Of a DNA stretch of 64,000 nucleotides, positions 1-64,000 are shown piece by piece. The notes under the pieces were generated by a model. That model ran no database searches, was not told the DNA's origin, and saw only the letters and a list, made by a program, of their open reading frames with translations. Both the position numbers and the translations under genes were made by a program. Origin of the DNA: Ectocarpus siliculosus (Eukaryota > Sar > Phaeophyceae > Ectocarpales > Ectocarpaceae); contig FN649737.1 in the NCBI GenBank assembly GCA_000310025.1, positions 3,476,442-3,540,441 on the forward strand, read 5' to 3'. The stretch's first letter is position 1. The number at the start of each line of letters is the position of its first letter.

Positions 1-17
1 GAGAGGGGGGGGGGGGG

Positions 18-130
18 GTCATGTTTGGCATGCTTTGATAGTTAGGCCATTCGTCACGCGTCCTCGAGAGGACGGATCATTGTTCCCACCGAAACGATCA
101 CCGATGGCCAATTGTTCCTTCCCACTGGGG
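18..130 (-). mobile_element. LINE-type retrotransposon 3' end, short copy
   Basis: Read on the minus strand, about 110 bases match the tail of the LINE fragment at 41423-41530 in opposite orientation. Both carry the self-complementary core CGTCCTC-TC-GAGGACG (here with the centre inverted) and a shared peptide around SSRGRV-NGLT-KAC. The copy is cut off on its 5' side near 130 and ends in a G/C run near the window edge. It is a dead 5'-truncated insertion, and only the pairwise match supports it. Confidence 0.6.
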
Positions 131-583
131 GGGAGTACGCCGGGGGGTCGTTGTCGATGGGGATTCGACAAGGGAGTGGTGTTTGCGTACTCAAGCAGCC
201 CAAGACGATTCCCAAAACATTTAACACAAAACACAAACCAGAGGAGGCATACACACCATGAGAATACGTGACAGAAGCCGGATAATCAACGAAGAAAACA
301 TGCGGGTACGTCGATTCTACAAGAGTTGGGTATCTGATCATAACGCCACCGAGTGACCCAGCCGGGGGGACACTCAAGCCGCAACACCACCACTGCTGCA
401 GCCGCTGCCAGGGCTACCACTTCGCGAAGGCTTCACTCCCAGCAGTAGTAGCGCCACACATGGACCTCGCATGCGTGCAGCAGTGCAACTCTTCCGGGGT
501 TGCAGAGCATTGGTTCTGCTGTGTACCAAAGGGGTTCGTAACGGGGCATTGTGAGAGGGAATTTTTCGGGACTCGAAGCTTGC
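131..583. other. 3' flank of the minus-strand gene, no separate gene
   Basis: The stretch holds the possible last exon (518-414, minus) of the gene at 584-2371. Acceptor ...TACACAG at 519 is followed by an open frame to a TAG at 416-414, but the peptide has no recognisable domain, so this exon is tentative. I see nothing else here. Confidence 0.35.
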
Positions 584-2371
584 CTTAAAGATCTCCATCT
601 TGCCGGTCTGAGTGACGGTTCCGACGATCTCGGTCTTCCCGAACCGGTTCTCCCCGAAGCCGTAGACATTGTAGCCGTGGTTGCTGTGCCCGCGGAAAGT
701 CAGCGTGAAGCTCTCGTTCACGCTGGGGGGACGCAAACAAACAAAGCAGCAAACAGTCGAGAGGGCAGCATTGTTCGTTGTTGTTGCTGCTGATGCTGTT
801 GGTGTTGCTATTGTACAATCATGTTGATGGTGGTGCTATCGAGTTGCCAAAAAACAAGTATTGGGAGCGGCGCAACCACGAAGTCTCCTCTATATCTCCC
901 CACACCGCTTATACAGTGGCGAAGTGTTGGTCTGGAATCTCCGTTTTGCAAGTTAGTTTCACGTCCCCTCCAAAGAGACGAATTGGTTTCGTTTTCCACA
1001 AGAACGGGAAGAAATTCGCACAGGAATGGCAGCGAGAAACAACAAAAGTGGAAACGAGCCTGTAAAGCACTACGCGATAAACAAACAGCATCGTGGGACA
1101 TTCAAGGCGAAACAAACACGCGTGCAAGGTACTGGGTAGAGGGATCGGATCGTTCCTAAAGTGAAGACAACAAAAACAACAACAACAAGCACTTACGTCT
1201 CGGTCTGGAAGCCGGTGGTGAGCTTGAAATAGCCCAGGTAGTTTCCGGGGTAGACAGGCAGTCCCAGCTCCTGTTCCTTGACCGACTCCATCCTGACTAC
1301 CTTAAAGTCGTTCGTGTGACCGCTCTTGTTCACGTCGGCGTGCGTCATACCCCAGATGCCCTGTAACGCCATGCCAAGAGGAGAGAAACATCCGGCAACA
1401 GACGTAAAACTGGACAGTCCCGGGGGCTTGGCAATACACAACAATGGCTCGTGCGTGTAATAACAATTGTTTTCATTGATTTACGCCTATTGAATAGATT
1501 ACGGGCGGGATGTGAGGGACACGGCATTTTCGTCGGGTCTCGAGGGCGTGGCGATGCCAGGTGCCTTCAAGGCAGTAGCAGCAGATCGGATCGAACCAGA
1601 CAACCTAAGAGTCAATGACGTCACAAGAATCGCGTCAAAGCAGTGCGAATTCTAATGGGGGCGGGGTGTTGCAATCTTAATGGACCAGTCTCAGGGTAGA
1701 CACGTCGTTCCCTTATCGAGAACCCATTTTCTCGGTCTTGTCGTGTCTTGCTCTTTCTTGTCTATTCTCATTTTCCCAGGAAATAGCACAGCGAATCCAT
1801 CTTTCTCCACATGTGAGACCCCAGCACGAATCACGAATTAGCAATGAATTCATGGGGTTAACGGAGGCCCTACTGCTGTTACCTGTCTTTCTACGGTTCC
1901 CCGGGCAGCATACAGTCCTCCATCTCTCTCTCCACAGATAACGAGTCCAGCACGAATCATGAAATACCAAAAATTCATGGGGTTAGTGGAGGCCCTACTC
2001 TGTTACCTGTCTTTCTACGGTTCCCCGGGCAGCATGCAGGCATCAATCTCTCTCCACAGATGAGAGTCCAGCACGAATCAAAGGCACTACTGCTAACTGT
2101 GTTTCTACGACTCCCCGAGCAGCATACAGGCAGTGTTAGCTGTCTTCTTTCTCACCTGGAACGTCGGCTTGTTTGACGCGTCCACGTAGATCTTCCCCTT
2201 CATCATGGGCCTCTGCATGGGCGTTGGATGCAACGGAGTCTCCATGCTACCAGATCCTGGCCTCCGCACTTGACTGCTGGGTTTCTCTCTTGCGAGCTTG
2301 TCTTCTTCTGCCGCGCTAGCCTTGACGACTTGCGTTCTCTTTATTGCAGATTTGGTGATTCTCCTTTCTTC
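584..2371 (-). CDS. Unknown protein with a beta-rich GYF...YGFGENRFG domain (partial model)
   Basis: Three minus-strand exons join in frame: 2371-2156 (72 codons, phase 0), 1360-1197 and 722-584. The first encodes a basic, probably helical stretch (EERRITKSAIKRTQ...) and a Pro-rich linker. The other two form one domain: GIWGMTHADVNKSG, then VYPGNYLGYFKL, then ESFTLTFRG, then VYGFGENRFGKTEIVGT. The alternating hydrophobic and glycine pattern suggests a small beta-sandwich. I have the impression of similar domains in other protist proteins but cannot name one, so no function is given. The third exon ends at AAG|gcaagc, a GC-AG donor. The frame is open upstream of the internal ATG at 2245, so at least one 5' exon is missing; a tentative last exon is 518-414. 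Intron 1 carries a minisatellite. Confidence 0.7.
1812..2132. repeat. Minisatellite, about 2.5 units of 120 bp
   Basis: Three tandem units start with CCAGCACGAATCA at about 1814, 1945 and 2066. The first two share the long block around TTACCTGTCTTTCTACGG and CCCCGGGCAGCAT; the third is shorter and more diverged. The array lies in an intron of the minus-strand gene. No coding potential was seen. Confidence 0.85.
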
Positions 2372-2509
2372 CTGGAATCAAACGTGTAGTGTGCGTAGAG
2401 CGAGCCGGCGGCCGACCGTGTCACTAGGGCAGATACAGATCATCGCTGAGAATCCCCGTCCGAATATTTTTGTTCTCTTTACAACGATGGACACTGCAAG
2501 ACTGATGTA

Positions 2510-3128
2510 ACTGACCTCTTTCATTGGTCAGCCGGTTAGTACAGGGCGATCGATGCTTACGAAAAGAAACATGCACACACACACTCACGGACTACTGATC
2601 GACCAATTCCCACTACGGCCAATAGGTTGGGTTTCAGTAGTAATTCTGGTGAAAGCGATAAACGATGGTATTGAGGGTAATTCTCTTGGGAGTGACAGAG
2701 ATGAAGGAAATGGAGAAAGAAAGAATAACGAAGGCGAGGATGGAGGAGGCAAACATGGCGTGGAAGAGAGCGAAGGGTTTGAGCCAGATGACCATCCTCA
2801 CAACAAACGCCGCAGGACTGGAGAGGGCCTACCAAAAAGTAGTGGGAATACTGGCGACAAGAAGTGGCGGCAGAATATACAGCAGGGAAGACGATGAAAG
2901 CAATCCAAAACGAAAGCGCATCAAGAAGTAGTAGGAACCATAGTAAACATGTGCAGTTTTCTTCTGTTTATTGATACGGTGTCTGTCTTTAATTCGGAGA
3001 GTAGCGTAGACTCCCCCATGACGCTCGGTTACAGGGTCCCAGATCGTGGCCTTTCGAAGCATTTTGTGTTTTCCACCGCACTGAGACTGACGTATTTTCA
3101 TTGGTCAGCCGGTTAGTGCGGTCGATGC
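2510..3128. repeat. Pair of 45-bp direct repeats, 575 bp apart
   Basis: The blocks at 2510-2556 and 3084-3128 share the identical core TTCATTGGTCAGCCGGTTAG and a similar ...CGATGC end. The 530 bases between contain competing open frames on both strands. This could be a local duplication or the ends of a small insertion. No 5-bp target duplication was recognised. Confidence 0.55.
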
Positions 3129-6017
3129 GAATAAGAAAGGCACACACGAGTGGGGTGGGGTGACGGATACACCACTAGGGTTTGGCTACCAAGCTAAAAA
3201 CCACCGTTTCCTCAGGTTGCCGTTTGAGAGGCTTACACCATAAACATTAGCAAGCAGGGGTTTGTCCATGCCTGACACCTGCGGGTGGTGTTCGGCGCGG
3301 GGACACAACATTTGAACAGATCATGGATACAATGTTTGATACACTAGCACTGTAGACTATAGACTATACTGTAAGTACCTGGTGAGTAAAGAGTTCTGCA
3401 CCATCCGCTAGAGAGGGTTCTCTCCCTCTCTCTCTCTCTCTCTCTCCTTCACTTGAATGACATGCGCTATTCTGTACAAATATATTCGAGAAAAAATGAA
3501 AGGCCAGAAAACACAAGGGCTATCGCATATATCAAGGCTTGGGGCCTTCATGTGCATGCATTAATCCCTAACTCAACGCTTGTATAGTTCAAAAATGACA
3601 AACAATACATGGGGGAAGTTGAACACGAGTGAGCATAACCTGCTGTAGGTGGACTGCCGCATGAGACCAAAACAACAAAATGCATGTTTGTAGGAGTTGA
3701 TGAAGAGGGACGCCGCAACAAACTCGTTGGTTGATGCTCAAGGGGCAGGGAGAGAGGGCGGCAAAAAGCGAAGCACACACACACACAGTATCCCCTGATG
3801 CACAGACACAGCAGTAAGAGGAACAGGGCAGCCGCCTTGTGGCTTTCAACTTCGTTTGTTTAAAATCTACACACCAGTGCTGCTTTTAGTCGCGGCTTCC
3901 ATTTTTTTATGCCGGTCCCTGCTTTGTTCTGCAAAGCGATGTCAAGGTCTTCGTTCGGATGGGCCTGTACCACACCCGTTGGCCGTTTCGGGCCGGGAAG
4001 GCCATTAGGTATTACACACGGCAGCAGGATGGCCGGTACCAGCAGTGTCCAAATGGACAACGGCTGTGTTTTTTGGAGTGCCTGAGGAATCCTTGCGGAG
4101 CAAACGAAGTACTGCGGTACATAACACAGGTGTGTGCACACAAGCCACGTTTTCAAACACCGATTTTAGGTCTTTTCTCGCCAGAGGGTACTGTAACAAC
4201 AAACGCTATACACACCACCAATCGAGAAGGGAGTGTGGAAAGCGCTGACACGTCCGCTACCCCCACCGCAACAAAGGAAAGCGAGAGCAGAAGGCTGGGA
4301 GCATCACCGATCAGACGCTCATCTCACGTCCCCGTGACGTTGGCAGACAGAGAGGAGAGACGCACGGGTCAGTCACTCGTCAACAACCATCACCGGAAGC
4401 CATGCGCCCGCGGCTCACCTTCGTGCCCGTGGCAGTAAGAAATCAGCGAGCCCTTGTATCAGGTGTCTATTCTTCTATACCAGGTCTCCCACTATTGGTT
4501 GATCCGGTGAACCGAGGCACACGGCAGTGATGAGAGTGTGGAGGGAGGCGCTGTGGAGCTTGGAAGCCTTGGAGGGAGGCACCGGGGTCTCCGCAGTTGA
4601 TATTTGCGTATACCCTAATTTCCTCTATTTGCACCCCCCCCCATGGTTCCGGGGGCTGTGTGCTGCCTGTGTCACGGACAGCTTTCCCGCGGAACCGTAC
4701 GCGCCTTAAGCTGGTTGCCGTCAACAAGGACGCATCATCCGGGCTGGGCTGTCGAATCAAAGCGGGAGCAGCTACCCAAGGCGAGAGACACCCCGTCACG
4801 CTCGAGCGAGCACACCTTGACGAGGAAGGGACATCGGAAGGTTTTTGCGGAATCGAAGAACAAAGGGAGCGAGGCAACGTAGGAGAGGGGCGAAGAAAAA
4901 AGCGAGGGGGAGAGCCAAGTCTAGGATGGGCGGAATCGACTGCTGTGAGTACAGGGCTATGATTGAGGAGGAAGTGCCGTCAGCAATGGATTACCACACC
5001 GCCCGCATCTGCTATGCTGTCATTGCTCTGCGCAGGGTAGCATTTGATTGTGCCGCCTCTGTTGCCGTTCGGCGATCAACACCCTTCGCTACCGCACGAG
5101 AGGAGACTATGTTACTAACACCGAGTACCTCCCTCTGAGTCGTGTGTCGACATGTCACCTGTGGCAGCAGGAGCAGCAAGCCGTGGTGGCGCGTTTTTTT
5201 TCCATTGAGATATGTAGGCCTTTCTCCACAGCAATGTCACGGCTTTGTTTCGAGCCTCTAACGAGGTCTGTCGCACGACTCAGGGCACACGCGAGAGGGT
5301 TGGCGCAACATTCGGGTATTTGCGTGACGCCTGTGCACTAGCGGCGTGGGTGCTCATTCATGATTGATTTTGCAGACGGAGCCGCGAACTCATTTTTCAC
5401 AGCGGTGCCCCTCCCCCCGTCGCAACCAATACTCTCCGTGTCTTGGAAAATTCCAGCGTGAAGTTCGAAAACCTCCCGTCATGTGTGGGCACTCTGTAGC
5501 TCGTGTGTTCCGAACAGGCGTGTCCATGCCCTCGCCACACAGCTGCAGTATAGCAGAGGAAACGCTACCAACATTGTCAGACTTGTAGTATGTAGACCTA
5601 TGCATGCAGGCTTTTTACAGCCTTTTGCGCCAAAACATGCACGAGTTCTAAATACAGCATCACACAAAAGAGGTTTGCCGAAGCAGCGGTGTGTTGCGGA
5701 GCTGTTTGAGCTTTTCGATACTCGGACGGTTGCGGCACTACCGTGTGCTCGTCGAAGATCACCTGGCACATTCACCAAGACCACGAAACAATCGATGAAA
5801 GCAAATTCACAGCGGGGTATACTCAAGCACTCCTTTAAATTCAAATGTCTCATGACAACACACGGATTGCTCTACCACATCCCCCATGCTGGACCGTGAG
5901 ATTCGCAGCATTCAGTCAGTGAGGTTTGCTGCCAGTTTTTACCAGACGCCTCCTTAGGTAGGAAAACTGTGCTGACCATATCAAGCTGGTCGCCCAAGCT
6001 CGAAAATAAAACCCTCC

Positions 6018-6147
6018 CAATAATCCATGTCCTGCTATCTAGCCAAGCACACGCTATGCTCGGCGTTGTTTTGGTTTTCGGGCAATAATCCATGTCCTGC
6101 TATCTAGCCAAGCACTCGCTATGCTCGGCAATGTTTTGGTTCTCGGG
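6018..6147. repeat. 65-bp tandem duplication
   Basis: Two consecutive copies begin CAATAATCCATGTCCTGC at 6018 and 6083 and differ at only a few positions. No gene context was recognised. Confidence 0.85.
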
Positions 6148-6977
6148 GTCTCGCTTGGTTCTGTGGTTTTCAGAGGGTCTTGTGGTGATGATCGCTCAAA
6201 CCCTGTACTGTTGATGGCAGAGAAGAGGGGCTCGCGAAACATTGGATCAGCGGCCATCCGCGTGCATCCGCGCATTCCCCCGCCTGTGGGACCAAAAATG
6301 TCGTCCCGGACGCACTCAAGTATCTCCCACGCCAGGCAATTCTGGCCCTCCCGAGTTCACGGCCAACAATCATAGGCCTTACATTTCTCGGCCTCTTTCG
6401 GATACAGCAGAACATGTGCCGGTCCACGAAGTTTCAGACACAACGTAACTACGTCGCACGTAGATGTTTTTTTAGGCCCGAGATGTCTTTTGAATGTGTC
6501 CGTTACTTCCCGCGTCCAGTTTGCGAGCGCTCTCGGCCATTATTGTCGGCAGATTGTGTCTCTTTCGACAACGCGATGTTTCTAGAAAACAGAGATACAT
6601 GTACAGTCACAGACCGACTGCCCTTTTGAGACACATCCACAGCAGTGAAAGGGTCTTGAATGAAGTCTTTGCAGCGAGTGGGAAGAAAACAACTCGACGT
6701 TTCGTTCAACCTCTCTCTGTACTCGTTCGCCGATAGAAGGAGCGACGAGACCCCCGCTACATCGCAGACAAGTCAGCGCATGGTAGTGCAAAAAAAAAAG
6801 AATCACAAGTCAACATGAACCATGGTATCAACAACAGCTATCATATTACATGGCAGAAATCAGCATGAACTTTGACAACAGCAATCATAAGCAGCTACGG
6901 CAACACGAGTGCAACCCCCTACAGGTGTTGCTCAACTTCTAACTAACCACCATTGCCACCACCCCGCCTGTTTTCAG

Positions 6978-8004
6978 GCGCGAGGGTATGTATCGGGTTG
7001 TCCATCCCGGGCATCATTTTCCTCATCATTATCGGTATCATGTTCGACAAGCAGGGCTTCTATACCTCGGTAGAGGTCGACGATCCCACTGCGGCGGCGT
7101 CTGAGTGTTATTTTGCAGGTGAGATGGAAGGAGGGATGTTGGATCTTGTGCGTCGAAGAGTTTTGCCGCGGCCCTCTCTCTGACTGTAAACTGACAGACG
7201 GAAGGGATATTCTGTGTCGAAGAGTTTTGCCGCGGCCCCTCTCTTCTGACTGTAAACTGACAGACGGAAGGGATATTCTGTGGCGAAGAGTTTCGCCACA
7301 GCCCCTCTCTTCTGACTGTAAACTGACAGACGGAAGTAGGGATGTTTTGTGTCGAAGAGTTTTGTCGCGGCCCCTGTCTTCTGACGTCAACTGACAGACG
7401 GAAGGGATATTCTGTGGCGAAGAGTTTTGCCACAGCCCCTCTCTTCTGACTGTAAACTGACAGACGGAAGGGATATTCTGTGGCGAAGAGTTTCGCCACA
7501 GCCCCTCTCTTCTGACTGTAAACTGACAGACGGAAGTAGGGATGTTTTGTGTCGAAGAACTTTGGGTTAGGGTTACGGTTACGGTTAGAATTTTGCCACG
7601 GCGCTTCTCCTCTGGCTGAAGACTGGCACACGGAAGGAGGGATGTCTTGTGCCAAAGACTTCCAAGAATTGCGCATGACCCCTCTCTGCTCTGACCGTGA
7701 ACTGCCACAGAAAAATCCCTATGCATCCCACCCCCACGAGTTGCTGCTGCTGTTGCTGCTGCTGCCATCGAATACTAGATAAGAGGCTCATCCGCTTTCC
7801 TTCTTGACGTGGGCACTGGGGTGATGGCCCTGCCTTTCAAGTTCGGGGGCTTCTTTGCCTCTCCGAGCAACGAGTTGGTGATGTAGTGCTTAGGTGCTTC
7901 GTCAGCATACATGACGAGCTGTTGGCTTGGTTTGATGACGGCCTCCCATCTTCCGACCTCTCTTTCTCTCTCTCTCTCGCCCTGTGTCTCTCTCTCTTTC
8001 CCCC

Positions 8005-8099
<95 letters not shown>

Positions 8100-9003
8100 A
8101 TCTCTTGTCTGTCTCTGTGTGTATCAGCGTTGCTGTACGTTGTTGCGATCGGGGTCTCACTCGGGGGCATTTGCTACGACAAGAACCGGCGAGGGATGTT
8201 GGTGACGACACAGGTGCGGCAATAGACCCTTTCTCTCCGCGCCGGTTTTTGAGTTGTTGTTGATTGCTGCTATCCTCCCGGTGAAAGGGGGGCAACTCGC
8301 CCCACATTGGCACCCGTAGAAGAAAAACGGACGCCCAAGAAGACGCACGCTGTATCTAACGTCCGTATCGGTGTTGATGGTGTGGTTGTGGTGCTTGTTG
8401 TTGTAGTTTTCAGTCTATCTATCGCCTATTGGGGATTTTAAGCCACGTACATCTCTGGGGATGCGTTCACGCTCGCTGTTCCAATTTTTTTTTTTTGTGT
8501 TTCATGTGTTCCGAGTCTTGTTGGTGTGCTCATTTTCCCAAATGTAGATCCCAGTGCATCACGACCTGCCAGGTATGCATAGCATCGTTTGTTGAAAAGA
8601 AATTCGTGTAGGGAACAGGTGACGGCTGCGGGAATCACTCAAGGTATCAGTGTGTACCAAGTACGAGGATTCTTGCTCTACCATCCGCCGATTTTTGCTG
8701 TTGTTGTTGTCGACGACACATATCCCGGCTCGCCGCGTCCACCAACGGTTGCTTTCCCAGTGCTGCTGTTCTACTCGTGACAGTTGTCGCAGAAATGCCA
8801 TCTTCTGTTCTTCGCCGACCCTCCTCTTTCCCCTTGCCCCGCGTGTGTTGTGCTCTCGTACACAGGAGGAGCTCGCTCATGGAGACGAGAGCTCAGGGCT
8901 TCTGGGAAGGGAGGACTCCGGTTACGGGTCGTTGACTTACCTTTCGCAGATGCCCTTGATGCCGCAGGGCTACTCCCGAAGCGACAACTACGTAGATGGA
9001 TGA
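6978..9003 (+). CDS. RNase kappa / RNASEK-like two-helix membrane protein (first exon not found)
   Basis: Three exons join in frame: 6978-7118, 8128-8213 and 8866-9003 (TGA at 9001-9003). The first encodes ARVCIGLSIPG, a helix (GIIFLIIIGIMF) and a short loop ending ASECYFA. The second gives the other helix (ALLYVVAIGVSLGGICY) and a basic YDKNRRGMLVTTQ. The third is a polar tail. RNase kappa proteins have the same size, the same N-terminal Cys before helix 1, and an N-C-F-x-A-A-x-L-Y start to helix 2 followed by N-K-R and M-V, which this copies closely. In animals RNASEK is associated with the V-ATPase; that role is inferred here. The extra C-terminal tail of about 45 residues has a YGSL sorting-type motif and is not usual. 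Exon 1, which must supply the start and end in phase 1, lies upstream and was not identified. Intron 1 is full of repeats. Confidence 0.72.
7130..7560. repeat. Minisatellite, about 6 units of 66 bp
   Basis: Units containing AAACTGACAGACGGAAG recur at about 7188, 7253, 7319, 7388, 7455 and 7521, alternating with GTCGAAGAGTTTTGCC or a GGCGAAGAG variant. A decayed unit follows near 7610 after a stretch of GGTTAGGGTTACGG. The array sits in an intron of the RNASEK-like gene. The long open frames on its minus strand are products of the repeat and not genes. Confidence 0.92.
8004..8097. repeat. (CTGT)n and (CT)n microsatellite
   Basis: About fifteen CTGT units are followed by a CT run, shortly upstream of the exon at 8128 of the RNASEK-like gene. 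It could serve as an extended pyrimidine tract; that is an inference. Confidence 0.95.
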
Positions 9004-11191
9004 GCGTACAGTAGTAGTAGACGCAGACAGCAGGTTCGGTTTGTATTCGCAGGAGTTAGACATGCGATGCGTTCTTTTTTTTTTTGGTTCGCCGGGCGTT
9101 GAGATGCAGGTGCGGCTTCTTACTCCCTACTGCTCCTTGGTTGCTTTGTCTTGTGAGGTCGACGCGTCAAGTGCAGAGGCTTGTACTTAAACCTCTTGGT
9201 AGTGTTGCGGCGCAGGAGTTTCTGCGTGAACTCAGCAGAAGGGATCGCCTTGAGAGGTGGCCGGCCTCCCGCGTTAGAGAGTCGTGCGTTAATACCCTTT
9301 CAATATATAACTGCCGTTACCATTCTTGGACTTGCTGCCAGGCAACCAAGGAGATGTGTTATTGGCCGTCTCTTTGCCGCGATAAAACATCCTGAATGGG
9401 CAGGAACGGCCTTAACCCCTGGCTTCGAGTTAATTCGCGACGTAAGCGTCTCTTGCTTTGTGGGAACCAACCGGCAACGGCTGCTACTGATGTTGCTTGT
9501 CTGGCGTCCAAGCCGCGGACCGATCCTCGGAACGTGCGCGACGGGCCAAGAGAGCTAGGTGCCTTCGCTGCTAGGCCTCGGGTCGGTCGTAGTGCGGCTC
9601 TCTTTTCATTTGTGGTGCTCTTTTTTTTGGTGTTCGCGGGGACCAATCTGGGACTCTCTCGATCTTTTTTCAGCATTTTTTCCTTCGTTTATGGGTAGGT
9701 CATGCCTTTGGGGATTTCCGACCCCCATTACTAGATTGATGTATCGTCGCCCAAGCGCACCAGCGGCGATTGGCGTATGTTTCCAGAATGGACCCTTTCG
9801 GTGATCATCTGCGTTGATTCTGGCAGCCAGTCACTGGCGTGATAACCTATACTTGTTGCCTTGACGATTTTGTACTTGATTTTCCGGTCTCGTTAGCAGT
9901 GGCTAGGGTGGTTAGCAGCTGGGCCACAAGGCAATGGGATAGGACGCAACTACAATGAATGAGTTTCGTTTTGTTGTGTCGAGGAGCGCGTCGCGGCAAC
10001 TGCTATGATTTTGTTTGGCATGGTTGTCTTGCGTTTCATCTCTAAACCCCCTCGATGTCGTCGCAATTTTTTTTTTATGTGTGGGTGGCTTGGTCCTACC
10101 TATCTTGTCGTAGCGTGTTGCCCGTGGCTTGGCCGTCTCGCTCGGCTGACTGTCGGTGATGCTCACACGGGACAATAACGACCACCATGGAGGTGTCAAG
10201 CTGCTGCTATGTTTCACGTACGTACGTCATGCCTGAGTTCATCTCCAACATACGCATAGCTGCTGTGTCGTTTGGGCGGGCACATGCAGCTGTGCTGGAG
10301 AAGCCGTAATGCATCAATTGAACATCGACTGAGGGAACCTGAGGGCGTCATGGGGTGAGATGTCAGATACGACTTGTTCCAAGTATTTGTCCACTTCATC
10401 TTGCTCGACCGCCTGCCCCCCCCCCCCCTCCAAAGCAACCCACGAGCGGACCTCATCACTCAATATCGCATCTTTACCTCGGCAGTCCAATAGGCAGCCA
10501 TGTTGCGATGCTGGACACCCCAGGTGTACCAATATGGCATCTAACCTCGAACCTCTCTTTGGTAAACAATAATATTAGTTCCCCCTACAACACCGGCCGC
10601 GGGTGGTGCGTAAATTGGAGCAGTCGCCGTAACTGGACTAAATCGTCCAAAAACAGTACATTCTAGGCTCTTGGGGGGGGGGTGACTAATAGTCTAGCGC
10701 CAGCGGTAACATGAATCTGACTAGACTACAGTAGCCTACAGCAGTAACAGCCGCAGATCCTCGTGCTGATATTTATTTGTACTGATGATTTTGGACATTA
10801 ATGTTCCACACCGCATGACGTTGATGTTGCATGCGTGGATGTGGTGGTGTCGTCCTTCTGTTGGACGCGGTGGAGCTGTGGAGCGGTGTGGCAGGTTAGG
10901 ACAAACACTATGACATTAGGAAAACTAATTACACACACAGAAAGTACCCGTTCGAGATGACATATTATACATTTCGAGTCTTTGCGTTAGTTACTGGTTA
11001 GGACTGGTAGATACGTAATAGGATCGGGGGCTCCGGTATTTTTTCGAGGGGGGGGCGCCACTCGGATAGATGAATCCAGGCGTGCCACCACCCCAACACA
11101 TTTATCTCCGGGCAGTTTCCAAATTGGTGTAGCCAGCCTTCCCAGAGACCGGAGACAAAGGTCTTTCTTGCATCTACCTTGTCCGCAAAGG
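9004..11191. other. Intergenic, one undecided open fragment
   Basis: No gene is called. On the minus strand, 10532-10314 is open to a TGA and reads like coding sequence (SDEVRSWVALEGGGG, DEVDKYLEQVVSDIS). It contains a 12-G run, has no recognised upstream exon and matches no family I know. The rest shows homopolymers and no motif. The promoter of the gene at 11192 must lie at the right end, but no TATA element is evident. Confidence 0.45.
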
Positions 11192-14100
11192 ATGAGCGAA
11201 GAGGCACCGCCAGCAATGGTGGCAGCTGACGGGGAAAAAGCGGCAGATGAGGCCACCCCGGCTATAGAGCTATCAGCAGCAAGTGATGCAGCAACAAAAT
11301 CTGCACAACAGCAGCAGCAAGATGTAGTAGATGGAGATCACGAAACAGGAACAGCAACAGCCGCCGCAGTAGTGGCAGCAACGAAGGGTGTGGAGTACAG
11401 TCATCAACCCGATGAAGTGACCGCCGCCGCCGCCGCCGCCGTCGCTGAGAAAGAAGTAGCTGTAGAGATAGCTCCTGCTTCAGAACCAGCAGCAAGTCGG
11501 AAGCGCAAGGCAGAGGAGGAGGTTCCGAAGGCCGCAGCCGCCCCACCGGCAGGGAAAGCAGCAGCAGCAGGAGCAGGGACTACTACCTCTTTGCTCGTTT
11601 CGGTTACGATTGAGGACCTGGCACCTGCAGTCAGAACAAGGCTCGACGACGTGCTGCAAGACGGGGAGGACGACGAGATGCGCCAGGACACCAGGCTCGT
11701 TAACTTCTTGGGGGAGGTCGACGAAGCTCAGGTCAGTGGGTATTTATCTGCGCAAGTTTTTTTCATTCACAGAGTAAATTTGTTCGTGGAAATCGGGCGG
11801 GGCTGCTTTTCATTTCCACGCGTGTGTGTCGGGGGTACTCTGTACGTTGTCTACGGCTGTTGTGCAGAGCAACGTGTGCAAATGAGCCATTGAAGGTGTC
11901 GTCATCTCGCCGCAGTATCCCCACCAGTGAAGTTAGTTTTTCCTTCTCCTCGCCAATCCCCCGCCCTTGAAGGTTCTCGGCGTGCCCTGCATGATAAGGA
12001 GACGTGTTCGTCGGCAAACCAACATGCAACCATGAACAACTTCCCTGCTCGGCAGTCCTGAATTTTCGAAAATTATTGTGGTATGCATTTTTGATGCCAG
12101 TAGCATGTGTAAATCCGGCCGGACGGTTGCTGTAACCCCCGCGCCGTTCGGGAGCCACGGCGCCGCCTCTGCTGGTGCCGTGGTGGTTAGGCCTGTGTTG
12201 TCTTGCCTTCTTGTGTTGAATCGTTTTAATAGTCATTGACGAATCGGTACCTGTGACATGTTCCTATGTTCCTGTATCCGGACAGCAGTATTTGTGTTGG
12301 ACCGTGGTGGCAGTAGCGGCGAGGGGCAAGCGAGTAAGAGGGGGTCCCTTCCCTTTCCTCTCCGCTCGTCGATGTGCGTACATACATGTAGTTCGCGGAT
12401 GGATGGCAGTCTGGCCCCAACTTACTGCTGCAGGGTGATAGGGTGATTCATGCACCCAATATCAGTAATAAGTGCGAGGCATCTATGGTGCGGCCTCACC
12501 CTTGAGCATCTTAATTTAGCAACCATACAGTATAATTGTTCGACTGTGGGTTATCTCGAATGGGTAGTCTTTCTGTGTGTGTTGCATTTATTTTTCCTTT
12601 TTGAGTTCTGTCCATGAACTTCAACTGCTGGCGGTACCAAAACGATTGCAGCCGTGTTTTTGCTGACCACCACGAGTTTTGGAAACCGAGACGTGGTTGT
12701 ACGTTGTACAGGCATGTGACGGGTAAACGGGGAAGAGCGGATGAATGTACAATATGTAGTACACAAGTGCGGACACCTTTTGGCCGATTATTACACGCAA
12801 GAGTCAGGTTTGAGTCCCCATTTTTACGACAACATTTTTTCTCTCTCCGTTGTCGGGCGAAACTCCCCCCGAGACAAAGCATGATGCCGTTGTTGGTCTT
12901 GTTGAAGTAGAGCGGGGAGTGGCATTTTTGTGACTCGAACCATGACGTCATTTCTGTTTCGGCCGGCTCGGCCACCAGGCCCTGGCGGCTCTAAACGAGT
13001 ACCATGCGGCGGTCTCCGAGACCAGCGTCAACATCAGGAACAAGCCCGCATACCTCATGGGGATCTTGCGCAAGTACAAACAGGGCCAGCGGGCGCCTCT
13101 GGGGAACGGCACCGCCGGGGGGATGGTAACGACGCCAAACGCCATGGGGCGCATGGGGGTGAGTGAATATTGCAAGTGAGAGGGGACGAAACAGGAAGAC
13201 AGGCTGGTAGGCAGGCACACACACAAGTAGGTTGGCGTGGTGGTGTTGCTGGCAGCCAACGGCCGGTGGGTTGGGGGCGGAGGGGTTGCGGTACTTGTGT
13301 AACGCTCTGGCACCGGTGACCAACAACGCCGCTGAGCCCAGCAGACGTGCGTATACAGATGAGTACACAGTACACACGTCGGTCCGGGTTGGGATGGGGA
13401 AGCTTTTGGTTTGAGGTCTGCTGCATCAGCCATCCACCGCCATTGCTGCTGTGGATACGTTGTCGGGTGGCACACCCACCGACCGTTGTTGGATTGCCGA
13501 TAGACCAAGCAATATCGGGTATGTATCGTGTTCTTTTGGATCTTTAGGTTGCGACGCTTGTACCTGGTTGGGGGTAAGGTTAAGGTAACACACGAACGTG
13601 GTGATTCCCAGAATCCGTACAAGGCGCCTTGATGGACACGGGAGTATTTCTTGCACAGCCCAGTCTTATGTACGTTGGTGCGTTTTGTGCTAGGGCCGCT
13701 AAACAACGGGGCTTTTTGGACACGCAGCCAGGGCAGCCAAATTCTTGACCTGGTGGCTGCTAGTGCTGCTGTTGTTTATACGCACTCACGCTGCCCTTAT
13801 TCTATTCCAGTGCGTCCGTCGGTCCACGAAAAATGAGCTCGTTACGTCTCATCAGCCTGATGTTTGTGTGTCCTAACGTCCTAACACAACGGACCCATCT
13901 CATATCCACAGATACAGAGACCAGGATACATTTGTTTTTTTTACACAGAACGTTGGTGTCAACATCGTTCCGTCCAGAACATCCCGTGAAGTTGAAACCC
14001 TTGAGGTCTGCATATCCGAGCGTGTTTGTTTGTCATGCAAATGGGCTCCTATGTATTCCGACGCCCTCAGCTCAGTCATTGGTTGTCAAGTCGTCCTATA

Positions 14101-17100
14101 CTGTATCCCGTTTTTTTATTTGCCGATGGATTGCGTAACCAGGCGGGGACGGACGGGCTATCACCGTCAATAGCGAGCCGCTTGGAGAAGCTGTACGAGA
14201 GCGGTTTCATCCAGAAGGCCGACGTCGATCAGAGGTAGGTCTGTCTGCTCCCGCCGTGCTGGTGCTGGTGCTGGTGCTGCAGGTGCTGGTGCTGCTGAAC
14301 GTTTTGCGGTTGCTTGTCATGTGGTTTGATCGATCAGTTGTTTTGAGTTCTCGCTCGTGCACGTGATTGGCCGGTGAAGGTGCATGGTGTTCTTCCGAGA
14401 CCTGACGGAGAAGGAGGCGGAGGCAGCAATGGACGAGTTTGGGCAGAGCGACATCACGTCCATCCGTAACAAGAGTGCCTTCCTCATGTCCATTCTCAGG
14501 TCAGAGAGATATTTATATTTTGGAGATGGTGAGATATTTATATTTTTGAGGTTCTGGGGTATTTTGGAGTTTTGGGGGTATTCCGGAGGTTTTTGCAATA
14601 TTTTGGAGGTTTTGAGTTACTTTGGAGAGTTGCGAACAGGGCCCCTCTTGTTGCCGTGCGGGATACGTGCACTGTTCTTGCTTGCGGTTCGACGATGCCG
14701 GTTTCTTTGACGTAGCATGTTCTTTGCGTGGGAGAAGGAACGCCTTGGAAACTCCTTCAAACCCTTTTGTATCAAACGCCGTTAGGTAGCGGCCTTGATT
14801 TTTTTTGTTTTTGTTTTATTTGAGTCCACCTTGGTGGTCCATGCAAGTCACAGACCATGGCTCTCCACTACAGCTGCTAGGTACTCCACTCGCTGAAAAG
14901 ACTCCACCACATCCCGTTCGACTGTGGGTATATCTCGAACGGGTAGTATTTCTGGTGGGTGTATTTATTTTTCCTAGTAGTTACGGAATCGCACTAATTA
15001 ATTGGGTACGACAGGAGAGACTTGAAGACCCAGGATACGCATCGGAATACCGTATAAAAATCCCGCCGCTTCTCGTGTACGCTTCTTCTTTTCCGGACCG
15101 GCAGGCGGCATCACCAGGCCAGCAGCACACCGGCGGGAGGAGCCGCGGCAGCGGCGGCAGCAGCAGCAGCTGCGCCGGGGGGGAGGCCAGCAGCAGCCGC
15201 AGCCGCAGCAGCGGCCGCTGCAGCAGCGGCGGCGGCGGCGGGAATGGGGATGGGGATGGGGATGGGCATGGGCATGTATGGGGCGCACCCCTTTTCGGGG
15301 GCGCCGCATATGAGTCCTTACGGGTACATGGACCCATCCATGGCCGGTGCCGCTCCTTTCGCGGTGAGGGTTTTGCGTGCATCGCGACCGAGAACACTTC
15401 AGATTTTTTAGCCTTGTTTGGATCGGCGGTTGGGCTGATCAGTTGGGAGTGACACGTGTTCTTTCAAATTCAGCAGCGCTTCCCACGGCTGGGGAATTAA
15501 TTCTGTTCTGAACGACGAAAAGCCAGGTGCGCCGAAATTGTGGCAATTGCGGGGTTCATTTCTGTCACCACGCGCCCGACAAGAACAAGAGACGTTTGGG
15601 ACGTACGTAGGAGCATTAACACCTCTTTTTCCATTCACCCAGATCGTTGTTTCTAGACGTTGCAACGTGAGGATACACACCCCATGGGAGATAAACCTTG
15701 ATTCATTCAGATTCGCAACAGTCTGTCGTTTGCTGGTCGGAATCAGGGACGAATACATGGATGTTCAAACGTCCTCGACGATGTGGAATTGTCGCACGCC
15801 TAAACCGTGTCTTGTTCGTTTGGTCAAAACCTCCCGACTCGATGGCCCTTGGAAGGGGCACCATGATACATATTTCCCCGCAATAGCTGCAAAAGTAACA
15901 CATTATTATTGAAGTACCGAAGTCGGCTGGATGCACCATTGCCGAAGGGAACCATAGGTCTTAATATTAGTTTACGCAGATTTTTCAAGTAAGCAAAGCA
16001 TATTGGATAAAGTATTGAATCGTCTAAGGTGGGGTTAGGGTGGGGTTTTGGTCTGCGTGCCCCCCGCTTGTTTTTTTCGTGATAAGCTTACCTTCTTTGC
16101 GTAGGCAATCCGTCTGGTCTCGGTATTGCATCAATTGAACCGACGCAATGCTGCTAAATACGTGGCTCACTGGTCGGTCCTTCTGCTCGCTCGCTGCCGG
16201 CCGCGCAGGACTTCTACGGGGGGATGTACGGCCACGCGCCACCGATGCCCCTGTTCAATGCGTACGGGCAGCCGATGGCCACGTTTATCCCGCCGCACAT
16301 GCCCATGTACCAAGCCGGGACCACCGAGATGCTGCCGGCGAGCATTCAGCTCCGGCTAGACCAGCTGGCGGCGACGGGGTTTTGCCACGCCGGAGAGATT
16401 GACGACAGGTATAATATGTGCATGCGTGTGCCTAGTCTCTTGTGCTCTTGATGGTGTGCCTACGGTGAACTAACAGCCACCGTCGCGAGCGTCCCCTCGC
16501 CTGCTGAAGCATTCCCTAGTCCATGCCATCCCCCCTTTCCCTCGTTCGTGCCGTCATCCCCCTACCGTAAGAGTCGGAGTCTTAACGTTTCGTGTCGTCT
16601 CGGGTCTTGGCTCTTGTGCTATGCGCGCGAGCGACAGAACGGCGGAACACGCGGAAAAAGCCGCCAAGGTTATATCCGAAACGGCCGCATGCAAGCGTTC
16701 GCCCTCTGGCGAGGAGACTGATCGGCTGATTGTTCTCGACTTGGTGACGAGATGTTTGACATGGCGCGGTGATGGGGCCTGATCGGCATCGGGTTTGACG
16801 ACTGCTGCGGGGCTGTGAGAGATGGTCTATCAATAATGTTGGCTTGGCTACATGTTTGGGTAATGTGCACGTGCCCCAAGTTCTTGCGGGAGGTGCCCGA
16901 GCACATTGACGAATTCCGCGGGATTTTTTTGGCCTCTTTTTTGTTTATGGTGCTGTTAATGTGCAGGTGCCGCAAGTTCTTGCGGGAGGTGCCCGAGCAC
17001 ATCGCTCTGCAGGCAATAGAGGAGTTCATGTCGACAGAGCGAAAAAACATCCGGAAGGTCTCCGCGTACCTCATGGTGAGCAAATTGAATTTGACGGTTC

Positions 17101-20100
17101 ACGTCCCACCTCATTTGTCTTGCAAGAGTACAAGAGCAGTCCTCTGGGGTTTGGCGGTACATGTACCGTTTTCGATCGGACTCCTACTGGCCCTTTGATG
17201 ACGCGCACTGCTGATTACGTGATGATGACGCTCGACGCTTAGCTCACGGCTGAGAGCTCTGACTGACTGATATCATTTGCGTTGTGCGTTAGGTCAACGC
17301 AAGGCTTCTCTCCTCGAAATCAACTCCGCGTCAGATTTTTTTTTTTTTCCAAAGCTATATGGAACGACGAGGCTTGCGGCGCTGATGGCCATGCCACGTG
17401 GTTTGATGAATCTTTGTCTAGAGAACACGCTCGCCATGTAGAATGTAACAAGCTTTGGAGTACATACATACAACGCCGAAGAGAGAAACTGCCGTCTCGG
17501 AAGAGACTGGCATGAGTGTCGCACGACGCACCATCGTGTCTGCCATTGCCTCAAACGAAGAAAGAACAAAAAATATCATCTCGGAAGAGAATGACTCAAG
17601 TACCACGCCACGCGCCACCGTGTGTGCAACCCCAGGGCGTGATCCGAAAGCACGCCGACAACTACCGGGGCTTTGTGGCCGTGGGGACGTCGGGGGGACC
17701 GCCTGCGGGGCTCCCTTCCCCGTACGAGGCAGGCCTGAAGCGCATTCGCGAGTACAACGACTTCTGGGCGAAGCAGCAGCAGCCTAGGCCGCAGGGGGGC
17801 TCGGCCCTGTTGGAGGTATGCGTACATGTGCACACAAGTCGATGCGATGGGGTGGGGGGAGTAGGAGACGGCGCGGTCTCTCTCGGAGCCGTGTGAAGTA
17901 GTGAGGGACAGCGATGTCTCTCCGAACCGTGTGAAATAGTGTCCGTCATGAGGCGTCGCGGTTTCTCTCGGAACCGTGTGAAATATCTTCCATCATGAGG
18001 CGGCGCGTTTTCTCTTGGAGCCATGGTCACGTGCACGGTTTTTCCGCGACGAAAATGGCTGTAAATTCGTAAATTCGGTATTTTTCGATCCTTGTCAGCC
18101 TTGCTTGGGTCAGAGTTTGAAAGCTCGATTACTCCACGCCAGAAGAAACGCAGGTGTCGCATTGGAAAGGAATTTCTCATGGTCTCATTGGAGAGCTTTC
18201 GGGAAACGTACGTATCAATCGGCGACGTCAGTCTCTTTGGTAGTGACACAATCGAGCTTTTCAACTTGACCCTGGGGGTATGATATCCACCGTCAAATCC
18301 GGCATGGTGATTTGTATGCCTAGCTCTGGGAAACGGACTCGGGATATTTTTCGGTCACCTCCGGGCTTTCCCGTATAGGATTTAAAGCTGCACACATGGT
18401 TGTTGTTGCTGTTGTTGCTATCGCCATGTCCACAATTAGAAATGTTCTGACCTCTGCAGCATCCCATGCATCGTCTTTCCCATTCTTGGAGCAACAAATA
18501 CTGATTTCCCGTGGCCACAACCCGACGCAAACTAAGATATACCCATACGTTATACATACATACAACTAAGAACAATAATCCGTACTTGTCGCCGCTTTGT
18601 TTTTTTCGCTTTATCTGTGCGCCGGGGGGCACCGCAGCGCATAGCAGGGGCCCCGGCGAAGGTGCAAGCGGGCATCACCGACCTCATCGAGAAGGGCATA
18701 GCGATGGAGTGGGACATCGACGTCCGCGTAACGAACGCGTTCTTGGGGGTGAGGGAGCGGCCGCGTGCCGGTCAGCGAAGGAATGGACGAAACGGTTTTT
18801 CGTCGTTGACCCGCAGGCGTTTTTTGTGTTCTCTTGCAATGGGTGTGTTCTTGCGGTCGGCGGTAATTATAGTGCCATTGTGGCGGTATGTTTAGTGGAT
18901 CGAGGGAGGAAGGGACAGACTGTTCTCTCAAGACGACGAGACGTTAGCGCTGCAGCGAAAACAAACACCGCTGCGATGCATTGACGAAAGGCTACCCCAC
19001 GCCTTGTGGGGCGCGCACGCCGTGTGCGTTGCTGGGCTAAATCTGTGTTTGTTCATAGCATACTAGGGGCGATCCCTTTGTGTACAAAATACCCTAAGAC
19101 CTGGCCCGTCGCTCTGTTACGGCCGGTGAGAGAGAGAGGGTGACACAAATAGAATATCCGAGGTGTTAGTATCATCCCCTCGGACGGGTGCCCGCTTCAA
19201 AACGCCGGCCTAATCCCTTTGGCGATGTGCGGCCTTTGGGGGGATTAGGCCGTCCTTACACGGGGCCTGCTGTACAGGCGCTGTGCACTTAGTACGCCGC
19301 TGTGACGTTCCATGGGACGCCTTCGACCTGTCCATCCGCGGACCCTGTCGCGTTTCGCCGTTCGTATCTCGGGCGAGAAACATGGGGTAGCTCTACTATT
19401 TAGTATTGTTGAAAAGAAAAAAACTGGGTGATTCTCGGCAGAGAAAAACCAAAGGTGAAACGCGACATCGTGCGCGGATGGATAAGTAGACGGGGTGGTC
19501 CATGGAACACGACAGCGGCGAAATGAGAGCACAAGGCACGTACAGCAAGCAGTAGTGGCCCTGTTATATAGCCCCAGATTACCCAGGGATTAGGCCGGCC
19601 TTTATCACGTACTTTGTTTTTTTTTTGTGTTTTTTGTAACTCTGATCAACGCATCCACGCAACTTCTCACGACGAAGATATTTTGCCGACTTTTCATGTT
19701 TCGCCGACTTGCGTTACCTCGCTTCCTTTGTGCGTGCTTTCGAAACGGGTGGGAAGCGCGTTGCTTTGGTTGTTACTGCTGCTGACGTCGATGGCGACGT
19801 TGATGCTAATGTGTTGACGCATTTATCCCTCTACAGTGCTATTGTTGTCGTCGTGATGACGTCACAATGCGTGCCGACGTTGCGTTTAATTTGTTGCGCG
19901 TTTCTTGGCGCAGTTGACGGAAGAGCAAGGCGTCGAGGCCATCGAGGAGTTCGCCTCGTGCGACATGACCCGCATTCGGAACAAAAGGTCGGTGCACTTC
20001 ACCCCGCGCCACGCGACCGACGCCACTCAACCACTCTTGTTGCACACGTACAGCAGTTCAAGACATGCGGAAGATGGCTGTGTCACCCCCCCCCCCATGC

Positions 20101-21064
20101 CTCTCTTGATCAAGCCGTAGTTAAAGCTTGTGTTGTCCTACGCTTGCCGCAGTGCGCATGCAGGAGAAGGGCGTGGAGTGCACGCAGAAGACAGTCGACG
20201 ATTTTTTCTATTCTCAAGTGTGGTCTTTTCGGAAAACGAAAGCACCAAGCTATGCGCGGTCGTTGTACGTGTGCCGGGTCTTTTGGTTTTCTCCTTCATC
20301 CTCCTCCTGCAGCGTTGTGCCAGCGTGCGTACCGTGCCTTCTGGCTGCCCGAAATTGGCACGTCTGGCGTCGAGTAAGGACATAGTCACGTCTGACTCCC
20401 GGCGTGACGATGCATGCACTGCTTGTTGCATGGTTGGCGCTCTCTAACAGCGAACGCGGATGGAGCGCATGCGACAAGGACCGGCTCTCGATTGGTCGTT
20501 CGCTATGTTTAGATTTGCTGCAGTTTAGGTTTGTCTCACGGCAATAAGCTGTACTGGTACGTGCCGGGCCGACACTCCCCCTCGCCTGCGTAGGACCGGT
20601 GCCGATGCGCCGTAACTTGATGCCGTTGTGGAAGTCTCGAAGTCTCGACACCATCTCCTTTGTATTCGGTGTCGGTATCCCGCCCTGTGGCGGCCAGGAT
20701 GAGGCCTGCCTGGTGTCTGCCAACACGCAACGCCGCGGCGATCGCGACATGCCGCCCTCTTTGCTCGGCTATCTGGGACGAAGTTCCGTGCGCGTCGCGT
20801 TTGGTTTTCTAGCGAGACACGGGACCCCTTCTCATTTGGTCCACCCCAGGGAGGGGGTTCAAGCTCTTTCCTCCCCGCCTAATGTTTTCCAGCGCTTGGT
20901 CCATAAGGGCGCTGAAGCGACGCTAAGCTGGTATCTCCTCCGGCCGTGACGAGCACTAACCCTAACTATTGATCACGCCCGTGCTTGGCAGCGCTTACCT
21001 GATGGGCCTGCTGAAGCGGTACAAGTCTGGCGCACCCCCGCCTCCTGGACTTGCCCAGCGCTGA
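11192..21064 (+). CDS. Protein with four hnRNP Q-type acidic (AcD/NURR-like) domains
   Basis: Eleven exons join in frame: 11192-11731, 12979-13158, 14143-14234, 14380-14499, 15105-15363, 16209-16408, 16967-17075, 17636-17815, 18638-18748, 19914-19987, 20992-21064 (TGA), giving 645 residues. After an Ala/Gln/Glu-rich head with a basic SRKRKAEEE patch come four copies of one helical domain. Each has a short acidic helix, a turn with D-x-R, an A-x-x-E-F helix and a terminal IRNK-x-AYLMG-(I/L)-L-(R/K)-(R/K)-Y signature (IRNKPAYLMGILRKYKQG, IRNKSAFLMSIL, IRKVSAYLMGVIRKH, IRNKSAYLMGLLKRYKSG). This is the signature of the acidic domain before the RRMs of hnRNP Q/R proteins. No RRM is present. A Pro/Gly/Met-rich linker with poly-Ala and (GM)n separates domains 2 and 3. 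An RNA- or protein-binding role is inferred from the family. The start is the first ATG of the open frame. Confidence 0.88.
11399..11731 (+). other. AcD repeat 1, first half (continues in exon 12979-13158)
   Basis: The first exon ends with a Lys/Ala-rich stretch and then VTIEDLAPAVRTRLDD...NFLGEVDEAQ, the first helices of the domain. The intron is phase 0 and exon 2 supplies ALAALNEYHAAVSE and IRNKPAYLMGILRKYKQG. The acidic head gives the domain family its name. A low-complexity poly-Ala, Gln and Glu tract precedes it. Confidence 0.8.
15105..15363 (+). other. Low-complexity exon: poly-Ala, (GM)n, Pro/Tyr
   Basis: In the frame set by both neighbouring exons this exon reads STPAGGAAAAAA, a run of some sixteen Ala, then GMGMGMGMGMGMYGAHPFSG and HMSPYGYMDPSMAG. 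The other two frames are also open (Ser/Gly-rich and Arg/Gln-rich), so frame must be set by the splice phases: AG|G at the 5' end and phase 0 at 15363. Such disordered linkers are common in RNA-binding proteins that condense; that role is an inference. Confidence 0.75.
16860..17003 (+). repeat. Duplicated exon start, 48 bp, 96 bp apart
   Basis: The block 16860-16907 repeats 16956-17003, the end of an intron plus the first 37 bases of exon 16967-17075 (AAGTTCTTGCGGGAGGTGCC in both). The real copy has the acceptor GTGCAG. The upstream copy reads GTGCAC, so the AG is lost and it is unlikely to be used as an alternative exon. Confidence 0.85.
18116..18264. mobile_element. MITE-like element with 22-bp terminal inverted repeats, copy 1
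   Basis: The left end GAAAGCTCGATTACTCCAC (18119-18137) is matched in inverse at the right end (GTGACACAATCGAGCTTTTC, from 18243). Length is about 149 bp. A sister copy with similar ends and length lies at 21661-21800. It lies within an intron of the AcD gene. Superfamily is unknown and no transposase is present. Confidence 0.55.
19204..19600. repeat. Inverted-repeat-bounded segment, 397 bp
   Basis: GCCGGCCTAATCCC at 19204 is matched by its reverse complement GGGATTAGGCCGGC at 19586, and a third related copy (GGGATTAGGCCGTCC) lies at about 19240. It could be a foldback or MITE-type element in an intron of the AcD gene. No target duplication was identified. Confidence 0.45.
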
Positions 21065-24000
21065 TCTGAGCCGGATGAGAGTTAATGGTGAGGATACCTA
21101 GATTGACGCCGCGTTTTTGCTGCTGCTGCTGCTCCTGGGGCCTGTTGGTTGCCAGTCGCAATTTGAGGCATGTTCTTGTGTCTTAATGACTTTAGATTTG
21201 TGTGTGGAACATGCGGCTTGTGTTCAGGACCGAAGGAGTTTCGGTGAAGACAACACAAGAGAAGACGTCACTTGTGGTTTGACCCTGGCGCTTGTGTGGG
21301 CAGGTCTCGAGTTTCATGAACACGTTGCGGATACCGTTTCGCCCGATCTTGTAGGCTGTCGTGCACTTGTCACTGTTGTGCGGTTAGCGCGGACGAGATC
21401 AAGATGGACGCTCTCTATCTACAAGATCTGCGTGACTAACGTGATCCACATGATGCGGCGTATCGCGTGTGCGTGAGGTTATCATAGCTTGGTGCACTTC
21501 ACCACGCCGTGTTACGCGCTTTGATTCTGCGCTCGAGGTATCGGCCGGCGGGAAGATCTCACTTTTATCGTCGTAGCCAAACGTCCTTGAGTCGCGGCAA
21601 GCGCTTGGCATACCGTAAGAGGCGGAGAGAGAGAGGTGCCCCCCCCCCCCCCAGACCGACTTTCAAAGCTCGATTGCTCCACAACGAAGGGGGTGCCGAA
21701 AGAACCCGATACGTCCACCGAAAGCCCTCGACGTCATGTTTCCAAACCCACGTCTTTTGGTGCAGGCAAAAACTTGCTCGTGGAGCAATCCAGCTTTGAG
21801 AATCGGGGTGTACTCTCTCGGCCTCTTTCGGTAGTCATTTGGCTGTATTGTTTTTTCTGCCACTGTGGACGTCTTCTCCACGACAGCCCATCCCTCGCTC
21901 GACACGTGTATTCCGTAACTACCTCCTTAACCACCCACCTTCCCGGAGCTTCCCTGTCCTGTTCGCGCGCCGCTTCGACCCGACAACCACGCGCCAAGTA
22001 TCTCGCGTGCTCGGGCGCGAGCGTCGTCGCCCACAATGCAGCCCCCACCACCGTTCAAGTTTCGCCTTTTTTTTTTTTTTTTTTTTTTCGTGCCGTCGAT
22101 CGTTGCCGCCGCCAACCCCGTCGCTACCGCCGCCGCTATCGCCGCCGATGCCGATGCCGATGCCGATGCCGATGCCGCCCCCCTACACGGTAGAATATGC
22201 TTCTCTCGGTCCCGTTCGGTCGGTCAGACGGCGGTTGGTTTCCTCTCGTCGCAGCCCGGAGTTTCTTCTTCCAAGGGTGATTCCAAAGAGAACGCTCTGT
22301 GACGTAACGTGATGAGCTGCGCGGTGCGGCTGCTGCGCACGTCCTTTTCAAGCTAACCTGCCCCCCGGCCAGCTGAGAGGAGGCAGGCCTGTTCATCAAA
22401 CACCCCGCTCGTGGTGGGCGTTGTGATGCCATCGAATCGATGTGCTGGCATTCCCATCGTGCTTGGTTTGGTGCCTTTCCTGACCGTCGGCTGGCTGCAG
22501 TTGGAGGCGGTCGGTTCAGCAAGGCGTCATCGGAGGAAACTCGAGCCAGGGAGAGGTGCATAGCCAAGTATCGAGCGTTTCGCCGTCGGTGTTATATGTG
22601 CTCGCTCCCGTACATGTCGACATAACCGTTTCTCGAGGTAAATAGCGTACGTAGAATCGGGGATTTCCTAGACTTTATGTTACCATGTGCGTGTTTTTCC
22701 GATAAAACTGTAATCCATATTTACTAGGGACCAAGATTTCGACGGAAATGTAAACCCCTTGATTCGGAGTACAGTTTTTCGGAAATGGTTCCCTCCGATC
22801 GGACCTTACCGGGAGAATAGCTTCGGGTTTTGGGTCGACACCTACTTTTTTTTTGCTTTCTTTTTCTCTCTTTTACTGCTGTGTGTTTTTCTACTTCAGC
22901 CCCTTATTAGTATCATTTTCTCTTCTTGTGGTCGCTGGCGAATCGCACGATTTCTTGTATTTGGTGCGGCTCCATGTTTTATATACCTTCCTGCGGTTGT
23001 TTGGGGACGTGCCGCAGAAGCTACGTATCATGCTAGTCAGTGCCACTCACATGTTTTTAGAGGTTAGGTAGGTACGGAACGCCATGTTCTGAAGATTTTC
23101 AGCTGTGTGTGTCGCTGAGGGGATCGTTTTTCGTGTTGTTTTGGTGTGTGATAGGATAGCAACAACGACTGGGTGGTACGTCGGTGGCGGGGCATCGACA
23201 CCGCACACCGGCCTATACCTATCTGCCTCGTTAGGTCTCCAAGCTCTTCTTGTCTCATTGCCGGCCGCGCTCCGTCAACGACCAGTCGCCAAGATTTGGA
23301 TCGTTCTCGTTTTTTTTGTTTGCTCTGCTCGCGCCTCACCATCTCTGTGTCGTACGCGTTTGTGGGCTAAGGTTTATCTTTTCGTGGGCTGCTGTGCTGT
23401 GTTTGAGTGTAAGCGACGGAAAGACCGTTTCAGCGGCGTCTAAGCCAACTGGTACTCCGTGCCAGGTATATGATTAGAAACGGGTGCGTGGATTGGGGGC
23501 GTGGTGGAGTGGTTGTCTGAGAAGTTTTTTTTTTTTTACATTTTTCATGTTTGCGTTTGTGGTAGCGAACTCTTGTCAAAAACTAGGTACTGCTGTGACG
23601 CCGACAAAAGATGTTGTGTGACGTCGGTTTGGGAGCCAAAGTGTCTTTCTTGATCTTTTCTTGGACATTTTCTTTCATGTTTTGCTGCAACAAACGGGTG
23701 CCCTGTTGTTCGAAGGGGCGAGCCGAGAGAGGCAGCAAGAGCTTTCTGACGTGGAGGAGGGGGATTGGCTTGTCCGTGTGTGCCGTCCGTTGCGCCAGTT
23801 GGCTGTGTTTTGCTGTTTTGGGGGAAAGAATCGCAGTGGGACGAAGTTCTTGTGCTCACTTTCGCTGTGTAGTGCCTGGCGTCGTTACTCGTATACAGGT
23901 GTTCTGTGATCGCCTCCATCGAGTGTATGATACGTTGGGTTGCCTTTTGACGCTAAGGCTCGGCGCCCAAGAAACGTCAATCCGATCAACATGTGCGTCG

Positions 24001-25961
24001 ATGCCAGCGTGCCCGCGTGGCGCCTCTGTTGTCTACGGGATGGAGGGTTGTTCGTTGTTCTGCTTCATAGAAGTGCGAATCTCGTGCTGGGGGCCCCGTC
24101 GTTGACCTTGTCCATGGAGGGGGGGGGGTGGGACCGTTTTTTATGGGTGGCGTCTTCATTATATTTACAACATGCTTTACCTTCTTTTTGGTGGTTTCCT
24201 GGGTTTGGTTGGTGGTACTGATATCGCGTGGCTAGACAGGCTGGATGGACATCCAATATATGTTGGCTTTTTTCTCGTTCCGCAAAAGGGGCCATTCTTC
24301 AGTGGAACGTGTTTAACGTTGAAGCAGAGAGATTCTAGCGCCGTTCTCCTTGCTGGGAAATACGATGTTACAGTTGCCTTCAGTAGTAGATATCCTCACA
24401 ATGTTTCGGATCCATACCGTTTGTCATTTTCCATGCGGGGTGAACGTTTTTGAAGGCATGAAAAGACAAACGTGGCACCATGTTGCAGTAGTCGTCACGC
24501 AACGTGATCGTGCAACAGTAGCCTCCAACCTTCCACCCCCCCCCCCCCGACAAAAGCTTCCAGCGTCAAGAACGCCTCTCATGCTCTCTGACTCGAATCG
24601 CTGGTGTCATTCGAGGGCGGGACGGACGGGCCCCGCTCAAGATTTCGCCCGAACACAAACCAATAGTTCGCCTGAAAATTGGGAGAAAAAGCAGGGATTC
24701 TGGGGTCCATCATTAAAACCCTTAGAAGGGCACATCGCTTTGCGCCCCCTTGCAAGACACCTTTAGGCAAACCCTGGGAGACACACAAACCATGGCCGAT
24801 GGTGGACTTGGTTTCCAGGCTTGATGACCAATTTTTAGCATTCGGCGGGTTAGGCGCGGAACGTGTTGGCGAACGTGCCGCGAAGCATTGTTGCCGGTGA
24901 TGTCTATGCATGAACACGATGCAGCAAGTTCTCTCGAATAACCACTATGTTCTTTCCACTGTACATTTCGCATACTTGTGGAACTTTGGTCGGGCTCGGT
25001 CATCGCCTTGAACGACACTAATATGTCGATCACGGCTTGCTGCTACTCCCTCCTCGAGAAGCCGAAGTAGCAGCCGCAGCAACCTCAAATCTGTTCGGCC
25101 AGTCACGACAGTGGTACGCCACTGCGCATGGGTTTCCCTCCGAGCAGCTGCAGCTCTCTTCCCTTCTCCCCTCCTTAGCGCACTGCTCCCCTGTAGATGC
25201 GCGCAAGATTCGGTGGGAACGACGGAAAGACACCGGCCGGCTTCGAAATCTCGCCTCTCAACATCAAAAACACGAGGAACAACAAGATTGTAATGCACTA
25301 TCTGATACATGATGAACCGGAACCGCCAACGAATGAATCCGTTTTTCTGCCGCGTGTCTACCACAATGGACAAGCTGCTGAGTGAGTTGCTGTAGTTGGT
25401 GCCTTAGATTTCTCTATTTATTTTTATGCCGCCAGCAGGAGTAGCGCTGGCATCGGGGCTACGCCCTTTAGTGGCCATTGGAAACATGTCCCCGCGTTGT
25501 TTTCGGTAGCGTTAAACAGCAGTGGTAGGTCTGTGCAGCCCTTCACCGAAGACGTTTCTGAACGGTAAACGGATGATGTTTGGAAACGCTCTTACCCGTG
25601 GAGAGAAGCTCGAACATGGGCTGTTTCGAGTAATGCACCATCGCCGTTCTTGACACCTCTTCGCCATTCAGGGTTTTGAGGGTTTGCAAGCGCTACAGCA
25701 CACATCGCACATCAACAAGGCAAGTTCGAAATCGGAAAAGGGAGCGAAGAGACACGTCTCATCGTCAAGCACTTGTTGTCGCGGGTAAGTCGTCTGCCAC
25801 CTGTAATTTACCGTTAATCCGCTGGCGGTGTGTCCAAGTTCCTGGACTATCTCTGACGATGATGGGTAGGGGCGACAGTTACAACGAAGATGAGGTTTCG
25901 AACCAATCTCTTATCGAGGGCTTTCATACGACAGACGACCCCTCTGTGGACACCTTCCCCA
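21065..25961. other. Intergenic between two converging genes; no gene called
   Basis: The AcD gene (plus) and the LRR gene (minus) end towards each other here. The region contains a MITE-like copy (21661), an 18-T run near 22071, five GATGCC units near 22147, further T and C runs and scattered open frames. The most coding-like are 25197-25385 (+, ending at a GTGAGT donor) and 24579-24917 (-). Neither has a partner exon or a known motif, so both are left uncalled. Confidence 0.5.
21661..21800. mobile_element. MITE-like element, copy 2
   Basis: The left end CAAAGCTCGATTGCTCCAC is inverted at the right as GTGGAGCAATCCAGCTTTG. Length is about 140 bp. The ends match the element at 18116 in about 20 of 22 positions. 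A C run separates it from the upstream flank. Confidence 0.58.
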
Positions 25962-28575
25962 TCACAGAGGGGTACAACGTCGTTTGAAGTATAACGATTC
26001 ACGTGATGAGAGGAGACTGTGTTGTGACGGTTGACTGTCCCCCCCCCCCGTGCAGCAACGCAGTGAGGATTGCATTGAGTTCCTGGTTTCGACGTAACTC
26101 TTCTTCCAGGGCAGGGCATCTCCGGGTTGCTGGTATGGCACCGGTATCTCACCGTGGTTATTCTCAGAAGCTCGTCTTGGAGCTCGCCCTCGGCAGGAAA
26201 GTTGTTCCTCAGGTCAAGGCTTGCCAGACGAGGGAACCCCGCTTTCGTAAACATCTCCAGCACATGACGACCGTCTCCGTTTTGAGAACCAAGCTCGTTG
26301 TTGGCAAGGTTGAGGTCGACCAGGGACGTCAGGACGTGGAGGGGGCTCGTCAGGCTGCTGCTAGCAGGGACCCTCGCAACCGTTGCGACCGCTTGCGCGG
26401 CTTCGGGCTCGTCTGCTGCGGAGACGTCCAGTTGCTTTAACCTGGTACCACACATTTATTGGGCCTTCTTCCTTGTCATGAATGTAGAAGTTGCCATTAT
26501 TGACAGAATTTTACACGAAAATTTGAAATCTGCAGAGTTATGGGTTTCGTTCGGTGCCAAAGGCTAAGACACCGAATCCAGCAAAATATTCCCCTCACAT
26601 GACACAAGCTATTCATACATCATCAGGGTAGGTTGGTCAGAGTAGAAACATGGATGGATGGAATGGTAGCCCTTCTGTCTTCTGTAGGGGGTCGAGTGTC
26701 TCCACTGCAGCATATACCCGCACAACAAGAAATCGTTCGACGTGTCGTATACCAGCTTGCTCGGCATGGCGCCTGCGGTCACGCTCCTCCTACAAAACGC
26801 TTCGTGACTCCCTGACGTTTCCAAACGTAAGACTGCCGGCGATAAGGCTACTCATCAACCACCCCCCACCTGTTGCTGTCGAGGCTCAGTCTGCGGAGGG
26901 TCGGTCCGAGCTCATGAGGGAAGCAGCAGTGGGGAAGGGAGCTGATGCTGTTGCGAGCGAGGTCCACGGCCTGCAGCTTCTTTAGGTTGCCCAGGAAGGG
27001 TACCCTCGAAAGGGAGTTTTCTGATGGGCGCCGGAGGACGGATACATAAGGTTAGGAAATCAATATGAGATCAGCGTTCGCTGTGCTAGGGAATACACTT
27101 GGGGGTGTGAAGAAGCGTCATGAGCGAGAAAGGGACACAAAAATGAACAGCCCAACGGAATTTCCAACGTGACTGCTCAAGCATTCCTTTTGTGGGGATG
27201 TGGTTAAGGATTCGCCAAACACGATCGATCTCCGTTAATTTTTCCGTTGGGATTAAAAGAACAAGGGCACTTCTGCGTCTAGATGCGATATCCCGTTCAC
27301 GAATGCTCGACGCGTTCAATACCCCAAGAAACGAGCTTTGGACAAGAGACGTCACGCGTTGCGACGTGCAGGTTCAGTGAGTGAAAAGAGACTTGATTGA
27401 GCAAACAAATTGGGCCTATTGAGTCCAAAAAAGGGTCCACACTTTGGGACTTGAGACCCGCATCGACGGAGAATCTTGGAGCTTCAATAATTGACCTAGG
27501 GATTGATACCAATTATAGTGAATATCATTCGTCGATATCACGTACACGGACAACACCAACGCAGCAACGCACCAACCCAGCATGTTATGTAGAACGATAC
27601 AGGCGCACCATTACCTGCCGCATACAATTCCCTGAGCCACGGAGTCCAAGCCGCAACCTTGTCTAGACCGGCATCACCCAGCTGGGTCCCGCTCACATCG
27701 AGGCTGATCAGCCCGGTCGCCAGCAGCTGTCGAGTGTAAACCGGAGTAGTCGCTAACGGCAAGTTGGTGCCGCGGAGTATTAGTCGCTCGACAGATATAT
27801 TTTCGTCTGCGTGTCCATTCGATGCGTCGTTTCCGCCTCCAGCGGCGTCGCCTTGTGTGTCGCCTGTCGAGGCCTGCCCAGCCGTAGCACATGCCGCCAC
27901 TCTGTCGCCGTGTGTGTTTCGGACCGGGATACCGCTTTCAAACGCGATCGGCCGCCGGCGTGCGTGCCTCCTTCGAAGTAAGTGCTATCACCGAAAAGGG
28001 AGGGTGAACCTGTCTGCACCGACGCTACCGAGGAAGCTACAGCGAGCGGTCGTAGACATACCCGTGTCAAGTTGCCGGGATCAAAAACAAGAACAACATC
28101 AGTCGATCCTACAACCACCGGTAAAATACACTTGAACAAAGGGAATCGTACTCTTCATCCTTTTGTCTTCGGGGGATCATTCAAACCGGAAAGCCTCTGG
28201 CGTTGATGCCTGAAGAACGGCCTGAGCAGCATGTTCCGTCAATGCCAGTTCCCGCCCTCGAGATGCCGCATCTTGCAAACGCTTCCACTCCTCAGGGGGG
28301 CTCAGCTTGCCTCCAAGGGGAGATCTCGAAGTACAATAATTCAAAATGCGCAAACGGAATGCTTAGGAGAGACTCACAAGTCTGGTGGCAATAGCGTTGT
28401 TGGTGGTCTTATCGCGGCAACCTCCCGTGTCTCACAATTCGTCAGAAACTCACCCTTATTATGCCGTGCTTCCAAGCTCCCCCCGACTCGAACGCTACAC
28501 TCCCAGCTCACCTGCTAATACTCTTAGTGCTCGGGATTACTAGCATTCGATCTTAGCTCCAAGTTGGCAGCAAGA

Positions 28576-28610
<35 letters not shown>

Positions 28611-28752
28611 ATGTGTTGCGGTGTGGTTGTCACCTGAACCCCGTCCACGGATCGGCAATTTCTTCCAGCGGCGGACCATCGACAGCGACTTTCGCAACAC
28701 GTTTTATCTTCGAGCGTGACCCTTTTGTCGGCTTTTTCCCTCTACCCGTCAT
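25962..28752 (-). CDS. Leucine-rich-repeat protein, about 375 residues
   Basis: Six minus-strand exons join in phase: 28752-28634, 28300-28187, 27934-27615, 27020-26870, 26441-26153 and about 26096-25962 (TGA at 25964-25962). The N terminus is strongly basic (MTGRGKKPTKGSRSKIKR), followed by a helical stretch (PPEEWKRLQDAASRGRELA) and a Gly/Asn-rich linker. Leucine-rich repeats follow: VERLILRGTNL, LISLDVSGTQLGDAGLDKV, LRELYAAENSLSRVP, LKKLQAVDLARNSIS, LRRLSLDSNRL, LVDLNLANNELG and LASLDLRNN. The repeats are of the short cytoplasmic type, with no signal peptide or membrane helix. Binding partner and function are unknown. The acceptor of the last exon is the least certain junction. Exon 1 starts at the first in-frame ATG. 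The gene is divergent from the wall-enzyme gene at 29259. Confidence 0.83.
28578..28610. repeat. (TGC)11 triplet repeat
   Basis: Eleven perfect units lie 24 bases beyond the donor of exon 1 of the LRR gene, inside its first intron. It reads CAG on the transcribed strand. Confidence 0.95.
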
Positions 28753-29258
28753 CCTTCTGTCCCCAGCTACACTGTCTCGTACCGGCACCAATGCTTGATC
28801 TGTGGACTACTTAGTGTAGGTGAAAAGTTGTAGCCTTGGTTGGTGTTACGTGTACTTTCAAAAAAACAATCATTACGCAGTGCCCCCGTGGAAAAATTCG
28901 AAAAAATGCGGCGAGATGTAGCAGGACGTCACTTGGTATGCCAAAGTCAGGGCAACACACGCCCCACAAGCAGGAGACAAATAGAAGCAGGCGAGTCGTG
29001 CAAGATTCATCCAATCCATTCACTTTGAAAGGCCTGCTAAGTGCAGGGATGCCAGAGAATTGACAGAGAAGACGCACAGTGTTACGTTTCGCGCGGAAAC
29101 GACAGTTTCACTCTCTTTGTCGGCGCTCGAATTTCGTCGGGAGTGGTTACGCCGCATTCCGCGTGCCTTGTTCGCGTCGACCAAATGCCCGCCGAGAGAA
29201 GTCTATGCGAGCATACAGAGCACCGCCGAACCTGCGGCATCATCATCCTGTCTGCACC
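28753..29258. promoter_or_regulatory. Divergent promoter region shared by the LRR gene and the GH128-TOS1-WSC gene
   Basis: The start codons of the two genes lie 506 bp apart on opposite strands, so both promoters and 5' leaders must fit here unless further 5' exons exist. No TATA box or other named element is evident. Possible shared regulation is an inference from spacing only. Confidence 0.45.
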
Positions 29259-30790
29259 ATGCGTCTCAAGCCTAGAAAAAGGGCACGGCTGCTACAACTG
29301 GCCATGGTTGCCGTGTACGCGGCCACGGGCAATGCACGATCCTGCACCACCACTCGTGTGGCAGATATGAACAACTACGGTAAGCTGATGCCATACTTGT
29401 ACATTGACTGAGAACAAGTTGTGTATGCGCATGACCCTGTAGCACCTCATTTTTTTCTTTCAACTCTCTCTCTTTCCCCGCTGCACGATCATGTCAGGGC
29501 CGGGAGTCTCGCTAGCGTCGGTGGAAGTCTCCACCCCCTTCGCCACCGGCTCGTACAACGCAATTGTCGCTTTCGATGCGACACACTGCGTCCAGGTGAA
29601 CCCACAAGCTATTACAGCACGAACACACGGCAGATACTGCAACTTTCCCCCGTATCTAAACCCTCAACCCTGCCTGCTGTTGTTGTTATGGCTGGTCTAA
29701 TCCAGATTGCCTCCATCATAGTTTGTACTCGAGAGTAATTGTAGTCGACAGTTGAGTTGAGAAAAAAAAATGTTCCGAGATTAGCCTACCACTTTTTTGT
29801 AGACTACTGTAGACTCTATAACACTTATTGTGGTCCACAACTTAGCGCCCAAAAAACAAGAAAAAAAAAAACGGAAACTGGACAGCTCGACTTCTCCCAG
29901 AAAAGTTCTCGAAATAGACGCAAGCCCTTTGACGGACGACTGGTTGATTGGGTAAGACGACAATAATGTAGATGTGGGCTGTTTGGCATCGGATTTTTTG
30001 TACTGCCGACTGCTGTACATGAATATACCATAGAAAACCCGCAGGATTCGTATCAAACCGGAATCGAGGACGCAATACCTTACAACCCCTTGTCAAGACA
30101 ATCCTTTCGCTGCGTATTGGGCAGCGATAGATTGTGTGACAACACCCATCACCGCACGGCTGTCACATACTTTTGAAGACATCCAACGAAAGCACTCGAA
30201 ACTTTTCCCCTCAACACTACTCGCCTTCAACCAGCAGCCTGGAGGCGTACCTCCAGCAGGTTGACTGCCGTAAGGTATTTTCATTTATTTAGGTTCGAGC
30301 GGGAACTTGAAATAAGTTCAATTGAAACCGTAAAACGTCATCGAAGCCCCTCATTCGATTTCTCCGGGGAATCTACAGTAGGGAATGCACATATCGTGGA
30401 GACCGGTGAAAGCGTTCATATACGAGCGTCCATGTGTTGTAGAAATATCGGTTCAGTTGAAGCTTCCATGAATTCAACGGAACCCAATTTGGAGCTTCGA
30501 TATAAGGCAGGAGTAGCGCAAGACCATTGCAAAATGCTCTTCTCACAACGCTCTACGCAGATGGGGTAACTCGCCAATTTTCCTCGGCAATTAATTATTA
30601 AAGTTTCCATTCCGTTGTGCTGCCTACACGCCGCAGATGTGCTGCGAGCAAGAAGAATGTGCCCGTGCTGTCTTCAATGAAGGGGAATCTATCTGCTACC
30701 TCAAGGGGTCCGAAGCGTTGGCGAGCTACCACGACGTGCCCGCCACCGGCGTATCAACTTATACCATCGACACAAGAGAAGGCAAGCTCT
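29259..30790 (+). other. Signal peptide and PAN/apple-like domain (residues about 1-124)
   Basis: After the signal peptide come NYGPGVSLASVEVS, AFDATHCVQMCCEQEECARA and VFNEGESICYLKGSEAL, ending GVSTYTIDTREGKLC. The Cys spacing with an ARAVFNEG...CYLK core is that of PAN-type carbohydrate- or protein-binding modules; the match is by motif only. Three exons contribute. The last Cys is completed across the intron from 30790 to 31129. Confidence 0.7.
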
Positions 30791-33700
30791 GTCGCGTAAA
30801 CCGAAGCTGCATGAAAGCGCTTCGATGAGAACACTCAGCGACACCGAATTTTTTCGATTTTGCGCAGGTATTCAGGCTGTCGAAACATCTTGTGGAGGTT
30901 CATCGCACAGATTCACTATTTTCCAAAAGAATGCGAGCTTTGGGTTCGATGCGACCAATGCCTGAAATCGTAGAGATGTCCGTCAGAAGCAGGAGTAGGC
31001 TATGTGGTACACGAGTATTGTGGTTGTTTACATGGGCCGCGACCTTTGTTGCTAGGTCTTCACGGCTAGATATATCACTGTTCGATGTGGATCATGAGGT
31101 TTTTACTTTTCTCCTGCAATAAATAAAGGTAGCTCCGAGCCTGTGGAGCTGGTGCCGACGCAGTGCAGCAGCAAGCGAGGGGTTGCTTTTGGGTTCAAGG
31201 AATCGGGCGACCTGTACACTCTGAAGACGGGAATTTCCTGGTGGTGAGAGTCAAAAGTTCTAAAACACCCGGAAGGAAGTACGTCGTGTGTCTTTCGGGT
31301 GATGAAAATAATTTGCATGACGGTCTCAAGGAAACAAATCATTACGACCCTAGGGAACATGTCCACTTGTGACCAACTGTTGAATATTGCTGACCACCCG
31401 AAAACTCTTGGAACGGCAGCAATCTCTGATTCCTTGGGCTATACTTGCTGTAGTACCTGAATGTTTTATCCACTCGCATTCGGAATCTAGCAATTCCAAA
31501 ATATTAGGACGTGCTCGTCTCATTCTCCTTTTTTGTTTATGTCAGACACGTGGTGATTTAATCCGTTTCCACGCCCTTGAATGAGCACCTGGGATGTGCA
31601 AGTTTGGATAAAGAGATGCTTCACGGAGGGATGACGCCAATCGCAGAAAAAACAAGGTTGTGATTGCTAGCAATACCCAAGCACAGCACGATTCTGATAG
31701 TTGCCTCGGTCCGCTACCCTTTACGACTCACCTGCACAAACATGGATATAAAAAGGAAAACGAAGAAGCACGAGAAATAACACCAACCACAACAAATCAC
31801 TACACACGCGACCATGCCGTGTCAGGTATGATTGGTCCCCGGGGTCCCTCGCGGACGGAATTTTGGAAGCATCGCTGACCCAGGGCTCACTGTACGTTCC
31901 CATGATCTGGGGAGAGGGCGACTTGACAGAGGAGCGCCTGAGAGATCTTGCGTGGGTAGGGGACACCTCTCCTTACTTGCTCGGCTTCAACGAGCCGAAC
32001 TACGGGGAACAGGTGCGTGTCGGGAAGTGGAGGCGCGGATCGGGTTGGGCACAAGGGTATGAAGACGCAAGGACCACCAGGGCCGACATCGCCACAGACC
32101 AAAACAATGACGGCAATGCTAGTATTTCAAGTGTTTTGTTCCATGCACTACCTTCAATCTGTGTATTGCGCCCCCGTTCAGATCCCAGCAAAACCATCTA
32201 TCTCTCGATCTCTCCGCCCTTTGGTGTCTCCGCTGCCGAACGCGTACGTTCAGGCAAATCTCACCCCTCAGGAAGCGGCTGACCTTTGGCCTCAAGTTCG
32301 ACAACAGGCGGACGATTTGGGCATGGAGCTGGTGTCCCCAGCCGTCAACTTCTGCTACGGGAATTGTGTCGAAGAGGTACTGTACAACCCAAAGCCATAC
32401 TCGGTCATCGAATACCGAGAGCCAGCTGGCAGATACAGCAAACGCCAGAAGTTGTTGCGGGAACTGGGTCCGAGAGGAACTGCATACGCATACAAGCAGC
32501 TCGAGTCGAAAAACTAGAAAAATGACCACTCCCGCCCAAAGAGGCTAAGGGAGCGTTGATTCCGATCACAAACCGCGTACGTCGTAGAGGGAAACAGCGA
32601 AAGACAAAACGCAAAAAAATCGGCAGAATCAAAATTTGCAGATCTCGTGCTCGTGTCATTGTAGTTAGAACCAATTTTACTAGGGCCAGAATCGAGAATC
32701 CGACTACCACTTTGAAATAGATCTGCGGCAGGATTTGCCGCAACTTCTGTAGATGTTTCCCCTCTGCCGGAATCAACCAACCCCATTGGCAGGGAAGCGC
32801 GATGTCCCTGCGGTTAGCCCATCTCTTCGCGGTCTACATGTAGCCGCAAGGAAGAGACATTGCGAGACGTTGACTGACGTTTTTTGTGTGTTGGCGCAGG
32901 ACCCCATCACGTGGCTGGATGAGTTCTTCGAGGCGTGCGGTGGTGACGTCGAAGACCGCGACTTCTGCGGCATCACGCACATAGCCATCCATTCTTACAC
33001 ATGCGAGGTGGGTCCTTTTTGTTGTGTTTGTTGACCCGATGGCCTTCTTGACGCCACAATCGATGGCGTATTCCTTGGTTCGCTGACTCCGTTTGTTTGA
33101 AGAGAGGTGGACAACTCTACACGAGAGCAGCTGAAATATATACTGGTACTATTGAATACAATCATTCATGATATGGGGCTAGCTCACAAGTTCCCAACGC
33201 GCGTTAGCTGTCGTTTGTCTCAGATCCTGACACCATGCAAAGAGACCAACAAACTCTATCGGGGGAGAATGTGAACCGGACCCTAGTTTGAACTTCGCGA
33301 CTCTAGACATCCTCTGCCACGTCACCCTTGTCGTTGTTGACCATAACTCGTCGTCAATGAATACGCTCCACACAGGTCAAGTACCTGAACAAGCACATCC
33401 ACATGTACGTCCAGCGGTACGGTTTGCCGATCTGGCTGACCGAGTTCGCCTGCGGTTTCGAGGCAACCGAGCTCGACGCATACGGTCAGGCGAGTTATTG
33501 CCTTCAAGCTGCGCAATACTGTGACCTTCTACAGCGGAGAGTGCTTCCACCGTGCAATCAATTTCTCCGCAACCGGAAGAGGATTTGGTTTCCTTCACAG
33601 GCTATGATGAATCCTCGACCACGCCTCTGGAGCCCGCGAGACGCCAATATCGCTCCTTCGTAGTCGTCGGTGTGTCCTGCGATGCAAAAAGCAATCAAGT

Positions 33701-36700
33701 TTCCAAGCGGGGAGGCATCAGCGCACTTGACAACCCTCTCCCCCTCAACAATGTAAGGAAAACCGTCGACTCACACCAACATCATCCGCAGAGAATGAAC
33801 GGAGCAACTGGTGACCAAATGATATTGTTGCATCTCGGACGCGGCCCGTGCAGAGTAGTGATGGAGGTGACACGTGGAGGGGGGCAAATAGGCGGTGTTG
33901 GCCATCGCGAAGCACGCGTAGTCGACGGTCAAGTGCCTAACGAAGCACTGTCACTTGCATGCGTCCACACTCCCCGAGGAAAGGGTCTACCCACCCACTC
34001 GTTCAACAGCCCATGATATGGTACCCCCCAAAAACCAACTCAGGCGGATTTCCTGGAAAGCGCCTTGACCTACCTAGAGCTGAACCCTCACATCTTCCGC
34101 TACGCATGGTAAGTCACGAGGGGGAACACGCTGGTTAGAAGAGTTGCACTTGCCACGGGTCGCACGGATAAGGGTTTGATTGCAGTTCGTTGGCCATGGC
34201 ACTGGCTCAGCAGGCGTTCTTGGTGCAGCCCCTACTCACCCTTCGCTGGGCACCTACTTGGTTCTGAAACTGTACCACACGTCTTTAGAGGCGCATGCTA
34301 AACACCACGGTAAACGATAGAGAGCTACAGAGCACTTGGCGACTCAGAGGACGACGCCTAATACCAGGAAAAAGATGGCTGGGACGTTAAAGCTCTCCGT
34401 TAATCAGGGGGTACTCGGTATCGAAGCTAGAAGGAGGCAACGCTGGGCTTTGTTGGCCGAGCGGTGTTTGGTACCATGCAAGTTCTCCTGGTGCCGTTGC
34501 CCCCCTCTACACTGTACTTCCGTGGTGTAACTAGCGTTGTTCATTTGGTGCCCATAAATGTTGCGGTTTTCGCGGCATCGAAAATTGTCTTCGCCACCCG
34601 ATTTTGAAGAAACGGGGACATTGTTGGGGAGAACAGGAAAATCTCTGCAGAGACCCCTTCAAGAAGTGACGTGAAAGCTCGTGAGGATCCCCGACACTCC
34701 GAAACGATAGGAATTTCGAGTTTGCGAGTGTCAAGTCAAGTCGGTAGACGTGTTGCCTCGTTAGACGGGAATATATTCCGAGTTTGCACAAGGTTTCCTC
34801 GCTCCTGCAGCGCCAACGGTACAATATTGGAGGCAGTTCCCGGACGGAACTGTGTCAGATGAGCTTACGCTAAGATTACTTCGGTGCCGCCCTCAATACC
34901 TGATCGCTCAATGCTCTCGAAGAAAAGGGCGACAGTAACGCCTTGAAGGATGTGCACACAGTCTCTCTCGACCAATTCCTATTCTTACTTGTTCACAGAC
35001 CACGCAAGATTAGGGGCGGAATCCGCCAACGATGACACGTTCTTGTGCATACCCTCACCCAAACCCTACAACGCGGAAGGTTCACCGCGATATCTGCCGA
35101 CAACGACGGGCTTGACAACTCCATCAACCTGCTTGACGCCGAGACCAAGGAGCTGACGGTCGTCGGAGATGTGAGCTTCGCCGCGCGGTCGCCTGCACCG
35201 TTGTCGTTGTCGTCGTCGTCGTTATTGTTGTTGTTGTTGTTGTTGATGGTGACAATTTTGTCACTGGTTAGTGTTGCCGTTGGGACGTTTCGCGGCCGTC
35301 TTTTATCTGACGACGCCACCACCCCAGCTCAAACACGGTAGCCCTCTATTGTTTCCCTAACCCAACCAACCTCTTGCCCTTGCGCTCTCTGTCTCCATCT
35401 TATATCCCAGGTCTTCGTGTCGAAATATGCCGATCTCCAGCACTGTCTGAAAGAGCAAACGGTGTCGACACAGGCCGCCGACGCCAGCTCTGACAGCTCT
35501 GACAGCTCTGACAGCTCTGACAGCTCTGACAGCCCTGACACCTCTGACAGTGACGACAGTGACGACAGCTATGACAGCTCTGACAGCTCTGGCAGCTCTG
35601 ATAGCTCTGACAGCTCTGGCAGCTCTGACAGCTCTGGCAGCTCTGACAGCTCTGACAGCTCTGGCAGCTCTGACAGCTCTGGCAGCTCTGATAGCTCTGA
35701 TAGCTCTGACAGTAGCAACAGCTCTGAAAGCGACGATAGCTCTGACAGCTCTGACAGCGGCGACAGCGGCGACAGCGCTGATGATGCGCCTTCCGCTACG
35801 CCGGAGGTTGCCACCCCGACGCCCGTGGAGCCGGCTGACTCTGGTTCTGGCGATTCGGATTCCTCCGACGAATACAGTGGAGACTCCGATTCTGATTCTT
35901 ACGAAGACAGTGAGGAGTCTGATTCAGATTCAGATTCAGATTCAGATTCCAGCTCCGACTCCGACTCCATATCGAGTTCCGATTCCGATTCTGAATCCGA
36001 TTCCGCCGAGAGTGGCGATAGCAGCAGCGACGATGAAAACGAACCTGAAGGAAACCCGGGGATTGTTTTGGTCGGTGAGAAAGATCAGGGTATCTGTTTA
36101 TCTCGCTGTACATTGGGTAGCCTTCGTGATTCCCGACGGGGATGCGTTGGCGTAAATGTGGTGTCTGCACGAGCAGATGGGAGAGGCCGATGTCGTAGAC
36201 GACGTACACGACCATGTAGACGACGACGAAGGCTACCCAGGAGGTTAGCCTGCATTCTATCCCGCGAACCCAAACTCCCGTCCCTTCTCGACCGTTCTAG
36301 GCGGAGAGACACGAGCAGACTTGGATGTAGATCCCCTCGCAACCGTGATCACGAACGCGGTCATTGCGAACGTTGGCGGGGCTGGGTACTACGACGATGT
36401 GGTGGACATGATCGACGGGGAGAACATGAACTGCCCATCGTATGACGATGCTTGTGTCAAAGAGGTAAGCGTAACCTTCTGGAACGACACTCTGCAACGG
36501 AAAAACTTTACGCGGAAGGTTGATGCCGCATACGCTTCGCGGGTTGGGGCGAAAATGCCCGATTCGTCCGTCGAGGAGCAACACGAATCGAAAGGTTGCG
36601 GCTCCTGTCGTCCATCTGTGGTGCTGAATGTGCACCGTCGCAACTTCTGCTGTGCGTTCACCCCAAGTTGTTGCGTAAAGCGAGGGCGGGTCCTGTTTTT

Positions 36701-39700
36701 CGAGCTGCAGAATATCGATGCCTGGATCGCCTTCGCAACCATGAGCCACGAGAACCTGTCCTAAAGAAGATGCTGTCCTCGATATCGCCTTTGCACGCAT
36801 GTCAGGAAGTGTGCGTGAACGGCGGCCTGGCTCCTTTCGACGAAGTGTCTGTGTCCTTCCGGGGACCCATGAACCTATACAACATCGCCTGGTTCGAAGG
36901 CACCGCGGACGGAACTCTAGAGCGTACCACCTCCTGGACTCCGGGGTAAGTCGAGGCTGTAGTCGCAGAGGGAACCGTCTATTTGGAAAAGTGTTCCAAG
37001 CAAACGAATGACGGAGGCACGCGTGTATTGTCTGGAGTTGGGCGCTTGGACATAAGTCTCCATAACTCAGTGCACACGGCGAAGCTCGGTTCAGGGAGTT
37101 TGGTCTTGTGAAGTGCAGAGCAAATGTTTCGATTGGGCTCTATCAACAAGCCGGGGGTGCTTCCATGATGTCGGGCCTCCTCTCGAGACGCCCTCCTCGC
37201 CTCGTGTGGCATGGCATCGAGAAACATCTCGCCGTTGCTTCACGCATCCGTAGATAATTGGTAAGAATAAAACGTAGAACTCATCCCGGGCCTACAATAC
37301 GAAGGCGATCATGTCGGAACGCATGTGTTCGACCGAGAATGCCACCTCCCAACTCACTCCAATACAGTGGACATCTACTTCAATGGGAATCCGCCGATGT
37401 CGGTGATCCCAGGGATAATGGCAAGCAGAGCTAGGTACACAAAAGAGAGGAAAGACACACATGAAATCAGCCGCACTCCTAAAGCAATCGTCCATTTGAT
37501 GGCATGAGCATGCCCCTCCCCGCCCACCCGACTAGCTCACGCGACGCCTGTTGACACCTGTTACGGGGACGCACTTACTTGCAGTGAGCTCGGAGACAAC
37601 ATCGCTTTCATGAACAATCGAGGTGGACTGTCTGACTGCTCCGGCGAGTGGAGTATCTGTGGCGGAAACAGCCAGAGCTTCGCGGACGCCACGGTGAGGT
37701 GTTGTCCTCCTTTGATGAGTGTCGCCAAACCCCAAACGATCCTATCATACAAGGTATCGTAGGGGTACGATGTCTATCAGACAGGGCATTTCTGTCAGAC
37801 GGTTAACGGCAGAGTGTGATTGCATGGATGGGTGTGTGTGGGCGCCTTGCAGCAAAACAACGTTATATTACCAACAACTTGTTTTGGAAGAGGTGCATAG
37901 GCTACTCCTTCCGATAGAAGTACGACGCGAAATACTCCGAAAGCACGAGGAGAAAAAAAATGAATCGGCCGTGAGCTTCTTCGCAGTACCGTCTAGCCCC
38001 TTGACAGGCTCAGACATGTTCTTGGCCGGGGGTCCGGGTTTGAGGAGAAACGTCAGCAATACTAGAACGGCTCACGCCTGCGGGCACATATCTACTGTAG
38101 CACTTGACGTCGTCTTACAGTCATCCTTGGAGCGTTGTTTGTGCCGTGAAGTTTCGTTCCACTTATTCTGCGCGCCAGCGTGCACCCGTCGAGAGGTAGT
38201 TAAGCCCACAACCTAGACTCCGAAGGCTATATGAGGGTACCCGCTGAACCATCGGGGCAACCGGCCCAAATTCTAAGGGCAAATCTCTCGGAATCACCCG
38301 CGAGGCCCCAAACACGAAGCTATGCATACAGCAGGATAGTACAGGAGTAATGCCCGTTTTTTTAATGGGGTTTTGTTGGTGAAACGGGCTGTTGTGGTTG
38401 AGTGCAAATCCTTGACCTACTCAAGTTCCCTCGTGTGTGACAGGGGACTTACTGCGCTGCTGGGAGCACGCCCTTCGATGGAAACCTCCCCGACGACAAC
38501 GAGATAAACATCATGACGCAGTGGGAGTGCGCCTCCCAGGAGCAATGCGGGTAAACAATGACACGGACCGATCGTCGGCAACAGAAACGTGGCCATGCGA
38601 TAGGCGCCCAAAGAATCTATGTATGTAGCAATCGCGTTCTCCTCAATTCATTAGGATTGTGGGGAGAATACCCCGCATAATGCCTACAAGGAGAGTGCGA
38701 CGATATTAAGCGGAACATTTGGGAGTCCGTTGGGAGGAGCCAGTAAGGCGCGAGGACCGCGAAAAGGAACATCCATGGAACCCCCTTCTGTGTGGTACTT
38801 TCCATCGAAACCCACGGACATGTGAACGACGAGGGCTTCCAGACACTCATGCTATGGGCCGGAGGTTGATGTTTATCGTCTTGACCACCAAGAGAACAAG
38901 CAAGCCTACCCAAGGCAGTGTTGTAATGGACTGAATGTGGCGTTTACCGTCAGATCAAATGTTTGCAAACCTCGTACTGCCAAGAAGCGTGATATTTTGC
39001 ATGTTCGCGCCTTGTTCCTGTTTCCACCTGCTTTCCCTCGTGTCTTGTTCTTGTATTGAATACGATCTCCGCTCCGGACAAAACAAAACCCGGGGAAAAG
39101 ATTCTACCGTCACACCGGCATGCGTGGTTGGACGGGAGGAAAAGACGGCACCAAAGTCATGATATTCGAGCTGGACATGCCGCACTGTGAGGAGGAGACC
39201 TGCAACTGGAATCGGCCCGCCGTGTGGGCCTTGAACGCCAGGGTACGTCGGGTCGGGTCCGCTGATCGAAGCACGAAAATTGCGTATTGAGACGCCGCAG
39301 TTTTGTCCACGACGTACGTACATGGTACAAGGACGCGACGGCAGTCTTTCTTGTCGCATTCCGCGGTGCAAGTACCCCGAGTTGACGCGGCGCTGTGTCC
39401 AGGGGTGCAATGGCTCATGAAGCATCCCTTGTTTCTATGCGGTGGCGGCACGGTAGAAAGTATCGCTACCCAAGACCACCACCCGGACGCTAGAAACCCA
39501 ATCAGGGCGTTCTCATTCACTTCTTCCTCGCATTTCGGTGAATCTTCTGTCTATTTCAGATTCTGCGAACCGCGCAGTATGGGTGCAACTGCCGTGGCGC
39601 GGGAGGAAATGGTGGCTGCGGAGAGTTCGACATCATAGAGGGTATCGTCGGCAACAAGTACAGTGATATGCTTTTCACGACGGTACGACGGTGTTGCTAA

Positions 39701-42700
39701 TGCCAACAGACGCCTCCTTTCGCTACCTTTCGCTTTAGGTTTCTGGATTCTTTTTGAGAAAAAGCAACCATCGCCGCCCACAGTACCTTGAGGGATTGGC
39801 CTTGGTATCACCTATCTATAGGTGGTTCGCTCGGTCCTTGGTTTTTTGAAGGCATTGCACAGGCTGGGGCATCCAGTTGGGACTCCTATTTACTGGTTGG
39901 AATGTACTCCGAGAATTTGTGAATGTCATGTTTACACCCCGCCAGCAGATATATCGATCGTGGCAACACCGACCGTGTGAGAACATGAAAAATATTTAAT
40001 GAGTGGTTCAACCCGGCATCACTGAGATTTGCCAACCCCAAATCCCTCAGAATATGTATTTTGTGCCCGGTGAGCTTCTGTGGGATACTGCCACAACGTA
40101 CCGCTGCCGTTGATTGCTTGGAACGAATCCCTGGCATCACTAAACCATACCCAGCGTTCGGTCTACTTTTCATAAGCGTTAGTACACCGACATCTACTTC
40201 TTCCCCTATTTTCACAAAGGTTTATGACTTCAAGGGAGCCGGCAGCCCAGGAACTTCCAGATACTTTGAGCGCCCTTCGGTGAGCTTTTGCAGATTCCTA
40301 CTTTGTACCTGAAACTCCTTCACCCGCGTCGTATCTTTTCCTGTTTAACTTTGTCAAAGCTCGTCGTCAGGCGACGTGTATTCCGGGCATTGCTGAGTTT
40401 GTTGAGATTGGCGTGTTGAAACCCTCCATCCTCATAGATGTATGCATAGCCCCCCCCCCCCCCCCCCTTGGGCCTTCCTAAAAGGGGGGGGGGGCCAGGG
40501 GAAAAAAACTCCCGGAAAGAAAAAAAGGGGTCCCCCCCCCCCCCCCCCCCCTATGGACCATTTAGGCCGCGNNNNNNNNNNNNNNNNNNNNNNNNNNNNN
40601 NNNNNNNNNNNNNNNNNNNNNNNNNNNNNNNNNNNNNNNNNNNNNNNNNNNNNNNNNNNNNNNNNNNNNNNATAAACCATCCCCGGGTTGGGTTTTTTTT
40701 TTTAAAAGGGTTTGTACCCCCCCTTTTTTTTTTTCCCCTTTTTTCCAAAAGTTTTTTGCCTCCAGGGGGGCCGCCCCCCCCGGAATTTCCAAATTTTTTG
40801 GGCCCCCCTGGGGGGGTTTTTGAAATTTTCCTTTTTTTCCCAAAAACCCCTTCCCCCGCGTTTTTTTTTTTCCTTTTTAATTTTTTAAAACCTTTTCCCC
40901 GGGGGGGGTTTTTTCCGGCCCTTTGGGGTTTTTTTGAGATTGGGGTTTTAAAACCCCCCCCCCTTAAAAATTTTTGAAAACCCCCCCCCCCCCCCCCCTA
41001 TGGCCTTTTGGAAAGGGGCGGGGGGTCAATGGTCAAATGATTTCGGCAACCAACAAATGGGTACCCCCCCCCCCCCCCCCCCTATGGCCAACTTTAGGAC
41101 CTGGGACATAGGCTTTCGAGAACGTAGATGAAGATTTAGGGAGGTAGACGATGAAGACGATAAGTGCAAATAAATGCGATTGCGGCTCCGAGTGCGAAGA
41201 CCGGGTTCATGTAGTTGCGGAATGTCGGTTGTACAAGAAGGAGAGGGAAGTGTACATGACTGAGCTCGGAAAAGCAGAAGGAAGCCACAGGGAGATGCTT
41301 GAGGCACGGAATAGCCAGGAAAATACGGCAGCTCTGCTGGGGCGTAGGGTGGGTTGATAAGGCGGGAAGTGATATCGATAGGAGAGATAGGCGAGGAAAA
41401 ACGTTTTTGTGGCACCTTGGGCAAAGTAGGAAGGAACGATTGGCATTCGGTGATCGGTGCTCCTGTGGGAACAATGCTCCGTCCTCTCGAGGACGCGTGG
41501 TCAATGGTCTAACCGCTAAGGCATGCAAAACAAAGTGCGCTCCCCCTCCCAAACACTCATCAGGTCACACTCGCCCGCGCCAACCTGCCGCCCAGTCCAT
41601 ATTTCTCGTAAACCTGACCCCCCCCCTCTCAATCGAAACGCCGGAGTAAGCCCGCACTTCTCGACCATTCGGTCGAGTCCAGAAATAAGTACAACAATGC
41701 ACGGCAACAACAACAGCATTGTACAAGGAGATCACCGTTATCGTAGCAAAATACTCACCTGACTTCCTAAACAACAGAGGAGGTCGTACCCCCTCTTAAC
41801 TACCTACCAGACAACCCCGACGGCGCATGTCCCACCCACGTCCGAATTTTGCAGGAGAAAACAACGTACGCTGCCATCTTCCGGGGAAACAGCGGCGACA
41901 GTGAGTCTTACCTCCAAGTGGCGCAGCTCGACGGTTGGGACTTCACGGCGGAGTCGCTGACGGCTTCAGAATTGGACAAGATGAAAGGCTCCGAAGAGGA
42001 GACGCACCCGATTTATTCCGTGGACTCGCGGTCCACTAGTGCGGTGAGTGGCCGTCACTGCCCAGTGATAAAAAAAAAAAGACCACAGTGTTGATACGTT
42101 GCCCTACGACAGACACACGCGATTCGCATCAAGAAACGGAGCATTCACTGATGTCCCGTCGTCTACATCTGCTAGGCACCATCCATGCCGTGACCTATTG
42201 GGATCCGCATGTCCTCTTGAGATAGTATTGCTCCCAGGAACAACAGATGGATGTCTCGAACCGCTTGGTTACTCCTGCAGGGCTGTGATTCCAGCCCAGA
42301 CCCCGCGGTTGGTGAATACATCGAGGAGATGCTGTCGCTGGCAGAGGGGTACGAATACATAGGGTGCTTCCACGACAAGTCACCGATGGACGAAAGGGAT
42401 ATGGCGCTAAGTTCGAAGCGGGAGTTCGCTCAGAACAAGCCTAGCATGTGCGCGGCCCGATGTGCCAAGGAGGACGGCGCCACCTTTTTCGGCCTTCAAA
42501 ACGGTGGCTTGTGAGTGGCTCATGGGATGAGAAGGTTTTGAGGCAACATGGGTGGACTTGAGCGGGCGCTGATTGCAGCCATTTGCGTCATTCATCTGCA
42601 GCAGGAATGAGGGGGTTATAGTGGTCACTACGGGCCACACGCTCACGGCGCGCCCCTCTCCCACGACTTTTCCCTTCGTCCCCCCTTTTCAACACCCACA

Positions 42701-45700
42701 GCCCCCAAGAAGATTGATATATGGGCTTGTGGCAACCGTAAGCGGAGCTCCATCCTGCGTCTTCTTTTCGCGCTGGCACCGCTTTCATAGTTGTCCTGTG
42801 CTCGAAATCACACCCTAAAGTTCTTCCGTTACCCTAGCCCTTGGATCCAAACTCTAGTTGAGTCCGGAACCCTGAACTTGATCCGGCACCGCCATTGCAC
42901 CGAAAAAGTTTATTCTGACACGCCGTCCCATATTCTCATCGGTTTGATGACGCACAATGAGCAACGCAGCTGTACTGGCGACCTGGGCTGTTTGTCTCAC
43001 TCGCCAACGCAGATCGCGTACACAAGCTCTACAGTAACTGAACTTGTATGCTTCCGTCCCAATAGATGCTGGTGTGGCGGGATGGGTGACACAGGCCCCG
43101 GGTCGCACGGTGAGGCGGACACATGTGACAAGCCCTGCCCGGGCGAAAATGGCGTCGCGTGCGGCGGCAAGAAGTGAGTCTATGCCTACTGTAGTTAGAG
43201 TATAGTGTTCTGATACATTCACTCTCCCATGGCGTTGCGCGGCTGAAGTATGACACCGGCCCATCGCCCGTCCGTGTGGTCTCATTGCGCGTGATTGTAT
43301 GGGTTGTTTCCGTGTGTGTTCGCCTCGTACTGCGGCGGGAAGCATCGCAAACGTTGATGGTAGTGGATACCACGCTGGAAACTGATCTTTGGGCCAAATT
43401 CCATACGTGAGCCGAGAGACCATTCTGACAATGGCCTACGTACTCGTGTCCATAGTTAAAATGGTTAATGAAACATATTAGATTTTCAACGGCCCTAGCG
43501 TAGAAGCAAGACCTATTCACTACTTCGAAAATCAAGTTGCGCCTTGGGGGTATCTGAGTTGTGGAGGCGCCACTGGATTCAACACACATCTTGGAACTAG
43601 CCCCGTTAAGTAGCACATGCCGTGTTAACAGTTGGGAACATGGCCTGTACGATGTACGTGCGAAAGGTTATGGTTATGAGGAATACTGACACGTCGAGAA
43701 AGAAACTTGGCCCTTGTGCGTGGGAAATAACTCGAACGTGAAATCCCCGACGGGGAAATACTAGCAAGTAGAGTAGTCTACACTGTAAATGGATTGAACG
43801 GTCAGGGAGCATCAGTCTCTATCTCTGCAAAGGGAAATTTCAGTAAAGAACGTGCGTTTCACCTGTCGGCAGGGTAAGCAGCGTATACGTCATCCCTGTG
43901 GAACACACGTACGTCGGCTGCTTCGAAGACAAGAAAGACGATCGGGATCTACTCCTCGTCCCCAAGGTATGAAGTACCCTGGCGTTGGTGAACTCCTGGT
44001 GCCGCAGTTACTGAAAAATATTTCTGGACGCAATTGTCTCTTTGCAGGCTCCAACTGTAGGTGACTTCTTGGAGATTCATAACCAGATTCCGGTAGGCAT
44101 GCATGATTGGGCAGTGTGGCCCCTCTCTGGAGTTCATTTGCGTCTGGAAGCAAGCTGCAGACCCAAACGCCAAGAATGCCGTAGATTGTACTGAGTACCT
44201 CGATTGATTGGAGAATACGCTCCGTTGACGTATCTCACACGCGAGCAAGGCGGCACCACTGGTGAAGGTCACTTGAAGCGGTCAGAGGCACCCAACCAAG
44301 GAATGTTATGCTTCTTCGTCGCAATTGAAGCGTGCACGGTCATTGTTTTATAGGGACCTGGTGGCACACTCGTGCAGTAAATCCTCGCTGTCGCGCAGTG
44401 GACTGTCAAAGCCTCGTACAGTACCCCCCGGAAGAACACACAACTCTCGAGGGGGGATGTGTTCAAAATTATCGTTTTTGACGGGCAAAATGTAAAGAAC
44501 ATGACATAACCACGCCTCCTCTGAAAATGTACTACCACTTCTCGAAACGCCCATGACCGGCGGTACCGAACACCAAGAAGCAACGACACCAAGATCAACA
44601 TCAACATCAACATCAAATAACAATCACCATCATCAACAACAACGCCCTTTGTCCGCACCACCACCAACAGGTGGTGTCTTCCTACCTCACGCCGGCGGCC
44701 TGCGCGGCCTACTGCTCCTCCGTCGAGGGGGCCACGTACATCGGGGTACAGTCCGGCCGCAAGTGTTTCTGCGGGGACTCGTTCGGAAAGCACGGACAGT
44801 CGACCCTGTGCAGCGAGCCCTGCTACGGCGACGAAGACCAGGTTTGCGGAGCGCATAACGTCAACAGCGTGTACACTCTTCTGCCTGAGGATGAGGTCGA
44901 TCGAACCCCGTTGAACGCGGGCATCCAAGACCAGCAGGCAGTGTGCGGGGGGAAGCGCTGCGGCTGCTTCCTGAACGAGAGCCTGGGAGACTCCCTGTTG
45001 TCTGGCGGCAACGATATGGATAGGTGTGCATGGCCACGCACCGATAGAAGATGTACACCCTTCGTCCGCCTTTTTTTGAAGTCATTGAGTCTTCTTCCTC
45101 GGCTGCTTTGCCCGTACCGGGTGCATGCTGCCCAGTATAGCATGAGATACTGTATATATTTTGCATATGGTGAACGCATCGCTCCAAGCTGTTTGCGAGT
45201 GTTTCCGCACACTTGGCTTGGCGTTCGGCGGTGGTCCTCCAGCTGAGTATGGCTTTGGAAGGCAAGGTTTGTCTGCAGATACGGCCCAAATCTCCTTCTG
45301 CCGTCGCTCGTGCTAGCGACATATTTCAAAATCTACCCGCGCGTTTGAACTTTTTGTTCTTGGCGATATGGACCACGAAAGGCGTGCAAGCTTACGTCTC
45401 CCCCAGATGTCAGCACCACTGCTCCTGTACCTCTACAACCTCACACCGTGGCCCCACTCCCGCCTGCACTTTGATTTTCCTTTGACTCTGCCGCCGCAAA
45501 ACATGTTTTCACGTTTCTCCCCAAAACACTCGCCACAAAACAGCGAGGCACTGTCCCGAACATCCTGCAAGGAAGCTTGCGAGAAAGGTGGCTTCCCGTT
45601 CTACGGCCTTGAGTGGTCAATCATCTGCTTCTGCGGCGGAAATAAGACCGCCAAGGCCAAGTTCATCGAGGGAATCGAGGCGTACCGGCTGGCCGACGAT

Positions 45701-45784
45701 ACCGGGGCGTGTGACATGCCTTGCCCGGGGAATGGGGAGGACACCTGCGGCGGGTACGGTGCGGTAGAAATTTGGGAGGTCTGA
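29259..45784 (+). CDS. Secreted fusion protein: PAN-like, GH128 glycosidase, Ser/Asp repeat, TOS1-like, three WSC
   Basis: Exons: 29259-29379, 29498-29595, 30637-30790, 31129-31243, 31826-32012, 32254-32376, 32900-33007, 33376-33489, 34044-34108, 35080-35170, 35411-36074, 36301-36464, 36806-36945, 37536-37693, 38444-38550, 39101-39242, 39560-39682, 40220-40279, 41855-42043, 42281-42510, 43066-43173, 43873-43966, 44671-45023, 45544-45784. Together they give about 1,316 residues. All junctions close in frame except 36945 to 37536, which needs one more short exon. The donor after 30790 is weak (GTCGCG), and 33489 uses a GC donor. The intron 40280-41854 holds a 100-N gap. The start ATG opens a signal peptide (basic KPRKRAR, then LLQLAMVAVYAA). 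There is no C-terminal membrane helix or GPI signal, so the protein should be secreted to the wall. Beta-glucan remodelling is inferred from the domain set. The domains are listed separately. Confidence 0.9.
31129..35170 (+). other. GH128 (Asl1-like) glycosidase catalytic domain (residues about 125-392)
   Basis: Seven exons encode in order SKRGVAFGFKESGDLYTLK, GISWWYDWSPG, LYVPMIWGEGD, SPYLLGFNEPNYGEQ, ANLTPQEAADLWPQVRQQA, GMELVSPAVNFC, WLDEFFEACG, GITHIAIHSYTC, LPIWLTEFACGF, LNPHIFRYAWF and INLLDAETKELTVVG. This is the whole family fold. The two family catalytic acids are both present: the acid/base Glu in GFNEPN (codon near 31992) and the nucleophile Glu in WLTEF (codon near 33442). The family includes fungal endo-beta-1,3-glucanases, and substrate here is inferred. 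The intron after 33489 has a GC-AG donor (CAG|gcgagt). Confidence 0.9.
35490..36030 (+). repeat. Ser/Asp repeat linker coded by AGCTCTGAC-type repeats
   Basis: Within the 664-bp exon 35411-36074, about 180 residues are nearly all Ser and Asp (SDSSDSSDSSGSSDSSGS pattern, later ESDSDSDSDSDSSSDSDS), with a short Pro/Thr spacer (TPEVATPTPVEPADSG). The DNA is a degenerate 9-12 bp repeat of AGC-TCT-GAC/GGC. Very acidic Ser/Asp tracts occur in bacterial Sdr surface proteins and in mineral- or calcium-binding matrix proteins. It is likely an extended, possibly phosphorylated or calcium-binding spacer. Other open frames over it on both strands are shadows. Confidence 0.92.
36301..36945 (+). other. TOS1-like N-terminal domain (residues about 614-715)
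   Basis: Two exons read GAGYYDDVVDMIDGENMNC...CVKE and then VCVNGGLAPFDEVSVSFRGP followed by MNLYNIAWFEG. Fungal TOS1/YJL171C proteins have the same order: G-x-Y-x-x-V-x-x-M, a Cys, then G-x-(V/L)-(A/S)-P-(F/L)-(D/E)-E-x-(V/L)-S-(V/L)-x-F-R-G-P. The following exon junction is unresolved. Confidence 0.85.
40440..41090. other. Assembly gap (40572-40671, 100 N) with poor-quality flanks
   Basis: Both flanks are almost only stretched homopolymers, including C runs of 10-18 bases and T and G runs of 8-12. The string of C followed by TATGG(A/C)C occurs three times (near 40550, 41000 and 41083). This looks like low-quality read ends and not genomic sequence. It lies in an intron, so the gene model is unaffected. 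Confidence 0.85.
41100..41560 (+). mobile_element. LINE-type retrotransposon 3' end with RT C-terminal zinc knuckle
   Basis: The frame at 41151-41357 reads NKCDCGSECEDRVHVVAECR followed by LYKKEREVYMTELGK. This C-x-C-G...H-x4-C pattern is the Cys/His motif at the C terminus of non-LTR reverse transcriptases, but no RT core is present. Another frame then covers the tail to a hairpin core CGTCCTCTCGAGGACG at about 41481. The copy is truncated on its 5' side at or near the poor-quality region. It is inside an intron of the wall-enzyme gene in sense orientation. A second tail copy is at 18-130. Confidence 0.7.
42350..43173 (+). other. WSC domain 1
   Basis: Exons 42281-42510 and 43066-43173 give YEYIGCFHDKSPMDERDMAL, MCAARCAKEDGATFFGLQ, GGLCWCGGMGD and CDKPCPGENGVACGGKK. 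The eight-Cys pattern and the FFGLQ...CWCG core are typical. WSC domains of yeast sensors and fungal enzymes bind wall glucan or related polysaccharides. The intron splits the domain just before CWCG. Confidence 0.92.
43873..44890 (+). other. WSC domain 2
   Basis: Exons 43873-43966 and 44671 onward give TYVGCFEDKKDDRDLLL, LTPAACAAYCSSVEGATYIG, VQSGRKCFCGDSFGK and LCSEPCYGDEDQVCGAHNVN. It has the full WSC Cys pattern. Its intron falls earlier than in domain 1, after LLLVPK. Confidence 0.92.
44930..45781 (+). other. WSC domain 3
   Basis: It starts CGGKRCGCFLNESLGDSLLS at the end of exon 44671-45023 and continues in 45544-45784 as LSRTSCKEACEKGGFPFYGL, IICFCGGNKTAKAKF and CDMPCPGNGEDTCGGYGAVE, ending five residues before the stop. 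The first segment lacks the usual aromatic-Val before GC(F/Y), so this is the most diverged of the three. Confidence 0.88.
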
Positions 45785-48733
45785 TCGTCGATTTTTGCGT
45801 CAACGCACTTGAAGATCGGAGTGGACTACCAGGTACATCGGTTCCGGATGGGGTTTCGGGTCAAATCCTGGCACATTGGGTGTGGTGAAGGGATCCCTAA
45901 GCGGCGTTCTTCCACCGGCGTGCTACAAACCTCCAAGAAATCGGTGGAGAGGGTGATGCATGAGGTGAAGTTTTGTGACTTACCCCCCTTTGCCCTTGTA
46001 GCTGGATTCTTGGATAAGTCAAGGTAGCAAGATGCTGAAGCTCGACGCTGAAATATTGACGTTTTCTCGATTCAAGTCTTCTTGGTGAATTAGGTGTAGG
46101 ACGCAGGGCGTCTTCTTGGTGAATTAGGTGTTGGACGCAGGGCGACCCCGGCGTCTGGCATGAACTACATGTATCAGTTGCCCGGCGGTATCGAGTGTCT
46201 GAGTGTAGACTACCACACACACAACGTATCGAAGTAGATTGGTAGAGCAAACAGCGGTCGCTATTCACCAAACCAAGCGACCGGTATTTGCGATTGTATT
46301 CGCGCTGTGTTACTGTAGGTGTATAAAAGGGGCAACATTCACGGTACACGTCAAGTATGGAGACTAATTATCCCCAAGGCTTCATGTTCACGAGAGAGTC
46401 ACACCTCACGGCCTTATTTGAACACAACGAATTGATGAGAACTGTTGAGTCACGGTATGATGTACGTTGGAAAATTGTCGTGGTCACGTGGGGAATCGGA
46501 GGGAAGGATATCGTGTGCTCATCTCGTTTAACGCAAGTGCGACGATCAAGTGTCCCAGGTGTCACCAGGGCGTATGTAGTCTAGGCTTGAATACTGTTCC
46601 AGACGCACGGGAGGTCTCCCGTAATTCCGTACCACTGTACGCCTCCCTCAGGGATGTCGCACATTTCTTTGCTCTTGGACGGGTCTTTCCCCATTTCTTG
46701 TCGATCACGCAGGGTTTTCACTTCACCCCTCGTACATGGTGCATTGTATTGGGTGTATGATTCGGTCGAATGGGCAGACTGTAAATAATAGAAAGCGTTA
46801 TGTTGGCTCTATTGTATGGGCTGGTACGGTTATGGAGTATGGGCTGGTAGGAATCTGTTGCATGTGAACGCCGCAACCTTCTCAAACCGGCAACAAGACG
46901 TTGGCATGGCGTGCATCTCGGTAGATTCGATTCCACGGGAACGCCTTGAACGAGGAGGACGGCCCAATAGTCGTCTTGGACTTGATGAAGTCGTCTTGTT
47001 TGACTGTTCGGTCGCAGATTATATCGAGCTTGCGCGCAACTCAAGAGGTTCGGTGTTGCCCTGCACCGTGCGAGACCTGTGCCCCAAGAAAATCTGTGTT
47101 GAGTGAGGTGTCCATCCCCGCCCAGGGTCTCGGGCTACTGTTGTTTGTGATCGTGCTTCATGCGTGTGACGTGTGCGACTCACACAACAACCGAAACAGA
47201 GACGCGTTCCAAAGGCGTACCTGAGTGAGGCCCAGTTGTAACCGTTGTTGTCAGCATGGTGCTGTGAGGAAGGGTCATGACGACACGACGTAATCTTAGA
47301 GTAGAAACTCGTTTGACTGCTTCGTTGTGTCATGGCAAACGTTGCCACGAGTCGGTCGAAACGACGGTGCGGGTGGCAGCCTCCAATAACAGCAGTACTG
47401 GTAGTGGCTTGGGCCGGGAGTTCGCGATTCGTCGAGGTGTATTTTTTTCCGAATTTCGTGCCTGTGGTAGAGTGGAAAGCGGTTGTTCGTGGGTAAGGAC
47501 GCTGGGCCTTTCTCACGTCAACATGTGTACTGTAAGGTAAGCAAATTCTTCTGTAATTCCATGATATCCCGGGGCTATATTGCCATTGGAACTTGAATGA
47601 AGGTGATACTGATATCCGAGCAACACGGGGATATTTCGATATTTCCCCTGTGAGTAACAGGCTCAACAAGACGGTTTAGTTTGGTGGCCATCTTGTTATC
47701 GGGCTATCTTCTGTGCACTGGGAGGGTGTGTGACAGTGACACGTGTGCATTAAATGAATCGTTGTGTATGGGATGGGTGGGCATTGGGAATGCGGCGGAA
47801 ATACTTCCACGGGGAAGGTGGCAGCCGTGTGCCACGAACGTTTCATCGACAGGCTAAATTGAATAGGTAGACACACAGTCATTCCAGCGTCGAAGTTGCT
47901 CAAGTTGTAGATTGGACGAGGCTTCAATTTGTGGCAGCCAGTCGTATTTGTGGCGCGAATGGATCGAGATCGGAGCTGTATATAGGTCAGGAGCAACTGC
48001 TGCTCGCTCGTGTTTCGTGCTTGAGACGGCCGATCACCGACACAGCCAATCGTTGACGCCAATCAAGCTCAAACTTGCTGATGGCGTCTAAAGTAGCGCA
48101 GGACGGCCGATGGGATGATTTATCACGCCTCGGGGGCCCGGTACAAAAAAAACGCGTGGTTCGGAGCTTCCGAGTGAACGACATCAGACAGATAGACACA
48201 GCTATTCTTCCCGTTCAGTGAGACCTCTGTTGACCGTGCCGGTCTCTTCGAGGAACTCTCTTTTTGCTCTTTGTCTCCACCTTTGTCGAAGAGAACTTGA
48301 CCCTGATGGGGTGAGCCAAACGATTCCTTAAGGTCTTTTCGTCGACATACGCCGAGCAGCAATTGCACTCGCATGTGTTCCTCTGATTGTAGGCATCTGT
48401 CCACGATGCCGTTGCAGCAAATATGGCAAGCTGTCGCTGCTGCTGCTGCAATCGAATATCACCGAGACCTCATGCTTGGTGGGGTATCAAAGCTCATGAC
48501 CCAACGTTGGAGTTTTGACAGGAGTTCAAGGTCTGGTTTGGACCACCATTTTCGCCTCAGCCTGCGACTTACTACGCGCAAACGTACCAAAGACAAATGT
48601 TTTTCTTCAAGGTTCAAGCTTGGTGTTGCTTCTAGGGCACCACCATATCTTCTTTTACAATCACGCGAAAATTGTGGGATGCACCGGTCACTTCCTATGA
48701 TGGTATCTACTAGGGTATTGTGCACTATATGCA
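45785..48733. other. Intergenic; no gene called
   Basis: A 31-bp tandem repeat (GTCTTCTTGGTGAATTAGGTG) starts at 46076 and 46109. Open frames of 216 codons (47669-47019, -) and 97 codons (46946-47224, +, with a hydrophobic GLGLLLFVIVLHA stretch) have no recognisable motif or splice partners. On the minus strand, 48451-48215 includes NTCECNCCSAYVDEKTLRN, a possible small zinc-binding motif in a decayed context. Confidence 0.45.
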
Positions 48734-49283
48734 CTATAAAAACATGTAGATCCCGAACTTTTCTCTGCCATCTTCAACTAATACATGGCGAAACAGTAGT
48801 TTTGTGTTCGTCAACGTCGCGTCCGCGCTGTCGAGTGATTCTTCCTCCAAGTGCCCGCCGCAATGTTTCAGATTGCTAGCGTCAGCGTGAATAGAAACCT
48901 TCGACGATGGACCCAGGTTGAAGAGAAAGGCAATCAGTCGTAGCGTAGGATCAACCATAGTAGTCGAATCGAATGCGTCACAATTGTTGATATAAATCTC
49001 AAGCACATGGGGCCTGCTCTTTCTACGAATCATTGCCGTTGGCGCCGTGCCTGAACACACGCACGCCCTGGGAGCAACATGTACCAACAAACCTCTTAGA
49101 AAGTTGAGCCCAAGCGATGTCTTTGCTAGGGTGTCTACGAACTACGAGCAGTCTCTTCGATTGGGGTCACTTTGGGGTCACGATTAAACCAAGGGCAAAT
49201 CCGTCCCGTTCGTCTCTCTGTCTCTGCGGGTTGGTTGCTCGCCCGCCAGGTTGTCGCACATACCTTCGAGCAGCTGATGAATC
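48734..49283 (-). CDS. 3' exons of an unrecognised gene
   Basis: Minus-strand exons 49283-49264 (20 nt, IHQLLE, donor GTATGT) and 49134-48734 (132 residues, then TAG) join in frame as IHQLLEDTLAKTSLGLNFLR. The long exon continues GLLVHVAP, HVLEIYINNCDAFDST, LRLIAFLFNLGPSSKVSI and LLFRHVLVEDGREKFGIY. Composition and frame look like real coding sequence, but no family is recognised. Upstream lies the palindromic array, so the 5' part is either beyond it, with the array in an intron, or lost. Confidence 0.45.
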
Positions 49284-49374
49284 CTAAAGGAAGGGCGATC
49301 TGGGGAAGTACGCGCGGTCGAAACGTCACCGCCCAACATAGTCGGGTCATGTACATTATTTGAACAAAATATGC

Positions 49375-50425
49375 GAATTCTCATGGGAAGAATGAGAGTT
49401 CTCATGCGACCCCATGGGACCTCATGGGACCTCATGAGAACTCGCGTGAGAAGACTCATGGGGTCGCATGAGAACTCTCATGGTGTCCCATAAGACCTCT
49501 CATGAGAACTCCTGAGACTTCTCATGAGAATTCTCATGAGGTCTCATAAGACTCGTATGAGACCCCACGAGAATTCTCATGAGAAGTCTCATAAGAACCC
49601 ATGAGCTCTCATGAGCTCTCATGAGCTCTCATGAGCTCTCATGAGAGCTGATTTAGCTCTCATGGGCTCGCATGACCTCTCATGAGAGCTAATTTACCTC
49701 TCATGACCTCTCATGAGAGCTGATTTATCTCTCATGATCGCTAAATTAGCTCTGATGGGCTCCCATGACCTCTCATGACCTCTCATGACCTCTCATTAGC
49801 TCTCATGGGCTGTCATGACCTCTCATGAGAGCTAATTAAGATCTCATGAGAGCTAAGAGCTCATGAGAGCTCATGAGAGCCCATCAGAGCTGATTTAGCT
49901 CTCATGAGAGCTGATTAGCTCTCATGAGAGCACATGAGAGGTCATGACCTCTAATGGGCTCTCATGAGCTCTCATGAGAGCTAAAGGAGCTCTCATGGGC
50001 TCTCATGACCTCTCATGAGAACCAATTAGCTCTCATGAGAGCCCATGAGAGCTAAATTTGCTCTCATGAGAGGTCATGAGAGGTCATGAGAGGTCATGAG
50101 AGCCCATGAGAGCCCATGAGAGCTGATTTAGCTATCATGGGCTCTCATTAGCTCTCATGAGAGCTAATTCAGCTCTCATGGGCTCTCATGAGCTCTCATG
50201 ACAGCTAACGAGCTCTCAGGAGATCTCATGGGCTCTCATGAGCTCTCATGAGCTCTCATGAGAAGTAATGGGAGCCCATGAGAGCTCGTGAGAAGCCATG
50301 GGAACGCATGCTATTCCTTGACACTCGAACAGAACCCATGATACTCCATGAGACTCCATGAGACTCAATTGGACTAGATGAGAAGCCATGAGAAGCAATG
50401 AGAAGCCAAGAAGGTCCATGATACC
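49375..50425. repeat. 1-kb array of palindromic CTCATGAG-type units
   Basis: Almost every 8-14 bases carries a TCATGA, CTCATGAG or CTCATGGG core joined by AGCT, GAGAGC or GACCTC. The commonest extended forms are AGCTCTCATGAGAGCT and CCTCTCATGAC. The middle (about 49600-50260) is most regular and the edges decay into CATGGGACC and CATGAGAAC variants. There is no open frame in most of it because ATGA and TGAG recur in all frames. It is not a CRISPR array, as no constant repeat with unique spacers exists. Confidence 0.95.
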
Positions 50426-52982
50426 TAATAACTCCTCGTGAGAACAGCTGAGACCCGAAGCGTGGGATATATAGGCCACCCGACATGTCGTGCGATGCCA
50501 CATGATCTTGGCGCTTTTGTGTACATGTAGCCAACGACTAGAGGTCATGTACAGGGAGCGTGATGGTACCATTCCCGATTTCAGTAAGACCCACACTCTT
50601 ATGGCCGCGGTTTTGTACGCGGCAGGGATAAGACCTCTCTAGTGGGCCGTCGTGGCGCGTAACAGTACACCGTCAACATCCTGGCACCGACGACACCAAG
50701 CGTGGGATGCGACGATCCGCAATACCCCCCCAAGTGTGCTGTTGGTGTGGTGGAGACATGCGCATATTACATGTGGGCCCAAGTCGTGCGTCAAACGCAT
50801 CGCCGTGCGGCGTCAACCCCATGACCGACGAGAACGTGTGCGTGGCAACGGCCACGCTCTAGTTGTACGTTCAGTACTATGCGTTCAGTTATATTCCGGA
50901 GTCGCGCGAATGATAATAGCATTGTTTTAGAGCACAATATGTAATCGATGTGAAGTGAGTGTTGCAGCGTTAGGCAAAGGCAGCCGCGTGACTGCAAGGA
51001 GACGATAAACAGAAAATTTACCCAAGATCAACAATTCAGCCTGCCGACGAGAGGAGACTAGACTGGCAGGACGAAGCTTATATGTGCCTTGTCGTTTGAC
51101 ACCTTTTACGACACCTGGTATACAATTATCAAAGCTCGCGTCACCCCTCCTTCTGAAAGCCAACTCTGTTTCAAAAAACGGCTTTGGACGGCTTACGGTG
51201 ACAAGGCCCACACAGGAACAATAATACGTCTACATCCCAATAAACGTCTTCGACAAAAACCCAGCGAGTATTCCCGGGTGAAGCACGTAGTATGGGTATG
51301 GATGCCACATTATGGCCAGTGGGAAATTACACCCTCTTGCCAACGTTCATGTGCCCCACGCGGTCGCTCACTTTAAACGGACCGTGTAAGACTGCCGTAA
51401 ACTACCAGCTATCCAGAATAAGCTAACGGTCACACTCTCTCTCCTTTTTAGACCCCATTATCCAAGCCTATGGAGAGAGTAAACCCCCTTCACCTCGCGG
51501 CATCACGGGTTCATGGTGGGTCTTTCGACATGAGCTTCTTCTGCGCCAGCAACTCGTTCTTGATGACCATGTTGGTGTTCAAGACCAGCTGCGAAAGAAT
51601 ACGCGGCATCCTCATGACGATGTACCTGAAGCCTGGTGGTATGTACAACAACACGAAGTCAGCAGGAAGTGCATGGCGCCGGAAGTAAGTGCTGATTGCA
51701 CGAGGCACCTACAAAGTGAGGTGTTAGAACAGAGCAGCTCCCGGACCCATCGATGGAAATGAAGTACAAACGATGAGGCTGCATATGTCTAGTATTCCCA
51801 GACGTTTTGCACGATGAGGTTAGGTTGTTTTTCGCAGTCATTCCGGTGAGTCGATAGTAACCGCCGTATGTGGACGCTCAAGATTTGTCCCTCACGTATC
51901 ACGTAACGTGGGTGTGTGTGTGTGTGTGTGTACTCATAGTCGTGCATGCCGTAGTCGTTAGACGAATGAGCTCGCATCCCTACAAAGCCGGGACGGAGCA
52001 CGCCGGGTTCTCACCGGACCAGGCTCTCACATCACCAAGCGCGAAGAGCCGTGAGATATTCGGCGAGTCGCATGAAGGGTGAGCTGCATCGTGCTAACGG
52101 TGTTCGGCATCTTGTGCTTGCTTCCTTGCGTACGGATGGCAGCTGCGTATGACTTAGTTTTTTATCTGGTGCTTTCACTTCCAGAGACTTTTGTAAGCGA
52201 AAGAGGCGCTATTCAGCGCGACAGTTGAAAGAGCCCGATATTTACATATTTTGGGGGCCCTTTTTTCAACCCTGAGGATGAAGAGAAAAAAAGTCGCGGT
52301 TCGCGTTCCGCGGCTAATTCTTATGGGTTACCGTCGCGGCTTGCTGGGGAATCAGTCGCCAGCTAATGTACGACAATACACAGGGCGATAGCATACATGC
52401 ATTGTGCATCCCGCGATGTAAGCCTGTTGTCGTAGTTGACGGAGGAAGCATGCCACAAGTAAGTCTAACCTGCGCTGCGATGTAAATACTAGCCTTCCCA
52501 TGATACCAGACATTGTTGCAGAGCATTTACCGCCGACCTGCTCTCCCTCAGTGTCTCGATCTCTCTCCGTCTCCCTCTGCTCTGTTCGCGCCCCTGCCTG
52601 GATTGGCGGGATTTGTCTCGGTGGTGCTCGGCGCATGCCCGTACTTAGGTTCTGCGAAGGGGGCAAAGGCGCCTGGGCTTTCGTCGCCATCAAGACGAAA
52701 GTCGATGGAAAAATCGCAACAGGACACGCGTACAACCGACATTACGACCCGTCAGATTTAGGTCAGTGCCGACGTAGACGTGGGCCGGAGAGAGAGGAAA
52801 TAGGCAAGAGGGGCAGGACCTAAAAGATATATGGCAGTCGCCACATAGGTACCGGGGGGGGGTATTGAGCCAGGCTGCTGATGGTGCACGGATCCAGACA
52901 CACACCAGCGTCATCTGTTTGTGGGGCAGCTATGCGTGCACCACAGAGGGACAGCAGGCGTGCGACGGAAGCGAGCATGGTC
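50426..52982. other. Intergenic; no gene called
   Basis: Contains a TG run at about 51909, a stretch at 51450-51690 open in frames on both strands (so undecidable), and an 88-bp dispersed repeat at 52233 with a relative at 56425. There is also an open frame at 51089-51376 (+) without a motif. Confidence 0.4.
52233..52320. repeat. Dispersed repeat, copy 1 (second copy 56425-56505)
   Basis: Both blocks run CGATATTT...ATTTT...CC(C)TG(G)GGA-GAAG...AA-A-GT-GCG-TTCGCG-TCCGCGGCT. They are diverged but collinear over about 85 bases, in the same orientation. Family unknown. Confidence 0.45.
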
Positions 52983-52987
52983 GTATG

Positions 52988-53224
52988 TGTTCGTGTGTGC
53001 ATGAGCGGATGAGAATATTCCAACGGGACTGTAGGAATTGGCTACGCAGATAGGAATTGATAGTCCCCTGGGTTGGTTTCATGGTTGATCCACGGGGCTC
53101 GACCCTGCGGGAGTGCTTGCTGTGTCGTGGCACTCTCTCTCTCCCGCCGCGTCCTGATCGTGTCTGCTGTCCTAAATACAAGTGATACCATCATCTTCAA
53201 CACACTTACAAGGGTACACTAACA
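52988..53224 (+). repeat. 5' LTR, 237 bp
   Basis: TG...CA ends, same length as the 3' copy, flanked on the left by GTATG. It contains TCTCTCTCTC and a possible short A/T-rich promoter stretch, but no clear TATA box. Confidence 0.93.
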
Positions 53225-53251
53225 CTCTAGGGTCGGGGAGAGGTCATCAGA

Positions 53252-53683
53252 GTGGTGGGCTCCCAGCACTCCAGCATCAGGCAGGGGAAGAACCATCGGT
53301 ACGGCAACCGCAACAATCACAAGGCGTCTGAGCAGGGATTACTCGTGAGCACCAACAATGGCGGCGGTGGAAAAGCTGGTCGCAACCGCGGCCGTGGGGG
53401 ACGCAACGGCAACGGCAACGGCGGTGGAGACGGTCGCAGTGACGGCGGCCGCCGCAGGGGCCGGTGCTACCGGTGCAACAGGCGAGGGCACCAGTCGGCC
53501 TCGTGCACTACCCCCATCACCAACTTCTTGACCCAGTGCGAAGTCTGCGACGGGTATGGACACGATAAGAGCAAGTGCCCGTCAGCGAAGGTTGAGGAGG
53601 AGGCGAAGGGCGAGACGGCAGTCATGGCGGTTGTGGTGGCGAGCGATGACGAGGAGCTGGATGTGGCACGTGAGGCGTTGTAA
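53252..53683 (+). pseudogene. Gag-type remnant with two CCHC zinc knuckles
   Basis: The frame carries a Gly/Asn/Arg-rich stretch (NGNGNGGGDGRSDGG) and then two canonical C-x2-C-x4-H-x4-C knuckles, CYRCNRRGHQSASC and CEVCDGYGHDKSKC, as in nucleocapsid regions of LTR-element Gag proteins. It is only part of a gag gene and no pol follows. It is treated as a fossil. Confidence 0.85.
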
Positions 53684-53799
53684 GGACAGGCGGGGGAAAG
53701 ACGCCAAAGCCGCGCGGGTCACCGCGCACGCTCCATCTACACCATCGCAGCAGCGTGGAAAGGTGAAGTCACAGAAAACCGGCCGCAAGGCCGCGAGCC

Positions 53800-54110
53800 C
53801 ATAGCCGCGACGGAAGGGGCGCGGGAGGGCAACAACAAAAATAACACGGCGGGAGGGCCGTGTGCTCGCAGCTGCGACGGGAGGGGCGCGGGAGGGCAAC
53901 AACCAAATAACACGGCGGGAGGGCCGTGTGCTCGCAGCCGCGACGGGAGGGGCGCGGGAGGGCAACAACAAAAAAAAAAATCTAAGGCCCCATCGCGCGT
54001 CGGACGGGGCGTGAGGGGTGGAGAAAACCGAAGCAGCCCCGTGGCGCGCCGGAAAGGGCGTGAGGGGGAACCCCGCGGCACGTCGGAAGGGGCGTGGGGG
54101 GGAGGGTACT
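53800..54110. repeat. Two tandem arrays inside the LTR element
   Basis: About 2.7 units of 64 bp (CGACGG(A/G)AGGGGCGCGGGAG, GCAACAAC, ACACGGCGGGAGGGCC) start near 53808. They are followed by three units of about 48 bp with GGGGCGTG(A/G)GGGG. Both are G-rich on the plus strand. Confidence 0.85.
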
Positions 54111-55053
54111 TGCCTCGTGATGCTAAAACGGGAACTCCTTTTCTGGCGAGGCTACAGGCCGGGACGAGCGCTGGGAGGGGAGCAACACGCATCACAGTGC
54201 TGGATTGGCGCTTCTTTCTTGACGGTATTTGGTGTTTGATGGTATTCGTAGCGAAGTTGGTGATCCTCGTTAGTTGTCATGAGTGCACTTTGGTTGAAGA
54301 GCCAGGGAGGGTGTTCCGTGTTTCTCGGAGGCGTTCGCGTCCACATGTTCAGTATTTTCCTGGTAGTCATTTGGCTGAAACTTCTTGATTGCCGCCAAGT
54401 GGGGCCGTTCTCTAGGTTGCGAAATGTGCAGGAATCTGGGATACTGTTGGAACCGCTGAAGGAACGTATGAGGAAAAATTGGGACATCAGTGTTGTACGT
54501 CGACGAGAACAGAGGATTGTCGAAAAATGCATGCCGGTTGTGTGTCGCTCAGAAAATGTTGGACGATTGCCTTATGCCCCGGTGCGCTGTGTTACGTCAG
54601 CGAGGGGGGGGGGGCGATTTCGATGTTTGTCTGATGTTTGTTTGAATAACAGATAGTAGTGCAGCCGCATGGTAGTTGTTTGAACCAACTCCTCAGGATA
54701 GTCTTACGCTATTGCTCACCAAGAATTGAGATAGGCCGTTGTTGGAAACAGGGTTATGATCTTGGTACGTCATGCAGGAAGAATATGATAGCACGCCGCC
54801 CACGTTTGTAGATATAGATTCCGAGCGTGGATCCTGGCGCGACTGGTATTGTGCATGTATTGATCTTGCTCTGGTAGCGCAACAGTGACAGTATCCGGTG
54901 GAACGGTGAATATTGGTGGGGGTTTTGACCCGGAGGCCGGGTTTCCCCCTGTTATGTTTTCGCGTTGGTTTTTTTGTCCGTTTGGGTTTTCGTCGCATCC
55001 GGCGTGTGCATGCCCACTAGTGGTTAGTTACTAGCGTAAAGAACCAGGGAGGG

Positions 55054-55290
55054 TGTTCGTGTGTGCATGAGCGGATGAGAATATTCCAACGGGACTGTAG
55101 GAATTGGCTACGCAGATAGGAATTGATAGTCCCCTGGGTTGGTTTCATGGTTGATCCACGGGGCTCGACCCTGCGGGAGTGCTTGCTGTGTCGTGGCACT
55201 CTCTCTCTCCCGCCGCGTCCTGATCGTGTCTGCTGTCCTAAATACAAGTGATACCATCATCTTCAACACACTTACAAGGGTATACTAACA
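55054..55290 (+). repeat. 3' LTR, 237 bp
   Basis: Same TG...CA ends and length as the 5' LTR, followed directly by GTATG, the second half of the target duplication. Confidence 0.93.
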
Positions 55291-55295
55291 GTATG

Positions 55296-57690
55296 TGCGG
55301 CCACCTTTCAAGATGTTGCACCTTACATGAGGTTGTTTCTTTTCCGTTGATGATGCACATGCACGAAGAAACAACATGTGAAGCTTCTCGCTGTGCGGAC
55401 GCAAACACGAAAGTCTGGGCTTTCTGGAAGAGGCACGCATGCGGCATACACCTGGCGGCGAGCCTACCACACCGTAGATGAACACGACCAGCAGGGTTGA
55501 CATGGGATTGTGACACGACACATGGCAAATACTGCGTCAGCCTCACAACCTGCACGCCACATCGGTCTCAAGCATTCTGAGCTTCCCGCCAAGTGAAAGC
55601 GTACAGTCCACCACGAACCAAAAATCAACAAAAAAAGCCGTCGATGGTCAAGATGGCATGATTTTCATGCGAGACATGCTGCTGAAGCAACAACAGCATG
55701 CAGGGCACGGCTTTTGCGAAGACAGTCAGTTGCGCGGTGCAAGTAAGCTACCTGAACCGATCCCGCGGGAGACCTACTTCTTATTACGCACAGCAGCAGC
55801 ACTAGACACTCACGCCCTCGACGGTTTCTTTGAATGATGGTACGTGTGATCTGGACTTGATAAGGTGTGGTATGTTGTGTGTTCAATTGCGATCATCGGT
55901 GTGCTCTTTTTGGAGCAGTCGTTTGGACCCCCTGAAAATCAATAAACACCCGCCAGGTTACACATTGTGCATGCCTACGGTATACCCACGGTGTACAGGT
56001 CGTACAGGCCCGGCATATCCTGGTTTTCATAGCTAGTCTCGGACCAGCGTCTCTGCGGTGATGCGTTTGTTGGTGGTGTTCTTACGTCTCTGTCGGTGTT
56101 TCTTGTCCAGGTTTGATCCGCGTGCGCGCGCGATGCCCGCTTTTGGGTACGCCTTTTAGATAATAAACCCAGCGTTTGGGGAGCAAGACATACTACAAGA
56201 CGTACTACGAAATTTGGCGACAGACGCCTGTGAAGCACGGCCATCTGTTGCCGAAGCACGACCAATCCCGTGCAACGAAAGAGCGCGATATTCTATTTAC
56301 TTCTTCGTCGGAAGCGAACTGGCCGTCAATCTAAGCCCTACAGATCTCGTGCTGGTTCCAAAGGTGGGCAATATCGGCTTCCAGGAAACCGCGGTTTGGG
56401 GCGCCTATATCGTGCGGCGCAAGTTTGGCCGATATTTCGAGCATTTTTTCTGTATCCTGGGGACGAAGGGAAACAATGTGGCGCTTCGCGCTCCGCGGCT
56501 CATTTCCACGAACTACAGCTGATTGATGTAACTGTCGTCAGGCGTGTGCATCCACGGGAGGAAGTGCGTGTGATAGCGAGGGGCTCTACAGGTGTAACAG
56601 GGCCTTTTTGTTCTTGTTTTTTCCCCCTGAAACAGCAACACCGCCTATCCGAGATGTTTGGTGAAGAAATCAAACCGCATATTGGATGATGATACATTCA
56701 TCATGGTCGCACCCCTATCTCCAAATATGAGCAGTACATACAGATAGCTAAACTAAACTTCCAGTGCACGTGGTGGTAGCATGGCACACGTCCCACGACA
56801 AACTAGGAGATCGCGCCCATGAATGACGAACAAGGCTTGAAAGTAGATTCGCTGCAATACTGGAAGAACACGGCACGCCCTAGGTTTGGGTCTGACATGA
56901 CGTCCCTTTCCCAATGTGACGGACCAAAACGTCCACAGCTAGGCGCATAACAACCAGGTCGCATTTTGTGTTTGCCCCTTTCCTTGTACTGACTGCGAAC
57001 GATGGGTACCCGGGGCCACATCACCGTGTTCTTGCCACCGGACCATGGGTTCCACATGCACAAAACGGTACGATGTGCTATCTATATCATTGGTTATCGC
57101 AGTAATCATTGTTCCGCGAAGCGCACGCGGATCCCGTTACTCTCCAACGAAATGCGCTTACACTCCGTCTGCAACAGGTCAAGACGGGCGCTAGTGGAAT
57201 CCGATAATCAGGGTCAATGTTGCCGTGGGGTCACGTGGTTGCCATTGTACGGCGGCATTCTTGCCATTGGCCTACGGTATGCACAGACCCAAGAACGTAG
57301 AAGGCCGCACTGTGTCGACGGGTGTTCCCGCCATTTTACCGGACAACCGGCATTGGCGAGGGTATGAGACAACAGCTACGGTTGATCCTTCGCGTTCCGT
57401 GAAACTAGAGGTTGGGCGACTTTTTTTTTTCGAATCGTACAAGTAGAAGCGTTATGCCAAAGTGTGCACCCCGGGCTTTTTGTCTCCCCTGCGGTGCTTA
57501 CATACATACCACGCATTGACCCACGCATTGTCAAATCCTGTCGGCTAACCGCATAGCAGGAGGCTGTGTTGACCGTGTTTTGGTGCTGGCGTTTGGTGTT
57601 GCGCTGTCATGTATAGCTGTGCGTGGAATATGTGCCTCCCATACGGCACGTCCAAATCTCATCTTACCTAACATTTTCCGGTAACTCTAT
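55296..57690. other. Intergenic; no gene called
   Basis: The flank beyond the LTR element shows no gene on either strand. Scattered short frames have no motif, and one dispersed repeat copy lies at 56425. Confidence 0.45.
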
Positions 57691-57694
57691 CATC

Positions 57695-58258
57695 CTAACC
57701 AAACCTCAAACTACGTACATGTAGTAGTCGACCATGGACGCCGTTGCCGCCCTCCGATTTGAGGGAGAAGATTCCGCCGTGAACGTCGTAACCGACAAGG
57801 AGGGACAGCTGCCCGTTGCTATTTTCGGGAGACTCCGCGAGCAAGGCAAACACCACAGCCACGGTAGAGATCGCGTAGGTGACCACAATGTAGACAGTAC
57901 TTGTCACATTGCGAACGATGACCCGCCGGTACAATGCCCCCCCTGATTGAGTGCCTCCTTGGGTCGCTCGCATTGGCTTCACAAACAGCATCAACAGGAG
58001 CAAGAACTGGAGAGGGAGGAGCGGAAGGGGCGCACGATCGTCGTCCATCACCATCAATTCAACGCATGAATTTCTTCGAAAATTCCACAAACCGACGGAA
58101 GCGAGTGACGCTGCATTGCTTACACCAACTCTATTTCTCACTGTCGTACTATTAACCTGCTTGTACATAGTCATCATGATAGACGGTCGAGGGCGCACCA
58201 AAACGTTACCGTCGATGGTTGACACCATCGGCCGTTGCCCCCGGGACCACACAAACAT
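57695..58258 (-). other. Undecided open stretch with two hydrophobic helices
   Basis: The minus strand is open for 187 codons with LPLLPLQFLLLLMLFVKPM and STVYIVVTYAISTVAVVFAL as possible membrane segments and a Gly-rich end. The plus strand is also open over part of it (57734-57946). It lies at the 3' side of the minus-strand remnants in the tandem duplication and could be their membrane-anchor exon. This is an inference. Confidence 0.3.
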
Positions 58259-60319
58259 TTCTCAAGGTTCAGAAACGGGTCTTTGCATCTCTTCGCATGT
58301 GAACGTACTCCAAAGCAACGGCACAGCACGAATGTTCTCAACGTAAATCGTTCATCATCATGTTGATACATTAGTCTGGGCGGCGGTTGAAGCTCACACC
58401 GCGGTACCTGCTTGGATTCGGCTCTTCACCTCGACGATCAGCATTCCGTTGTTCACCCCGTTTCCCGTGGCATTTTCTTCCGTGGAAACAGTGTCGTCCT
58501 CCAAACAGCCATTGAAACACGACGTCCCCTGATAGGAAGAGCAACATACACATTTATCTAGGACGTGAGTCGATTTTCCCAAGCTGCTGTTTAGTCTACA
58601 GCAGAAATAGGTGTTCGCTAACAGCGCGCGAACGTTCACCACACGGAATCGTCCCCGAAGTCCTTATACAGAGGTTTCCTACACCGATGTCGCTGGAGAC
58701 CTCAACGTCTACAAAGATCCTCAGTTTCTCCCACCTCGCTGTTGGCCGACTCGCGAAGCGTGGCGCTCATCAAACATGAGACGAGGGGTCTGACCATGGA
58801 CCAAGAAAGACCGCAAATGAACACAAGGTAGGTCTATTGGTTAGCAAGCAGATGATTCTCCATTGTCAGTTGATGTTTCTTGATTTTCTCCGTGTACCAG
58901 TAGCTGGTGCCGCGACGTGGTCTCGTAAGACAACATGCTGGGATCGTGTGTCGGGTCCATACGACTACGTACGGTGAATATCAACCCATCGGTGGTAAAG
59001 GGGAGATTTGTTGTAGGAGCAGACGGAAACAAATCAAGGTTTATTGAAAGTAGTCGAATTTGTAACGTCGTTGTTAGGGTATGCATAAATTGCTACGGAA
59101 ATACGGGGTCCCCTCCCAAGCGGGAGCATGGGAGTAGCCACCACCTCGGCACTCTATCGAAGCTAGGTGTTCACACAAAGTCTTACGAGGACTAGTCTAG
59201 AGAGAGCAAAGCAGAGACAAGGAGCGAGGTGGACACTGTGAGGGCTTCGAGTGGTTTGCCAGCTGGAGGAGCAGCAAACAAGTTTGGTCTTTCCCGCCCA
59301 CCCACCCCTTTCCTTTCGAAGGTGGGCGGAGGCAAGGACCGTTGCAGTTGTTAATTGGCGAAGAAAATGGTAGGGTACCATTTTGGGGACTTGGTCATCT
59401 GAGACTACTGCGGGCAGTAAGATTAGCCCCTGCACCGAGAAAAAGAGAAATTGTGGTTGCCGCTCGGAGGAAAGAGAGAGAAGCAGTTGGCACCTCACTC
59501 TCTCCTTCGGTCGTGGAAAAATCATGATGAAGGCAATTCGAAAGGAAAACAATAAAATGCTGTTTGCGTTTTATAGAATGTTCTATTCCGGGCTCGGGAA
59601 TATTGTAGATTAAGTTGGAGTTCTGATGCTCACCGTGTCTATTTGATCTCAGGTACGCTACTTCAGTACAAGAACAAGCTTTGTGTCGCTCTCTGTCTGT
59701 TGCGTGCGAGAGCAGCGGTGGCGTGCCACACACAACGGTGACCGAGCAAGACATAATACACGCTTGTCGTGGCTTACCTTCCTTCTATGTGACCCCGGCC
59801 GGCGCGTCAAGTACATCGTCTATTCCATACCGGAATGTGTATACCGCCGCCCGGAACGACTGGGACGGAGACAAACACCGACCTATTCGTATCCATGAGT
59901 ATCGCACGGCCGCACATTGCAGGCAAGACAGATACTCACAGATACAGCCAGTCGAATGCTCTCGACCACCAAATGATGCCATTTTCCCAGCAAGGCAGTG
60001 CTCTGTTACCACGTGTCACGCGGGTCTTGGCGAGGAGAAAAAGTACCAGGCTTGCCTGGTAGAAGAAGACACGAGAAAGAACGACCCTCATGTGAGGGCC
60101 AGTCTGCCAAGCTCATTCATCGAGATTGGGTGGGTACAGCGTAGAAAGTAGAAGATATTCTCTCGTGCAACTTGCCTGCAACGTATTGTGTTGAAATGAA
60201 TTCGCCGAGGTACATGCACTATTGTTCGAGTAGAATGGTCACTACGGCAACAAATGAAACAAGCTCCGCATGCCATACCCTCACACGGAATGGGTCCTGG
60301 ACATTGTTTGGCAATGTTT

Positions 60320-60430
60320 TTGGCCGCGTCCAGTTCGTGGACACATCCGGGGACATGTCCGTTGATATGTCCATGGACACGTCCGTGGATGGGCCCGTAA
60401 GCTTGACCGGGGACTGTCCGCGGACGCCCG
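60320..60430. repeat. Cluster of GGACRYGTCC half-palindromes
   Basis: TGGACACATCC, GGACATGTCC, GATATGTCC and GGACACGTCC follow each other about every 12 bases. A related cluster lies in copy B at about 62290-62405. On the minus strand they read as a short degenerate peptide repeat (DVSMDISTDMSPDVST in copy A), so they may be coding in origin. Confidence 0.6.
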
Positions 60431-60490
60431 AAGAGCATACATTCAAATTTTGTAGGACGTGAGTCGATTCGCCCAAGCTGTTGTCTAGTC

Positions 60491-61125
60491 CATGTCTCCT
60501 GTTTATTGTGTCCTTGTTTTCAAAAACCATGCCCATAGAAGAATCATCTAGAATATGAGCATTGAAAATACATGAGTTAGTGGATGATGTCACAAAGATA
60601 TGGGCCAGGAAGAACCTTTACCCTATGGCTGGGAGTAATTGTAGAAGAAACCATTCACACTCGATGATACACATAATTTATTAGTTTTTCCTCTTATAAA
60701 AATCTTGAAACAATAATAAATAGATACTTTTAGATTATATATCTTCAACATAAACGAGGTTATAATATTGATGTCTATATCGTCCACAAACGTTGCCATT
60801 TTTTTTGTAGCAAAGTTACGCTAACAGTTAATACACTAGCACGCATTAATAGTGCAGATGTAAATTCAAAAGATAACAATGGAAAAACATCTTTACATTT
60901 GGCATCCACGAGGAACGAGCTTTCAGCATTAGAAGATAAAACAACACCATAAGGGGTAACATAAGAACATGTTCTGGTAGACGTAGAGCATTATTAGTTT
61001 CTTGGATATCGACAGGGGTATCAGAGTTTTTTTTGTCATTGTGTGTTGTTTTATTTCTCTAACCTTCGTTTTTCTTTTCATAGATTCCACTGTATCCTGA
61101 GAACCCAATGAAATAACCGATTCTC
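60491..61125. other. 635-bp insertion in copy B, AT-rich with an ankyrin-like peptide
   Basis: The aligned copy A runs straight from ...TAGTC to TACAG; copy B has 635 bases between. From about 60640 the insert is far more AT-rich than its surroundings. One plus frame at about 60830-60950 reads SADVNSKDNNGKTSLHLAST, a good half ankyrin repeat (D-x-x-G-x-T-x-L-H-x-A). Origin is unknown: a virus-derived, bacterial, organellar or TE source are all possible. No terminal repeats or target duplication were identified. Confidence 0.65.
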
Positions 61126-62480
61126 TACAGTACAAATAGGTGTTCGCGAATAGCGCGCGAACGATCACGTCCGCCCATCGAAGTCCTCAGGCAAAGGCCG
61201 TCGATGACTCCAATCTGTACCATTAGTATCCTACACCGATAGCACTGGAGAAGCCAACGTCTACAAAGGTCCTCAGTTTCGCCCACCTTGTTGCCGGCCA
61301 ACCCTCGAAGCGTGGCGATCATGATACATGAGACGAGGGGCCCAACCATGGACCAAGAAAGACCGCAAATGAACACAAGGTAGGCCAATTTGATGTTGCT
61401 GATTTTGTTATGTGTATCATGAGCTGGTGCCGAATTCGGTCGGAAGACAGCATGCTGGGATCGTGTGTCGGGTCAATACAACTACGTACGGTGAATATCA
61501 ACCCATCGGTGGTAAATGTTGTTTGCGTTTTAGAATAATCTATCACCGGGCCGGGTATAACTAACCCAGGTAGGTGGGAGTTCTGATGCTCACCGTGTCT
61601 ATTTGATCTCAGATCCGCTACTTCAGTACAAGGACAAGCGTTGTGTCGCTCTCCGTCTGTTGCGTGCGAGAGTAGCGGTGGTGACTGAGCAGCAAGCATT
61701 CAATCTTGTCGTGGATGTTTCTCGCGAAACGTGCGTACCGCTTCTTCATGATAACGGCCGGTGCGTCGAACATATGCCCGAGATAATCAATTCAATGTGA
61801 CTACATATAAGTAGACTGGCGCCCGAAATTAATGGGACGAACACAAGCACAACATTCGCAACATAGGCTATCGCACGGTATCACGTTGTAGGCGAGGCAG
61901 TAACTCACAGATACAGCCACCCATATGCCCTCGACCACCAAATGATGCCCTTTTCCCAGCAAGTTAGTGCTCTGTTACCACGCGTCACGCAGATCTTGGC
62001 GAGGAGAAAAAGTACCAGGCTTGCCTGGTGGAAGTCGACACGAGAGAGAATGTTTCCCACGTAAGAGCCAGTCTGCCAAGCTCATTTATTTACAGAGGTT
62101 GGGTGGGTACAACGTACAAAATAGAAGATATTCTCTCCGGTTATAAATTATTGTGAAATTGAACAATAGTTCTTGGAGGAGCTAGCAGTGGTGTTCGAGT
62201 AGAACGGCCACCGCGGCAACAAATGAAACATGCTCCGTATGCAAAATGTACTCTTCACACGGAATGGGTCTTGTACTTTGTTTGTCATTGTTTTGGACGC
62301 GTCCGCAGACACGTGTGGACACGTCCGTGAACATGTCGGTGGAACCGTCCGATGATGGTTCCATAGCTTGGCCGCGGAAAGGACGTCTGTGGACGCGTCC
62401 ACCAGTCTGTGGTGAAATCGATCGCTTGCCAGACAAACTCGTTCGTCCGCAGACGCGCCCATGGACCTTCCTTGTGGGTT

Positions 62481-63032
62481 TCACTGACGCACGTGTCCCA
62501 ATGCGATTGATTTTGTCGTGACCAACCGTTTGAGAAGTCTCAAGTTGACCGTGTGTGTTTCTCTTGTGTTTCCGTCGTGCGATGAAGATTTCGCATCGCC
62601 AAGCGACCTATACAAGCGTCCCGTGAAGTGTCCTGGGTCTCCTTCGAGGAAATCTGCGTGTTTCGTAACTCAAGACTTGCGTGTCTTTGACGCACCAACC
62701 CAGGCCATATATTCCTACATCGCACTTAAAACGGATCATTGTATTGTCCAGAGGTTTCTGCTAGTAGGTCGCTCCCAAGCCCCACGAGGTCTATCGTGTT
62801 TTCTTCGAGAATATCACACTGGATGTACTGGAAACATGTACACATGTGACGGACACCGGTCAAAGGCGTCCGTGGGCCCGTGACAAGATCGAGTGAGAGC
62901 GCTGCAGAGCTTCATTCGCACATCTTTCTCCTTTTGCGCTAGTGAACCCAGTTTTTGGAGCTTCACATTTTCTTTGCTCGCCTTGTTGGTGTGCCTCCAT
63001 CACCGTCGGGGGTGTCTGTATCGCTGCGCAAT
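62481..63032. other. No gene called
   Basis: One open frame (62518-62883, +, 121 codons) has no motif or splice context. Otherwise nothing is recognised. The promoter of the gene starting at 63033 should be here. Confidence 0.4.
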
Positions 63033-64000
63033 ATGGCTGACGAGGAAAACACGGTGGAGACCACGGAGCGGCTTAGGGTCCACCGTGACGAGTAAGGCGG
63101 TGTGTCAGGCGGGCACCATACTTCCTCGGCATTAGGGTGACGCTAGTGTACACGTGGCCGCGACCGTGTAACAGGTACACGCGCTTCTCCGGCGGCCGGT
63201 GCATCGCCTGCTCTGGTGTGACGGAAACAACGAATCATTGTGGGCGGTCATCAATATCTGGGTACGTGAGGCAGAGCGAGGAAGGGCAGCAGCGGTCCGC
63301 CGCCAGGTATGAGACTCGCCAACATCTGGCTGAGTTGGGAGTGCCGAGCGAGGATGGGTCGTCGGCCGTCGACCGCGCAGAAATGGTTGCCCCTTTGCAG
63401 GAAGCAAACGCCCATCGGTGTGACTGAGTTGCCGCTCTCGTGGCGTGCTGGGGTCTTGTCTTCGCGCTCCTCAGCGTGGCGTGGTGCAACCGCGGCGGCC
63501 GCCCGCCGTGCCAATCTCCATGCCCCGGGGCGGTGTTGTCGTGGGGGAGGGGACACGATAGCAATCAGCTCGGAGCGGAAGGGTAAGAAGGCGAAAATTT
63601 TGGTCGCCTCCGTACAACATGCTGGTGTGGGCTGTCCGCAGGCAACGTGGGTCGTAGGCCGGGTTGTCGAAGGAAGTATGGCAAAGCTTGTTGATCGACG
63701 CCGTCGAAGTCACCGATCGATACGGTCCTTCGCCGAGTGCTCCCTGCCCAACGTCGTGGAAGTCGAACCCGAATGGTTGGTCGGGTGACACGGAAGCTGT
63801 GGCGGGCAACCTCAAATATGGATGTTCCGCGGTGATGTTGCTGCTGAAGGTTGGCGTACTTCGCGAGAGCGCTACCGACGCCCTGTCTTTTGAGCGTCTA
63901 TGGCCCGTCGAGACGGCCATGGCGACCACAAGATCCTCTTTTCGCCTGCACAATTTCAAGCACAACATCATCCTCGACCCGACATTTTATTGTGGTCGGC
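63033..64000 (+). CDS. 5' part of an unrecognised gene, runs off the window
   Basis: Exon 1 (63033-63091) starts MADEENTVETTERLRVHRD and ends in GACGA|gtaagg. Exon 2 (63271-63417) joins in frame, giving EQSEEGQQRSAARYETRQHL, then AELGVPSEDGSSAVDRAE and MVAPLQEANAHR. A later exon from about 63659 (acceptor GTAG) is open to the window edge with EVWQSLLIDAVEVTDRYG, SWKSNPNGWSGDTEAVAG, NLKYGCSAVMLLLKVGVL and FRLHNFKHNIILDPTFYC. The phase between exon 2 and that exon does not close, so one exon between them is missing. The N terminus is acidic and helical. No family is recognised, and a transposon origin is not excluded. Confidence 0.55.

Follow-up and report, generated by a model that had tools for sequence, protein, structure and literature searches.

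The window, a stretch of 64,000 nucleotides of the Ectocarpus siliculosus genome (GenBank assembly GCA_000310025.1, contig FN649737.1; G000:C12:3476442-3540441 in our searches, which covered 189 Mb of genome), carries on its + strand a gene that we modelled from reading frame, intron phase and splice scores as 24 exons spanning positions 29259-45784. The model encodes 1,296 amino acids and its sole stop codon is the terminal one. Scans of the DNA in its three forward frames placed GH128, Tos1_N, Tos1_C and WSC in this order on the + strand, and the order in the spliced protein is signal peptide, PAN-like head, complete GH128 domain, Ser/Asp linker, Tos1_N, Tos1_C and three WSC domains. A first-pass annotation of this DNA had proposed a continuous exon series from signal peptide to stop, encoding a PAN-like head, a complete GH128 with both catalytic Glu residues, both halves of TOS1 and three WSC domains. 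The exon series was reproduced from its first codon to its last, and a Pfam search of the spliced protein recovered every one of these domains at its proposed place, the PAN-like head close to its cut-off.

The 23 introns comprise 21 of the GT-AG type and two of the GC-AG type (after exons 3 and 8), and their phases are compatible throughout. The weakest acceptors are those of exon 16 (score of -8.0), exon 10 (-4.2), exon 4 (-2.7) and exon 24 (-2.5), and the GC donors of exons 3 and 8 are also weak. For the acceptors of exons 16, 10 and 4 and for the exon 3 donor, a homologous junction is present at a second, related locus on the same contig (see below). The intron after exon 8 is missing there, and the spliced window sequence aligns with an uninterrupted exon; the exon 24 acceptor is without a homologous junction at that locus. 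No Pfam family exceeded its cut-off in six frames of the flanks (24.3-29.2 and 45.8-50.7 kb), and no RNA families or tRNAs were found in the window. A leucine-rich repeat (LRR_4) match of 20.3 bits, which is below the cut-off, lies upstream of the gene on the minus strand (24301-29202), and dense tandem repeats of the CATGAGCTCT type are located 3' of it at 49431-50263. Intron 18 contains a run of 100 N at 40572-40671, around which the translations are proline-rich and of low complexity.

Exon 1 (29259-29379, + strand) contains the start codon and a signal peptide (MRLKPRKRARLLQLAMVAVYAATGNA...), predicted by hydropathy alone, and ends in a phase 1 donor (ACG/GTAAGC). The second locus has a homologous signal-peptide exon, which likewise ends in ..NYG and in phase 1. 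A simple hydropathy scan found no strong membrane stretch in the spliced protein. Exons 2 and 3 (29498-29595 and 30637-30781; feature 29498-30781, + strand) encode the PAN/apple-like head. The PAN_1 profile matched the whole spliced protein with an E-value of 1.2e-4 (22.3 bits versus a cut-off of 21.4) and the head alone with 2.6e-6 (27.6 bits), whereas the second copy, at 20.7 bits, is just under the cut-off. The GC-AG intron after exon 3 (AAG/GCAAGC) has a GT donor at the second locus in an equal position and phase.

The GH128 domain (31203-35416, + strand) is encoded by exons 4-11 (31129-31243, 31826-32012, 32254-32376, 32900-33007, 33376-33489, 34044-34108, 35080-35170 and the start of 35411-36074). 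The GH128/Glyco_hydro_cc profile matched residues 147-391 with an E-value of 5.9e-52 over profile positions 10-237 of 237, the score being 177 bits versus a curated cut-off of 21. A search against sequences of solved structures gave 14 distinct GH128 sequences at E-values up to 1, the best of them at 2.4e-54, and the full domain is common to the algal protein and to GH128 glycosidases of known structure (6uax, 8j3x, 6uaw, 6uav), whose chains in these structures are 230-444 residues long and represent GH128 constructs. By alignment with solved chains, the two catalytic residues are E216 (GFNEPN; codon at 31992-31994, + strand) and E322 (WLTEFA; codon at 33442-33444, + strand), which by homology would be the acid/base and the nucleophile, respectively. 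All three solved chains for which an alignment was listed carry the second catalytic Glu, and two of them carry the first. The third chain has a Gln at the first position but differs little elsewhere from a chain with Glu (8j3x/8j3y: NEPN versus NQPN), as expected of a catalytic mutant.

GH128 is followed by a Ser/Asp-rich linker (residues 403-608; 35450-36067, + strand), which lies within exon 11 and has 90 Ser and 52 Asp among its 206 residues. A 9-bp tandem repeat of about 30 copies with an 83% match occupies 35485-35758 of this coding sequence, and its length could differ among individuals. The Ser/Asp linker is absent from the second locus, where the linker is short. The GH128-to-TOS1 join is a phase 1 junction (36074/36301), and the phase is also 1 at the second locus. 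In the window, the GH128 frame contains no stop ahead of exon 12, the first exon of TOS1, and the model is without Met from residue 310 to residue 646, Tos1_N starting at residue 633.

Tos1_N (36301-36895, + strand; exons 12 and 13 at 36301-36464 and 36806-36945) was matched with an E-value of 8.9e-13 (48.9 bits versus a cut-off of 27; profile positions 6-61 of 63). Tos1_C (37589-41977, + strand; exons 14-19 at 37585-37693, 38444-38550, 39101-39242, 39560-39682, 40220-40279 and 41855-42043) was matched over residues 714-933 with an E-value of 7.9e-47 (160.2 bits versus a cut-off of 27; profile positions 15-226 of 228). The two halves follow one another at near-full profile length as in fungal and yeast TOS1 and YJL171C (PF10290 and PF10287). 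An ExDxxE motif of the laminarinase type, E853-F-D855-I-I-E858, is encoded at 39623-39640 (+ strand) and is intact in both algal copies (EFDIIE in the window, EFDIVE in the second copy). A sequence search for a solved relative of TOS1 gave one match with an E-value of 0.62, which was taken as chance. A permuted GH16-like fold has reportedly been claimed for TOS1 in the title of a paper. Single-sequence AlphaFold2 modelling of a bacterial TOS1 (locus L017, described below) gave a mean pLDDT of 35. According to parts of the published work, ExDxxE is named as the laminarinase site of TOS1 in oomycetes (PMC7219551), the Phytophthora TOS1-like protein PPTG_16550 is assigned to GH16 and yeast TOS1 is described by its glucanase similarity and mutant phenotype (PMC4176579). 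Fungal TOS1 consists of a Gly-rich and a TOS1 part in the portion of the source used (PMC5872309), whereas the algal TOS1 is joined to GH128 and WSC.

The C-terminal part of the protein contains three WSC domains, all on the + strand: WSC 1 (42347-43877, 8 Cys; exons 20-22 at 42281-42510, 43066-43173 and the start of 43873-43966), which on its own has an E-value of 1.3e-14; WSC 2 (43910-44857, 8 Cys; exons 22 and 23 at 43873-43966 and 44671-45023); and WSC 3 (44956-45784, 9 Cys; exon 23 to 45023 and exon 24 at 45544-45784, with the stop codon at 45782-45784), whose exon 24 part has an E-value of 4.4e-10. Over the three stretches the E-value is 4e-34 and the total score is 117.1 bits versus a cut-off of 27.8. 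The TOS1-to-WSC join is formed by a donor at 42043 (GCG/GTGAGT, score of 5.0) and an acceptor at 42281 (2.8) in phase 0, and it rests on one locus. The genome contains at least 102 WSC matches. Brown-algal C5-epimerases also carry WSC domains. A motif that we take to be that of mannuronan C5-epimerase had 8 exact matches in the genome versus 0 for the reversed control, 2 of the 8 within 4 kb of WSC matches, and one translated match resembles such an epimerase, in keeping with a brown-algal origin of the DNA. WSC is likewise attached to other domains in further brown-algal proteins such as PR-1, but the catalytic or functional partners differ, as far as the sections consulted describe them (PMC12879055).

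The second locus (G000:C12:1203668-1213400, minus strand; L013-L015) lies 2.3 Mb from the window. Its model has 16 exons and encodes 758 amino acids with a signal peptide, a PAN-like head, GH128 (8.8e-57, 192.8 bits), Tos1_N (4.9e-17) and Tos1_C (3.1e-44), without WSC. The roughly 9.7 kb that follow it matched no Pfam family on the strand of the gene, in a scan that could miss WSC in very short exons. In the exon-by-exon search of the whole genome, which gives lower bounds, two GH128 loci were found and these are the same two as the Tos1_C loci. At the second locus, 13 of the 15 introns agree with the window in column and phase, and the 14th, of equal phase, is displaced by a single column; this agreement is partly circular because the exon models of both loci were guided by their mutual homology. 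The 15th intron, at the GH128-to-TOS1 join, is inside the unalignable linker, and three additional introns interrupt the window gene in the part common to both models. Between the copies, dN and dS were 0.39 and 4.8 for GH128 and 0.34 and 1.58 for TOS1, which are rough values as dS is near saturation (for the head, dS was not computable); both catalytic domains appear to be under selection against amino-acid change. At the second locus, the TOS1 exon is preceded by an in-frame ATG and an accompanying hydrophobic stretch (hydropathy of 3.07 versus 2.15 for the N-terminal signal peptide), so that TOS1 could start separately at that locus. In addition, a stop in its GH128 frame falls right at the proposed donor.

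TOS1 relatives were also sought in bacteria and viruses. Two scans of viral contigs gave none, and two scans of bacterial genomes gave 0 and then 5 loci. Three weak loci (L018-L020, E-value of 1e-4) were set aside; the match in L019 overlaps a 2,086-residue ORF in another frame and was taken as chance. The metagenome-assembled genomes with loci L017 (Myxococcales) and L016 (Proteobacteria) contain a full TOS1 (1.8e-47 and 5.6e-47) followed by a GH64 ORF on the same strand. Among 377 genomes of the phylum of L017, TOS1 was matched in 5, of which 3 were over the cut-off; the 5 are the L017 genome itself and four with a divergent TOS1. All four of the latter have a GH128 gene on the strand of TOS1, at a distance of 0.3-0.7 kb between matched pieces and with 42-43% identity to the GH128 of the window, and a thaumatin ORF adjoins GH128 in 3 of the 3 of these loci whose neighbouring ORFs were scanned.

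A survey of the bacterial order to which one of these four genomes belongs gave TOS1 matches in 22 of 183 genomes (7 over the cut-off) and GH128 in 50. TOS1 and GH128 lie within 4 kb of each other in 10 of the 22 genomes with a TOS1 match, on the same strand in 8, where about 0.03 would be expected (0.032 by a simple density estimate, related genomes not being independent); 3 of the 10 adjacent pairs were already among the four divergent-TOS1 genomes. The TOS1 neighbours of GH128 pass the family cut-off in 6 of the 10 pairs and are below it in 4, and those of the 12 order loci described below that are under the TOS1 cut-off show a strong match to the divergent L027 TOS1. E/Q-x-N-x-x-E, not ExDxxE, is carried by 9 of the 10 neighbours. 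Regions were opened in 15 of the 22 genomes (12 + 3), that is, in all except G426, G428, G446, G455, G481, G482 and G483. In the 12 opened order loci, tblastn detected GH64 in two (L035, L037) and thaumatin in one (L042); L035 has the motif ELDVVE and the other 11 have E/Q-x-N-x-x-E. The middle Asp is replaced by Asn in all 15 divergent TOS1 loci (L027-L030, L036-L046). L035 contains TOS1 (GCGELDVVE), GH64 and a GH128 cut by the contig end, on one strand and within 4.7 kb. L035, L037 and L017 each have a TOS1-like gene and GH64 in one block, and L035 and L037 also have GH128 in it; judged by gene content, these blocks look like a glucan-degradation cluster. None of the 6 bacterial loci searched contained a match to the PAN head. 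The bacterial neighbourhoods of TOS1-like, GH128, GH64 and thaumatin genes contain the TOS1 and GH128 modules of the algal protein as separate genes, and the side-by-side placement of these relatives suggests that GH128 and TOS1 work together.

The closest described architecture is that of oomycete OPEL, in which, in the portions of the source used, a signal peptide, a thaumatin-like/GH64 module, a Gly-rich part and TOS1 with ExDxxE form one chain, and for which its authors' BLAST searches gave no homologue beyond oomycetes (PMC7219551). Phytophthora parasitica OPEL and Pythium insidiosum I06 resemble the algal protein as secreted stramenopile proteins in which a glucan-type module is N-terminal to a Gly-rich (Tos1_N) part and TOS1; however, their N-terminal module is thaumatin-like/GH64 instead of GH128, and neither PAN nor WSC is named for OPEL in those portions. 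In the spliced algal protein, neither thaumatin nor GH64 was matched at E-values up to 1, and GH128 occupies that place. In the parts of these reports at hand, neither laminarin nor Avicel showed a clear zone with recombinant I06 (PMC7219551), and P. parasitica OPEL had no laminarin or beta-1,3-glucan activity, its elicitor activity being abolished by mutation of the motif (PMC4915311). For laminarin, GH16 and GH81 are the families given in a 2024 study of the matrix polysaccharides of brown algae, which lists GH16, GH47, GH81 and GH114 as the most populated families and does not mention GH128 in its main text (PMC11468063). The first-pass annotation knew of no fusion of all three, and among the open-access papers listed in our searches we saw none that describes a chain with GH128 and TOS1, with or without WSC. 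Its description of an undescribed system, however, was too strong, since OPEL joins TOS1 to a glucan-type module (PMC7219551, in the portions used) and the bacterial genes adjoin one another. TOS1, which it described as a fungal wall type, is not restricted to fungi, the family being also oomycete and bacterial. On its domains, the algal protein appears to be a variant of a known theme, TOS1 coupled to another glucan module.

These findings agree with the earlier proposal of a secreted multi-module glucan enzyme, which the gene model, the domains and the second locus support. We consider it probable that the product is one secreted beta-1,3-glucan enzyme with two catalytic domains, held on the wall by WSC. 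This reading builds on the gene model, the domains, the catalytic residues, the second copy of the core and the apparent selection against amino-acid change; secretion, substrate and domain cooperation are inferred. One gene would yield one secreted brown-algal protein, in which GH128 would cut beta-1,3-glucan chains internally by means of E216 and E322. TOS1, GH16-like by its intact ExDxxE centre, would act on the same glucan or on its product, either hydrolytically or as a transglycosylase. Anchoring to wall polysaccharide would be the task of the PAN-like head and of the three WSC domains, the Ser/Asp linker would allow the catalytic halves to reach separate sites, and the shorter copy, which lacks WSC, would represent the same enzyme with weaker anchoring. 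Counting against this reading are the presence of WSC at one locus only, the possible separate start of TOS1 at the second locus, the laminarin results for OPEL and I06 and, among the 10 bacterial TOS1 neighbours of GH128, the changed motif in 9 and the scores below the cut-off in 4.

The chain might be divided in either of two places. Were the three WSC domains a separate gene downstream of a GH128-TOS1 gene, the abundance of WSC in the genome and the second locus, which stops after TOS1 with no Pfam family found on its strand in the 9.7 kb scanned downstream, would fit. However, the join has a strong donor and an acceptor of matching phase 0, and the in-frame ATG tested ahead of WSC 1 has a weak hydrophobic stretch (0.67 versus 2.05 at the gene start), and we regard this division as quite unlikely. 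It is very improbable that GH128 and TOS1 belong to separate neighbouring genes that were duplicated as a pair. Their bacterial relatives are indeed separate genes, and the alternative ATG with its hydrophobic stretch and the GH128-frame stop at the second locus would suit such an arrangement, but in the window no such stop precedes TOS1, the modelled exons lack a Met from residue 310 to residue 646 at which TOS1 could begin (an unmodelled first exon could supply one), and a phase 1 donor and acceptor are available at both loci.

The chain may also be single while its TOS1 half, or all of it, does not act on beta-1,3-glucan, being a structural or recognition protein of the wall or an enzyme of another polymer. 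The laminarin results for OPEL and I06 point in this direction, as does the account of yeast TOS1, for which glucanase similarity and mutant phenotype alone are given in the part of the source used (PMC4176579). Nevertheless, the catalytic residues are intact in both copies, conservation is strong around both centres and the effect of OPEL depended on its motif (PMC4915311, in the part used), and we regard this alternative as unlikely.

A single two-domain glucan enzyme also allows a broader idea, which is tentative and rather doubtful. Stramenopiles might have acquired an ancestral bacterial set of TOS1, GH128 and GH64/thaumatin genes, TOS1 being fused to GH128 in brown algae and to thaumatin in oomycetes. 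TOS1 would then be regularly paired with beta-1,3-glucan enzymes, and the algal TOS1 would re-join chains cut by GH128, one chain both loosening and resealing the wall. Were TOS1 a transferase, this would also agree with the lack of laminarin hydrolysis by OPEL and by I06.

The chemistry of TOS1, a fungal and oomycete wall protein, is unsettled, as two OPEL-type proteins with the motif had no laminarin activity in the parts of the reports used (PMC4915311, PMC7219551). The natural fusion to GH128 and the bacterial gene neighbourhood point to the substrate class of TOS1 and provide a pair that is directly testable. For the brown alga itself, the protein would add a GH128 route for glucan.
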